In this document: piece by piece, positions 1 to 64,000 of the stretch
Layout of the letters: each line of letters begins with the position of its first letter
Position numbering within the stretch: position 1 is the first letter of the stretch
Assembly: GCA_964035575.1 (NCBI GenBank)
Contig: OZ037870.1
Span: forward strand, 1-64,000
Direction: 5' to 3'
From: Rhynchopus sp. YZ270_cl-10
Taxonomy: Eukaryota > Euglenozoa > Diplonemea > Diplonemida > Diplonemidae
DNA length: 64,000 nucleotides
Notes under the pieces: model-generated
Database searches by the model: none
The model's input: the letters and a program-made list of their open reading frames with translations, nothing else
What the model was told of the DNA's origin: nothing
Position numbers and translations under genes: made by a program

Positions 1-2669
1 TTCCGGAGAGCCACCAAGTTAGCGCCGGCGAAGAACTCAGCCACCTCCACTGGAGCATTTCCTCGTGCCAAAGACGTCAACACTGCGGCCAGCGCTGCCA
101 AAGTTCCCTTAGCCCGCCTCTGTAGGCAAAGTGTACGAAGGTGCGCGCCCGTCACGTTCGAGGGACCCGCCGCCGATGACTTCGGCATGCTCCGCAGGGC
201 CTTCATCACCTCCACCACTGTCACCGGTGGGACCTCCTGAGGCTGTGGCCAATCCGCCTGCTCCAGGGCCTTGGCATCAGCTGCGGCTGGGTGCTTCGTC
301 TGAAGCTTTTCCAGCGTCGCCGGTGTCTGTGGGGCGAGGCCGTCGCTGGTAGCGCATGACATGGCCTGGCTCGGGAGTCCTGCTCTCGCTTTGGCTATGG
401 TGCGCTTCCGTCTCCCTTCGTCAGTGTCTTCATCCGACCACCCAGAGGGCCTTGGCTTCCGCTCCTCTACCGTTTGCTCCCACAGGGCGACATACTGGCC
501 AGCCTTCCAAGCCTCCAAGTCCTTCCCCCAGGTGCTCGTCAAACGTCGCTCCTGGTCCTTGCCCCCTCGCTCTGTCCGTGTCCGGTGCAACACTGTGAAG
601 AACAGTGCAAGGCGCTTCCAGGCCACCTCGTCCTGGTACTCCAGGATGTCCATGAGGACCCTCAGGAAGAGCTCGCTGTACAGCTGCAGGTGTTTGTCTG
701 GGCACCCGCCCTTCAGCTGGATCCTGGTGGTCCCCATGACTTCAAAGGAGGGGAGGTCATCCTGATCTGTCAGCATTCCTCGACTGGAGGGAGACGGAGC
801 GGTGAAGCCTTCTTCGCCAAAGTGCACCGTACAGGTGTTGCAGACCTCCTTGCTCTGCGGCAATAGCATGTCGCACTGATCGTTCGCACAGCGCGACATG
901 CCCAAGTGGCCCAACAGCTCGTCGGGGATGTACGCTCCATCCGCCTGGTGGCGACGCATGTGCTGCAGCAAGCCCTTACGAGACAGGCCCCCGACCGCAT
1001 CACTCGAAGACAAAATTCCCGCTCTGCATCCATCAAAGGGGCAGAACACCCGATCCGCATTGATGTGTCCCAGCTTGGTAGCCAGGGGGGCGGTGGTGGT
1101 GGTGTTGGTGGGGATGATGCCATCCAAATGCGCTGTGTCCAGCACTGCCTGCCGAGCCTCCTTCCTCATCTTCTCTGCCATCCCCTCCTTGGTCTTCCCC
1201 ACCTCCGGGACAAGCTCCACTGCCTCAAAGTGAGAGTCACAGAGAGCGATGACGACCGTGGGAAGTTTCGCTTGGAAGCTCTCCGCGTACGACTTGGCGA
1301 CTCTTTTGCTACCAGGGGTGATGCGCACGAGGGGGTTCTCTTCCGACGCCTGCACTACCACGATGTTGATGCGGGATGCTGTCGCGGTGAGCTGAAGCCC
1401 CAAGTGGTTGAGGTGGGCCTCGCCGGTCACACCATTGGCAAACTCCGTCATGGCCTCCTGCGACCCCAGCACCTGCACCAGGCGGTTCGACACCTCCACT
1501 GCTGTGTCATACAGCTGCTTGCGCATTGCCCTCACGTCCGGCTGCGTGTCGTGGTCCCAGAGGTGTAGTGCCACATAACCACAATCATTTGTGGACACGT
1601 TGGGGATGCGTTTAGCTCCAAACTTCGCCAGAGTCGCGTCCACAGACACCGCTTGCTCTGTATACGCAGGAGCGTTCACGTTTGCGCACCCACCGGTCAA
1701 CGCAAACGGGGACAAGCTGATCGGGTGCTCCGGATCCGCAGGGGCAGGGCGCAGGTCCCAGGGCGTCACCGCTCGCCACAACAGCGACAGCAAGACCAGT
1801 AGGGACACCACCAGCATGCCAAATGCCATCCCGATCCTACGAGTCCACCTGCGTGCTGCCACACGGCGCACCTCCAAGAGAAGAACCCAGCCAAGTGGGC
1901 GCGCGACGCCGACCAGTGCCACAAAACCCGCCAAACAACCACCTGCGGACCATGCAACCCACACCCACTCGGCTGCACACACCGACAACTGACCCACCCC
2001 CATCACACTGGCCCTCACCAAGCTGGCAGCCACTCGGATCCCTCCGGTCCATCGGCGCACTCGCTCGCTCGCCCCTTCCAGCCACCGCCATCCTCTCCGA
2101 ACGCGGCACAGTCCCCGCAGCACACCCACCCCCAGCACCTCCGCGTCCCGAAAAAGCGCGCAACCCAAAACATGTGGCGCTGACCTCCCAAGCTCAGACC
2201 CCACAAAAACCAGAACCCAGATGGCCACACACTGCAAAGCACCTCTCAACGCATCGGCGACCCTGATCCTGCGGAAAACTGGGTGCGCTGCCGGAGAGGG
2301 CGGACGATTGCAGGGCGCCTTGCGCCGACGGAGCCTGCCCGCCTGTGACTTGGTCCAGTTCAAGGACCGGTGTCCTCGTCGCGTCCTCCTGGTCCTCCTG
2401 CCCACTAGCCACAAAATGAGATGACTGAGGGTAGGGGCGCGTCTGTCCTTCCACAGATCCAGGACCGCGAACGACACAAACACTCCCCACTCAGGTGCCT
2501 CGACTACCCAGCAGGGGTCAGGTTGACGCAAGGAGGTGAAGACCTCCCAGAGGTTGCACCACCAGTCGAACCAAAACTCTATCTGTACACACCCCTTTTG
2601 CCACACCCGCATCATCACACAGCCACTCTGTCCTTCTCGCCCCTCAAGGCTGACCCCGAACACCAGCAT
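1..2669 (-). CDS. LINE (non-LTR retrotransposon) ORF, 3' end beyond window: OTU-like protease, C2H2 finger, start of reverse transcriptase
   Basis: Reading the minus strand gives one frame open from the window edge to at least 2669, with in-frame ATGs at 2669 and 2003; the true start is unknown. In order I see a hydrophobic stretch near 1830, then NDCGYVALHLWD (Cys codon 1581-1583) and, about 115 residues on, DSHFEAVEL (His codon 1230-1232). This is the Cys/His layout of an OTU-type cysteine protease. A C2H2 finger (CPFDGCRAG...HMRRH, about 965-1055) and a CxxxxC/CxxC cluster follow (about 830-900). At 100-210 comes SMPKSSAAGPSNVTGAHLRTL-like sequence and then FFAGANLVAL, the usual lead-in to a LINE reverse transcriptase; the palm lies outside the window. 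Which LINE clade it belongs to cannot be decided. The N-terminal 220 or so codons above 2003 are Arg/Trp-rich and may be non-coding read-through. Confidence 0.7.
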   Translation of the reverse strand, partial: MLVFGVSLEGREGQSGCVMMRVWQKGCVQIEFWFDWWCNLWEVFTSLRQPDPCWVVEAPEWGVFVSFAVLDLWKDRRAPTLSHLILWLVGRRTRRTRRGHRSLNWTKSQAGRLRRRKAPCNRPPSPAAHPVFRRIRVADALRGALQCVAIWVLVFVGSELGRSAPHVLGCALFRDAEVLGVGVLRGLCRVRRGWRWLEGASERVRRWTGGIRVAASLVRASVMGVGQLSVCAAEWVWVAWSAGGCLAGFVALVGVARPLGWVLLLEVRRVAARRWTRRIGMAFGMLVVSLLVLLSLLWRAVTPWDLRPAPADPEHPISLSPFALTGGCANVNAPAYTEQAVSVDATLAKFGAKRIPNVSTNDCGYVALHLWDHDTQPDVRAMRKQLYDTAVEVSNRLVQVLGSQEAMTEFANGVTGEAHLNHLGLQLTATASRINIVVVQASEENPLVRITPGSKRVAKSYAESFQAKLPTVVIALCDSHFEAVELVPEVGKTKEGMAEKMRKEARQAVLDTAHLDGIIPTNTTTTAPLATKLGHINADRVFCPFDGCRAGILSSSDAVGGLSRKGLLQHMRRHQADGAYIPDELLGHLGMSRCANDQCDMLLPQSKEVCNTCTVHFGEEGFTAPSPSSRGMLTDQDDLPSFEVMGTTRIQLKGGCPDKHLQLYSELFLRVLMDILEYQDEVAWKRLALFFTVLHRTRTERGGKDQERRLTSTWGKDLEAWKAGQYVALWEQTVEERKPRPSGWSDEDTDEGRRKRTIAKARAGLPSQAMSCATSDGLAPQTPATLEKLQTKHPAAADAKALEQADWPQPQEVPPVTVVEVMKALRSMPKSSAAGPSNVTGAHLRTLCLQRRAKGTLAALAAVLTSLARGNAPVEVAEFFAGANLVALR

Positions 2670-2690
2670 ACCTCGCTCACCACCCCCTAA

Positions 2691-3930
2691 GTTGTTGTTG
2701 CTGCGTCTGCTGTTGATGTTGGTGCTGCTGTTGGACCTGCTGTTGGAACTGCTGCTGCAGAAGTCTATGGAACTGCAGTTGAAACTGCTGTTGTGCCTGC
2801 TGTTGGAACTGCTGCTGGAACTGCTTTTGGAGACGCTGTTGGACCTGCTGTTGGAACCGCTGCTGCAGAAGTCTTTGGAACTGCTGTTAAAACTGCTGTT
2901 AAGCCTGCTGTTGGAACTGCTGTTGGACCTGCCGTTAGAGCTGCTGCCGCAGAAGTCCTTGGAACTGCTGATGAAACTGCTGTTGTGCCTGCTGTTGTGC
3001 CTGTTGCTGGAACTGCTTTTGGAAACGCTGTTGGAACTGCTGCTGCAGAAGCCATTGGAACTGCTGTTTAAACTGCTGTTGTGCCTGCTGTTGGAACTGC
3101 TGCTGGAACTGCTGCTGGAACGGCTGTTGGAAACGCTGCTGCAGAAGTCTTTGGAACTGCTGTTGAAACTGCTGCTAAGCCTGCTGTTGGACCTGCTGTT
3201 GGAGCTGCTGCTGCCGAAGTCTTTGGAACTGCAGTTGAAACTGCTGTTGTGCCTGCTGTTGGAACTGCTGCTGGAACTGCTTTTGGAGACGCTGTTGGAC
3301 CTGCTGTTGGAACCGCTGCTGCAGAAGTCTTTGGAACTGCTGTTAAAACTGCTGTTAAGCCTGCTGTTGGAACTGCTGTTGGACCTGCCGTTAGAGCTGC
3401 TGCCGCAGAAGTCCTTGGAACTGCTGATGAAACTGCTGTTGTGCCTGTTGCTGGAACTGCTTTTGGAAACGCTGTTGGAACTGCTGCTGCAGAAGCCATT
3501 GGAACTGCTGTTTACACTGCTGTTGTGCCTGCTGTTGGAACTGCTGCTGGAACTGCTGTTGGAGACGCTGCTGGACCCGCCGTTGGAGCTGCTGCCGCAG
3601 AAGCCATTGGAACTGCTGTTGAAACTGCTGTTGTGCCTGCTGTTGGACCTGCTGTTGGAGCTGCTGCTGCAGAAGTCTTTGGAACTGCTGTTGAAACTGC
3701 TGTTGTGCCTGCTGTTGGAACTGCTGCTGGAACTGCTGCTGGAACTGCTTTTGGAAACGCTCTTGCTGCTGCAGAAGCCGTTGGAACTGCTGTTTAAACT
3801 GCTGTTGTGCCTGCTGTTGGACCTGCTGTTGGAACCGCTGCTGCAGAAGCCTTTGGAACTGCTGGTGAAAAAGCTGCAGAGCCTGCTGTTGGAACTGCTG
3901 CTGTAAAGGCCTTTGGAACTGCTGCTGCTG
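2691..3930. repeat. Degenerate 15-bp-based minisatellite with nested duplications
   Basis: The tract is built from variants of GCTGTTGGAACTGCT. Longer blocks are duplicated inside it: about 300 bp starting near 2762 reappears almost unchanged near 3218. Because the unit is a multiple of three, all frames are open for long distances: Leu-rich and Ala/Val/Gly-rich on plus, Gln-rich on minus. The plus frame beginning at 2691 reads as PAVGTAAGTAVG-type repeats but contains in-frame stops at 3069 and 3795 where a GAA codon has become TAA. I see no flanking unique coding sequence and do not call a gene. Confidence 0.85.
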
Positions 3931-4286
3931 CACACCAGGGGTGATACTGGGACCCCACCCAGGACTCCGAAGATTTCGTTTTTGCTGCTATCACAGTTGC
4001 AGCCACTGATGTGGTTGGGCATACATTGCCTCTTTTTGGGGATATCATGGGGGGAAGGGGGGTGTGGGTTGTTATGACAACAGTTCTTTACTTTGTTGCC
4101 TCCACACACGTTTTTGTTGCTGCTATCAAAGCTGCAGCTGCTTGGGTTGTTGGGCTCAAGAGGCCTCTTTTTGGGGTAAAAAAGGGGGGGAATGGGGCTC
4201 CTGCCACTGATGAGGAAGCTGTTGTAGCATAGGAAGCTGCCGCTCCTGCTGTTGGTGCTCCTGCTACTGCTGTTGATGCAGCTTAT
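3931..4286. repeat. Non-tandem spacer with two related copies of about 85 bp
   Basis: Two diverged copies of the same segment, about 3978-4062 and 4109-4193, share TGCTGCTATCA...GCAGC... and end in CCTCTTTTTGGGG followed by a G-run. They separate the two Leu/Ala minisatellites. The Ala-rich plus frame continues here with a TGA near 3945 and a TAG near 4228, so no intact gene is supported. Confidence 0.5.
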
Positions 4287-4363
4287 GTTGTTGCTGCTGT
4301 TGCTGCTGTTGCTGCTGTTGCTGCTGTTGCTGCTGTTGCTGCTGTTGCTGCTGTTGCTGCTGT

Positions 4364-4396
<33 letters not shown>

Positions 4397-4441
4397 AGCT
4401 GGTGTGGCATATGTTGTTGCTGCTGCTGTTGGTGTAGCACC

Positions 4442-4482
<41 letters not shown>

Positions 4483-4525
4483 ATGTTGCTGCTGTTGCTG
4501 CTGTTGCTGCTGTTGCTGTTGTTGC

Positions 4526-4559
<34 letters not shown>

Positions 4560-4650
4560 CTTGCTGTTGCTGCTGTTGCTGCTGTTGCTGCTGTTGCTGC
4601 TGTTGCTGCTGTTGCTGCTGTTGCTGCTGCTGTTGGTGTAGCACCTGCTG
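4287..4650. repeat. GCTGCTGTT trinucleotide-type microsatellite
   Basis: The tract is nearly pure 9-bp units of GCTGCTGTT with interruptions. It would encode poly-Leu and poly-Ala/Val on the plus strand and poly-Gln on the minus strand. Its open frames come from the composition and are not called as genes. Confidence 0.9.
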
Positions 4651-5032
4651 CTGTTGCTGATGCAGACATGCAGCACCACCCACAACGCCCCCAAAAGGGC
4701 CTTCCTCCTCATTTTTAAAAAAGCAAAAACCAAAAAACGAAAACAAAGAAGGACAAGACACACTACTCCTTGCGCTTCGCCGGCCTGCACTCCTCAACCG
4801 TTGCCCAGGGACCGCCCCGTGGAGGCGTACAAGGCTCACAATAAAACAAAGGAAAGGGGGAGGGAGGGAGGGTAAAAAGAAAGGACAAGTGTGTTGTAAT
4901 GTGTAAAAAATGGTCCCCTGTAAATTTTTAGTAGTTTTCTTTTTGAAAATTTGTCAGAACTTCTGTAAGTGTGACCTGACCCGACTGACTGACACCCAAA
5001 AGGGACTTCCAGAACTCTTCCCAATACATATT
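4651..5032. other. Intergenic, no gene seen
   Basis: Short A-rich and mixed sequence between the two repeat arrays. No open frame with family resemblance, no RNA gene and no terminal repeats were recognised. Confidence 0.6.
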
Positions 5033-6520
5033 AAGCTAAGGAGCTAAGGAGCTAAGGAGCTAAGGAGCTAAGGAGCTAAGGAGCTAAGGAGCTAAGGAGC
5101 TAAGGAGCTAAGGAGCTAAGGAGCTAAGGAGCTAAGGAGCTAAGGAGCTAAGGAGCTAAGGAGCTAAGGAGCTAAGGAGCTAAGGAGCTAAGGAGCTAAG
5201 GAGCTAAGGAGCTAAGGAGCTAAGGAGCTAAGGAGCTAAGGAGCTAAGGAGCTAAGGAGCTAAGGAGCTAAGGAGCTAAGGAGCTAAGGAGCTAAGGAGC
5301 TAAGGAGCTAAGGAGCTAAGGAGCTAAGGAGCTAAGGAGCTAAGGAGCTAAGGAGCTAAGGAGCTAAGGAGCTAAGGAGCTAAGGAGCTAAGGAGCTAAG
5401 GAGCTAAGGAGCTAAGGAGCTAAGGAGCTAAGGAGCTAAGGAGCTAAGGAGCTAAGGAGCTAAGGAGCTAAGGAGCTAAGGAGCTAAGGAGCTAAGGAGC
5501 TAAGGAGCTAAGGAGCTAAGGAGCTAAGGAGCTAAGGAGCTAAGGAGCTAAGGAGCTAAGGAGCTAAGGAGCTAAGGAGCTAAGGAGCTAAGGAGCTAAG
5601 GAGCTAAGGAGCTAAGGAGCTAAGGAGCTAAGGAGCTAAGGAGCTAAGGAGCTAAGGAGCTAAGGAGCTAAGGAGCTAAGGAGCTAAGGAGCTAAGGAGC
5701 TAAGGAGCTAAGGAGCTAAGGAGCTAAGGAGCTAAGGAGCTAAGGAGCTAAGGAGCTAAGGAGCTAAGGAGCTAAGGAGCTAAGGAGCTAAGGAGCTAAG
5801 GAGCTAAGGAGCTAAGGAGCTAAGGAGCTAAGGAGCTAAGGAGCTAAGGAGCTAAGGAGCTAAGGAGCTAAGGAGCTAAGGAGCTAAGGAGCTAAGGAGC
5901 TAAGGAGCTAAGGAGCTAAGGAGCTAAGGAGCTAAGGAGCTAAGGAGCTAAGGAGCTAAGGAGCTAAGGAGCTAAGGAGCTAAGGAGCTAAGGAGCTAAG
6001 GAGCTAAGGAGCTAAGGAGCTAAGGAGCTAAGGAGCTAAGGAGCTAAGGAGCTAAGGAGCTAAGGAGCTAAGGAGCTAAGGAGCTAAGGAGCTAAGGAGC
6101 TAAGGAGCTAAGGAGCTAAGGAGCTAAGGAGCTAAGGAGCTAAGGAGCTAAGGAGCTAAGGAGCTAAGGAGCTAAGGAGCTAAGGAGCTAAGGAGCTAAG
6201 GAGCTAAGGAGCTAAGGAGCTAAGGAGCTAAGGAGCTAAGGAGCTAAGGAGCTAAGGAGCTAAGGAGCTAAGGAGCTAAGGAGCTAAGGAGCTAAGGAGC
6301 TAAGGAGCTAAGGAGCTAAGGAGCTAAGGAGCTAAGGAGCTAAGGAGCTAAGGAGCTAAGGAGCTAAGGAGCTAAGGAGCTAAGGAGCTAAGGAGCTAAG
6401 GAGCTAAGGAGCTAAGGAGCTAAGGAGCTAAGGAGCTAAGGAGCTAAGGAGCTAAGGAGCTAAGGAGCTAAGGAGCTAAGGAGCTAAGGAGCTAAGGAGC
6501 TAAGGAGCTAAGGAGCTGAG
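5033..6520. repeat. Tandem array of 8-mer GAGCTAAG, about 186 copies
   Basis: The unit GAGCTAAG repeats without visible substitution for about 1488 bp; only the first unit (TAAGCTAAG) and the last (GAGCTGAG) differ. A period of 8 steps through all reading frames and carries TAA, so it cannot encode protein. The core AGCT is palindromic. The homogeneity points to recent expansion or gene conversion. Confidence 0.97.
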
Positions 6521-7550
6521 GATGTGGAAAAGGCAAAACCAGGTGATGCGAAAATAAAGTAAACCCCCTGCTGTTTTGTTCTTTTGGTTTGAAAATACCA
6601 CAACAGTATTCAACCTCTGCCTCCCTGGAAGGCTGGAAAAAAAGTGATAAAAAAAGGTTCAAAAGCAGTCCAGTTGTGAGTGAAAGATTGCTTCCGAAAG
6701 CTGGCTCCTGTATTTTGTTGTGTAGACAATCACTTCGCTCCAAAAACGGAACAAAGTTCTGTACTGCAGAAGGTATAGACGTCGGCCGTCCTGAACCCTA
6801 AAGAGCAACTTTTATTTCTTCACAGAATTTCACTATTTTCCCAAGTGTGAAGTGCGTGAAGGGTGTTTGTAGGTTATGGTACATGAGTATCACCCTGGTT
6901 GTCAAGGTTGTCAAGAAGCCAAGGGGGGGACTCTTAGGGGGGGAGGGACTTAGAAGAGAGCTATTAAGTGGGGGCGTGTAACGGAGGGGGGGAGGGTTGA
7001 ATCACTAAGTCACACAGCTGTACAAAAACCCACAAAAACCTCATGTTCGTTCCCGAACTCCACTCGTAGTATTTTTTTTTGTTTTGTGTTTTGAAAACTT
7101 TGTTGTATTAGTGTAGCCACCCGAGGATGAACTCCACTCTAGTTTTTTGTTCGCGTTTTCTCTGCTTGTTCTCTTTTTCCCTCTTTTTTTTCATAAGGTT
7201 TGCGTGTTTCTGACTGACAGAGAGTCTGAAACGGGTCCTCGTTGCTTTACGAGTATGTAAATATGTCTAACTTTCGTAGTTTACTTATCATCCTCGAACT
7301 TTTCTTCACAAATGATTTCAACATTCCGTTTCCCTCCACTCGTGCCCAGAAACTCGCACTTTGAACAATATTTACACCGCGGCGCACATCTCTTAGTAAA
7401 AAGTAAAAAACTAAGGTTTTTAGCGCATTTTTTCCGCACTTATCCGCATTTTTTCAGCACTTTTCCGCACTTTTTGCTCCCAGCTTTCAGCCACACCAAC
7501 TTTTCCCCATTTTGGGGGGAAAGTCCATGAAAAAGTTCGTTGCATTCCCA
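6521..7550. other. AT-rich spacer with one copy of a dispersed repeat
   Basis: Positions 6713-6830 resemble 12391-12520. Both have TTGTTGTxxxGACAATCAC, then about 70 bp further on an ACCCTA-AAG-AGC/TAGC-AACTTTTATTT stretch. The remainder is G-tracts, T-tracts and AT-rich sequence in which I see no gene. Confidence 0.45.
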
Positions 7551-7746
7551 CTATGTTTCCGACTCGAAGTCTCTTTTTGGCCATGAAGACCTCTTCTCAT
7601 ACAACACACGCAACGGTCCTACCATGGGTTCCATCAACTCGGTGAGAGCGACGTTAAACGAACAAGCCTTAAACTCTGCTGCGGAGCTTTGTTGTGTCGA
7701 AAACAGGACCCCAAAGCACATGAACCCATCGCTCACATCCAGCTCC
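7551..7746 (-). pseudogene. Cut-off 3' piece of the P-loop ATPase gene, left of the TTAA transposon
   Basis: A minus-strand open frame runs into the TTAA at 7747-7750 and ends at a TAG at 7551. Read across a single TTAA it is in the same phase as the ATPase frame that enters the other side of the element at 9125. The piece holds about 64 codons, including GFMCFGVLFST and MVGPLRVLYEKR. No domain was recognised in it alone. The match of phase at an exact TTAA is the reason for assigning it to the ATPase gene. Confidence 0.6.
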
Positions 7747-7750
7747 TTAA

Positions 7751-9121
7751 CCCTTTAGACCCCAGATGGACATATATGTCCAAGCAAATCCCGACGAGCA
7801 ATGGGAAAAGTTCTACTCATTTTCGTAAAAACATTTTTTATATTTTGAAATATTTCGCGCTGATCTTTCAAAAGAAGCAAGAATCGAAAAGTTTTGTGCA
7901 TCGGATATTTATTTGGATGCTGGGGGGAAGGCGGGACCGCCACGGAAAATACTGTTTTTTGACCAACACCCCCTGAAATAACCCTCCTAATACTACTAGG
8001 CGATTACTGGGGTTCTACTCATTTTCAGAAAAACATTTTTTTATATTTTGAAAGATTTTTCACCGATCTTTCAAAATACGCCATCTAAGAACACTTTTAT
8101 GCATCTGGGTTTTCCTTGGATGCCGGGGAGCGTGAAAAAGTACTGAAAAAAGGTCACTTTTCAGAGCCTCCATGTGATCAAAAATTTTCTACTCGTTTTC
8201 GTGAAAACACTTTTTTTGTGTGGAAAGATTTCGTTCGCATCTTTCAAAATACGCAAAAATCGAAAACTTTATTGCATCTATGATATCCTCGGATTTTGGT
8301 GAGATTTTACCACCAAAATCATGGGTTTTAACGTTGCTAAGGTCGTCAGGCGAGTAGGGTTGATAAGTGGGGTTCTACTCATTTTCGGGAAAAGATTTTC
8401 ACATTTTTGGAAAGATTTGATGTCAAATCTGTCAAAAGAAGCAAGAATCGAAAACTTTTGTGCATCTGAGTGCACTTTGGAAGTCCGTGAGAACCACCAC
8501 CAAAATCACTGTTTTTTCTGACTATCCTTTGCCTTATTCCCACCCAAAACACACTATAAACCGGGTTTTCACTATTTTTTCGTATTTTAGGGTGCTTTTT
8601 TTGTGAATTTTCGGCACACAGGGTCGTTCTGACCCATTCTGGGGGTGTTTCGGACCTGTAGATGCCCAAAAACGTGAAAAAAATGCACTTTTACGTTGTG
8701 TAGTGGTGTTTCAGTGTAAATCGTTAGGGAAATCGATTTTTAGACATGCTGCTAACAGAGCTGCACTCATCTAAGTTGGGTTCTACTAGGACTTTTTGCT
8801 CGATTTTTTTTTCTTTGAAAAGATTTTGTGGCGAATCTTTCAAATAAAGCAGTTTTTGGGCGGCAATAATTTACTAGGGTTGTCTCGGCAGGTAGAGAGA
8901 GTAAAAAATCAAAAGGTCAATTTTATGCTCACCTCATTTTGGGGATAACATTTTTTTTCGAAAAAAAACTTAAAAAAATGGAATTGAAAGCCGTGTTCAA
9001 AATCTTTCAATTGCGGCCAGGTACGATCAAAAATTTGCATCTGGGGTCCCTTTACCGGTTGGAGAGCCCCAAAAACCAAAACTCAAAAGTGGGTCCAAAA
9101 AACGGCTTGGGGTCTAAAGGG
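7751..9121. mobile_element. piggyBac-like non-autonomous element, 1371 bp, TTAA-flanked
   Basis: The ends are perfect 13-bp inverted repeats: CCCTTTAGACCCC at 7751-7763 and its complement at 9109-9121. Each is flanked directly by TTAA (7747-7750 and 9122-9125). A TTAA target duplication with termini starting CCC is the signature of piggyBac-superfamily elements. No transposase-like frame is present, so it would need a partner elsewhere. The interior is AT-rich and made largely of a diverged repeat of roughly 175-200 bp. Its right tip supplies the last 20 or so codons of the interrupted ATPase frame, which ends at 9052. Confidence 0.85.
7812..8990. repeat. Diverged tandem repeats inside the piggyBac-like element
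   Basis: Repeated starts of the form GGTTCTACTCATTTTC, each followed by an A-rich/T-rich stretch, GATCTTTCAAAA and TTTTxTGCATCT, occur near 7812, 8012, 8188 and 8371. Weaker copies lie near 8779 and 8930. Spacing is about 175-200 bp. This is non-coding structure internal to the transposon. Confidence 0.7.
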
Positions 9122-10534
9122 TTAATAGGAGTATTCTTAAATATTTTCAGTCCGACACCATCGTCTACTCCGTCTTGCCCTGTGTACTTGACTTGCACCC
9201 CACCACACCACACAGTGTCGGAATCCTTGCGAAAAGGAAAGATACACTCCACCCCTTTTTCGGTTCGCCTACGAGAAACTATAATAGAACCTGCGTTGAG
9301 CGCCGATTTGCACCCCTCCACATTGTCGAAATTGTCGATCTGTTTGATTTTGTTGTTTGGTAATGTCAGCATCTCTGTCGCCATGTCTGAACACTCATGG
9401 AACGTCCCTCCACGGTAGTGCTCACGAAGCGATGTCTTGTGGTCCGATGGAAAGCTCAGCCGCCTTGCTTGCTCGAAGTACATGAACACTTTCTCTGGAA
9501 AAACTTCGCTTCCTCCTCGAGCTTCACTATCATTAAAAAACATCTTCCTGAGAACGTTGGGCAGGTCTCTGGTGTCATCCCCATTTGAGTTTTCTTCGGC
9601 CCACGCCCTAATAATCATCGGGTGCAGAAGGTATTTGCCCCCCCGTGTGTACAGCCATCCCATGCTTGCGAGGGACGTCGCTTGTTCATCAGTTAGGTCT
9701 TTCCCTTGTAACATGTTCATGACAGTGCCCTTGACAAGATTCTCCTGTGCGGAACTATACTTCTGGGAAGAGCTGTGGTCAAGTACAACTTGCAGGAATG
9801 CCGCGAGTTCCCTGGAAGAGACATCGTCCAGTGATTCCTTGCGCGGTGACGGCAGAAAATAGGAAAACAAGAGGTTGCTTAGAGTCCCGAGTAGAGTCTT
9901 GCATCACTACAAGATCGCAGATCAGTCTCCCTAACGTGTGGCAGTGCCCGTTCTCATGTGTTTTGAGGAGGTCGCATGGCATCTTCATTAATTCGTCGAC
10001 GCACACAACGAGGGTAGTGTCATCTTGCATGGTCAGCATATCACGGATGTGACCTACGGCATCAGCAGCAGTGCGTACCTTCGCAGCCTCTGCATCATGG
10101 AGTCCATGGAAGTTCAGCAGCTGCCTCATAAAAGTCCCCCGGTCTGGTGGTCCCCGCAGTGTTTCCGGGATATCGTGCTGCTCATTGTACGTCATTCTGA
10201 TGAACTTCACCGGCTTCTTTGCCTCCGCCATTGCAGCTACGACACCCCTCCCGACTGCTGATTCGCTTGAGCACAGTTCGTTGTGCAGACGTGTCTTCCC
10301 CATGCCCATCAGCCCCTTGTGGCAGAAGATCTTTGAGTGTGTGCCGTCCCTGCCATCAAGGTTTGTAGTGGCGAACGCACGGTCCTCTGGACTGCCAACA
10401 TTCAGCACCCCCTTGAGGTACTGTAGAGTCTCTTTGGCAGCCTCAGCTCCGACGTACGGATGACCCGCGAGAATTCTTTCGTTGAGTTTGTTGTTCCACA
10501 CCCACTTGGTCAGGTCCGGATCAGTTTGCATCCC
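9052..10534 (-). pseudogene. RHSP/Crinkler-like P-loop ATPase, main exon, interrupted by the transposon
   Basis: Walker A is GLMGMGKTRL (about 10290-10320) and Walker B is TLVVCVDELMKM (about 9985-10020), spaced as in the single-ATPase proteins called retrotransposon-hot-spot or Crinkler-type NTPases. The exon begins at 10534 after an ACAAACAG acceptor. The upstream T-rich codons are intron. An exon at 12141-12212 joins in phase. The conserved frame is spread over two overlapping minus-strand frames, so there is about one frame change, and the 3' part is split by the TTAA element. It may therefore be a dead copy. RHSP genes are known targets of transposon insertion. The cellular role cannot be read from the sequence. 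Confidence 0.6.
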
Positions 10535-10829
10535 CTGTTTGTGTGGAAATGAAGGACCAAAACTACAAAACAAAAACAAAACAAAGCCACACCACACACG
10601 TATCTTTTATTTCACCCCTCCCGGTCACCCCCATACCAATTTGTGCGAAATAACCAGACTTTTATATAGGGGGTCAGAACTGAGGGCAATCCTCAGTTAT
10701 TGAAAAAAAAAAAAAAATTCCCCTTTTCGGACCTAAAAAAAAAATTTTTTTTTTGGCGTTTTACTGGCTTAGAACAGGGCATTATATAGGTTTCGGGGGT
10801 TTTCGCTGAAACTCGGTCAAAACTCGGTC

Positions 10830-10858
10830 GAGCCCGGGCGCGCTTCGCGCGCCCGGGT
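10830..10858. repeat. GC-rich hairpin, member of a dispersed family
   Basis: A stem of CCCGGGCGCG with its complement around a CTTCG loop. Related GCGCGCTTCGCGCGC cores occur at about 38624-38645 and 60575-60597, there preceded by AAGCGGTCGTC. Confidence 0.7.
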
Positions 10859-10924
10859 CCCCACCTTAGCTCAAGTTGGGGGCCTCCGGCGGAATGTGAG
10901 AATTCCTCGGAGTTCGGCACTTCA

Positions 10925-11502
10925 TTTATATTTGTGCCAGGCACACGTGGTACACGAATTATCAGTAACCTCAGTACATTCACAAAAGAAACGGCGGTCA
11001 TGGCACCTAAGCGAAGCCACGGTACGCAACATTTCAAAAAAAATTCTAAAAAATGTTGACATACCGTAATCGTAAGAATTCTGGGGCGTAAAATTTTTGG
11101 GACGTAAATATTCTGGGACGTAACAAAACTGGGACATTTTGGACATTTTTAAACTTGGGACATTTTTACGTCCCAGAATATTTACGTCCCAGAATTGTCT
11201 GTGTGACCTTCCCCCCTCCCTCACCCATGCACTTAGGTGCAAACCCAAACATGTCCAACAAACAAAAAAAACATACATACTTGGGCCGCGCCAACCAGCC
11301 GCACCCCACCACCCACACCCCCAAAAAATTGACAAGTACCCAGAAAGCCGCCCGAACAATTCTGGGACGTAACAAAACTGGGACAATTGGTACCGTGGCT
11401 TCGCCAGGAACCTTTGGGTGCCATGACCGCCCTTTCTTTGTTATAAATGTACTGGCTACTTACAATTCGTGTACCACGTGCGCCTGGTGCACGAATTGCT
11501 AT
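10925..11502. mobile_element. Foldback (long inverted repeat) element
   Basis: About 105 bp at 10930-11033 recur inverted at 11389-11500; shared pieces include GTACCGTGGCTTCGC, GGTGCCATGACCGCC and ATTCGTGTACCACGTG. Inside, 11098-11133 and 11167-11195 form a second inverted pair based on GGGACGTAAATATTCT. No transposase frame is present. The exact ends and target duplication are unclear. Confidence 0.7.
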
Positions 11503-12140
11503 CAATTGGGTTTACAGCCAAGGGGGTTCAAGGCACACCACAACTGGCCCCAGCCGAAAAAACAACTTTGATTTTGGGTGGGTAGGTGAGAAAAAATGAA
11601 TCCTCAGTTTTTGCCCCTGTTTGTTCAGGAAAAAATTCCTATTTTAAACCCTGGAAATAACCAGGCACTCCGCTAGGTACTAAAGTTCTGTTGATTGTCA
11701 ACAGAACTTTTTGAAAATGGGGAAAAAAAAAAAAAAAAAAAAAGTTCTGCTGAGTGGTTCAGACCCGTTCTACCTGTCAAAAAAGCTCAGGAGAAGAAGA
11801 TATGGAGAGGTGAGTGCTCAAACGTCCCAAAAAAGTCAAAATCGGGCGTTGGAAAAAAAAAAAAGTTGCGTACCGTGCGCCTGCGGCGCAAGCATGTACC
11901 CCACCACGTGGACCATCAACAGAACATTTTCAAAATCGGAAATCCTAGCGGAGAGCCTGGAAATAACGCCAAAAAAAAAAAAAAAAATCGCTCACTTTTT
12001 AGGCCAGTTACGACCATAAAACGTTTTCCACGAACATTAAAAACCGATCAGATAAGGGTAGTAGACCCTCTCTATATTTTTTACCAATAGCAGGACAGTG
12101 TTTGGTGGAATGGCTGATATATGAATTTGACAACACACAC

Positions 12141-12212
12141 CTTAGCTTTTTCTAACCTAGTCTGCAATTCAGTCAACTGCTTCTCCAGTTCCTTGTACGA
12201 CGTTCTCGGTTC
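12141..12212 (-). CDS. Coiled-coil exon, probably upstream exon of the ATPase gene
   Basis: Between a CCACAAACAG acceptor and a GTGTGT donor lie 24 codons ending YKELEKQLTELQTRLEKAK, a clear heptad coiled coil. It is phase 0 at both ends, which fits the exon beginning at 10534. The preceding intron and the gene's start were not identified. It could also belong to a separate duplicated gene. Confidence 0.45.
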
Positions 12213-12390
12213 CTGTTTGTGGAAAATTAATGTCCAAAACTACAAAACAAAAACAAAATAAAGGTGCACCACACCCCATGCCTAACGATTTGTTAACCCT
12301 TTAGTTCCCGTAAGCCACTGAGGTGTTACAGGGGGGGTGAAGCAAGGTTGTTGAAAAATGTTGAAATTTGCCAACTTTTCTGCATTTTTT

Positions 12391-12520
12391 TTTTGTTGTA
12401 TCGACAATCACCTACCGAGGTAGGATCTGTACACAATGTCGCCCTAAGGCTTTGTAGTTAATCGGTATGGACGGAGGTCATCCTCAACCCTAGAAAGTAG
12501 CTTTTATTTGTTGATTAGCA
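12391..12520. repeat. Copy of the TTGTATCGACAATCAC dispersed repeat
   Basis: It shares TTTTTTTGTTGTATCGACAATCAC-type sequence with 37150-37175, and a longer alignment with 6713-6830 including the ACCCTAxAAAG...CTTTTATTT end. No coding potential is seen. The nature of the family is unknown. Confidence 0.5.
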
Positions 12521-13480
12521 TTCAAAGTTGCATCTTCAAAGTTTTAGAGTAAGGGGGTGGGTTAAAAGGGGTCACGTGAAGAAAATAAAGTAGTTGGCAA
12601 AAATTTCAGTACATCATGTTTCAGTCCTAACTGCAGGGTGCGTAATAAGGAAGGTGGCCTGGGGTCTGGGGTCTGGGCTTTTGGGTTTTGGGGGGTTTTT
12701 ATGGTAATTTTTGTCATTTACCCTTGTATTGGGTATGGGTTCATATTTTGTGAAAATTTTAGTCATTAAAATTTTGTCCATTTTTCTGTATATCCCCCAC
12801 CACAGAACGGGCGGATTCCGGAAATGCAAATGCCGATGTTTTCGGGCATTTTCATGTTTTCAGCATCAGGGTGAGAAAATCTGGGTTGTGGTATTTACCT
12901 TGGCCCTCTTTACCCTACATGGATTTTGACCAAAATCAAAAACTTGTCCATTTCAGCAAATTGACCCCACCACAGATCGGACGGATTCCGAAAATACAAA
13001 TGCCAGGGCCAGGGCCAGGGCCAGGGCCGGGACTACTGAGTTATACCCCGTGTGACCCTTTTCGAGATGGGGCCCCGGAAAAGCACACAGTAAAACTGTA
13101 CCCAAGGAAAGTCGTGAAAATTTAAACACCGAAAAACTTGTCCATTTTTTCAGAATGGCCCCACCACTTTCTGGGTGGACTCCGGAAACGCCGAAAAACG
13201 GGGTTTTGGGTGCAGTACTACCTCATCCCCTTATTACGCACTAGGTTGTGGCCGGGGGTCTGGGGTCTGGGCTTTTTGGGCCGAAAACCCCCCTTTTTTA
13301 TTACTCAGGCTGCCTAACTGCATACATTGGTCATAACAGAGGGGGACATCGTCAGTGCAAGACCCTCCGTGATGTAAAGAGATTAAGCCACTGTTGCTAT
13401 TATCAAACAGTTTTCCATGGTCTACTTGTCTTTTCTTAAAACTCAAAACCACAAAACCAAACGTATAAAACATTTGCGAC
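12521..13480. repeat. Spacer carrying three copies of the CCACCAC/GGATTCCGGAAATGC dispersed repeat
   Basis: Copies at about 12720-12835, 12930-13010 and 13140-13195 share a GTCCATTT start, a CCCCACCAC core and CGGATTCCGGAAATGC. GGTCTGGGGTCTGGGCTTT occurs at 12660 and again at 13258, bracketing the cluster. GGGCCA repeats lie at 13006-13026. No gene is supported. Confidence 0.6.
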
Positions 13481-13531
13481 TTGGCTTCTGTCAGCTGGCA
13501 AGGGAGGTGTCGACAGCTGACAGAAGTCAAG
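13481..13531. repeat. 18-bp-stem hairpin
   Basis: CTTGGCTTCTGTCAGCTG at 13481 pairs, with one mismatch, with the sequence ending at 13531 around a loop of about 15 nt. It could be a structured RNA or a remnant of an inverted insertion. Nothing else identifies it. Confidence 0.5.
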
Positions 13532-13539
13532 TTTTTTTT

Positions 13540-13940
13540 TTACTTTCCTGGGTCAGTTGCCGACTTTTCTTGACTAAGAGACACTTTTTGTTTTCTGGTG
13601 GTTGAGTTCGTCTTCTGGGCACCCAGGCACGCCGCGCAACAGCTCATGCAGCAAGTCGTGCAGAAATGGGACTCAGCATCTGCTCCTGAGCTGATCCCGA
13701 AAAAAATTGTACTATTCGCAGTTTTGCCAGTGTGATGTCAGGTGATTAGATTATTCTTTGGTTTCTCTCGTGCTTGGTCACCTTGATCACATTCGTTATC
13801 GCATAGCAACTAAAAAAAAGACGGGGAAATCCCCCAGAGGTACATACCGGGCTGTGTGCGTTGCCTGTGTTAGGACAGAAGTTGCTGTTCCCCTTCTTCT
13901 GCAAGCAGTCGTCGCACAGCGTATCCTCAGCGGACTGCAT
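13540..13940 (-). CDS. Putative small two-exon Cys-rich protein
   Basis: Exon 1 (13848-13940) starts at an ATG and reads LCDDCLQKKGNSNFCPNTG before a good GTATGT donor at 13847. Downstream, a frame ending at 13540 contains HFCTTCCMSCCAACLGA. The Cys pairs suggest metal binding or disulfides, but no family was recognised. Only one acceptor (GCTGAG just before the TCC of the second part) keeps the Cys-rich frame. A more typical acceptor a few bases earlier would instead give a short Cys-poor tail, so the structure is doubtful. Confidence 0.35.
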
Positions 13941-14386
13941 TGTCTGCCCCCTCTCTTTCTCTCACGCCTTCCCTCCTTCCAGAAGCAAGCCCACAAAGAT
14001 ACCCTTCACCAGCCTAAAGGGGAGGGGAAGAGAGAAAAAAAAACCCCTGGTTGGAAACAACTCAGGGGGGAGAAAGGGGATGATGGGGGGGAGTGGGCAA
14101 AATAAATGCAGGTTGTGTCTGTGTGTGATAGAGATGAGAGAAGAGAGAAGAGAGATGGGGGCTAGGGTAGGGTCACTGGGTAAACAAAATTGGCGCCTTA
14201 ACTGATTCCCCGTGGTTCTACCGTGTTTCTACCAGTTCCGTAAAGGGGGGTTCAGATGCTGAAAGAAATTCTTTTTTTTTTCGCTGGTGAGCTTTTAAAC
14301 GCCGGCATTTGCATTTCCGGAATCCGTCCGGCCAGTGGTGGGGTCAATTTGCCGAAATACAAGTTCTCGTTTTTGGTTAATTTCCG
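13941..14386. other. Spacer ending in an inverted copy of the dispersed repeat
   Basis: Purine-rich low-complexity DNA, with no gene seen. Positions 14298-14386 are the reverse complement of the repeat seen at about 43300-43400 (GCATTTCCGGAATCCG, then GTGGTGGGGTCAATTT, then TTCTCGTTTTTGGT), directly abutting the 9-mer array. Confidence 0.6.
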
Positions 14387-15099
14387 CAGTATACAGTATA
14401 CACAGTATACACAGTATACACAGTATACACAGTATACACAGTATACACAGTATACGCAGTATACACAGTATACACAGTATACACAGTATACACAGTATAC
14501 ACAGTATACACAGTATACACAGTATACACAGTATACACAGTATACACAGTATACACAGTATACACAGTATACACAGTATACACAGTATACACAGTATACA
14601 CAGTATACACAGTATACACAGTATACACAGTATACACAGTATACACAGTATACACAGTATACACAGTATACACAGTATACACAGTATACACAGTATACAC
14701 AGTATACACAGTATACACAGTATACACAGTATACACAGTATACGCAGTATACACAGTATACACAGTATACACAGTATACACAGTATACACAGTATACACA
14801 GTATACACAGTATACACAGTATACACAGTATACACAGTATACACAGTATACACAGTATACACAGTATACACAGTATACACAGTATACACAGTATACACAG
14901 TATACACAGTATACACAGTATACACAGTATACACAGTATACACAGTATACACAGTATACACAGTATACACAGTATACACAGTATACACAGTATACACAGT
15001 ATACACAGTATACACAGTATACACAGTATACACAGTATACACAGTATACACAGTATACGCAGTATACGCAGTATACACAGTATACACAGTATACACAGT
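14387..15099. repeat. Tandem array of 9-mer CAGTATACA, about 79 copies
   Basis: The array is homogeneous apart from a handful of CGCAG variants. As 9 is a multiple of three and the unit lacks stops, both strands have open frames of about 300 codons (TQY, SIH, YTV, CIL repeats). None has an independent sign of being a gene. The unit contains the palindrome GTATAC. Confidence 0.97.
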
Positions 15100-15250
15100 C
15101 TCCGCCAACAAATGCGATTTTTTCCGATTTTGATTCTCAGAACCGCAGAAGTCCCCGAAGACCATACCAAACCACCTAGAGGACCCAAAACTATGCACAA
15201 GTTTATTGGGGTTTTGTTTTCTTTGTTACATTGGAAGTAGGTATCTAAGA

Positions 15251-16501
15251 TTAAATGTGCATGAACGTGCTCAACCTCCTGGGTGAGGTGTACCGATCCC
15301 TGGATAACACACCTGGTGGCTGTGGCCAGAGAGGGGTTGGCGAGAGTGGGACGCTTGCCTCCCGATGAATCTCTCTGGGCGACTGCACAGCTGGATCAGA
15401 CGAGAGCTGCAGTGTGCGCTTTGCGATTTCAAGTGTGTGTGCGCGGAGCTTCTGTGCTAACGTAGGTACCACAAGTGACGGCTGCTGCGTTGAGAAAGTT
15501 TGAGAAGGTGGAGGGGAAGGGACAGCCTGAGGGAGTGGTGGTCGCTCTTGCGCAGCAAGGGTGGAATGGCGTGAAGGCTCGACTCCACAATTATCTTGCC
15601 ACACATGTTTCTTCCAAACCAATGTGGTTAGACTGATGGAGTAAATTTCCCGTGAGCAACTCAGAGCAATGAGTACGATGTCACCGTCGTTCCTCACTGC
15701 GCGCAGGAAGGAGAACATCGCCTCCGACGAAGGTGGCTCCCCTGTGAGGTCTGCTCTCGCCAACACAGCGCCTTCAGAAGAGAAAAACCATAGCGCTGTG
15801 GCAGTCGCAACCAGACATGAACCGTCACTTAACTCCGTTAAGCCCAACGGCGTTGCTGGTGATGTTATCTCTGCGGTCTGCACCCACCCACGTTCCTGGC
15901 ACCAGCTGAAGAGCGCTCTCCCGTTGCGCAGGAGGAGGTTTGTTCCGGTGATGCACAGTCCAGAATCGAGTGACGGCCCCATCGCATCCACTTTGCGCCA
16001 CATCAACCCCCCGACATCAAACACATACAGTGCACCATCTGCTGGCGACCCATCGAGCTCTTGGCCTCCACAGAGGAAGATACTGTCGTCTCTGCTGACG
16101 GCTGTGTGGTGCATACGAGAGCTTGGTGCGGTACCGTTGGCCCGCAACACACCCCACGTCGATGTTGCAATGTCAAGTGTGGGCATGCAGACCAGCGTCG
16201 CGTACGCCTCCCTTGCAGCATCGCCCACACCGCCCAGCACAACCATAGTCCGCCCCAGCAGCGTCGCTGCGTGGTGTGCTACTCCGTGCGGCACCATCCC
16301 CTTCACCTCCAGCCTCCCCCCATTAGGGATCTTCTCACTCCTCGGACACGATCCCACCGACGCCAGCCACACCTCATTGTGGAACAGTTGTGAGCCACCC
16401 CACGACCCGCTAGACTCACCCCCAAACAGAACTAGTGTTTTGTCAAGGAGAACACAACTCTGTCCTTCCCGCACAGCAATCCCTGATGCCGGTTGGGTCA
16501 T
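15251..16501 (-). CDS. Kelch-repeat beta-propeller protein
   Basis: The frame has 416 codons from the first in-frame ATG (16501); it stays open above that only through non-ATG codons. The N-terminal 200 residues hold kelch-type blades: TLVLFGGES...NEVWLA, HHAATLLGRTMVVLGG, then HHTAVSRDDSIFLCGG...YVFDVGGLMWRKV. The GG doublets and the following Trp are the family hallmark. Later blades are weaker, and the last 110 or so residues are Pro/Ser-rich. Such propellers bind protein partners, and the partner cannot be deduced. It lies about 95 bp downstream of the ITFG2-like gene on the same strand. Confidence 0.75.
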   Translation of the reverse strand: MTQPASGIAVREGQSCVLLDKTLVLFGGESSGSWGGSQLFHNEVWLASVGSCPRSEKIPNGGRLEVKGMVPHGVAHHAATLLGRTMVVLGGVGDAAREAYATLVCMPTLDIATSTWGVLRANGTAPSSRMHHTAVSRDDSIFLCGGQELDGSPADGALYVFDVGGLMWRKVDAMGPSLDSGLCITGTNLLLRNGRALFSWCQERGWVQTAEITSPATPLGLTELSDGSCLVATATALWFFSSEGAVLARADLTGEPPSSEAMFSFLRAVRNDGDIVLIALSCSREIYSISLTTLVWKKHVWQDNCGVEPSRHSTLAAQERPPLPQAVPSPPPSQTFSTQQPSLVVPTLAQKLRAHTLEIAKRTLQLSSDPAVQSPREIHREASVPLSPTPLWPQPPGVLSRDRYTSPRRLSTFMHI

Positions 16502-16595
16502 TATGCATGTGGGTGTCCCCTCCTGGAAAGGTGGTATTAGTTGGATAAGGAAGTGAAGAGGCAAAGAGGTACTTCCATGTCTTGTTTTTAAAACG

Positions 16596-18104
16596 TTATG
16601 TTGCCTGCTCAAGACGAGACTTGAGGGCTTTTTTATACGCCTCCAACGATTTCACATCCGCAGGTGAAACCCTGTAAAGCAGTGTGCGGATCACCTTGGC
16701 CGAGTTGCGCCACTGCTTCTCCTCTTCTTTGCTGTCAAAGTCGTGTCCTTCTGACCCTTCGCTTTGCGTAGGGAACGCTGGCTCTGCGAAAGCATCTGAC
16801 AGAAGGCTGTGCTTCACTGAAGTGAGCTCTGCTGCGACGTCGGAGAACATACATATGTGGCCATCAAATGTGACGCAAAACACACACAACGTCGTTACAC
16901 CCGGCCCGATGGAGTAGCGCCCCTGGATGAAACACCTAACAGGGGCATGCATGGAGAAGCGAATCGCGTTGCGTTCGTTGTCAATAAAGTACACATCCCC
17001 GCCCCACGTGCACAGGCAGATCTCTGTCGGGCACACTGGGTCATCCACAAAGGAAACACCCGGTATCAACATGTCCGAAAGCACAATAGGGAGCTCGTCG
17101 CCATGAACATGAACCTTCCCGTCCTGCGTGGCGCACGCAATCTGCTTTCCCTTGACTGCGATGTACGTGCGCTCCACACCGGTCCTTGAGCTCTGCACCC
17201 TCTTCACAACGTGTGGGTCTTTCTCTGTGAAGTACCGGTGTTCAGGTGCGTTGTCCCAGTCAAATGTTTCCCCGTTGTCGTCCTGGCACACCTTCAACTC
17301 GAGGTACATGCAGCTTGACAAACCCACCAAGATGCTTGTCTCCTCCAGTGTTTTGTGCACTGCGAGGGACGTGATTGCGTGCTCTGCACGATACCTCGCG
17401 AGCAGTACAAACGAATGCTTCGAATGCGGCAGCTGCTCCTGGCTGTCGTTTACACCCCGCACGGGGACATTTGAACAGTGCTCCTGCTCAGCACACTCCA
17501 CTTTGTATAGGTAGACGGTTCTGTCCAGGCCCCCCATCACTACGTGTGAGTGGTGGTCGCTCTGGGATGTGGTGGAGGGGTCAAAGAAGGTCATGTTGGT
17601 TAGGTTCCGAGGAAGCCTGCGCAGGCCACCCGACTCGATGAGCTCATCTTGGGAGGAGGAGACGGAGAACATGCGGCACCAGCCCTCGGCACTGAGGACG
17701 GCGATGTAGGGCATGCAGTTCTTCAGGCGGATGACCTCCACGCAGAGAATGGTGCCCAGGCGGGACATCTGCAGCCAGGGTCTGCTAGAGGTGTGGCGGT
17801 ACACAGTGAGCCGCCCGTCCACGCTGCCGACACAGAGCACAATGCAGCCGTCCCCTGTGATGTCACCGAGCGCCATGCCCTGCCCCCCGGGGCTGCCACT
17901 CAACTCGAAGTCGATGCGCTTCACGAAGCAGACATACTTCATTGTCTTGAAGCCCTTCGCGCTCTGTGCCGGCCTTGGTTCCCGCCGTGGGGGCTCCTGT
18001 GTAGGGGAATGCGCTTGCGAGTGCACAGATGGCGTCATTGCTTCGTACCAGTTCGACTCCTCACCCTCCAGCAGCCCAGACATCCGCAACGCGCGGTGCT
18101 GCAT
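16596..18104 (-). CDS. ITFG2-like FG-GAP/WD beta-propeller protein
   Basis: About 502 residues from ATG 18104; an upstream in-frame ATG at 18206 would add 34 residues that look like leader. The order of blocks follows animal ITFG2: FVKRIDFELSG, GMALGDITGDGCIVLCVGS with VDGRLTVYRH, SSRPWLQ, VLSAEGWCRMF, MGGLDRTVYLYKV, and near the end CTWGGDVYFIDNERNAIRF and RCFIQGRYSI. ITFG2 is a subunit of KICSTOR, which holds GATOR1 on lysosomes and restrains mTORC1 when amino acids are low. Whether a KICSTOR complex exists here is inference. No intron was noticed. Confidence 0.7.
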   Translation of the reverse strand: MQHRALRMSGLLEGEESNWYEAMTPSVHSQAHSPTQEPPRREPRPAQSAKGFKTMKYVCFVKRIDFELSGSPGGQGMALGDITGDGCIVLCVGSVDGRLTVYRHTSSRPWLQMSRLGTILCVEVIRLKNCMPYIAVLSAEGWCRMFSVSSSQDELIESGGLRRLPRNLTNMTFFDPSTTSQSDHHSHVVMGGLDRTVYLYKVECAEQEHCSNVPVRGVNDSQEQLPHSKHSFVLLARYRAEHAITSLAVHKTLEETSILVGLSSCMYLELKVCQDDNGETFDWDNAPEHRYFTEKDPHVVKRVQSSRTGVERTYIAVKGKQIACATQDGKVHVHGDELPIVLSDMLIPGVSFVDDPVCPTEICLCTWGGDVYFIDNERNAIRFSMHAPVRCFIQGRYSIGPGVTTLCVFCVTFDGHICMFSDVAAELTSVKHSLLSDAFAEPAFPTQSEGSEGHDFDSKEEEKQWRNSAKVIRTLLYRVSPADVKSLEAYKKALKSRLEQAT

Positions 18105-19256
18105 TGTTATGCCACGTTGTTGTGTATTGTACTGAGTGTTGCGGTGAGGGAGGAGGGAGGAGCGACGAAGGAGGGTGGGAAGAAAAATCAAAGGGTGGTC
18201 TTCCATTTATCTGGCACTTAAGGGGGAAATGAAGGGGCTGGTCACCTGGGACCCGTGGGTCAGGCTCCATTTGTTGACATGTCGCCACATGCTAGCTTGG
18301 GGGAGGGCAGATTTAGCAAGCACGTCGCTCTACTGGAAACTCAGAATCTGAACCACACACACCTGAGGCAATGCTCTAAACACCACATGCTTTCTTCTGA
18401 TCTAATGTAATCTGCTGACTACTCAGTAAAAACATCATACGGGGGATGCTTTCCTGGAGTACAGAGTTGGTGAGCCTGGCACGTGGCACCAGACTTCCCC
18501 TGCACCTTCTGGGAAAAGCATCGTGGGATGGGGTGGGGGGGATCTAATAAGGGACAATAGGGACTTTCTTCACGTGTAGATATGGGGCCGAGGTGCAAAG
18601 ACCTGTCAACAAAAGGCCCAGACCAGAGTGCTAACAAGAAAAGTGAGCAAGATGAACCGAAGCCTCACTGCTGAGACCCATGTGAAAATGGCACAGGGTT
18701 ATGGAAGAAACCCCTCCTCGCCTACGTTTGATTGTAAGCTATTTCTGGTTTGCCTTTTTTTTTCACGTTTTGTGTGTTTCTTTCGTTCACAACCTAAGCA
18801 AATTTGGTTCCATCTTCAGAAAGGGACCCTCTCAAGACCCCAACTGTACACGTGTCTCACACCTTCAAACATTTATCTTTTCGGAAAAGTTAAGCAAAGG
18901 CGAAAGGGTAGAATCAAATAAGAACAGAACAAAACAGGTGGGTGGTGCGAAGAACGGGGTTGGGTGCCGTTGTATCTTTATTTGCAATTCTTCCATAATA
19001 AATAAAACACCTTAATGGGAGGGCTCCGTTTGTGCCGCAAACAAAACATACTTTTTTGCAGGTAATAGCGGTCGAGCCGCAAATAAAATGCAAAGTTCGC
19101 GACAGCTCGTTGTGTCAAGATAAGAACACAAAATATAAATTCGCAAAAAAAGAAAAGATAAAAACAAAAAACGCACGACAAAAAAAAAAAAAACACTGTC
19201 GCAGTTTTCTCCCCAAACCCAACATATAAAAAACCCCCCCCAAAAAAAAAGTGGTG
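18105..19256. other. Intergenic, no gene seen
   Basis: Mixed-composition DNA between two minus-strand genes. A CA/pyrimidine-rich leader precedes the ITFG2-like start (a CACTCAG about 25 nt before the ATG). Long A-runs near 19180-19250 adjoin the 3' end of the next gene. No RNA gene or repeat family was recognised. Confidence 0.5.
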
Positions 19257-20132
19257 TTACAACAAGCCTAGTGGATTGGCGCTTTTTTTCATGTACGCGT
19301 AGCTGCCTGCGGAGGCGAAGGCGATGGAGGATGGGAGGAGGTAGCCCCACCCTGCAACGGAGACGGCGAGGCACGAGCCGACAAGCGCCATGGAGCCTGT
19401 CCTCTGCAGCAGCAGCGGCGGCGCTGCAGTGCCGTTCGCAGCTGCTGCCTTCGAGAGCTCTGCGTCCAGCGAGAACATCCACAGCATCGTCGCCACAAGC
19501 GACACAAACGACCCGTACACAATCTGCCGCACTGTGTGGAACCCGTACGCCAGCGTCCGATAGCTCTGAAACAACGACAAAAACAGCACCGAGCAGTAGC
19601 ACATCACCCAAAACACGGTGTGCTTCCTGCACTTCGCCTTGTGCCCCTCCACCGCCAGCCGCGGCAACGCGAGGGCGTAGAAAATGTAGAAATGGGTGTG
19701 CCCGGAGACGCTGTTTGGGTGCGTGTTGCAGAGTGTGTCGTTGAGCATGTACTTCAGGAAGACGACTGCGCCGGCGAAGGCGACGTACGCGAGGAGCGTG
19801 CAGGTAGAGAGGTAGAGGTGTGTGAACGGGTCGGACATATCGACATGACCTGCGGCGACGTGCGCACAGAGGCAGAGTGCGATGATCAGCTCAGACACCA
19901 CGAACAATGGCGACGCAGGTAGGATCCACTGCTTCGTGGCGGCGTCACGCTCCTCGCGGCTCAGGATGCACACATCTGCCCAGTCCGGCTCCAAGCTCGC
20001 AATGGCTGTGCACAACATCGCAGAACACATCGTTAGTGCAAGTACAATTCGCTTGTGCTTTCTTCGCAGCTCCTCCCTCGACTGAGCATGTTCATCCACA
20101 CGACTTTCCGCCAAAGACATTATGTGAAGCAT
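19257..20132 (-). CDS. Multi-pass membrane protein with SGH...H motif (PAP2/sphingomyelin-synthase-like)
   Basis: 291 residues with about six hydrophobic segments (about residues 28-48, 70-95, 103-125, 147-160, 175-195, 210-235, 255-280). NSVSGHTHFY (about residues 136-145) and, about 50 residues on, SYRTLAYGFHTVRQ resemble the catalytic SGH and SR...H blocks of PAP2-type lipid phosphatases and of sphingomyelin/ceramide phosphotransferases. The usual KxxxxxxRP first block is only hinted at (FLKYMLND). Substrate and direction cannot be decided. ATG 20132 is followed four codons later by another, and the leader just upstream is AC-rich behind a TTTCAG. Confidence 0.5.
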   Translation of the reverse strand: MLHIMSLAESRVDEHAQSREELRRKHKRIVLALTMCSAMLCTAIASLEPDWADVCILSREERDAATKQWILPASPLFVVSELIIALCLCAHVAAGHVDMSDPFTHLYLSTCTLLAYVAFAGAVVFLKYMLNDTLCNTHPNSVSGHTHFYIFYALALPRLAVEGHKAKCRKHTVFWVMCYCSVLFLSLFQSYRTLAYGFHTVRQIVYGSFVSLVATMLWMFSLDAELSKAAAANGTAAPPLLLQRTGSMALVGSCLAVSVAGWGYLLPSSIAFASAGSYAYMKKSANPLGLL

Positions 20133-20844
20133 TTTTGTTTGTTATTTGTATTTGAAATGTACTGTACTGAAAGATAATGGTGGGTGCAGAGGGAGAAAAT
20201 AAGAGGGGGTTTTTGGGGGGATCTGTTTTCAATGCATGGATTATTTGAAAAAAAAATTAGGAAATGGCAAACACAAAAAAAGGGGGGAAACCGGCTTTCC
20301 AAATTGCATGGCGTCTCTGAAGGTTGCAAACCAAATCTGTGCCACATAATCATCAAAACCCACACCCCCACCACTGTGGTACCCCCACACCCCCCACCAA
20401 AACGGCGCTAAACTAAAGGGAATCTACTGGCCATTTAGACCCAAAAAAATTAATTCGAAAATCGATAAAACTTCAAAGTGATGAAAAAAATATGAAGTAG
20501 AACTGTTTTTGCTTTTTGTTTGCCTTTGTTAACGAGTACCTCGCCATTATTGAAAAAAAAAACTTTCTTACCGAAACCATCTGTTTATGTTGCCAATCCA
20601 GCATTTGTGTCCAGCTGAGGACAAATTCTTTGCAGCGCATCCAAATCGTAAAAAAAAAAAAAAAAACTTAACTTGAAGGTGCAGAGTAGCTATTTCTTAA
20701 CAACAAATAGGCATTATCTCTCTCGAGAATCGATAAGTGTCCTCGAGTGCCCAAAGGGCACGAGAGGGACACGAACCGATTCGAGCGTGAAATTATGACC
20801 CATTTTGGAGTTAATAAGGTTGTCTTGTGTTTGTGGTGAAAATC
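20133..20844. other. Intergenic, AT-rich
   Basis: No gene seen. A near-palindromic GTGTCCTCGAGTGCCC...GGGCACGAGAGGGACAC stretch lies at about 20738-20773 and could fold. Otherwise A-runs. Confidence 0.45.
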
Positions 20845-21583
20845 TTATCTCATTGCTTTTCTATTCAGCTTGCGCAATTTCTCGATTTCCTTGTCTTGCT
20901 TCTGTGGAGAATAAATATTCAGAAAAAGATCATTGTGTTTAGCTATTGATGGCGCCGATACCAGCACTGAAAGCACAACACAATACGGTTACACTTTGAT
21001 TTGCTAATACTGCGTGTACGGGGGAAAATAATGACAATTGACATACAATCTTGTTCTGCCTGCCCTCTGTAGTGCTGTTCTCAAACATCTTTGCGAAGTC
21101 CATTTGTTTGTTCTGTTCCCAGGGGAGGGGGTAGTTTGCTTCGTTTTTGTTCATGACGTGGAGGGCAAAGACTTGCGAGTTGTAGATCTGCTGTGGGTTG
21201 AGGATGCACTGCATGAGAAGCGGTGGCATGAAGGCCCAGCGCAGGTGCAGCAGTGCGATGACACCTGTGGACACGAGGATACGCAGCATCATCTGCTTGA
21301 GGTGCTGCAGGTGGTAGTCGCGCACAGTCATCTCGACAGGCTCCTTCTTTGCTTCCGCTGCAGGGTCTGCACTGAACATGCTCTGCTCCATGACCTGCAC
21401 CTTGGTCATATTGTTCTTCGACGTCACCACATGGTAAATGTACAGCATACACGCCCAGCACAACCCCTGTGCAAGCAGGTACGTCATCCTCAAGTACAGC
21501 ACATTGTCCTCATTAGAGAAGTCCACTGCACGCACCAGACCGTACATAACGGCCAGCGGCACAACCTGCATCAATATCGTCAT
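20845..21583 (-). CDS. PHO88: PHO88/SND3-family ER membrane protein
   Basis: Exon 1 is 21583-21047 and exon 2 is 20901-20845, with a 145-nt intron (donor GTATGT, acceptor CTCCACAG, phase 0); the product is 197 residues, close to the yeast length of 188. Characteristic parts are an N-terminal hydrophobic segment, TVRDYHLQHLKQ, and RWAFMPPLLMQCIL...NSQVFALHV, which matches the PLL-Q-IL...VKIH stretch of the family. Exon 2 gives a charged tail (KQDKEIEKLRKLNRKAMR). Yeast Pho88 is the SND3 factor of signal-recognition-particle-independent targeting to the ER and was first linked to phosphate uptake. Reading through the donor gives a false longer tail. Confidence 0.85.
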
Positions 21584-23138
21584 TGTAAATTCAAAAAAAG
21601 TCCCCTGATTTTGATAAGGAGGCGGGTAGGAAGAGGGTTGGAGAGAGAGACAGAGAGAGAGAATTTCCTTTTTTTTTGGTATTATTGCTGCATTCCTTTG
21701 GGGTGGGGGGGCGGAGGTGGAGGGGGGGGGGGGTGATGTGCTTACCTTTCTGTCATTGGAAGTTCGTCACTCGAGAGGAGAAAATAGGAAGTAGTCAGAA
21801 AAATAATCAGAAAAAAGACAACAAAAATTGTAGTGTTTGGACACATTACCATCAAAGAGACACAGGTTTTGATACTTTCGTTGGTTTTAGTGTCTCCGCC
21901 AGTCTTCACTACTGTGCACTACCACCCCGCCAGCAAAGGGTGTGCTTGCAAATAGACGGCAAAACCTTTGTCAGATTATTATTTGCGCATTAACCTGTAA
22001 TAAAACGGGTTTGAATACGTCCCCCATCCACTTAGATACCCGAATGCAAAACAATGAATAGAGTATATCACAGCAACATACACACAAAGTGGAAATTCAG
22101 AGGTACTTAAAAAGTACCACCCAACCAGCCCCTCTGACGCGATCTATAATGAAAACCTTTACAACACTGCACAAAAAAAAAAAGAGAGAATGAGCGTCTA
22201 GCACAGAACGTTAAGAATCCTCGGAATACACAAAATGGGGGGAAGGCTGTTCTAAACGACGTGCGCTCTGCCCGATAAAGGCTCATAGCTGTGAAAGCAA
22301 CGGCAGGACACGCAAAACCCATGCCTCAGTCTCTTTTCTCTCCAAATGCTTTTTTAACAAATACTTTTAACAACATAACAACCCAAAACATGCAACTTTT
22401 TGACAAACGGGGGGAAAGGGGATACAGTACTTGGGGATATACTTGGGACAACTGAGAAGAAACACCTGGGGTTGGTTGGGCAGTGGGTTCTTCCTGTATC
22501 TTTTATCAGATGCTTTAGTTCTTGCAAGGTGTCTTATCGTATTGGTTTATGTGAAAAGACTTACAAGATTCGTTGTGTCGGTCCCTGGTTGACCAGCACA
22601 AAAAAAAAAACAGACACACAAAAAAAACGTTTTTTTTTAGGAGCAAGGAAGGACACTCACCCACGACGTTCCCATTTCAAAAAAACATATTTAATTGGGG
22701 GGAGAAAAAGAATGGCTGGGGGAATCTAAAGGGGGGGGAATGGGGGGGAAAACAGACATAAATCGATAACAAAAAATACGCAAGAAAATCACACACTAAA
22801 AAAGAGGGGGGTTTGAAGAGAAGAAAATGGAAAGTTGACAAGATGGTATTCCTCTTGTGCTCACACATCAATGAATGGTTGCATGAGTCTAAAGCCTTAG
22901 CGTCATTGGTATCACCTTTAAAATGTGATAATAAAGCTGATAATGCAGGCACAACCCCTACCCCCCGTTCAGGTTTTAAGATCCTTTTTCTCCCTGAATT
23001 TGCGTCATTTTTGTGCTCCAAAATCAGAGCATATGACCACACAGGTCCACCACCCCACCCCTACAAAAAACGAACAAAAATTGACTTTCTTTTTCTTCGC
23101 AAGGACAGCATTTATTTGTGGCAAAGTGGGAAACAACC
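21584..23138. other. Intergenic, no gene seen
   Basis: G-runs, A-runs and AT-rich sequence. A GGTACTTAAAAAGTACC palindrome lies at 22110-22127. Positions 22929-22955 (GATAATGCAGGCACA) weakly match the repeat at 28117 and 46385. Nothing coding was identified. Confidence 0.45.
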
Positions 23139-26100
23139 TTAGTACCCACGGGGCGGCGAGGCAGCCAAGAGCGGGGAGGGTGTGGGTGACACCGAACCGT
23201 AGCGGACGGACTGGGGGCGGAGGTAGTGTGAGGAGATGGTGGGGGGTGGGAGGCGGAGGCGGCTGAGTTCGTTCTGCACGTCCTCTGTGAACATGGCGCC
23301 GTAGGACTGCAGTGCGAGAAGGTCGTCGACGGGTTCGTCTTTGATCTGCTCGAGGAGCTTGCTGAGGGAAATGATGTCAGCCGCCTTAGCGGACACACCG
23401 TTCTTGCGCCCTTTGGTCGGTCGTGAATGCGATGCGTCCACAAGCGCCTTGATCTTGTCGTGCGCCAGCCGTAGGTTCCCCGCACGGTCTGCGTGCTGCC
23501 GTATCGACCCATGAAAACGCGTTGCAATCTCAGACGACTTCGTGTTCAGCTCCTGCTCCAACATCTCGCACCGCCCTGCCGTCTCCTCCAACAGCTCTGT
23601 CGACCGCTTTCTGATGTTCAACCGCGCACGGTCCTCAGAATCCTTCAGCACCTCAAGCTGCTTCTGGATCTGCGCCAACCCGACCTCCGTCTGCGCAAGC
23701 TTCGACGCCACCTGCTTCTCATGCACAACCAAATGCGAACGCATGCCCTCCAGCAGCTCGCCCAGGGGCTGGCACTTCTTCCCGGAGTGCCGCCCGACAC
23801 TGGCGCAGATGGTGCAGGTCAGCTCCTCCTCCCCCACGCAGTAGAGGCTCAGCTCCTCGGAGGGGTGCAGCGGGCACATCACCAGTGTAGGCTGTGTTGG
23901 GGATGGTTGCAGGCTTTTGATGTTCGCGTTGAGCCCCATGAGCGACACAAAGGACGACGTGGTGGCATGAGGCTCCTGCTGCGGCATTGTAGGCTGGCGA
24001 TGAGGGCTCGTGCTCCCACCGTTCGCGTACGGCTGCAGCGGGTTTGGTGTGGAGGTGTACGGCAGTGGCGACGGCAGCCCACCCGACACATTCAGCCCTG
24101 CAGGGGGCAACTCTGGCGGCGGTGGCGAGACCTTGAGGTACACAAGATAGCGCGGCACGACACGGTCCGGGTCTGTAAGGACGTAGCGTGTGGCGGTCTT
24201 CATCTGGTCCAGCGAGGTGTCTGCGTTGACCGCACCCTTGTGTGCGTGGGCGTAGTCCATCGCAATGGAGTCGCCCTGATAGCTGATGCCCTTTGGAGGG
24301 TTGGACGGACCGCACACCTTGAGGGCCTGGCGGTTGAGTGAGGAGTGCGAGCTCTGTGGTACGCGTACGACGCGCCCTGTGAGCACCTCGCACAGCAGCA
24401 GCATCGCACTCTCGCCACCCGGGTGGCGTGCGGCCTCCTCAATGTTCGCCTCTGTGCTGAACTGCAGACTGCGGTGGCGCCGCAGCTCTGCGTGGAAGCC
24501 CTCCTGCATCACCTCTGAGATCGCAGGCAGCGTCGGGCCTGCGTAGTACAGCACCTTAGGCTGGCGGCAGCCAGACTGCAGACGGACACGCGACTTGTCG
24601 TAGCGGGAGATCTGGTTTTGGCTGGGGAGCAGCTGCACCACGCGGTGGACCTGTGGTATGCAATGGATGTTTTGGGGTGATGCAACAGTGGGAATATGCA
24701 GGGGGGTTGAGTGGGGTGGTGTTCATACCGAGAAGGTGCTGTCGCCACAAGAGGATGTGTGTCGGAGCACCTCGCTGACCATCGCGTAGTCCTGCGAGGT
24801 GGGGTTGAGCACAACGCGTTTGCCTTTGTGCTTTGCGATGAGCTGCTGTGAGTCTTCGTGGTGCTCGTGGTGCGATTCGGATGGGTCATCAAACGTGTCT
24901 GCGCCAGTCTCGCTGCTGACGGTCATCATAGAGCCACGTGCACGTCCACGCTTGTGTGACGTCTCCCTGGCAGGGGAGCGCGACCCACTGCGTCCCTTGC
25001 GCTTCTTGGCGCTCTTCTTGCGCAGTAGAGCAGAGATACCGTCCAGGTCAGATGTGTCCCCACTCTCAGACTCCTGCACAGCCTTCTTCCCACGCTTCTC
25101 GCGCCAGAGGGTGCCAATGCGCAGCGCATCCAGCTTGGAGAACTTCAGGTTGTCGGTGAGCAGGCTCATCAGCTGGTCTTCGTTAGCATGGCTGATGTCC
25201 TTGATGGAGGCACCGTTCTCGGAAAGCGCTTTCTTGAAGTTTGCCCAGAGGTCTGTCGAGTTTGCTGTGGGCGGTGGTGGTGGTGGTGCTGCAGCGAGGC
25301 GTGCGGCCTCGACAGCAGCGTCCTTCTCCTTTGCGGCAGCGTCCTTCTTCACAGCCTCGAGCTGGTCCGTCAGCTCCTTGATCTCTGCCTGGCGGCGGGA
25401 GCGCTCCTTGACTGTCTCGACACCCTCCGTACGTTGCGCCTGCAGGGACTCGCGCTTGGCCTCCTCCTGGTCTTCGTAGGCATGGCGCAGGTCTGTCTCT
25501 TTCTCCTGCATGCTCTTCATGCGCTCCTCGATCTTCTTCTTCTTCTTCTCCACCTTCGCGTTTGTCTCAATCTGGTCGCGTTCGTCCTTCGACTTCTGCA
25601 GCTTCTTGCGCAGCTCCTCCTTCTCCTTCAACTCGGCTTCGTACTTCTTACTCATCTCTTCTGCTTGCGACTTCGCTGCCGCCATCTCCGCCACCTGCTG
25701 CGGGGAAGGCTCTGCAGGTGTCGGCGGTGCCACTGGCCCCTGCGGTGCGTGGGTAGGTGTCTCCAGCGGCGTAGGCAGCTTCGCCACAGTGCTCTCTCTG
25801 CGCGGTGGGTCAGAGAACTCCTCGTCCACGATGACGCTGCTCACACGGCGGATGGGCGACCCAGGCTCAAGCTCTGTACGCGGCATTGGCGAAGGCATAT
25901 CCTTTGTCTGTGCAATGATCGCAGTCCACTCAGCTTCTGTCACCATGTGGCTGTCCGGAAGCTCTTTCAACTTGCGATGCACATTCATCATGTCCTTCAC
26001 ACCAAGTAGGTTCAAACTGTTCCGCGGCAGCGAGTGGAGGTACTCCTGCAGGGAAGCACGCCGTACGGAGGGTGCGCCCTTGGCTGCTGCGCCGAACAGC

Positions 26101-27446
26101 CCTTTCACGTGGTTGCGTGTTGGTGTGGGTGGCGGCTCCAGAGCACGCCCTATGCTGGTGACCGGACTGGGCGGCACATCATGAGCTTGCGGCCCTTGCC
26201 GCGGGGTGCCCAAGGCACCACGTGGCGCCTGCTTCACGGCAGACAGCTTGAAGAGCACGGCCTCCTCCTTATGCTCTGCAGTGGCCACCAGCTGTACACG
26301 CACCCCTTCCGCCCGCTTGGGGTTCTGATCGTAGCCAAGCACCCGCCCATAACGGCCGTTGTACTGCGGGAGGTTGTGCCGGATCTCGACAGAACAGTTC
26401 CTTGGCGGCATATGCTGCAGACGTCTCTTAGGGTACAACTCCTCTCTGTGCGTTGTCGCCCAGCTGGGCTCAGGCTTGACCAGGATGGAGTCACCCTGCG
26501 GCTCGACGACGGAGCCTCTCGCAGCGTGGTCCTCTGGGTGTATCGGGTTCTCTAGCGGACGGATGTAGACCACCTTCCCTGGCATCCACGACAGCAACGA
26601 CCCCTGACTCCCCGCCACGCTCGGGGAACGCAGCTGCTGGATGCTGACACCCCCACGGCCACGCCCGGACCCTGCAACAGAGGGCTGCCTCTGCACCCCC
26701 AGGGCAGGGCTCTCTGCAGGCACACCTGGCCCTGGGCTTGGCGGCGGCATCTGCCCATTCTTCTGCGCCAACCCTATGATGCCACCCATCAGTGCATTCA
26801 CAGAACCCTGCCGCCCAGGAGACCCTAACGACTTCCCACGGAACGGCGTGCCCCTTCCCATATTGGGAGACGTCCCGCCACGCCCTCCTCCTTGAAGCTG
26901 ACTTCGCGCCAATGTCGCAGAACTCCCACCACCGGCACCACGCCCACCCAACCCTAACGGCGGGGCTATCCCTGGTGTTGCTGCCCCCTTCGGCCCCAAA
27001 GGCGACTTTGGCACAGGAGACCCACGCTGTCTGTTGATCATCGACAATATATCCTGCGCACTCTTCTGCAACGGCGAGCCTGGCGGACCTCCTGTTGGGG
27101 TGCCAGGCTTGGGGGCAGGCTTTGCTCCGCTGGGTGTGCCTGGGGGTTTTTTTCCTAGGCCTGCGAGGATGCTGTGTGCGGCTGACATAGAGGAAGCACG
27201 TTGTGGTGTGGTGGGGGGTGCTGCACCTTTCGGGCGCGGCGACGCGAGCGTGCTTCCACTACGATGAGACTGCGCCAGCTGCTGTGCGGACAGCCCTGCA
27301 GGTCTCCTTGGTGCAGGCGAAGCAGGAGGGAGCGGCGCTGCAGCCTCCGGGGCTGCTTCACTCGCAGCATCATCCACAGTCGCCTCAGACTTCGTCACCT
27401 GACTCCCCCTCTCACTCCCTTTCTTCTTCTTTGAAAAGAAACCCAT
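23139..27446 (-). CDS. PARP-like ART domain fused to B-box and coiled coil, 1409 residues
   Basis: Exon 1 is 27446-24729 and exon 2 is 24650-23139 (78-nt intron, GTATGA...CCACAG, phase 0). N-terminus: MGFFSKKKKG, then about 300 low-complexity Pro/Gly/Ser residues, a long charged coiled coil (about 600-740) and a SAM-like helical block (LWANFKKALSENG...). The ART domain crosses the splice: LNPTSQDYAMV, then VHRVVQLL, KVLYYAGP, MLLLCEVLTGR, VVPRYLVYL. A B-box zinc finger follows (CPLHPSEELSLYC, CTIC, H...), then a coiled coil as in TRIM proteins. The PARP His-Gly appears as AGP, and the Glu-Tyr near the end as RY. The His/Glu residues for NAD use and polymer growth are therefore not conserved, and activity is doubtful. 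Confidence 0.75.
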
Positions 27447-28574
27447 CTTTTAATCGAGCAGGGGAGAGAAAACGAATCGGGAGGGAAAAATAGGGGAGAG
27501 AAAAGAAAAACAAATTTGGGTAGGGGGAAAAAAAACTGAAGATATCCCCCTAAGCAGGCTGTGGCATTTCTATGTACAAATTGGAGCCTTTTGGGGAAGG
27601 GGGGGTTGTGTGTTCTGTGGATGAGGGTGGACGGTGGGCGGTTAATTGGGTGGATGGTTCTGTTGGGTTTGAGGGGAAAAAATGGGGGTTAAGAAAAAAT
27701 TCATTGTGGGAGGTCTGTTGCAGATTCTCTTTAGTTCAATGCATCGACAAGAAGTGCGCTACTGCAACGTAGGGGGTTTTTCTTCCATATCTGAGGTAAG
27801 ATCATCTCAAAGCCATAAATGAGCAAAACAGTTTTGAGAGAATTTGCAAAGGAAATGGAAAATGGAAATAGGTCAAATTGCAGTAACTTTTCCCCCCCAG
27901 AATATACACAGTACGCTTACGATACTTGCAACGTTTTTTATTTGTTGTTAAAGTTTGGTCCGATTAGCGCACAACAGATTCTTTTGTCGAACACTCAGCT
28001 CTTTTATTTTCTTTTTGCAGATTTTGTTGTTGTGGTATTACGTGAAGAACACAGTCTCTCACCACAAGGGGGAAGGGAGCAGGCTAGGCGGAGATAGAGT
28101 AAAAGAAAAGAAAAGAAAAGTGAAGTTATTGATGCAGGCACATCCGACTGACCCACGATGCCAGCCCCAGATGAAAGCGCAAATACCCCAGAGAAAAAGA
28201 AAAGTTGAAGGACGAATATGCCTCGCGAGGGACATCTTGTCTCAGAACAATCTGGTGTGATAACCCGACCTAGCCATAAAAGATGTCAACAGATGGGGAA
28301 AGCCGACAACCTTTATTGAAAAAGATTCAGCGTCTCCCCAATACAATGAATGACGAGCGAACCATGCGAAAAACTCTTCACACTTCTAAGATGAATATGC
28401 CTCTTGCACACACATCTTACAAATTAACATTAATGAGATGACCCTGCCTCTTGGTGGCTTAAAAAAAGGGGTCAGTTTGTGGGAATGGGACAAACAATGT
28501 TGCTGTTGCTTTAACGACGTTAAGAAAATTGTGAACGATAAAGTCAATTTTAAAAGTCAAATTTTGCGCGGCTA
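27447..28574. other. Intergenic with one dispersed-repeat copy
   Basis: Positions 28117-28185 (ATGCAGGCACATCCGACTGA...) match 46385-46455 at most positions. The remainder is purine-rich leader and AT-rich DNA without a recognisable gene. Confidence 0.5.
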
Positions 28575-28979
28575 TCAGACCAGCGTGGTGACGTGGTACG
28601 ACATAAAGAGAAGGGAAACGTAACGGGATGCGGCACCGAGGGCGCGTACGAGGTTGAACGTGTTGGGTTTACCGATGCAAAGGGCACCAATAGCGAAGAT
28701 GGGGTTGGACAGGAGCCCTGCGAGCACTGCGTAGTTGGCTGCGTCAGACAGCGGTGCACCCGACGCCTTCGACGCAAAGTGCAGTGCAGTGTACAGCACC
28801 ATCAGCAGCGGGTGGTACTCAGCCATGTTCAGCTGAACAGCGTGGTACGTCTTCAGGCCGGGGTGCAGGCTTTTCTTCGAGGCAATACGGTAGTAGCTCA
28901 TGCCCAGGGCACAGAACACTGCCATGGCGCCCTGGATGCCCACTGCCTGCAGGGCGAAGTTTGCGGAGAACATAGACAT
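28575..28979 (-). CDS. MAPEG-family membrane protein, copy 1
   Basis: 134 residues from ATG 28979 with four hydrophobic segments. NMAEYHPLLMVLY (about residues 53-65) is the conserved Asn/Glu-containing block of MAPEG proteins, the family of microsomal glutathione transferases and prostaglandin E synthase. The likely role is glutathione-dependent chemistry on lipids or xenobiotics in the ER membrane; the substrate is unknown. The leader upstream is a CACAACACAAC-type A/C-rich stretch after CTCAACACAG. It is a tandem paralogue of the gene at 29368. Confidence 0.85.
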   Translation of the reverse strand: MSMFSANFALQAVGIQGAMAVFCALGMSYYRIASKKSLHPGLKTYHAVQLNMAEYHPLLMVLYTALHFASKASGAPLSDAANYAVLAGLLSNPIFAIGALCIGKPNTFNLVRALGAASRYVSLLFMSYHVTTLV

Positions 28980-29367
28980 GGTGGCTTTGGGGTGTTGTGA
29001 TGTGTTGTGTTGTGCTGTGTTGAGGGTGTGGAATTCAGGTTTATTTTTGGGAGGGGGGGCAACGACAAAGTTGTGGAGTATGGTGTGTTGGTATCGTTTG
29101 TATCCAAGAAATACTGTTCCTATGTGTGCGCAACGACCTCTTCGGACCGTTTTTGAGTGAATTTGCAAGGATGGAAAATGGAAAATGGAAAATGGGGTGG
29201 GAAAATGCAGTAGTTTTTTTTCCCCGAGAATCTACACAATCCGGGGAATAAATGCAAGAAAAAGGCAGAAAACCCGGCTTTTCTATTGTTTGTCCTGACG
29301 AAGTATCTCGTCACAGAAAAAAAATCAAAAGGCTTGGCCACACCCTCACCAAAAACTGAGAAGACGC
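28980..29367. other. Spacer between the MAPEG genes
   Basis: No gene. Three repeats of GGAAAAT occur at 29174-29194. The spacer holds the A/C-rich leader of the downstream copy and the 3' end of the upstream one. Confidence 0.5.
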
Positions 29368-29763
29368 TCACGCCTTTGCAACGAGGTAAGACATCCATGC
29401 GACGGAGAGGTAACGCAGGCCGGCTGCGATCGCACGGACGGGGTTGAACTTGCCGCGCACACCGATGTGCATGCCGGCAAGCCAGAAGAGGGGAGACGAG
29501 ATGAGCCCACACAGAATGGCGCGCCGTTCCTCCTTGGTGAGCGCCCTGCTCTCCGCCTGCGCCTTGAAGTGCAGCACAGCGTACAGCACCATCAGCAGCG
29601 GGTGGTACTCCGCCATGTTCAGCTGCAGGGCGTGGAAGTCCTCGAAGTCTGGGTGCATCTTCCCCAGCCACCTTGCTGCAATACGCAGGTAGCTCATCTT
29701 CAGGCCTGCTACAGTTGCGAAGGCACCTTGGATGCCCACCGCCGTCAATGCCACAGATGTCAT
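29368..29763 (-). CDS. MAPEG-family membrane protein, copy 2
   Basis: 131 residues from ATG 29763. It shares with copy 1 the opening A.GIQGA, the block NMAEYHPLLMVLY, the third-helix region LxSxPxFxxG and the tail RYxSxxxMSYxV. Identity by eye is roughly 45 percent, so the duplication is not recent. Membrane topology and family assignment are as expected for a MAPEG of about 130-150 residues. Confidence 0.85.
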   Translation of the reverse strand: MTSVALTAVGIQGAFATVAGLKMSYLRIAARWLGKMHPDFEDFHALQLNMAEYHPLLMVLYAVLHFKAQAESRALTKEERRAILCGLISSPLFWLAGMHIGVRGKFNPVRAIAAGLRYLSVAWMSYLVAKA

Positions 29764-30096
29764 CTTAATGCTTTTGTGTATCTTTAGGGTGGTCAACAAA
29801 AGGTCAAAAAGGGAATCAACATGGGAAGGAAAGAAAAAGAAAGACGGAGACATATTGCACTGTACTAACTAGACTACGCCGCCTCGTGGAAACGAGGTAG
29901 GTGCTTTTGGGCGTTTACAGAAACTGTCGACAAAAATAAAAAGTAAAGAGAGAGGGTTCCACGAATGGTCACCCACGGGGTTAAATTTGTGCCTGTATAC
30001 AGAGAACAAACCACCTCAAGTTATGGTTAAATGGAAAGAAGACACTCCGGGGCCCCAACATGCCTAAAAAAACAACACATCTGGATTTTGTTTCCT
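29764..30096. other. Intergenic, no gene seen
   Basis: Mixed sequence upstream of MAPEG copy 2 and downstream of the unknown gene. No repeats or RNA genes recognised. Confidence 0.5.
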
Positions 30097-30999
30097 TTAC
30101 CAGGGGGAGAGAAGTGACTCTGCTGCAAGCTGCCGTCGGGATGCGTCTGGAGCGACACCAACACCAACACCCCCACGCCCATCAGCCCTCTCTACATGGT
30201 TTGGTTCGTCCTCCTTCTTAAAAGGCTCCGGCAAGGGGCATAAACTATTTCGCTTTGTGCCCACTGCACCGAGGAAGGAGGCAAACCCGAGCTGACGGAG
30301 GGAACGTGGTGCAACGCTTGCTGCCATGACGTCGTCCGAGACTGGTGGGGGTGCGGGGAGCGTGCATGCGAGTGTGTGTGCGAGGGCGTGCAGGCGTGCC
30401 TCGTCGGCAGCGCTCTGTGCACGGCGCCGTTCCTCTGCGTGCAGCAGGCACAGCGCTGCGGTGTCTGCCTTTACTCTCGGCACCTTCCCTCTGTGCACCC
30501 TGCGTGCCGCAACACGGCAGCCGACCATGCGTATCCTGCTGCGCACCTTGCGCCTCTGCTGCCACACCACACACGACACTGCCCCCTCCAGCCGCCCCAA
30601 CACCTCTACCGACATCGGCACCGCAGTCTCAGGGCACTCTGCTAAACATGCCTTTTCTTGACACGACACAACTCTGCCGCAATGTGCACAGCTCGCACGC
30701 TCTGATGTCACCCATGGCACCGTGCAGGCTCCGCTTGCGAAGACTTCTGTGAGGGGGCCAAGTGGTGCGGCAGTGGATGGGTGGTGGAGGTCTGCGTACG
30801 GCCCGTTCACTGCCTGGCAGGATGCATCTGCGGTGCGTGCCTGCGTGACAAGGCAGGAGAGGCGCGACTGGACAAGCTGTGCCACAGAGGGGTCCCCACC
30901 GCGCAGTGCCTTCTCGATGACACGCAAGGCGCACGACACAGCAGCGTTGCTGCCGTTTGTGTTGCGCAATGTGGGAAGGGTGCGGGTGTTGGGGTGCAT
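30097..30999 (-). CDS. Unknown protein with a Cys cluster
   Basis: 300 codons from ATG 30999; the frame extends upstream only through non-ATG codons. The strong third-position GC bias of the neighbouring genes is present. The one feature that stands out is ASCAHCGRVVSCQEKACLAEC (four to five Cys within 21 residues), which could bind zinc. An Arg-rich stretch follows (WQQRRKVRSRIRM...RRVHRGKVPRVK), then a helical Ala/His segment and a disordered Gly/Val tail. I recognise no family. An origin by overprinting cannot be excluded, since other frames are also open here. Confidence 0.5.
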   Translation of the reverse strand: MHPNTRTLPTLRNTNGSNAAVSCALRVIEKALRGGDPSVAQLVQSRLSCLVTQARTADASCQAVNGPYADLHHPSTAAPLGPLTEVFASGACTVPWVTSERASCAHCGRVVSCQEKACLAECPETAVPMSVEVLGRLEGAVSCVVWQQRRKVRSRIRMVGCRVAARRVHRGKVPRVKADTAALCLLHAEERRRAQSAADEARLHALAHTLACTLPAPPPVSDDVMAASVAPRSLRQLGFASFLGAVGTKRNSLCPLPEPFKKEDEPNHVERADGRGGVGVGVAPDASRRQLAAESLLSPW

Positions 31000-31546
31000 T
31001 GAAGGAGAAAAGAGAAGGGGGGTGCTAAACGCCTCTGCACGCAGGGACACCAAGAACAGCAGGGGAACAGTTGGCAAAGATGAAAAGCGGTGCTTGGTCA
31101 CCGAACAACACCACCACCCCCCACCTGGTTGGAGTTGTTAGTGAATATTTTTGGGTTTTGGGACAGGGATAAGGGCAAATCTTGTCAGGGGGGAATGGTA
31201 CTCGTTTAATATTCCTTTAGCGGTGCGGGGGGGGCGAAGAAAGAAAACTGCTGGGGGTAGGTTCTTGTGTTCCTCTCCCGCTTATTAATTACTACTGGGT
31301 GGCACATAGGGTGTAGGCGCGTGGCACGTGGCCGTGGCTCTCCCCTCCCTGAGTGTCAAAAGGAAAAAGGTTACAGCTGGATTGCCGTTTCGGGGCAGGA
31401 ACACAAATGGGCACTCCACAACAGAACGAAAACCCCACACCAAGCACACAGACACAGACCCTCCCTCCCCCCACGAACCTTTCGCAAAAGCCTGAAACCG
31501 CTGTTGCGCTGCTTTCCACACACACAGCATGCCCACAGAGGCGTCT
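31000..31546. other. Intergenic, no gene seen
   Basis: Separates the unknown gene from the 3' end of the LUC7 gene. It includes a pyrimidine-rich leader and G-tracts. No structure recognised. Confidence 0.45.
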
Positions 31547-32788
31547 CTAGTAACGGTAGCGGTTGTAGTCCCTGGAACGGTCGCCTTCGTCCTTGGAAGA
31601 TCTGTGGTATGCATGGCGGTGACGTGGTGTGCATGTGCGTGGTACACGTGGCGTGTTGCTACGCTGGCGGTGCACATACCTGTCCTTTTCGCTGTCCCCT
31701 CCTTCTGGTCTCTCGCGCTTCTCCTTTTCCTTCTCGCGATCGGAACGCTCGTTTTGCTCGCGGAATCTGTAGATTGGTGGAATAGAGAGGTAGGGTGGTG
31801 GTGGAGGTGGGGGTGGGCGTGGGACATACTCTCGTCGCAGTTCCCGTCTGTTGTTCTGGTCCCCTTCCAGTTCACTCATTTTGCTGCGGATCATTTCGTA
31901 CCCAACGTGCTGCTTCCCGACAAGATGCCTTGCATCGGCAGAGTCGTCCGCGAGTTCGATCTTCACACCACAAATATCGCACACACCCAGCACACGGATT
32001 TTCTGTTTGTTTGTTGTGATAGATTGTTGCAATCGTGTGGTTTGTTAATTTTGATGTAGGTTATAGTGGGTTTTCATCGACAAAATGCCACAACGGAAGT
32101 TGTGTACAGAGATCGCAAACGGAAGATTTTCTATGGGGGAGGGAAGGGTCATACCTCACGCTGCATCATATCTTCGATCTCTTTATTTTTCCGCTTAATC
32201 TCCTCTTGGATCACGACGATCGTTTCCATTGCTTTCTGTATATTTTGGTTTGGTGTTTTGTTGTTTTTGTCCCCTTCAACCCCCAGAACATACCCTGGCC
32301 TCCTCGAACCTGCCGTCGTCGTTGTACTCATCCTGCTCCTGCTCGAGGATCACGATGCGTGCCTCAAGCTCGCCACGTGCACGTGTGAGCTCTGCGTCGG
32401 GGAGGATCTGCGCCTCCTTCTCTGCGGAGGCGTTCTTGCGGGCGGAGATGATCTTGTCGACCTGGCGCACGCTGTCCTCGAGGAACGTCTGCATGTCGTC
32501 CTCGTAGCGGTACGACGCCTTGTCAATGGCGGGTATGCGGTCCCACATCGCACGCATCGACTCTGAGTGGTTCTTCGTGCACACCCCCAGGTCGCTCTTC
32601 GTGTTCGTGAACAGCGAGTACGGACAGAACCCCACCAAGTAGAACTTGCAGAACTCGTTGTCACTGAAATGGCTTGCCCGCCGCTGCTGCTCCGTGAGTG
32701 CGCGGTTCCGGTCGCGCCCCATCACCTCGTCCAGCTGCTGCCTCGCGATCTTGCGCGCCCCTGCACCTCCACCACAGCAGCGGCCCAT
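31547..32788 (-). CDS. LUC7: LUC7-like U1 snRNP protein
   Basis: Three exons: 32788-32294, 32235-32155 and 32002-31547, all phase 0. Introns are 58 and 152 nt, with donors GTATGT and GTATGA and acceptors ATATACAG and AACAAACAG. The product is 343 residues. The first finger reads FCKFYLVGFCPYSLF...CTKNH (CCCH), then come YEDDMQTFLEDSVRQVDK and a coiled coil. The second finger is VCDICGVKIEL...HLVGKQHVGY (C2H2). The tail is Pro-run then Arg/Glu/Asp/Ser-rich. LUC7 proteins stabilise U1 on 5' splice sites, so the gene fits a genome with conventional introns. Confidence 0.92.
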
Positions 32789-33470
32789 CTTACGTTCTTG
32801 TGTTTTCTGGGGAGTGGGGAGTGGTGCATAGAGGGGTGAAGTGTGGTTCGTCAACGCACGAAACCATTGACGTGAGGCACCAGAGTGCGACACAATGTGA
32901 CTGACTGCCACTGACGATGCAAGGTGCACAGCATTCGCTTCCGTCGCCAGATCCCAATGACGAAGTATCTGCAACAGGTGGCAGTTGAGTACAGTGATGA
33001 ACAAAAACGGAGCAAAAATAAGGGTAGACTGCGAAGTGTTCTGCTCATATGCCGTTGTTAAAAATAATACGTTGAAACAGTGTAGCCCACCTTTCATTTT
33101 CGTGCAGAATACAGTGTCCCCACCTTCCTGTCCAACATCTGCTTCGGCTAAACGAAGACAAGAAAATAGCGCATATGCAAAACTGGGGTACAAAAAGGTC
33201 TACAATAAAAACGTCGTTGCCTGGGTTTACCTTCCCCCTCGATACAGACATAAAGATGGCAGGGGCACATTTGCGTGTGCTCTCCAACACTCAAAGCGTT
33301 GTTCCATGTTATGTAGTTCAAAAAGCTTGAAGAAAGGATGAACAATGTGTGTCAAGTACACATCAAAACAGCGTGGGGGTAAAAAATGCGAACGTCGCTA
33401 CGGACGCAAGACACCAAATAACTGAGTGAACAAAGGCGAGGTGGAAGCGTGCTGTGTCTCACCTGCCTTC
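32789..33470. other. Intergenic, no gene seen
   Basis: Sequence between the LUC7 start and the TPI stop. A CCCCACTCCCCAG about 20 nt before the LUC7 ATG could be a 3' splice site, cis or trans. No other feature found. Confidence 0.45.
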
Positions 33471-34356
33471 TCATTCAGCAGATGCAATCACCGTCAAGAA
33501 CTCTGCCTTCAGGGAGGCACCTCCAACCAAGAAACCGTTGATGTCCTGTAGGGGGGTTGGGAAACAATGTGATTTGAAAATAGAAAGCCCTCTCGTGACA
33601 GTGGACCTAATATTCCAAAACGAAAATTTGAAATGACTCACCGTGCTCCCTTTTCCCTCTTATTGCCAATCTCCATACCTCTCTTGAGTACAACGCTGCA
33701 CAGTTGCCAGCGTTCACAGACCCTCCGTAGAGGATGCGCAGCTTCTCTGACACCTTCGGGCCCACGACATCGTGTACAAGCCCACGCATCGCCTTGTGCA
33801 CATCTTGCGCCTGCTCGGGTGTTGCCACCTTGCCTGTACCAATGGCCCAGACGGGCTCGTATGCGATCACGACGTCGGACCACTTGTCTTTGGGGACAGC
33901 GGCGCAGATGGCGCGGAGCTGCGAGAGGACAACCTCCTCTGTCCGGTTGGCCTCACGCTGTGCGAGGGACTCGCCGACACAGGCAATCACCTTGAGGCCC
34001 TTTGTGAGGGCGGCTGCGACCTTGCCCGACACAACATCGTCGTCTTCTGCGTAGAGCGCACGGCGCTCTGAGTGGCCGAGGATGACCCACTGCACGCCTA
34101 TGTCCGCCAGCATGTCTGCGTTCACCTCGCCGGTAAACGCGCCTGGCTTCACGCTGCAGTTCTGTGCACCCACCTGGAAGAGCGCGTTCGTCAGCTTCTG
34201 CTGCACAAGCGGGATGTGCAGGAACGACGGACACACCACGACCTCCTGCCCATACCCCTTCGCCGCATTGAACAGCGCGCACAGCTCCTCCACAACCGGC
34301 ACCGTCCCATTCGACTTCCAGTTTGCTGCGAACAGCGGCGTCGGCTGGATGGGCAT
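33471..34356 (-). CDS. TPI: Triosephosphate isomerase
   Basis: Exon 1 is 34356-33679 and exon 2 is 33545-33471 (133-nt intron, donor GTATGG, acceptor CCTACAG, phase 0); the product is 250 residues, exactly the usual size. Catalytic and substrate-binding motifs are intact: ANWKSN (Lys), GHSERR (His), AYEPVWAIGTGK (Glu and loop 6) and YGGSVN. Exon 2 supplies DINGFLVGGASL. It interconverts dihydroxyacetone phosphate and glyceraldehyde 3-phosphate. The absence of a targeting extension suggests a cytosolic enzyme. The intron contains the short motif GTGACAGTGGACCT also seen elsewhere in the window. Confidence 0.97.
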
Positions 34357-35173
34357 AATGAAGGTGTAGTGTTGTGTAGGGTTCTGAGGGGGTGTATACA
34401 ATTATGGCAAAGGGGTAGGTGGGATTGGGATGGGACACAAATGATCTGTACTTTATTTCGAGATTTTTTTGCATGGTTTTTAGGACCTAGAAGAGGGAGT
34501 GGGTAGTTTGTGCGGGGGGAGAATTTTGTTGTTGTAGTGTTGCAGCAAACGTAAATTTGCTACGGGGGGGAAGACCAGAGGGGTGACCGTAAAGCCCTAT
34601 GCACGCGGTAGATTTTCCTTTGTAGAAAAATAAACTATTCACGTTGGGGAAAAAGACCCACGAAAATATAGTACCGGTGTAGGGGGGTAAATAAAAACAA
34701 AATAAGCTGAAAATACACCCTCCATGACAGTGTATCTAAAGGAGTGTAGTTAATAGTACAAACGCCTCTGTGACGCAGGCACTGACGGATAAAATTTGGG
34801 CAATAAAAGATGAACCTAAGCCTCTTGTGCTTAGTGTCTAAAATGTCTAAAACACATGGAGGTGTTCAAGGAGCCTCTTGTGGTTCGTTAGGTCGCATAA
34901 TGATGATGTTATCAGGTGTGTTCGCGCGTCTTTTTTTTTGTGTCTTTTCAAAAGACAAAAAACTGAAAGTAAAACATAAAGAGACGACTGTAACCACACA
35001 CTTTTGACAAAAAATACAGAAAAATGGTGTTGTGTACAAAAAGAAACTCACTCTCCCCAACCCCTACCCCGCACACACAAAAAAGAATACAAAGCTCGCA
35101 ACCACCGCTCCACTGCACCCTGTACCCCAAAGTGTAACCTGCTAGCATCCCGCCCCTTCCCCAACCCTCACCC
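34357..35173. other. Intergenic with a GTGACAGTGTACCT-like motif
   Basis: CATGACAGTGTATCT at 34723 resembles motifs at 33593, 46248 and 57269. A CCCCTCAG lies about 30 nt upstream of the TPI ATG. No gene was found. Confidence 0.45.
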
Positions 35174-36977
35174 TCACAAATCATCTAGTGCAGCGTCCAA
35201 AGCAGCAAACGCCTGTTCCTGCATGTTCACGTCTACTGATGTGGGCATCGAATTCTGTGCCAATTTTGCTGCAGTATCTGCCAGCCAGGTTCGCATGTTG
35301 ATCCTGTTTTGTGATGTTGTTTTTTTGGTGTTGATTCATTTCAATTGCAATCGTTGTGAGCAAAGCAACATACTTAACAAGACCCAGCGTCAACCCTGCC
35401 AGCCACGGGTGTTCCAAGAGGTCCTGGCAGGACGAACGCTCCTCGGGGTCCTTCGAAACACACTTTGCGAAGAAGTCGAGGGCACCCTGCGAGAGGGTCG
35501 GACAGTCTTTCCTGAGGTCTGGTGGGTCTGCTTCGATGATTGCGAAGATCGGGTTTTGAGTGTTGAATGGGAGAATGCCTGTCACGAGGTAGTAGAGCAC
35601 CAGCCCTAGGGACCACACATCCGAGGCAAAGGAGTACTCACAGCCACGGCAGCGCTCTGGAGACATGTACGCTAAGGTGCCGATGAACGTGCTCGCCATG
35701 TTCCCGTCTAACGACGCGACCGGACCCGAAGACACACCAAAATCACTGACCTTGACTTCGCCCTCAGCATTGTACAAGATATTCGCGGGTTTAATGTCTC
35801 TGTGGATCGTCTTCCGTTGTGTGTGGAGGTGGTGCAGCGCAAGCAGCGATTGGAAGATGCACGCCCGAGCAGCCTCCTCTGTGGCAAGCCCTCGCGTCTT
35901 GACGGCAGAGTTCAGACTCTCCTCCATCTTCTCAAGCGCAATGTAAATCGCACCACTGTCGAAGAAGGAGCCATGAAAGGTAACGATGCTGCTGCACTTA
36001 TTATCGAAGAGCGTGCGCAGCTCCTTTGTGATTTCCTCCATTTGACGCTGTTCGTGCGCTTTGATGACCTTCACTGCGACCTGCTTTCCTGTGGGCCGGT
36101 GCAGCACGGTGAAGACTTCGCCACTAGCACCACGGCCAATGACGACCTTTGACGTCATGTCCAGGTCAGAGAAGTGTTCGATGATCTTGTTGTTCTCCAG
36201 GTCGCAGAAGATCTTCGGTGGTGACAGGATGCTGTTGCGCTTCGTCCCACTGTCATCAATGACAAACCCCCCTACGGACACAGTGCTGCCGCTGAAGTGT
36301 GCTGAAGCGTCCCATTTGACCTCACCGCGTTGCATATCAGAGATGTTCTGTGCAGCGTCGCCTAGTGTGATGTGGTGCCCACGTTGCGTGTCAACGAGAC
36401 GCTGTGCGATCACCTGTTGGAAAATGGAATTCAAATTGGTTACAAAACATAGATTTCCAAAAGGCTGTTTTATTTCACGGACGCTGAAGAAGGCCATCGC
36501 CTCACCACCTTCATCAGGGTTATGTAGGGTCAACAAAAACCCCCAAAGTGTATCCCTGACCCTCATCCCCCTTTAAAAAAAGTAACAAACCTGTTCTAAT
36601 ACGCCGAAGTTCTTATGAGGCTCGCCCATGCCAAGCATGGCACGCAGCTTCGCCCTGCTAGAGATCGATGCTGGCTGTCGCGGGCTGATCTCGTCGAAGA
36701 GCTTGAGGACGGCACCCATCTTCTTCTTGTGGAGGTACTCACGGATGAGCGACTGCGCCACCTGGTCGACCTCCTCGTCGTCAAGGGTCAGCTCCTCCTG
36801 CGCAATCGTGTTCGACGACTCCAACGCCAGCGGCATGCACTTCGGCACGTACTGCAGGTTCTGCGTCTCCACAGAGCCCCCAGTCACATTCGGCTCAAAC
36901 AACGTCGAGTCAACAGGAGAATCAGCCTCCCCCCCTAAAGGGACCAACTGCCGCAGGTCCATTGGACGGCGTTTCAT
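35174..36977 (-). CDS. MAP-kinase-kinase-like protein kinase with MINDY4-type N-terminal module
   Basis: Three exons: 36977-36591, 36413-35374 and 35303-35174 (introns 177 and 70 nt; donors GTTTGT and GTATGT; the last junction splits a codon); 518 residues. Residues about 65-130 (SLIREYLHKKKMGAVLKLF...ISSRAKLRAMLGM...LEQVIAQRL) resemble the helical N-terminus of MINDY4/FAM188B deubiquitinases. The kinase domain has GRGASGEVF, VAVKVIK, HRDIKPANIL, SDFGVSS and, in the activation loop, MASTFIGTLAYMSPER, which is the STE7/MKK pattern. The tail after the domain is short. It should phosphorylate a MAP kinase; the role of the N-terminal module is unknown. Confidence 0.85.
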
Positions 36978-37425
36978 TGTAGGATAGTAGGGCAAGGGCA
37001 AGGGGAAGGGAAAGGGGAAAGGGGAAGGGGGAGGGGAAACTCCCCAAAAGAAAAATGCTCAAAAAATGAACGTTGGTTTGTGTATGTAGATTCTGCGAAG
37101 AATGGAGGGGAAGGGGGAAAGGGGCCGGTGGGTGATAAAGTGCAAGGTGTTTTTTTGTTGTATCGACAATCACGTTATACCTACTACACAAAATTTTGAG
37201 GTGTGAGGGGGGTTTCACCCCTCAAAGACGTTGGGTGGCTGAATTTCCTTAAGATTAGTCATCATTAAACAATGATGCCAGGTACGGGTTTTGGTGTTAT
37301 ACGGGGGCGGGGTTCACAACTTTTCACACCCGCACAAGTGAGTAAGTAAGTAAGCAAAGCTGTGAAAAGTTGGTGCGCAGTTGTGAAAAGTTGTGAATAG
37401 GATTGAAATTTTGCGAAATAGGGTT
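36978..37425. other. Spacer with remnants
   Basis: Positions 37150-37175 hold TTTTTGTTGTATCGACAATCAC-type sequence also present at 12391. Positions 37255-37290 (minus) encode NPYLASLFNDD and a stop, the last residues of the ISG12-like paralogues, here detached from copy A. AAGTAAGTAAG-like and TGTGAAAAGTTG repeats lie at 37318-37400. Confidence 0.55.
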
Positions 37426-38433
37426 TCACAGCTTTGCTTGACTGGTACGGTGAAGAGCACCGATAGCCACACCCGCCATGGCTGTGCTCTGGGCTGAAGC
37501 TACACCACCGACAATGCCTACTAATTGCAGTCCTGCGAACACTGTCGCCACAGGTACGAGCAACGGTGCTGCTGCAACGGAAGCACCAGCAACGGCAGCA
37601 CCTGCAACCAAACCGATCGCCACTTCCTGTACCCTTATGTGTGAAGTCTCTTTAGCCGCAGCGTCGCGGGCAATACGGTGCACCAGGCCTGACAAGATGC
37701 TTTCCACTGCCGCCAACTCTTCATCCTGCACATCACGTGGCAAGACAAAGGTCAGCTCCCTCTGCTTTGCCGCATACCGCACAACAGTCGTCTGCTTTGT
37801 CAACGAAACCTTAACATCGCCACACACAGTAACATGTGTTTTCTGTCCATTAATTAGAGCACCAACACTAGCACCAACAGTCGAACCGCCGACCACAGAT
37901 ACCGTAGCCACACCTGCCATGGCTGTGCTCTGGGCTGCAGCAGCTAGACTACCGGCTGTGACCCAGCCTGCTGATTGTGCGGCTGCAAACAATCCACCCG
38001 CCGTAGGTCCGACGGCAGTGATGCCCAGCATCATGCCCAAGGCAAACGGTGTTGCTGCAACGACACCACCTCCAATCAAACCACCAATCGCCAGATTTTT
38101 CAGACCCATATTCCTTGTGGGTGACGCCTCTTTAGCAGTGTCGCGGGGAACACAGTGCACCATGCCTGACAAGATGCTTTTCACCTCCGCCAACTCTTCA
38201 TCCTGCACATCACGTGGTAAGACAAAGGTCAGCTCCCTCTGCTTTGCCGCATACCGCACAACAGTCGTCTGCTTTGTCAACGAAACCTTAACATCGCCAC
38301 ACACAGCAGCATGTGTTTTCTGTCCATTCCCGTTCCCCGGATACGCAAGAATCTGCCACTCTGCCTCCGAAAGCTTGTATTCCTTCTCCCATACGATGTC
38401 CCCCTCGACACGGATTAACTCGTCAGCGGACAT
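37426..38433 (-). CDS. ISG12/IFI6-like family protein A, internally duplicated
   Basis: 335 residues from ATG 38433 (MSADELIRV). A conserved N-terminal region (about 90 residues, with HAAVCGDVKVSLTKQTTVV and LTFVLPRDVQDEELA) is followed by a Gly/Ala-rich membrane region: AIGGLIGGGVVAATPFAL, GITAVGPTAGG, AAAQSAG, AQSTAMAGVA. That Gly/Ala pattern is the signature of the interferon-inducible ISG12/IFI6 family. Both regions then repeat (from about residue 195), the second copy lacking the first 35 or so residues. The C-terminal acidic tail of copies B and C is missing; its last codons survive at 37255-37290. ISG12 proteins act in mitochondrial or ER membranes in animals; the role here is unknown. 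Confidence 0.65.
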   Translation of the reverse strand: MSADELIRVEGDIVWEKEYKLSEAEWQILAYPGNGNGQKTHAAVCGDVKVSLTKQTTVVRYAAKQRELTFVLPRDVQDEELAEVKSILSGMVHCVPRDTAKEASPTRNMGLKNLAIGGLIGGGVVAATPFALGMMLGITAVGPTAGGLFAAAQSAGWVTAGSLAAAAQSTAMAGVATVSVVGGSTVGASVGALINGQKTHVTVCGDVKVSLTKQTTVVRYAAKQRELTFVLPRDVQDEELAAVESILSGLVHRIARDAAAKETSHIRVQEVAIGLVAGAAVAGASVAAAPLLVPVATVFAGLQLVGIVGGVASAQSTAMAGVAIGALHRTSQAKL

Positions 38434-38814
38434 CTTAAAGGGGTGGTCTGATGTGAGAGGTGGTATTGTGGAGGTGGTTGGAAAAAAAGAAATGGTATTG
38501 TGGACAGGGCTCTCAAGATCCTCCACGAAAAAAGCAGAATTCTCGAAATGAGGAGGATTTCATTTTGAGATCTTTATGGTACCGTGTCCCCCCCAAAAAA
38601 AAAAATTCTCCCAGGCGAAAGCGGTCGTCGCGCGCTTCGCGCGCGCCCCCCTGCCAGTAATCAATACGTCTTCCCACTGAATAATTTTGAAAACAGAAAA
38701 AAACGGGCACGAGGCCTGAGAAAGGTTTGGGGGTAAACCTGCCTTGTGGGACGTGTAATGGGAACGAATCACAAAACAATCAACACAGAGTACGTTGGCT
38801 GAGTTTCTTTAAGA
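38434..38814. repeat. Spacer with GC hairpin and ISG12-like 3' flank
   Basis: The hairpin core GTCGCGCGCTTCGCGCGCG (about 38627-38645) belongs to the family at 10838 and 60577. Positions 38675-38814 are homologous to 44425-44569 (CTGAATAATTTTGA, GGGCACGAGGCCTGAG, CAACACAGAGTACGTTGG) and mark the downstream flank of the duplicated gene block. Another partial copy lies at 46940-46975. Confidence 0.65.
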
Positions 38815-39714
38815 TTAGTTATCATCAAACAACGATGCCAGGTACGGATTTACGGGTATTCCGCGTACCTTGTGGGTGTTCCCCTGGTCTGTTCGCGAGA
38901 TGAGAGGGTTCTCGTCAGCGTGGCTTGAGCTCTCTCCCTTCGCTGCAGGACTGCTTGGCAGTGTGCGTCGCGTGAACATGGCAGACGCAGGCGGCGCTGA
39001 TGGTGTGAGTGGTGAGTCGAGTGGCTTCTCGTCATTGTCCTCCTTGTCTTTGTCTTTCTCCTCAGTGTCAACCTTCATATCCTCAACACCCTCAGTGTCA
39101 GACTTCCTAAGTGCACGGAAAAGAGCACCAACACCAGCACCAACAGTCGTACCACCGACCACAGATGATGTAGCCACACCCGCCATAGCTGTGCTCTGGG
39201 CTGCAGCAGCTACACCACCGGCCATGCCTGCTGATTGTACTGCTGCGAACAATCCACCCGCCGTAGGTCCGACGGCAGTGATGCCCAGCCCAAGACCCAA
39301 GGCAAACGGTGTTGCTGCAACGACAGCACCTCCAACCAAACCACCAATCGCCAGATTTTTCAGCAAACCCATATTGCTTGTGGGTGACGCCTCTTCCTTA
39401 GCAGCGTCGCGGACAGTACAGTGCACCAGACCTGACAAGATGCTTTCCACTGCCGCCAACTCTTCATCCCGCACATCACGTGATAAGACAAAGGTCAGCT
39501 CCTCCTCCATTATCACATACCGTCCCCTTGCCTCCCACACAACAGTCGTCTGCTTTGTCAACGAAACCTTAACATCACCACACACAGCAGCATGTGTTTT
39601 CTGTCCATCCCCGTTCCCCGGATACGCAAGAATCTGCCAGTCTGCCTCCAAAAGCTTGTATCCCTTCTGCCACACTATGACCTCTGCAACACGGATTAAC
39701 TCCTCAGCGGACAT
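38815..39714 (-). CDS. ISG12/IFI6-like family protein B
   Basis: 299 residues from ATG 39714 (MSAEELIRVAEVIVW). It has the N-terminal family domain, then LAIGGLVGGAVVAATPFAL, LGITAVGPTAGG, AAAQSTAMAGVATSS and VVGGTTVGAGVGALF, then an acidic/Lys-rich linker (EEKDKDKEDNDEK) and the tail NPYLASLFDDN. It has one module only, unlike copy A. It is very similar to copy C, including untranslated flanks (PPLTSDHPFK would be read from the leader in all three), so B and C separated recently. A GTACGC near the tail could be a donor, but the frame is intact without splicing. Confidence 0.65.
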   Translation of the reverse strand: MSAEELIRVAEVIVWQKGYKLLEADWQILAYPGNGDGQKTHAAVCGDVKVSLTKQTTVVWEARGRYVIMEEELTFVLSRDVRDEELAAVESILSGLVHCTVRDAAKEEASPTSNMGLLKNLAIGGLVGGAVVAATPFALGLGLGITAVGPTAGGLFAAVQSAGMAGGVAAAAQSTAMAGVATSSVVGGTTVGAGVGALFRALRKSDTEGVEDMKVDTEEKDKDKEDNDEKPLDSPLTPSAPPASAMFTRRTLPSSPAAKGESSSHADENPLISRTDQGNTHKVRGIPVNPYLASLFDDN

Positions 39715-39886
39715 CTTAAAGGGGTGGTCTGATGTAAGAGGTGGTATTGTGGAGCAGAGAGGAAAGAAGAAGAAAAAGAGGAGGAGGGAATGAATGGGGT
39801 CGCTATGGTTGTGGGTGTACGTGGTTTCCAACATCGGGCGCAGGGTTTTCCACAGCAAGCCCTGTTCTTTTTTTCTTTACAATTAG

Positions 39887-40400
39887 TCACGTATGGCAAA
39901 TGATAATGACAATGCGCCATTATGAGAATGCCGCTGTCCACCGGACATTATGTGATATGCGGCATTATGCGCTAATTATGCGGTGTTGTGCTGTTATCTG
40001 CCATCACGACAGCAAAAGTGTTCTGCACACACAACACGGTTGGCGGGTGGGAGAACAACAACAACAATGACAGCGACACCAGAAGTGTCAGTACAACCCT
40101 GACACACGTCTCAAAAAAATAATAAAACCTACATTTTTGAACTATTCTACCGATATACCCAGTGATTTTCATTGGATGCATCCTCCAGGATACTTAGACT
40201 CCCTTCCAAAAGCTCGCGATAGTGGCTGAGACTACCTTCTTCCATGTCTGCTTGGGGGTCTTCCTCAGAATAGCGCAAAATTTTAATGCGCTATTATGTC
40301 CTATTACGGTACTATGCGATTATTATGAGCATGATAGTGCATAAAAATCTGATAATTTATTATGAAATCTCATAAAAAAATTATCATTTGCCATACGTGA
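39887..40400. mobile_element. MITE-like element with 21-bp perfect terminal inverted repeats
   Basis: The ends begin TCACGTATGGCA and close with the exact complement over 21 bp. The 514-bp interior is AT-rich, with many ATTATGCGC-type words and no coding frame. The paralogous stretch at 41590-41680 has the same flanks (GTTTTCCACAGCA..., then TTGTTATTGTTGTTTTC) but lacks the insert, so this is a real insertion. No clean target duplication could be fixed (at most AG or TAG). Confidence 0.7.
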
Positions 40401-40403
40401 AGT

Positions 40404-40680
40404 AGTTGTTTTTTATTGTTGTTGTTTTCCACACACCTTCCTTCAACCCCTGCAGGATCAGTTGTGTTCTTTTTCCCTTTTCTAACACGTTGGGTGTAGT
40501 GACAAAACGTCCTCTCGGACGCAATGCACCTAAAGAGATATTACGCAAAGACATCAGACAGAACAATGCGCACACACCTCAGAAAAAGAGAGTGCGCTGG
40601 CAAATATTCGCCTGTTTGTTGCAACAAAAAGACTCTTCAGCAAAAAAGAGTCAAAACAGGAGAATATAAAGATAAACACA
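40404..40680. repeat. Duplicated flank, pairs with 45665-45935
   Basis: Both stretches hold CCTTCAACCCCTG, GGATCAGTTGTGTTC, ACACGTTGGGTGTAGTGAC and CAAAAAAGAGTCAAAACA with few differences. They are part of the segmental duplication that carries ISG12-like copies B and C. A plus-strand frame of about 55 codons is open in both, but the copies are too similar to show that it is under selection. Confidence 0.65.
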
Positions 40681-42543
40681 AGTAAAAATAAAGTGTAATT
40701 TTTGTACTTCTTTTGTGATTATTTTGTGGTGTATTTTAGGGGTTTTGAGCCACACCATTTCGGCAAAAAAAAATATTTATTTTTGGTCAAAAAATCGCTT
40801 GTAGAGACGTTATAACTTTTGATATAACGCTCGGTGTATGTTAAATTTCATAGACTTAACAATCAACGAAGAGAAAGCACACAAGGATGCTCAAAAACGT
40901 AAAAACGATACATCCCGTCTTATTTTTGACCAAAAAAGGTTCAAAAGTGAAAAACAACAACAACATTTGAAAGGTGGACTACACGTTCTTTCTTGGTTGC
41001 GTGCGTACTTATTTCCTCCCTAACCGATAACCCGTGTATCTCCCGGTTTACCCCCCTTGTACCTGCTGCCACACCAATTATTAATTGTGAATTTATTTTC
41101 CAATATTTCACGCACAGGTGGACAGCCGGAGGGGGCAGCATTTTTGGGGTGGCCCGGGGGCACGGCGCTTAGTTTTTACAAAAAAAATTTAAAACAAGTA
41201 ATTGCTATCGGAAAAAAAACGGGGTGTGATGTGGAACTCCATCCTGTAGAAATAATCTACAATACGCCCAGCATTCTGCTCTTCTGCAGGTATGCTACGC
41301 TCTTCGTACGCTGCCAGACCCACTGGGACGCCAGCATCTGAAACGTTCAAGAAGGGGGGCTGTCCTCTTCGTCCAGCACCATCTGCTCGATAGCGTTGTT
41401 GGACGCCCGCTCGGCAGGCTCGGCGTGGTCCAGCTCGTTTTTGTCCACAGGGTCCCCACATTGTAGTCGTCGTTGGAGCAGTGCGGAAGGAACACAGAAT
41501 GCACAGACTACAACACATCGATCACACCAGGCGCATCAGCACCTCCAGCAAATCGCCAGGATGCTACGGTGGTTTCGAAAATCGCGCGGAGTTTTCCACA
41601 GCACACCCCGTTTTTTTCTTAGCAATTACTTGTCCTTGTTGTTATTGTTGTTTTCAACCACCTTCCTTCAACCCTTGTAGGATCAGTTGTTATTTTTTTC
41701 GCGAAAACATGAAATTACACATTTCAAGAGAACAAATTAAAAAGGGTCCTTATTTGCATTTTTGGGCTCCGCCCGTGCAGTGGTGGGGTCAATCTCGAAA
41801 ATTGGACAATTTTTTGACCACTTAAATTTTGAGAAATATGAGCCCGGTTGCTTATACGTGGGGCCCATTTTCGGCTAAAATTTTCCTCAAAATCTGGTTT
41901 TGTAAAATTGACCCTTTACTCCCCCCCCACATCGATTTCAATACTATACCTTACTTCACCTACGGTTGCCCTTACAGGGGGGTGAAGGAAGGTAAGTTGA
42001 AAATCACAAAAATCAAAAAAAAAAATCACAAAAAATCACAAATTATCACAAAAAATCACAAACAACTACTACAAAGTCACGGTACATTTGGTCGACTTCC
42101 TGCAATCTGAACAGGGTGGAGATCAATAATCACCACACACTCAGAAGCGAGTAAAGAGGCAGCAAAAAGCGTAGCCGGCCTCAGACAGTTGTTTATCTTG
42201 GCGATTGCCAAGGCACGGGAGCTGGCGGAGGCTCCCCAAGCACGAGGTACCGACTCCAACGGAGGAGGTAGAGGTGGTGTGCGCCGACACTGACGCGACC
42301 CCGTTACCGAAGCGACTCCGGAAACCGACGCCCCCCCCGACTGCAATTGTTACATTGCGCTGTCTACAGCACATAGCCGCCACCCAGCTGCACACGCTTG
42401 TGTTCATTGGAAGGGTTGAGCCGCCTCTCAAGGCGCGTAAGACCAAGCCGCCGCCGCGCAACATCGGATTGGCCGCCCACATGACGCTGTCATCGCAAAT
42501 GATGGCATGTTCCTTCTCCAATGGATTTATTGGGTGTATGTTA
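40681..42543. other. Repeat-rich spacer
   Basis: It holds a third partial copy of the duplicated flank (41587-41705), a dispersed-repeat copy (41755-41805, GTGGTGGGGTCAAT), and AATCACAAA repeats at 42000-42065. There are also two GC-richer islands with open frames in both directions. At 41295-41510 a minus frame reads ELDHAEPAERASNNAIEQMVL, and at 42180-42540 a plus frame reads EVPTPTEEVEVVC. Either could be a decayed exon, and neither is assignable. Confidence 0.4.
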
Positions 42544-43084
42544 TACTGTGGTGTGTTCCGGGGTATGGGATTTTACACATCTTCACACATCTTCACAACT
42601 CTTCACAACTTTTCACAAATTTTCACAAATTTTCACAACATAATTTTGGCCATATTTTTGTGAAGAATTGTGAAGAGTTGTGAATAGTTGTGAAAAGTTG
42701 TGAAGAGTTGTGAATTGAAATGAAAATTTGGATGAAAAAAACACAGACGTTGTGAATATTTGTGAAGAGTTGTGAACAGTTGTGAAGAGATGTGAAGAGT
42801 TGTGAAGAGTTGTGAATTGGGAAAACCCCCCCTTTTTTTCTCCAATTCACAACTCTTCACAACTGTTCACAACTCTTCACAAATATTCACAACGTCTGTG
42901 TTTTTTTCATCCAAATTTTCATTTCAATTCACAACTCTTCACAACTTTTCACAACTATTCACAACTCTTCACAATTCTTCACAAAAATATGGCCAAAATT
43001 ATGTTGTGAAAATTTGTGAAAAGTTGTGAAGAGTTGTGAAGATGTGTGAAGATGTGTAAAATCCCATACCCCGGAACACACCAT
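42544..43084. repeat. Near-perfect palindrome of about 540 bp
   Basis: The left arm, 42544-42820, runs from GTGTGTTCCGGGGTATGGG through units of the TTCACAACTC type to GAATTGG. The right arm, 42840-43084, is its reverse complement and ends CCCATACCCCGGAACACAC. The arms differ mainly by one extra 10-bp unit, and the spacer is about 20 bp. Each arm is itself composed of TGTGAAGAGT-type 10-mers, so the structure could fold into a very long hairpin. Confidence 0.92.
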
Positions 43085-43214
43085 ACTGGGACAATGTGGT
43101 CAGATCGTCTTCAGACCTGGAAAAGTGCACGACATATAAAAGCTTCCGACTGCGGCGGGCGGCCCATTTTCACCCTTTTCTTGTTCCTCATCCTCTCTAT
43201 GTTTTCACTTGCCC

Positions 43215-43415
43215 CTGATGCTGACAAAAATCACGGATTTGTCCATTTCGGCGTATTGACCCCACCACACAACTGTACTGTACAGTATTCCCAATCCCCT
43301 GTGTATACTGCGGAAATTGACCAAAAACGAGAACTTGTCCATTTCGGAAAATTGACCCCACCACTGGCCGGACGGATTCCGGAAATGCAAATGCAAGTGT
43401 TTTCGGCGTGACTGT
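43215..43415. repeat. Dispersed-repeat copy containing the single-copy version of the 9-mer
   Basis: GTCCATTTCGGxxxATTGACC and CACCAC occur twice (43238-43268 and 43338-43370), and CGGATTCCGGAAATGC follows. Between them CTGTGTATACTGCGGAAATTGACC is the complement of the edge of the 9-mer array at 14380-14400, here with only one unit. Confidence 0.7.
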
Positions 43416-43544
43416 GTATACTCTATGTACTGTGCACTACCACAGCACAGGACCTCATAAGCTCTCAGTAAGCTCTCACAGACTCTCACAGGCTCTCGCA
43501 GCCTGTTACGTGTCTCACGGAGACGATCATAGATCACCCAACAA

Positions 43545-43825
43545 AAAATCACAAAACCAAAAAAAAAAATCACAAAAAATCACACAAAATCACAAAAACC
43601 AAAAAAAAAATCACAAATAATCACAAAAAATCACAAACAATCACAAAAAATCACAAAAACCAAAAAAAAAATCACAAATAATCACAAACAATCACAAAAA
43701 ATCACAAAAATCAAAAAAAAAATCACAAATAATCACAAAAAACCACAAAAAATCACAAACAATCACAAAAACCAAAAAAAAAAATCACAAATAATCACAA
43801 ACAATCACAAAAAATCACAAGATTC
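43545..43825. repeat. AATCACAAA minisatellite
   Basis: Irregular tandem units of AATCACAAAAA, some with CC or TC inserts. Similar short tracts occur at 42000-42065. Non-coding. Confidence 0.85.
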
Positions 43826-43967
43826 TTTTTCATAATGTTGTGACTTTTTGTGATTTTTTCCGAAAAAACACAACGCGCAACTTCCCTGCGCGCCCGGGCC
43901 ACCCCAATTTTTTCCCGAGGGTTGCTTCACCTGGGTAAGTGAAATACTGGTATAAATCCACGAAAAC

Positions 43968-44116
43968 ATGATTTTTATCTCCGCCTGAGACCATGAATTG
44001 TACGCCCCTTTACAAAATCGTTCAGGAGGGGCGTGAATGTATTTTCCAGTATTTCAGGGGGTGAAAAGGGGGCGCGTTTGTGAAATTCATGGTCTCATTT
44101 GGAGATAAATCATTGT
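43968..44116. mobile_element. Short MITE-like element with inverted termini of about 30 bp
   Basis: ATGATTTTTATCTCC...GAGACCATGAATT at the left is repeated inverted at the right (AATTCATGGTCTC...GGAGATAAATCAT) with a few mismatches. The middle of about 80 bp holds a GGGGCG-containing imperfect hairpin. No coding capacity. Confidence 0.6.
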
Positions 44117-44569
44117 ATTGAACAAATGGAAACCTGCATCCAGCAACAGGTTTTGAAAAGAACAAAATAGAAAACGACTTCAGGATATGACAGTGAAGCA
44201 TAAAGCATAAATGAAAGACAAGAAAACACTTTTTCGTTTATCTCACCACAAAATATTTGTGGCGATTCACGGATGAATGTGAATGATGTGTATGTTAGTG
44301 GAAAAACCAACTCCGCTAAAGCGGGCACGCACCATCCGTCGTTTCATTTATATGTGCCAATGCTTGACTATTCAAGTAAAAAGAGAAACGTCATCCAAAG
44401 GACGCTGAATGTACATTCATAGTGTCACTGAATAATTTTGAGAGGAAAAAAAAAAACAGAATAAAACGGGCACGAGGCCTGAGAAAGGTTTGGGGGTAGT
44501 GGTAATGGGAAACGATAATCACAAAACACATCAACACAGAGTACGTTGGGTGGCTGGATTTCTTAAAGA
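44117..44569. other. Spacer, ends in the ISG12-like 3' flank
   Basis: AT-rich DNA with no gene seen. From about 44425 it is the duplicated flank described at 38675-38814. Confidence 0.5.
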
Positions 44570-45430
44570 TTAGTTATCATCAAACAACGATGCCAGGTAC
44601 GGGTTTACGGGTATTCCGCGTACCTTGTGGGTGTTCCTGAGTGATTTCCTGCTCTCTCCCTTCGCTGCAGGACGGCTGCGTTGCGTGACACGGCAGCCAG
44701 GCGGCGCTGATGGTGTGAGTGGTGGGTCGAGTGGCTTCTCTTCATTGTCCTCCTTGTCTTTGTCTTTCTCCTTCTCCTCAGTGTCAGCCTTCATATCATC
44801 AACACCCTCAGTGTCAGACTTCCCACGTGCACCGAAAAGAGCACCAACACCAGCACCAACAGTCGTACCACCGACCACAGATGACGTAGCTACACCCGCC
44901 ACGGCTGTGCTTTGGGCTGCAGCGACTGCACTACCTACAATGCCTACTGGTTGTGCTGCTGCGAACCATCCACCCGCCACAGGTGCGACGGTAGTGATGC
45001 TCAGCCCAAGACCCAAGGCAAACGGTGTTGCCGCAACGACAGCACCTCCAACCAAACCACCGATCGCCATCTTTGTAAGCAAACCCATATTCCTTGTGGG
45101 TGACGCCTCTTCCTTAGCAGCGTCGCGGACAGTACAGTGCACCAGACCTGACAAGATGCTTTCCACTGCCGCCAACTCTTCATCCCGCACATCACGTGGT
45201 AAGACAAAGGTCAGCTCCTCCTCCATTATCACATACCGTCCCCTTGCCTCCCACACAACAGTCGTCTGCTTTGTCAACGAAACCTTAACATCACCACACA
45301 CAGCAGCATGTGTTTTCTGTCCATCCCCGTTCCCCGGATACGCAAGAATCTGCCAGTCTGCCTCCAAAAGCTTCTGTTCCTTCTGCCACACTATGACCTC
45401 TGCAACACGGATTAACTCCTCAGCGGACAT
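44570..45430 (-). CDS. ISG12/IFI6-like family protein C
   Basis: 286 residues from ATG 45430. The N-terminal domain is almost identical to copy B (both have VVWEARGRYVIMEEELTFVL, a short insertion relative to copy A). The membrane region differs more (LLTKMAIGGLVGGAVVAAT, LSITTVAPVAGG, AVAAAQSTAVAGVATSS), followed by EEKEKDKDKEDNEEK and the same NPYLASLFDDN tail. The central linker is shorter than in B. Faster change in the membrane and linker parts than in the N-terminal domain is visible by eye. Confidence 0.65.
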   Translation of the reverse strand: MSAEELIRVAEVIVWQKEQKLLEADWQILAYPGNGDGQKTHAAVCGDVKVSLTKQTTVVWEARGRYVIMEEELTFVLPRDVRDEELAAVESILSGLVHCTVRDAAKEEASPTRNMGLLTKMAIGGLVGGAVVAATPFALGLGLSITTVAPVAGGWFAAAQPVGIVGSAVAAAQSTAVAGVATSSVVGGTTVGAGVGALFGARGKSDTEGVDDMKADTEEKEKDKDKEDNEEKPLDPPLTPSAPPGCRVTQRSRPAAKGESRKSLRNTHKVRGIPVNPYLASLFDDN

Positions 45431-45576
45431 CTTAAAGGGGTGGTCTGATGTAAGAGGTGGTTTGAAAGAATAGTTAAATAACATAAAGTGCAAGATGTAT
45501 TTTTTTTTTTTCCTTTGACGAGTGGTCTTTATCGCATGCTGGTTATATGTGGCTGTTACAAAAATAAAAACATTAT

Positions 45577-45670
45577 GGGGAATAGTCAGATTTACCCTAC
45601 CCTATTTTGAAAGTTTTTAGGGCAAGTCTGAACTTTTTCAAAATAGGGTAGGGTAAATCTGACTATCCCC
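45577..45670. repeat. Inverted repeat (hairpin) with arms of about 38 bp
   Basis: GGGGAATAGTCAGATTTACC at 45577 is mirrored by GGTAAATCTGACTATCCCC ending at 45670, around a spacer near 45615-45630. It could be a very small MITE inserted just outside the duplicated flank. Confidence 0.75.
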
Positions 45671-47080
45671 CTTTTTTTGTTCTTGCTGTTTCCCACACAC
45701 CCTCCTTCAACCCCTGTAGGATCAGTTGTGTTCTTTTTCCCCTTTCTAACACGTTGGGTGTAGTGACAAAACGTCCTCTCGGACGCAATGCACCTAAGGA
45801 GACGTTACGCAAAGACATCAGACAGAACAATGCGCACACACCTCAGAAAAAGAGAGTGCGCTGGCAAATGTTCGCCTGTTTGTTGCAACAAAAAGACTCT
45901 TCAGCAAAAAAGAGTCAAAACAAGGGGAACAGAAGATAAACACGATATCGCTTTGGTACACACAAAAAAAATCGTTCGATACTAACTGCCATGAACAAAG
46001 GGCGATAACACTATTTTCATCAACAATTGTACCTCTGCAGAAAGACGAACGCGAAACAAAACTTTGACATAGTACCTGACAATAGTAGCGATTCTTGTGG
46101 AAAAAATAATATTTTCATTTGCAAGCTTTCTTTGAGCACATAAGGAGGAAGACCTGGGAATGTTTGGTACAGACTACCTCCTCGCGACCCGTTTCCAGTT
46201 TTCAAAAATGTGATTTGAAGTACAAAGACCTGCCTACAAAGACTTTAGTGACAGTGTACCTAAAAAATACCACACCAACAACCGTCCTCGGGGTAGTCTT
46301 CACGGGAGTGGGGAGAAAAGGTTAAGATATAATTTTCAATCGAAAGATGGAGTTTTATCCACGGGGGAGTGGGGAGGAAAAAAAAAGTGAAGCTATTAAT
46401 GCAGGCACCTCCGACTGATCCACGTACGATGACAGCCCGGATGAAAGCACAAAGCACGGGCACCCATCATAGCATAGGGGAGCCAGCCTGACCCTGCCGG
46501 GATGAACTTGCAGAAAAGAGGGCAGGGGTGTTTAGCATCCCAGTGTCCCGCATACCCAACAACAGAAACAACAGAAAGACAAAGGCTATGCATTGGTGAC
46601 AAAGGAGAGGCAGGGTAGCTGAAAAACAAAAAGACCCTGAAGGCACAAAAACGCCCCGCATACCCCTCCTCGCCTCCTGTTTCTAATCTCTCAGGTAGGA
46701 GACATCGATTCAAGCGGTCAACACCTTCATAGAGTTTCAGGAGGAACGGCAATTTAAGGTCCAGCCCAGGACCTAAGAAAAAAAGGGTTCACTGTAGGCT
46801 CCCTGTCAAAGAAGAAAGGGGGTGGCGAGGGGTAGTGAGATCACAAAGATTCACAACAAAACATGCAAAGGGGTATTACAATGTACTTTAAAGAGTACAA
46901 AAAAAACAGTCAATTTGGAAGGGAAAAAAAAACAGAAAAAAAAGGGCACGAGGCCTGAAAGGTTTGGGGGTAGTGGAATCAGCCACACCAAAAAACGGGA
47001 GGAAAAATCTCAGAAAATATAGAAAACAACGTTTGTAGGGTGCACCTGCCAGGGACTGTCTTTTCCCCGTTGTTCATTCT
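45671..47080. other. Spacer with three repeat families
   Basis: 45671-45935 is the duplicated flank. 46385-46455 is the ATGCAGGCAC repeat also at 28117. 46245-46265 carries GTGACAGTGTACCT, and 46940-46975 is a fragment of the ISG12-like 3' flank. No gene was seen. Confidence 0.5.
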
Positions 47081-48088
47081 TCAACCAGCCTTTAGAATGT
47101 CTTCAATGATTCTGTCTTTTGTGCGCCCATATCCAGACGTTTTGATGTTCCAACCTGCCTTCTTTATGAGGGCACGGAGCTCCTCCATATTCATCTCTCT
47201 GATTTCCTTCTCACTGAACACCAATTCATTGGCCTCCTCTTGTCTTCTCGGCTGTCTGCTGCTAATAGATTTCACCAAGCGAGACAGTTCCTCGACACCA
47301 TCCATAATCGGCTCATTTCCGTGAGAGTAGAGGACACAAGTCGGATACTCGTCAACCCTGTACTTCTGTATCAGCCAACGAGAGTGATGCTGCGAAGCTT
47401 CTGGAAAGTTCTTTTTGTTGAAGTTCGCGTTTTTGCCCGTAGCCTCGCAAAAGACGTAGAGGATCTCAAGGTTCTCTATCAGTTCAATGGCTTTGTGTAA
47501 AACCGGTTCGAAGTTTTTGCAATGTTTACACCACTGTGTCCCGAAGTAGATGGCCACCTCAGTGTTTCTTCTCATGCTGACACCCGAACTCTCTAGGACA
47601 GAACTCACGCTATTAACGCTCAAAGCGTCAAACTGGTTGAACAAGCCCGACAATTGATCACGTCTTGAGTCTGGACAGCTTCTCTTTGCCTCGAAGGGAA
47701 CTCCGTCCTTGCACACTATGCTGTGAGCTATGATCTTGACAGCAATGGCGCCTGGTTTTGTCTTCTTCCACCTTGTGCCATCCGACGTGTAGTCAAAACA
47801 CTTTTCATTGTTGCAGTTCCCGCACCCAGGGAGAATGTAGTTGTGCTCACAGCTGGCTTCGTCAACGTGGATGTGGAGACCAAGCTGAGCCCTGTTGCCG
47901 CACCCAGCGATGCAGCACTGCGCGATGCATGTGTCTGACTCTCCCGCATGGAACTCGATCCATGACCGATACAGATTCTTTGTGCGTGGGTGTCTGCATT
48001 CCTTGTAACGGTGGTCATTACCGGACATATTTACATTGCACACCCTTGCATCTGACCTTAACTCGTACACTCCCAGCGCGATATCCAT
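47081..48088 (-). CDS. Thioredoxin-fold protein with Cys/His cluster and C-terminal SAP-like motif
   Basis: 335 residues from ATG 48088. The N-terminal part has a Cys-dense module (CIAQCCIAGCGN, HIHVDEASCEHNYILPGCG, CNNEKC), probably a metal site. The middle is a thioredoxin fold with FGTQWCKHCKNFEPVL, the CxxC active site, and later DEYPTCVLY with the cis-Pro position. The last 40 residues (MNMEELRALIKKAGWN, then DRIIEDIL) look like a SAP DNA-binding helix-loop-helix. No signal peptide or ER-retention tail is evident, so secretory-pathway PDI function is unlikely. The combination is not one that I recognise. Confidence 0.6.
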   Translation of the reverse strand: MDIALGVYELRSDARVCNVNMSGNDHRYKECRHPRTKNLYRSWIEFHAGESDTCIAQCCIAGCGNRAQLGLHIHVDEASCEHNYILPGCGNCNNEKCFDYTSDGTRWKKTKPGAIAVKIIAHSIVCKDGVPFEAKRSCPDSRRDQLSGLFNQFDALSVNSVSSVLESSGVSMRRNTEVAIYFGTQWCKHCKNFEPVLHKAIELIENLEILYVFCEATGKNANFNKKNFPEASQHHSRWLIQKYRVDEYPTCVLYSHGNEPIMDGVEELSRLVKSISSRQPRRQEEANELVFSEKEIREMNMEELRALIKKAGWNIKTSGYGRTKDRIIEDILKAG

Positions 48089-49219
48089 TTGTGTGTAAAC
48101 TGTCTTGTGGTGAATTGGATTCGGGTGCAGGGTACCTGCTGTGTACCTGTGTACCTGGGCCGAAAATACACAGTACCCAGGTGCTTGGGTGCCCAGACAC
48201 ACCACTGTACCACCCAGAATCCAGTCTCCCACCCAGAAAACCTACTCATACACCAGAAAAGTGAAAATGGCGACTCGACCAGAAAAGTAGCTGGAAAAAG
48301 TTCAGAAAAGCCAGAAAATTTCAACAAATAGCTTTTTTTCTTTTCTTTTCTTTTTCTTTTTTTGAAAAACGCATTGCCGTAGATAACGAAGATCCGCCTC
48401 ATTCCTTACTCGACTCCACCCAATTTGGCCGTAAAGCGCAAAAAGAGTGAACTCAGGGATAATAACTCATGCACGGAACCCCTGGAGAGGGTGAATAACT
48501 GCATAGTTCACCACTATTAATTTGTTTTCCCGCAAAGTGACAAACACCCATCCGAGGGCGGGAAAGAGACAAGAAACACATCTAACAGAATGTTAACAGA
48601 TTTAGAGTAAAGAAGAAGGTTGGGCTGAAGGCGTATTTTCCCAGCACGCCAAAACCCCCACTAGGACCTGAACAAAATAGAAACCAGATGCCAACATGAG
48701 CCCAAGCCTTAGTAAGGAGAGATTGCCTAGGAGTATGTTGTGGGGCGGGAAGTGAAGTGCATAGCGGCAAAACGAGAAAGAATAACCTTTTTGTTTCAAC
48801 CAAGACCTGTGTAATTGTCTCCTGCCCTATTAGAGTCTTGACTAAACAAAATGGTTGGATGCACGCTGTGAGTGATTTCCGTCGGATTAAAAAAAAAGGG
48901 TAAAGTTTTCAAGTGTAAGGTGCGTTAACTAATCTGAGATACACACGCCTCACAAAGACCGCAACCCGAAGGAGTAGTACACTGATACTTAATGAGTGAC
49001 ATGAGCATATCTCAGCAGAACGGCGAAATAAAACACTCAAAATAGATATCTTAAGACAAGAATACGAAACCGGAAATGACATACTTTTTTTGAGAAACGA
49101 CTCTAAAAATTATTATGCATCCACTAGTTTGGATAAAGAAACCCAGAGACAATTTTTTTGGGGGGAAGAATTTAATTCTTGAACGCATCCCTACACTCTA
49201 TCACACCAAAAAGCTGCTT
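48089..49219. other. Intergenic, no gene seen
   Basis: Mixed to AT-rich DNA. TACCTG/GTACC words repeat near 48130-48190. No RNA gene or mobile element recognised. Confidence 0.45.
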
Positions 49220-52200
49220 TCAAATGCTCTCCATGAACAGCACAAACTCGTCGTAGGTAAGAACGTTCTGTGGTTGTGGTGTTGGTTGGTAAAGAACCCC
49301 AAATTGGTGTGGCTGACGACCCCAAAATAGCAGAAAATAGCAGAAAGTAGCACAAAATAGCACCCCCTTTCAGCCACACCCCAAATATCAAATAAAAGCA
49401 AAACATACGTCGCCGTTCGAGTCGTACGCCATGAAGATAGGACGGAGGCTGTCGAGGTTGCCCTCTTCTCCCATGCCAAGCGCAAGCTGTGTGTGTTTTT
49501 TGTGTGTATTTTGCAATGCAATGCCGTTTGGCAATGAATAAACTTTGATGCACATCTTTGCCGGAATCTTTTCAATCATCTCAAGAAAACAACTTTTCCA
49601 AAAGAATCCAACAAATACCTGCTCTAAAGTAAGCCTTCCTTCTATCGAATATGCATCGAAGAACTCACGCAGCTCATCACGGTCCACACTCTGCTTCGGT
49701 GAGGTAGGGTTGCCTCCGTTTGCCTGCGAAATGTCGGGGAGCTCTGAGCCCATGGCTTCTTTTGATCCGAGACCAGCTGCCGCCTTGATGATGGTGTGGT
49801 GTGCGGTGTGCGGGAAGGCCTCCTTGAGCATCTGGAGGAAGGTGATGTGGGGCTGTGTCGCGAAGACGTTTTGGATGCGCTGCAAGATGCCCTTCTTCAG
49901 CTGCTCATTCGACACTGCATGGGTACGTACCGATCCCTGCGTGCCTCCACCTTGCCCTTTCACAACACTGTGCCGCCCCTTCGGCAGTCTAGGCGTAACG
50001 TTCAACTCCCCAAGCGATTCGTTCGAGGTGTACACCCGCACCTCCTCCTCCGTGATCCTCCCCCTCCGCCCGACGTCGATCTCATCGAACATCTCTCCTA
50101 AGACTGCTACCTGGTCTGCAGTCACCTTCTTCCCAGACTTATTCCATTCCACCAGGTTGTTGATCTGTTTGATAAGATACGTCGGCACAGCAGTACCCTT
50201 CAGATGCACGGCCTCCAGGGTAGGCACCTTTTTGATAAGCTGCAGCAACGCCTTTCCTGTCGCGAGGGTCAGATGTTTGTTGCCACTCAGGTCCAATTCT
50301 GCGACAGTTTCGCTGTTCTGCAGAGTCTCGCAAAGGAGCACAACACTGTCGTTTGTGAGGCCGTTGTCCTTCAGGATGATGCGAAGAAGGGAATCATTGC
50401 AAAGTCGGATGAGATCCACAAAGGGAAGAATCGACGCAATGTAGTTGCACGTCAGGTCCATCACATTCAGATCGAAGAGCAGTGGCGTCGTCGGGCACGT
50501 CCTTGTGAAGAGAGAGTTCGGCTTCACGTTGTGCCTGCGGCACTCCGAGACATAGACCTCGCGAAGGGACAGCCCCTCTTTCATGTACTCTTCGCGCCGC
50601 ACCTCGAACTCCTTGGAGGAGAGACGCCACGTGGTGCTGTCAAGGTTCTGTGTGTCCCCAAGGAGGTCGTCCTTGGAGACCATCATGCCTGCCTGCCCTA
50701 CCACATCAGCCCCTTTGTTGAAGGACGTGATCACAAAGGGCGACCACGTGTCGTTCTGTTCGTTTGTCGTGCGGAGTGGGCAGAGGTCAACGCGAGAGCC
50801 GTTTGGCTTGCCTGAGGTCGTGGGCTGGTTGCGGCCGATGCCGTGAACGACAAGGTCCTTGGGTGGTTCGGCATAGGGTTGGGTAGTGTAGGTGTTGAAG
50901 ATAGAGTTGTCAACTGGGGTGTAGTGGTTCTGCACCCCCGCATAGACAGGGGTTTTGGACTGCGCAAGGTGCTGCTGCTGGCGTTCGCGGTTGTGGATTT
51001 CGATGAGCATGGCGCGGCGGAGCTGTGCCTCCTCACGTTCCCGCTCGACACGTTCCCTGTTGAGTTGTTGTAACCGCGCCATTTCCTCTGCGAAGCGGGT
51101 TCGGTCGCGTACTCGCTTTTGGTTCTGCACATCATACGTCAGCTTCTTGGACGCACTCAAGCCCTGCTTCTTCGGCGGGCTCGAAAGGCCTAACGTCTCC
51201 ATGTCTTCGCGATCCCCAACCAGCGTGCTTGTGTCCGACGCAGTTGAGGATGTCTCAGAAGCGCGACGCTTCTTCTCGTCAATGACCTGCAACCGTTTGC
51301 GGAGCACAGTCACCAAATGCTCGTGTGTGTGTAGTGAGTCCTTGCGTGCGGCACGATCCCGTGAGGACCGTTCTGTGCGCTCCATCTGTATGCGGAGGCG
51401 CTCTTTGCGTGCGAAGGCAGCTTCCAAGGAGAGCTCTGTCTCTGGTGGTGCGTTGGCACGTCGTGGCGGTGGTGGGTGGAGCGCCATCTTCGCTGCATGC
51501 GCCTCGCGATGTGCGAAGATGCGTTCCCTAGCTTCGCACTGCCGCCGCTTCACAAGGAGAAGGTCTTCTTGCCGCTGCCGTTCGTAGCGCCTGCGGGTGC
51601 GCGCCTCCCATTGCCGGCGACGTTCGTCAAGAAGGGCCAAGGCAGCTTTGCGCTTTGCTTCGAGGAAGGCGCGGAGGCGTTTGTCTCTGTCTGATATCTT
51701 TTGACTGAGACGGCGCTTTGCGAGGGTGGCACGTGCCTCCTGCTCGAGGAGACGTGCTTGGAGCTTAGCCTGCCAGTCTGCGTGCATGGAGCGAACGTTC
51801 TGCAGGCGTTCGAGACGCCTACGTTCTGCTGCAAGGTCGTCGAGGTGGCGTTGGCGCAGCCACTCCCGCCACTGTGCGTCGCGGTCTGCCTGTGCTGCCT
51901 CCTGCCGCTCCATATGCTGGAGACGTGCCTGCAGGCGCCGGTCACGCTCGGCGTGCAGCCCCTCCAGGTACTCCTCATACCCCTTTGCACCCTTCTGCTG
52001 TGAGAGCAGAACATGGTGCTTCCCAGAAGACGCCTCCACGTAGGTGGGCAGCCCGTCCCACGAGCTTTGGTACTCGCCGTTGGCAGCACCAAAACGCATG
52101 CCCTTGCCAAACCCGCCGCCGCCGCCGTTGCGGGCAATGTCGGGTGCGTCGTACGTAGCATCGCTGCCGCCTTTGGTGTTCGGCTTCTTGTGGAGTGCAG

Positions 52201-55200
52201 CCTTGTTGTGGCGTAGCTTGGTCTGCTCGTCGTCGTACAGGATGCGCTGCTTGGAGGCCTGAGTCACGTCCTTGCGGGTGCGTGCCTTGCGCAGCTGCTC
52301 CACCTCCTCCTTCACATGCCGCTCCCTTACCTGCAGATCCTTCTCAAGCGCAGTGCGCCGCTCGATAGCCGCCTTGCGTCGTGCCTTCATCTCCTCCTCC
52401 TCCGCACGCAGCTCGAACACCATGTCCGCCTCCTCCTTCTTCTTGCGCTGGTGCACGCTCTTCACACGCTCCTTCTCTGCATCGCCGCCCTTCTTCACGT
52501 CGATCTGCAGCAGGTCCAGCTGCGCCTGCATGTCCTCCTTGCGTTTTGTGTGGAGGCGGGAGACGCGACGCTGTTCGCTTTCGAAATCTTCATCTTCATC
52601 GCGTGCATGGCGTGCGGCGGCCTTGCGGATCTTTGCCACATGCCGTGCATGCCCAGCTGCATAGTCGTCCACAAGCCTCTGCCACTCAGGGGACGAGAAA
52701 TCATCCACGAGGGATTCAACATGCGTCACGGTGCTGCCTTCGCATTCTTCCTCGTCGGTGTCGTCGTCTGCCTCTGTTGTGCCTTTGGGCCCGAGGCGTC
52801 GCTTCTTGCGCTGCACGAGAGACTCGTCGTGCCTGATGTCTCGCAACACTGATTCACTGCGGTCGCCTGCACGCCTTTGGATGGTGCGTACGCGGTGCTC
52901 TTCACGACGTTGGTCTTGCTGCATTTGGCCTTCTAGGTCTGCGAGTTGTGACTGCAGTGCACGGCGTACCTCTTCATGCACGTCGTCTTCGCCGTCTGCA
53001 GGGGGTGGCGTCTGCTGCACTGCTGCCCGCATGCGTGCCGCCTTCTTCTCCAACACAATCCGCTTCTGCGCACCACGCTCGCGCACCCTGCTCACAGCAG
53101 ACGCATCGGCCGCCTTCCTCCTCTCATGCATCTCCTGCCGCCGCTCCACCGACTGCTCCAACCCTGCTGTGAAGTAGGCACTCAGTTCGTCCTTGGAAAA
53201 CGGTGACGAGGAGGACGGTGCAGGGTCAGTGCCCTGCGCGTCTCTGTCTCTGTCTGTGGTCGAAGGTGAAGGAGGGGTGCGAGCGTCTGTAGGTTGGATG
53301 TGTTTGTTGACTTCGTTCAGAAGGCTCTGCATGTCGCCTTCTGTCTGTGGTTGTGGTTGTGGTTGTGTCTTTTTCTTGGGTTTTGGTCGCTTCGTGGCTT
53401 CTGTGGTCTTCAGTTCGCGGTCGATGCGGCGTTCCAGCGCATTGCGTTGTAAGCTTTTGAGGCGTTTCTTGCCTCTGCGGAAGACTTCCTTCTCGTGGCT
53501 GACTGCAGCGTCGATCTCGGCAAGGCGTTTGTGTGTAGCGGCGACGAAGCTGTCTGCGAGGGACGCTGATTCGCCGTTGTCGTCTGTGCAGATGGCGGTC
53601 GCGATGTCGAGGAGTATGTCCGCTGCGCCTGCTGCAGGTGACGCAGCGTCCTGCCGTGCGCTGTCCAGCTCCGCCAGCAGCTCGTCGCGTTCTGCCTCCA
53701 GCTCCTCGACAGCCTCCGCATACGCCTCGTGCAGCGCAGCCTTCTCCTCAGAGTGCTCTGTGTCCTCACGGTGGTCCATGCGCTCCAGCTCTGCCCGCGC
53801 GTCCTCCAGCGCACCCTCTATGGAGTTCTGCCGCAGCTCCTCGTCTATCACAGCAAGCTCGGCCGTGATGGCATCCGTCTCCTCCTCGGCAACAGCAAGC
53901 GACGCATCCTCGTGCGTGGTGTTGCCTGCGGGTGTGGTGTCGTGGGGCTTGTTGCCTGTGGGGTCGGTGTTGTTGTTGTTGTTGTTGCTGGTGTTGTTAT
54001 TGCTCCTGGAGTCGTGATTGCTTTCAGTGGTGTGGTTGTTGTGGTTGCGCGTTGTGTCAGAGGTGTTGTCTGGTTCGCCGGCATTGCTGCGGCAGGTGCT
54101 GGGCGTGTTGCCCCTGCTAGGGTTAGAGGTAACAGGGCCGAGGCCTGCTGCGCCTGAGCCACCTGCGGTTGTTCCTGGTTCACCTGTGCCGACATCACCT
54201 GCGTCACTCGCGCCTGCGCCACCTGTGTTTGTACCACCTTGGCCAACAGTGGGTACACCTATGCCTGCACCCATGCCTGGGCCACCTGCGCCTACATCAC
54301 CTGCGTCTGTGCCTGCGCCACCTGTGTTTGCACCACCTTGGCCAACAGTAGGTCCACCTATGCCTGCACCCATGCCTGGGCCACCTGCGCCGACATCACC
54401 TGCGTCTGTGCCTGCGCCACCTGTGTTTGTACCTCCTGTACCTGTGGGTCCACCAGTTCCTTCGACATCCGCGACTGTCGGCGTCCCTGTGACCGCACCT
54501 GCCCTACCTGCGCTAGTGCCTGGGCCTGCATCTGCACCACCTGTGACAGCATCACCCAAGTTATTAGTGCCTGATTCTTCTGTGTCGACTGTGGTACCTG
54601 TAACCCCACCTGCGCCGTCGCCACTCCCTGTGCGACGGGTGTTCCCATCACTGTCGTTGTGCCCCGCATTGTGTGCCTGCGCTGTGCCAATGGCATCTGG
54701 GCTCGCGTTACCCTCAGAGACACTACCTGTGACGGTTGGCTCGCCAGTGTTGCCATGCTCATGCGAACCGCTTTCACCCGTCCCACTGTTGTTCTTCGCA
54801 CCTCCGCCAGTGGCGCTGTCGGCACTGGCACGGGAGTAAGCACCACGCTTTGTGTCTGTCGCACCACCTTGCCGGTGTTCGCTGTCCTTCCGCCTGACGG
54901 AGTCCCCATCACCTCTGCTGTCTGCTTGTGGGCTGGCGCTTTCGACGGTTTCTGTGCACCCACCACTGCTACTTCTCTCTGCGTCGTCCGATGCTGGCAC
55001 AGGCACAGGGCCGCTGCGATCATCGTGTTTGCGGACATCACCGCTCACGTTGACGTTCACGTTCCTATTGGCCTCGTGCGCACTTCCATTCTGCTGCACG
55101 CCGCCGCCGCCACGGTTGTCTTTCTCCCCTGCCCCTGCCCGCTTGGATCGGTCGCCAGGAACACTTGCACGCCTGCCGCCCTTCTGTTCGGGGGCGTTCT

Positions 55201-56596
55201 TTGCTGCGGGCAGCTTGTCACGCGCGAGGGAACCTCTCTTAGCAGCTGCGGCGTTGGCAACGTTGCGCTCTGTGGACGTGCCACGCCGCCCTGCACCTGA
55301 ACCTGCACCTGCACTTTTGTCCTTCTCCTTCTCCTTGTCTTTCTCCTTTTTGTCTCCGTCCCCTTTCCGCTTCTCCAACACACTCACGCGCCGCTCTGGC
55401 AATGAACCTCTCCGTAGTGCGACACCAGTCTTTGATGTCTTCCGTTCGTCCCCTTTTGCAGGTGCCTTTGGTGCTCCGGACCGGCTGGACTTGCGACCCC
55501 CGACTTTGCTGTCATCACCACGACCCTCACTTGATGCATCGTCGCCTGCACCCTCTTGGTTCGCCTTCTGCACGTCGGTAGCCTCCTGCAGCTCTGCCTG
55601 CGTGGCAGGTGGCGGCAACGTGTTTGACCTGGCCACCCACTCCTCTTCTACAGCCTTGCTACGTGAGTACGCACGTCCCTCCTTCATCAGCCGCATGCAC
55701 GTCAGCAGCAGGTCGTGGTACTCCCGCACATCCGCCGTCTCACACCAGATGTCCGCAAACTGAAACATCGCGTGTGCAAACATCGCTTGGTCCATGTAGC
55801 CCTTTCCGCAGCTGTCGTGCGCCCAGTCCTTTTCGATACACATCTTGCACTCCTCCTCTCCGCTGAAGGGGACGAAGTTCTTGAACAGCGTTCTCCCGAC
55901 CCAGGAGTAGATGTCGACGTCCACGACGCGAACCTTTTCGCCTGCTTCGAACCCACTCACCTTGGGCATGAGCTGCCACCAGTCCTGCAGCACGGACTGG
56001 ATGGTCTCGTGGAACTGCACCTTCTTCCTGCGGTACTGGTTCTCCTGCGAGTACATGTCGAGGTTGCCCTGGAGCCGGTAGGTGCACGTCAGCTCTTCGC
56101 CTTCTTCCACGTCGCACAGAATGCCGTGGGAGGCGATCTGCTTCTTCAACTTCTCTCGCGCATGGCCGTATCGTGAGTCCTTTGCAGACACGGAGTCCAT
56201 GTCCAGCAGAGTCGAGAGCTTGTTGGACTCGTAGTTGATACGGAGACGGCGGGTCAGCTCGCTGTTCTTTTGGCTGATGAGGCCACGCATGGCGGAGAAG
56301 CGGGCACGCTTTTCATCATCAATGTTTGCCGCCCGCTTGAGGACCACCTGCCATACGGACAGCGACTTAGCAGGGGACAGCGGGGTTGCGGCCTTCAACG
56401 GCGTCCGCGTCGATGTCGTAGCACCGAACCCATTCCCAGTCGACGCTGGCGACGCAGGGGACAAGGGGGACACCGGCGACTTCACCAGCTTCACAGAGGA
56501 ATACGCAGACGGCCGCGACGACAGGTTGTGTATCGCACGCACCACGTTGCTGTTGCTCTTGCTGCTCACGGACGCACCTATTCCACCGATCTCCAT
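49220..56596 (-). CDS. Giant coiled-coil protein with LRRs and C-terminal EF-hands, 2411 residues
   Basis: Exon 1 is 56596-49409 and exon 2 is 49267-49220 (141-nt intron, GTATGT...CCACAG, phase 0). The splice falls inside an EF-hand loop: DSNGD from exon 1 and NVLTYDEF from exon 2 make it complete, which confirms the intron. The order is a folded N-terminal part of about 340 residues, a long disordered section, a Gly/Thr/Asp repeat (units of about 37 residues with GAGGPGMGAG, about 730-850), about 900 residues of charged coiled coil, LRRs of the ribonuclease-inhibitor type (ILKDNGLTNDSV, VAELDLSGNKHL), and two or three EF-hand-like loops. It is probably a Ca-responsive cytoskeletal or flagellar scaffold; that is inference. 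Confidence 0.75.
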
Positions 56597-57883
56597 TGTG
56601 TTTACTTTTATGTTCTTTTGCACAAAACCCGCGAGGGCAACCCCCCCTGGAGAAATAAAGGAGTTGGAGTTGACATGACGTCGTACGGATGAAATCACAA
56701 ATACGCTGCGGCCAGTGAAAAGCACTTCAGGCAGAGGTTGATACGAAGGAGACGATACTGTCAGTGTGCTTCTGACGCACTCCTATCTGATATATCTGAT
56801 GGGTCGAGTCCTTCGGGGGAGGACGCACTTCTTTTGTGTTGGTGACGACACCTTGTCCTGAGATCAGAGAGGACGCGTTTACATAAAGCTTACAGAGAGA
56901 AGTCAAAATACAAGTTTGTTTGCATCAAAAATAAGTCTGTGGGCTTTTTTTTAGTATCCACGTCGGACGCATATCTTTAAAAAGAATTTTTTCTTTTTTC
57001 CCTTTTTCTTTTGTTCGTCCCCACATAAGGGACACACAGATCAAAAGGGTTGGGGGCGGTAGCAGGACTACCGCAAAGATAATGAAAACAAGAAGAGAAG
57101 AGGAATTGGAGGGAATCCCGGGGCCCAAAGGAAACTCCAAAAAGCCCGACACAGGCACACACTTGGTACACAATGAACACAAAGTCGGTTCGCCAAGCTG
57201 AAGTGCCTGACCATTCTTCTAAGCATAATACACGGTATGTAAACATGAGTTGAAACACAAAGCCCTCTCGTGACAGTGTACCTTGGTACATTACTGCACG
57301 GGTTGACCTCCTGTGCAGAAGGCACTTCATCGCAACGTATTATTGCATGCGCCACTCGGGTTTGCAACCTTTTGGCGTTCAACGAAAACAATACGTGTGG
57401 TGTTCCAGAAGGGGGTATGGGGAGTTCCTGGGCTGATAGTATTTTTTTTTGTATTTTATTTTAACATCAAGAATCAAAAAAACACAAGAGTTTATACGGT
57501 GTGTGTATCGTGGATACCAGCGTGTCTTTTTGTATTTCAAACGGAAACCAGCACACCAGATACAGAAACATCCTTCCATGCTAGCGGCTACTAACTTAGC
57601 CCTCACAGAACGAAAATTGGAACCCCGCTCCATTTCTGGAGTTAGAGACTACAACAAGGTGCTAGAGGTCTCAAACAGGGTACAGATTATTGTTGAAAAT
57701 AAGACTGGATTTTGAAAAATGCATTTCTTATGTACGAATAATTCGTTGGGTTAGTGCACCTACCATGGAGATAGTCTGCACTGTGTTTCTTTTGGAGGGG
57801 GAGCTCGTTTACTAGAGACCGTTCGTTCGCGCCAAAGATGAACCGCGTAGTATATACATCGTTTCTGACAGCATGTCCTCTGC
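56597..57883. repeat. Spacer with a duplicated copy of the ankyrin-gene upstream block
   Basis: 56815-57115 is highly similar to 59695-60030. Both contain CTTTTGTGTTGGTGACGACACC, AAAAATAAGTCTGTGG, GTATCCACGTCGGACGCATA and GACTACCGCAAAGATAATG. At 59.7 kb the block is upstream of the ankyrin gene; here it sits upstream of the giant gene. The motif GTGACAGTGTACCT lies at 57269. No gene was found in the rest. Confidence 0.7.
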
Positions 57884-59620
57884 TCACTCCTCGTACCGTG
57901 CAAGGTAGTCACTCCACTTCATGCGGTGTTTGGAGCTGACGTGCCGCCGCACAGACGCCTCTGACGCAAACGGGACACCTGCAGCTGTCTGTGCAACGCC
58001 ACATTCACGGCAGGAGTGCTCCGTCGCGTCCTCCTCCTCCTCCTCCTCACTCCCCTGCTCCTCCTCCGCAGTCTCCGTTGCTTCCTCCACTTCCAGCTCC
58101 TCCCGTTTCCTCTTCGCCCCTCTGCTCTCCTGACCAGGTGGCGTCTTTGCAAGGCGCCCACGCAGCAACTCCGCAGTCTCCTCTGAGTAAGACTCCGCAA
58201 GTGCGAGGCAGGTCATCCCACCGCTCGTCATGTGCAGCGGGTCTGCCCCGTTGTCGAGGAGCACCTCGCAGACGTCGAGGCTGTCCTTCACCACAGCCTG
58301 CTCCAGAGCGGTGGTGGCACCGCCGTCCACCTTTGCACCGTGCTCCAGCAGCAGCTTCACCGCAGACACCTTCCTTGAGGAGGCTGCATGCGCAAGACAC
58401 GTCCACCCCTTTGTGTCCTCCACCTCCAGGTCTGGTGTCGTCGCCTCAAACACAAGCCCCATACCACACAGAGCAGCCTTCCTTGCAAGGTACATCAGAA
58501 CTGTCTGCCCGTTGTCGCTCTTCTGGTTGATGTCAAGTCTGTCGCTTTGCAGAAGTGCCTGCAGGTTCAGCCAGTACCGCTTCTTAGCCACGTGCATTGT
58601 GAGTGTGTCGCCGCATTCATCAAAGACGTTGGGATTTGCACCCAAGGACACAAGCTTTGCCACATATTCGTGGTCATCTGTCTCCTGTACGTGGCGGATC
58701 AAAATTGTATTGTTCTTATCCGAGCACACAGTGTCAATGTCCATCCCGCATGCCACGAGAGACTCCACATTCAGCACCTTGAAGCTATAACCCCTGCGTA
58801 GACTGGCATTTGGGTCAGCACCCTTCTGCACCAACAGCTGCAATGTCTCGAGTGGAATATGCCCACGTACCCTCGCGAGCACATCTCTGTCGACAGCAGC
58901 ACCGTGTTCCAACAGCATCGGCAGCAGGTTCACGAAGTGCCCATCCTTTCGACCACACAATATCGTCACTGTGCCGTCAAGGGGGGACACGGGAATGAGT
59001 GCCTCGCAGTATGGTACTTCTTTCTCCATTGCGGCGGCATCATGCTTACGGCGGCTATAGCCCCACTGACAATTAACAGGCGTAAGAAGTGCCTTCAACA
59101 AATTGTTCTTGAATCTGTCAGACCCACGTGCAAGTGTGGCATCGACAAGGGTTCCCATGTCGCTCTCCCGCAGGGCACCTATACTCAAAAGTATGTCGTG
59201 GTCCACTATCAGGTTAAGCACAGTGGGGTCGTCCAAGGGAAGGGCACAGTCCGGTCTCGTCAAACTAACACGAACATCAGCCTGCAGCAACCACCCAACA
59301 ACATCGTAGCTTTTACTGAGTGTTGCTGTGACAACACTCTTCCAACCAAGGGGGATGTCACGCTTCGCCAGCTCCTGTTCGGCAAAAGCCTTGGGGCACG
59401 GCACAACCTCCACACAACCACCCGCACTGAGGCGCGCCACACTCTCGTCGTCGTCAAGGGAAATGCCCTCGGGGACCAAACGCATCTCAAAGGCATCCCC
59501 CACACCACTCAGGTGTGCAGCAACAACACCCCGCACCACGCGACGCAGCTCCCCTATGCGTGCCTCACCCGACAGCTCGCACAGCTCCTCGTGCACACCG
59601 CATTTCACATGAAACTCCAT
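57884..59620 (-). CDS. Ubiquitin-like/ankyrin-repeat/C2H2 protein, copy 1
   Basis: 578 residues from ATG 59620 (MEFHVKCGVHEEL). Residues 1-75 look like a ubiquitin fold (FEMRLVPEGISLDDDESVARL...GGCVEVV). Some ten ankyrin-like units follow, e.g. DILLSIGALRESDMGTLV, LPMLLEHGAAVDRDVL, QLLVQKGADPN, KLLLEHGAKVDGGATTAL, EVLLDNGADPLHMTS. After an acidic stretch (TAEEEQGSEEEEEEDATEH) comes a C2H2 finger (CRECG...SVRRHVSSKH). The role is unknown; ankyrins usually bind proteins. The frame stays open 139 codons above this ATG through the duplicated upstream block, which is more likely leader. Confidence 0.8.
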   Translation of the reverse strand: MEFHVKCGVHEELCELSGEARIGELRRVVRGVVAAHLSGVGDAFEMRLVPEGISLDDDESVARLSAGGCVEVVPCPKAFAEQELAKRDIPLGWKSVVTATLSKSYDVVGWLLQADVRVSLTRPDCALPLDDPTVLNLIVDHDILLSIGALRESDMGTLVDATLARGSDRFKNNLLKALLTPVNCQWGYSRRKHDAAAMEKEVPYCEALIPVSPLDGTVTILCGRKDGHFVNLLPMLLEHGAAVDRDVLARVRGHIPLETLQLLVQKGADPNASLRRGYSFKVLNVESLVACGMDIDTVCSDKNNTILIRHVQETDDHEYVAKLVSLGANPNVFDECGDTLTMHVAKKRYWLNLQALLQSDRLDINQKSDNGQTVLMYLARKAALCGMGLVFEATTPDLEVEDTKGWTCLAHAASSRKVSAVKLLLEHGAKVDGGATTALEQAVVKDSLDVCEVLLDNGADPLHMTSGGMTCLALAESYSEETAELLRGRLAKTPPGQESRGAKRKREELEVEEATETAEEEQGSEEEEEEDATEHSCRECGVAQTAAGVPFASEASVRRHVSSKHRMKWSDYLARYEE

Positions 59621-62312
59621 CGGTGAAGGGGGAGGGAAGGGTTCTGTGCAAGGAAGGGAAGGGTGGGTGGGGTGGTACAGGGCCATGCAGCGGGTTGTGT
59701 GGGAAAGCAGTTCTTTTGTGTTGGTGACGACACCTTGCCCTGAGATCAGCGCTGGGTCTGGGACACGCAAAAACGTCATTTTGTTTGCATCAAAAATAAG
59801 TCTGTGGCTGTGTAAAGATACGGAAAAAGGCAAAACTGGTGGGCGAGGGTGCTTTTTTAGTATCCACGTCGGACGCATATCTAAAAAAGGAATTTTTGTT
59901 TTCCCTTTTTCTTTTTTTCGTCCCCACAAAAGGGGCACACAGATCAAAAGGGTTTGGGGCGGTAGAAGGACTACCGCAAAGATAATGAAAACAAGAAGAG
60001 AAGAGGAATTGGAGGGGTATAGTGTGTCCCTGTACACTGCTGTTCAAAGTAAAGTTTTCAGAAAAGTCAAAACTACTACGGGGACAACACAGCGTGGGTG
60101 TTTAGGGTTAAACAATAGCACCCAAGAGAAAAACTAGTAAGATGAACTACTCAACAGATCGTACGTAGACTGCACAAGAAGTTCCTCTCGTTATTATTTT
60201 TTCTCAGTAAGGAAAACGGAACGAAATATAATTTTAAAAAAATTCAAAAAAAAATTTGTGCATTTCATGCATCGTACACAGGCACCATCGCTTCTACAGA
60301 ATAGTGACAAAACAAAAAAAACAAAAAACAAAAAAAAAACAAATCGGGCAGGGGGAGAACCATAAATATCAAAAGAAAAGGAACCTCCATTCCTTCTTCC
60401 CTTTTGCAAGAAATTCCTCCCCCGGCCACACTCGGGGGAAAGTAACACATCCTTTTTTTTTTTTTTTCATGTTCAGGGTTTCCGCCAGGATTTGGGGTTT
60501 CAGAAATCGGGGTGTACCATGAAAACGACCCCCAAAAAAAATTTTTTCTCCCGAATTTTCTCCCGAAAAAGCGGTCGTCGCGCGCTTCGCGCGCGCCTCC
60601 CTGACAGACACAGGTAAGGCGAAGCGTGCGGGGGGGTGCTACAAAAAATTTTTTTTGGGAAGGGTTGAAAGGGCAGAGGGAGGCGCGAGATACACTCACT
60701 ACCGGTTGAGGTGTCACTTCCACTGGCCGTATCGCCTCGTCAACCGTGGGAGGGGTCTCCTTCTTGACCAAGACAAGTCGGCTCTGCCGAGCTTTGGCAC
60801 AACTTTTGGGTTTTAGCACCAGGCTTTTTAGCACCAGCTTTCACAGCAACCATGTTAAGCTTCACAGCTGTGTTGTCTGGTAGAGGTGGTTCGTTTGGAA
60901 GTCGGGGGTGGAAGCTTAACAAGGTAAAGGAGTCTTGTGAGAGGGTGATGGCATTTGCTTTTTCATTGCATGGCGCTACACAGTGATTACAGTGCTGCGG
61001 AACATGTAATAGAAAGTGAATGCACTCGTCGCTTGCACCGAGGCCTCCTTTAAAAAAGGAGGCAACACACAGAAGTGTCAATGATAATATAGCAACATCA
61101 AATAGCCAGCAACACAGCGCCGCAGGCGCACGGTACGCTACTTTTTTTCTTTCCCCCCTAGATTTTACCCCTTTTCTTCCACTTCTTTTGACACAGCGAG
61201 CCAAACGCTCTGCACGGTGGGGTCACATGACCACGGGGGGTCATCGACAACCTCTAAAACCCCATTTTTCTCGGGGTGTACTTTGGTACACCCCGAATCC
61301 CTGTAAAAATCCAAATTTTTCCGGGAAAAATATTGGGGTGTACCAAAGTACACCCCGGTACACCTTGGCGGAAACTCTGATGTTGCAAAAACTGCGTGTG
61401 AGAGCCTCGTGTCGACCTCACCTCAATTCGAAATAATTTTAGTTGCGTTCTGGCAGCCAGGGGTCCAACAGGGTTGGGTAGAAAACCTTTGTTGGATCCC
61501 TGCCTTATTCTTTCAAAAATGAGGTTTTTTTTTTTGGGACAAAAACATGCAGGTAATAGGGTATGCGCCCAATTCTTTTTCTTTTTAAAACTGTGTCAAA
61601 AAAAAACAAAGAATCGAACCTAATCCGTGAATCACCCAAAAAAAAACACAGTAACCTTCAACTGTATCTCTCCTACGCCCTGTCAATATCTACATAAGGG
61701 GGGAACACACATTGATCTATACCAAAAAAGCACTGCTGATTCAATTGAATGATACATGCACAACACACACACACAGATATGTAATAGGAACCTAAGCGTC
61801 ACGTCTTCAGTCACCTAGCAAATATTGCTAACGAAACAACCCTTCACGATCCATATTATGTAATTTTGCAGAGATTTTTTTTTTTTTTTTTTTGAGGACG
61901 AAAACAAAACAAAAGAGCTCTGGTCCAAAAACCCCTCTGCTTCCCCTCCCCTCTTTATCCATGTGCACCATTCTATTTGGCGAGGTTGCGGAGCCTGTTT
62001 GCCGGTGTTTTCCGGTGTTGGCCGGTGAAGTCACGGTAATGGGCACTGTGTAATGTGTACTGTGTACTGGGTGTCCGAAAGACCTGAAAATGACCCTTGT
62101 TTACGGGTATGGGTTCATATTTTGTGAAAATTTAAGTCACCAAAATTTTGTCCATTTTTTCGTATATCCCCCACCACAGCCCGGGATTTTCTCGGAAATG
62201 CAATATAACCCGGTATAGTGTGTCCGGAGACAGTCGTCACTGCGTTTCTTTTTGAGGGGAAAGTCACAAGAGACCGCTTATGACACATCATTTGTGACAG
62301 CATGTCCTCTGC
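59621..62312. other. Spacer with hairpins and weak open frames
   Basis: 59695-60030 is the upstream block shared with 56815. 60577-60597 is the GC hairpin. Two mutually inverted GGGGTGTAC-containing palindromes lie at 61274-61296 and 61334-61355. GTTTCCGCCA occurs at 60477 and, inverted, at 61368. A minus frame at 60740-61204 (with HCNHCVAPCNEK, NMVAVKAGAKKPGAK) is open but unrecognised. 62100-62205 matches the dispersed repeat at 12720. No RNA gene was identified. Confidence 0.5.
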
Positions 62313-64000
62313 TCACTCCTCGTACCGTGCAAGGTAGTCGCTCCACTTCATGCGGTGTTTGGAGCTGACGTGCCGCCGCACAGACGCCTCTGACGCAAAC
62401 GGGACACCTGCAGCTGTCTGTGCAACGCCACATTCACGGCAGGAGTGCTCCGTCGTGTCCTCCTCCTCCTCCTCACTCCCCTGCTCCTCCTCCGCAGTCT
62501 CCGTTGCTTCCTCCACTTCCAGCTCCTCCCGTTTCCTCTTCGCCCCTCTGCTCTCCTGACCAGGTGGCGTCTTTGCAAGGCGCCCACGCAGCAGCGACGC
62601 AGTCTCCTCTGAGTAAGACTCCGCAAGTGCGAGGCAGGTCATCCCACCGCTCGTCATGTGCAGCGGGTCTGCCCCGTTGTCGAGGAGCACCTCGCAGATG
62701 TCGAGGCTGCCCTTCACCACAGCCTGCTCCAGAGCGGTGGTGGCACCGCCGTCCACCTTTGCACCGTGCTCCAGCAGCAGCTTCACCGCAGACACCTTCC
62801 TTGAGGAGGCTGCATGCGCAAGACACGTCCACCCCTTTGTGTCCTCCACCTCCAGGTCTGGTGTCGTCGCATCAAACTCCATCTCCATACCACGTATAGC
62901 AGCCTTCCCTGCAAGGTACATCAGAACTGTCTGCCCGTTGTCGCTCTTCTGGTTGATGTCAAGTCTGTCGCTTTGCAGAAGTGCCTGCAGGTTCAGCCAG
63001 GACTGCTGCTTAGCCACGTGCATTGTGAGTGTGTCGCCGCATTCATCAAAGACGTTGGGATTTGCACCCAAGGACACAAGCTTTGTCGTCACTGCGCGGG
63101 TCAAAAGTGTATTCTTCTTATCCGAGCACATAGTGTCAATGTCCAGCCCGCATGCCACGAGCGACTCCACACTCAGCAGGGAGAAACTCTCGCGTAAATA
63201 GACATTTGGGTCAGCACCCTTCTGCACCAACAGCTGCAATGTCTCGAGTGGAATACGATCACTTACCCCAACGAGCACATCTCTGTCGACAGCAGCACCG
63301 TGTTCCAACAGCATCGGCAGCAGGTTCACGAAGTCCACATCCCCTCGACCACACAATATATCGACTGTGCCGTCAAGGGGAGACACGGGAATGAGTGCCT
63401 CGCAGTATGATACTTCCTTCTTTATTGCGGCAGTATCATATCGACGGCAGCTATAGCCCCACAGACACGTAACAGGAGCAAGCAGTGCCTTCAACAAATG
63501 GTTCTTGAACATGTCAGACCCACGTGCAAGCGTGGCATCGACAAGGGTTCTCCTGTCGCTCTCCCGCAAGGCGCCTGGACTCAAAAGAACATCGTGGTCC
63601 ACTATCAGGTTAAGCACAGTGGGGTCTCCCAAGGGAAGGGCAGAGTCTTCTCTCATCAAACTAACACTAACTTCAGCCTGCAGCAACCACACCACGACAT
63701 CGTAGCTTTCACTGCGTGTTGCGTCGACAACACTCTTCCAATCAAGGGGGATGCCACGCTCCGCCAGCGACTGTACGGCAATAGCCTTGATGGACGACAC
63801 AACCTCCACACAGCCACCCGCACTGAGGTGCGCCACACTCTCGTCGTCGTCAAGGGAAATGCCCTCGGGGACCAAACGCATCTCAAAGGCATCCCCCACA
63901 CCACTCAGGTGTGCAGCAACAACACCCCGCACCACGCGACGCAGCTCCCCTATGCGTGCCTCACCCGACAGCTCGCACAGCTCCTCGTGCACACCGCATT
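62313..64000 (-). CDS. Ubiquitin-like/ankyrin-repeat/C2H2 protein, copy 2, 5' end cut by window
   Basis: The frame is open from the stop at 62313 to the right edge; the start lies just beyond it. It matches copy 1 over its whole length, and the last 190 residues are almost identical in DNA and protein (same acidic stretch, one Glu shorter, same C2H2 finger). Differences cluster in the middle (e.g. LQAEVSVSLMREDSALP here), and a few residues are missing near 63080. The downstream flanks match for only a short distance (GACAGCATGTCCTCTGC), so the duplicated unit is essentially the gene. Confidence 0.8.
   Translation of the reverse strand, partial: CGVHEELCELSGEARIGELRRVVRGVVAAHLSGVGDAFEMRLVPEGISLDDDESVAHLSAGGCVEVVSSIKAIAVQSLAERGIPLDWKSVVDATRSESYDVVVWLLQAEVSVSLMREDSALPLGDPTVLNLIVDHDVLLSPGALRESDRRTLVDATLARGSDMFKNHLLKALLAPVTCLWGYSCRRYDTAAIKKEVSYCEALIPVSPLDGTVDILCGRGDVDFVNLLPMLLEHGAAVDRDVLVGVSDRIPLETLQLLVQKGADPNVYLRESFSLLSVESLVACGLDIDTMCSDKKNTLLTRAVTTKLVSLGANPNVFDECGDTLTMHVAKQQSWLNLQALLQSDRLDINQKSDNGQTVLMYLAGKAAIRGMEMEFDATTPDLEVEDTKGWTCLAHAASSRKVSAVKLLLEHGAKVDGGATTALEQAVVKGSLDICEVLLDNGADPLHMTSGGMTCLALAESYSEETASLLRGRLAKTPPGQESRGAKRKREELEVEEATETAEEEQGSEEEEEDTTEHSCRECGVAQTAAGVPFASEASVRRHVSSKHRMKWSDYLARYEE

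Follow-up and report, generated by a model that had tools for sequence, protein, structure and literature searches.

A stretch of 64,000 nucleotides at the start of contig OZ037870.1 (C38 below) of the diplonemid Rhynchopus sp. YZ270_cl-10, here called the window, holds three related genes, A, B, and C, in which an N-terminal domain (N-domain) precedes a Gly/Ala-rich module. Is this module of the ISG12 type, how did the two parts come to stand in one gene, and do the genes serve in defence, as a sequence-only reading had inferred from tandem growth, domain doubling, and uneven change? Animal ISG12 proteins have antiviral and apoptotic roles.

Anatomy and copies of the fused genes

The cluster lies at the start of C38, which has 1,518,216 bases, in a genome of 152 Mb and 126 contigs. 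Three minus-strand open reading frames were confirmed (37426-38526, 38815-39858, and 44570-45493 for A, B, and C, respectively), and the order of parts was identical in all three fused genes, N-domain first and Gly/Ala-rich module second. A common leader ends in CATCAG-ACCACCCCTTTAAG and is followed by the ATG, which lies at 38433 in A, at 39714 in B, and at 45430 in C. The N-domain is about 107 residues long in the three fusions, and its identity to that of C was 97% in B and 79% in A. The three minus-strand paralogues of the sequence-only reading were thereby borne out. The tail of B and C, which it had called acidic, turned out to be of mixed charge, with 20 D/E and 12 K/R in the 96 residues of B and 18 and 16, respectively, in the 83 residues of C. 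The last 21 residues of B and C, at the C-terminal end, are identical: NTHKVRGIPVNPYLASLFDDN.

Table 1. Features of the gene cluster (positions in the window) and of single-part copies found elsewhere in the genome.
Feature	Position	Strand	Remarks
Remnant of A's lost tail end and 3' flank	37228..37291	-	90.6% identical to 44543-44606
Dispersed repeat	37356-37419		between tail remnant and A's stop
Gene A	37426..38433	-	conserved ATG to stop, 335 residues
A, second module	37429..37635	-	without GPxAGG core; not above shuffles (42/2000 as good)
A, second N-domain copy	37636..37851	-	partial, without first 35 residues
A, first ISG12-like module	37852..38109	-	begins at internal Met
A, N-domain and linker	38110..38433	-	residues 1-108
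Gene B	38815..39714	-	299 residues; N-domain 39373-39714, module 39106-39372, tail 38818-39105
B, leader upstream of ATG	39715..39754	-	homology with A stops at 39754; matching leaders precede A and C
Gene C	44570..45430	-	286 residues; N-domain 45089-45430, module 44822-45088, tail 44573-44821
Module-only gene	C38:200268-200552		95 residues; own-genome search
Broken module copy	C38		in-frame TAG at C38:209425; own-genome search
N-domain-only gene	C19		185 residues; own-genome search
Broken N-domain copy	C80		frames broken; own-genome search

Copy A had been read as carrying the whole architecture twice. Its second half begins at NGQKTH (window 37851) and lacks the first 35 N-domain residues, the GPxAGG core of the module, and the tail, although the second module has kept two hydrophobic stretches. 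Judged by these losses, the doubling of A is partial and degenerate. No tail is present in A, and a 64-base remnant of a tail and its 3' flank sits downstream.

The CATCAG that stands 14 bases before the ATG of B is a possible trans-splice acceptor. A pattern of the spliced-leader end plus the 5' splice site, with up to two mismatches, occurred at 686 places in the genome (427 + 259), and at none for the reversed control. The three copies inspected read ACCAACGATTTCTAAAGCTACAGTTTCTGTACTTCATTG and then GTATG, which we take to resemble the diplonemid leader. A first spliced-leader pattern had occurred at two places only, neither of them followed by GT, and was dropped. The triosephosphate isomerase open reading frame at 33607-34401 had its best PDB matches in 1if2 and 1amk, presumably both Leishmania enzymes, and the gene seems to hold a GT-AG intron, with DINGFLVGGASLKAE resuming in another frame past CTACAG. 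The leader sites and the isomerase matches agree with a euglenozoan, most likely diplonemid, genome.

Searches of the genome found 10 places with the whole C protein, seven with the N-domain, and four and five with single modules, counts that are lower bounds for copies genome-wide and were merged by hand. The merged list comprised the three fusions, one gene with the module alone and one with the N-domain alone, and a single broken copy of either part. A place on C74, where only the charged tail was covered, was taken as chance. Among 7996 candidates scored from 5.8 billion proteins, namely those with the most words in common with the C protein, its relatives were four: the three of the window and the N-domain-only gene on C19. 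The domain combination therefore appears to be new, as it was found nowhere else among these candidates, and the same result agrees with the earlier impression of an N-domain without known relatives. When viral contigs were scanned twice, 28 and 35 pattern matches came up, none of them a confirmed relative, which leaves a viral origin unsupported. Among the literature matches listed, none reported in its title or abstract opening an ISG12 gene of a protist joined to a further domain, and the main text of PMC10161547 contains neither "ISG12" nor "interferon".

Mosaic history and rates of change

The membrane part had been said to change faster than the N-domain. Between B and C, the N-domain differed at 5 of 342 sites, the module at 30 of 267, and the tail at 18 of 246 (N-domain vs module, Fisher p = 2e-7). 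With 78.8 silent sites in each part, 0 silent changes were counted for the N-domain and 9 for the module (p = 0.003 on rounded counts). Between A and B it was the module that was more conserved, with 72 of 84 residues identical as against 85 of 108 in the N-domain. At sites where two of the three copies agreed, the N-domain joined B with C 32 times and A with B twice, and the module joined B with C 20 times and A with B 22 times (p = 1.2e-5). Read from this distribution of sites, B is a mosaic with A and C, best explained by gene conversion or sequence exchange between the copies.

Because the silent sites of the N-domain are unchanged as well, the rate contrast between B and C is attributed to this mosaic history, and on such a pattern it does not point to fast selection acting on the module. 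An older comparison, in which the two parts were measured on different gene pairs, gave a dN of 0.134-0.166 for the N-domain (dS 0.43-0.50) and of 0.325-0.396 for the module (dS 0.31-0.42). The claim of a faster membrane part retains this comparison in its favour, but it loses the contrast between B and C and is contradicted by the more conserved module of A and B.

Compared with the gene on C19, the N-domain of C had a dN/dS of 0.31 (0.16-0.59) and that of A one of 0.33 (0.18-0.58); by this comparison the N-domain is under constraint. The dN/dS of the module against the module-only gene was 0.80 for A, 1.27 for B, and 0.87 for C, with every interval spanning 1. Among the window copies themselves dN/dS was near 1, all six intervals spanned 1, and positive selection was neither shown nor excluded. 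Values near 1 would also suit local gene birth and decay, in which recent duplicates of low function drift and their frames stay open by chance or through conversion. The rearranged A, with its tail lost next to a dispersed repeat, and the broken copies on C38 (in-frame TAG) and C80 (broken frames) point the same way. We nevertheless consider this unlikely, given the full frames and the identical C-terminal end of B and C and the constraint on the N-domain against the C19 gene.

The Gly/Ala-rich module and the N-domain

In the Pfam scan, PF06140 (Ifi-6-16) matched A with E 0.0094 and 16.3 bits and B with E 2 and 8.8 bits, against a cut-off of 29.1; no PF06140 match was listed for C, and none was present for the module-only gene or for the part of the broken module copy before its stop. 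Each module was scored with a profile of five PF06140-labelled proteins and compared with 2000 composition-matched shuffles. A reached 30.4 bits (best shuffle 6.8) and B 18.4 bits (best shuffle 9.5), with 0 of 2000 shuffles as good in either case, whereas C was marginal at 5.8 bits (3 of 2000 as good). The module-only gene scored 8.7 bits (1 of 2000) and the second module of A 5.5 bits (42 of 2000). With the composition correction of HMMER off, 2 of 2000 shuffles were as good as C and 1 of 2000 as good as the second module of A. A wider profile of 12 ISG12 proteins gave 48.9 bits for A, 43.6 for B, 28.2 for C, and 33.6 for the module-only gene (0 of 2000 shuffles each) and 5.9 bits for the second module of A (22 of 2000), scores that are partly circular, as P0013, P0017, P0020, P0022, and P0025 were found with the window's own modules; P0025 belongs to both profiles.

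By these scores, the modules of A and B resemble ISG12 more than their composition alone would bring about. C is counted with them because it is related to B (the same residue at 69 of 89 module positions), and the second module of A is not demonstrably ISG12-like. Since the copies stay below the Pfam cut-off, we use the term ISG12-like and do not assign the module to PF06140.

When six module sequences, including one fragment that ends at a stop codon, were used for a profile search, it returned 21 small proteins (E 7.4e-5 to 0.77), which carry a core of the GPxAGG / FAAxQS / QSxAM type to varying degree. Ten of the 21 were scanned in Pfam; P0025 passed the PF06140 cut-off (43.1 bits) and six more matched below it. 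A second search, with five of the 21 proteins as query, returned four further PF06140-labelled proteins, and in it a protein of the fungus Clonostachys matched the ISG12-like profile (E 4.1e-4). An initial search of the genome for PF06140 had given 0 matches, as it had in 14 control genomes, and so does not speak for absence.

Pfam scores under the cut-off in every copy and the 3 of 2000 shuffles that were as good as C would also suit a Gly/Ala-rich membrane segment whose likeness to ISG12 is due to composition and convergence. We regard this reading as quite unlikely, as A and B each scored above all 2000 shuffles and the core recurs in the 21 small proteins, P0025 with its 43.1 bits among them.

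A table of PMC10051545 lists PF06140 for a fungal protein, and the Clonostachys match and this table row together indicate that ISG12-type modules occur outside animals too. A table of that paper also lists such a module joined to Ferritin_2, so that the combination with another domain has a precedent in fungi.

Hydropathy gave one hydrophobic 19-residue stretch (mean of at least 1.6) per module in A, B, C, and the module-only gene, and no second transmembrane helix in the modules of B and C. Two stretches were found in four of six reference proteins and one in the other two. IFI6 is described as having two transmembrane stretches with a short link between them (PMC10687481). The predicted structure of the module was poor (pLDDT 33.6), and hairpins were neither shown nor excluded by it. 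The sequence-only reading had staked its ISG12 assignment on a profile match above background and on helical membrane hairpins, and the outcome was split: the Pfam scores were weak, yet A and B exceeded all shuffles, C was marginal, the second module of A did not convince, and the module model was too poor to speak to the hairpins.

No PH family was matched in Pfam by five N-domain sequences scanned alone, and A gave a match to PF25353 (PH_2nd_LRR) below the cut-off (E 0.032, 14.3 bits vs 27). The predicted structure models were poor throughout (pLDDT 51 and 34, the latter for the module). The N-domain is possibly PH-like; the PH superfold, with about seven strands and a C-terminal helix that closes them, includes EVH1, Ran-binding, and PH domains. 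Several other candidates were rejected. PrgH (E 0.00052) and ArgoMid (E 0.0063) in A were under their own cut-offs, and matched two of five N-domain pieces (best E 0.035) and one of five (E 0.17), respectively; the remaining non-ISG12 Pfam matches of A were below theirs. In the PDB, acetolactate synthase (N-domain profile, E 1.7-1.8, 27 columns) and two hits obtained with the C protein (E 1 and 1.8) were taken as chance.

Origin, possible function, and comparison with ISG12 proteins

The module starts with Met in all three fusions (first base 38109, 39372, and 45088). This kept Met suggests a fusion in which the N-domain came to stand upstream of a small gene that was complete in itself, a direction that we infer; the alternative is fission of an older fusion. 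An MG start was seen in 6 of the 21 module-profile matches, a count to be read with the MG starts of the query itself and the many matches from short contigs in mind. The presence of both single-part genes in the genome and the Met at the module start are counted in favour of fusion.

We give an even chance to a lineage-specific family of membrane-anchored proteins that arose by such a fusion, local multiplication, and exchange, and that has a tether or adaptor role. A small complete ISG12-like membrane gene would have been joined behind the gene of a soluble N-domain, and the fused gene would have multiplied locally, with sequence exchange between the copies coming later. By analogy with animal ISG12 proteins, the Gly/Ala-rich module would most likely insert in an organelle membrane. 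The N-domain, which is possibly PH-like, would have a protein or a lipid as its partner, the charged tail may stay exposed and contact another partner, and the proteins would act as membrane tethers or adaptors. In favour of this family reading are also the scores of A and B above all shuffles, the hydrophobic stretch in each module, the constraint on the N-domain, the mosaic of B, and the fungal case with Ferritin_2. The Pfam scores below the cut-off in A, B, and C, the lack of a PF06140 match for the module-only gene, the marginal profile score of C, the single hydrophobic stretch of B and C where four of six reference proteins show two, and the poor structure models count against it.

The defence inference is weakened because the doubling of A is partial and degenerate and the unevenness between B and C is best explained by exchange. 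Conflict or antiviral effectors, with an N-domain that senses a parasite or stress component, a module that perturbs a membrane or triggers cell death, and arms-race recombination, would be in keeping with local duplication and mosaic exchange, with the module dN/dS of 0.80, 1.27, and 0.87, and with the antiviral and apoptotic roles described for animal ISG12 proteins (IFI6, PMC10687481), but they are improbable, as all module intervals span 1, copies are few genome-wide by counts that are lower bounds, and neither viral-contig scan gave a relative. More doubtful again is an innate-immunity-type effector family of protists, in which a partner-binding domain precedes the ISG12-type module, copies diversify by swapping their halves, and the conflict role long predates interferon.

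With the cluster, ISG12-like modules are seen in Euglenozoa, a group remote from animals, and with both single-part genes in the same genome; this offers a tractable case for studying what the module does where there is no interferon. Were the defence reading true, the role of a vertebrate antiviral family would reach back to early eukaryotes.

With the ISG12/IFI6-16 proteins (FAM14; PF06140) the window genes have in common a Gly/Ala-rich module of ~85 residues with a GPxAGG, FAAxQSAG, and QSxAM core, and A and B far exceed the shuffles under a profile of labelled members. In contrast to that family, every window copy scores under the Pfam cut-off, and B and C have one hydrophobic stretch and not two. 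The window modules also differ in standing behind an N-domain, and in B and C a charged tail follows the module.

Repeats and self-complementary DNA

Two near-perfect tandem arrays were found in the window, and several frames remain open through the 9-mer array. Between genes B and C, within AT-rich 10-base repeats, lies a 545-base stretch (42549-43083) with 90% identity to its own reverse complement.

Features in the window and a related locus
Feature	Location	Strand	Detail
Tandem array, 8-mer AGCTAAGG	window 5034-6522		186 copies, near-perfect
Overlapping ATPase-like ORFs	window 9052-10597	-
Relative of these ORFs	L009:487-1347	-	50% identical
Tandem array, 9-mer ACAGTATAC	window 14393-15099		79 copies, near-perfect
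Single open frame	window 49388-56725	-	2445 residues
Ankyrin-repeat paralogue pair	window 57884-60037 and 62313-63992	-

Other coding regions

The single 2445-residue frame holds long coiled-coil-like and repeat stretches. The two ankyrin-repeat paralogues showed 84.9% identity over 570 aligned positions and share a Cys/His-rich C-terminal end. A triosephosphate isomerase gene was observed at 33607-34401 on the minus strand; its reading frame leaves the conserved ending, which is regained in another frame past an apparent GT-AG intron.

The ATPase-like ORFs have a possible similarity to retrotransposon-hot-spot/Crinkler-type proteins, which the Pfam scan did not support. Their relative, at a locus elsewhere in the genome (L009), adjoins the module copy broken by an in-frame TAG.

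Spliced-leader sequences

Spliced-leader RNA genes occur in clusters, for example at C1:1392690-1395462, with 686 places across the genome (leader end plus 5' splice site, at most two mismatches; reversed control, 0). A spliced-leader-like exon at another locus (L027:1479-1519) has no GT after it and is possibly the remnant of a reverse-copied trans-spliced mRNA.
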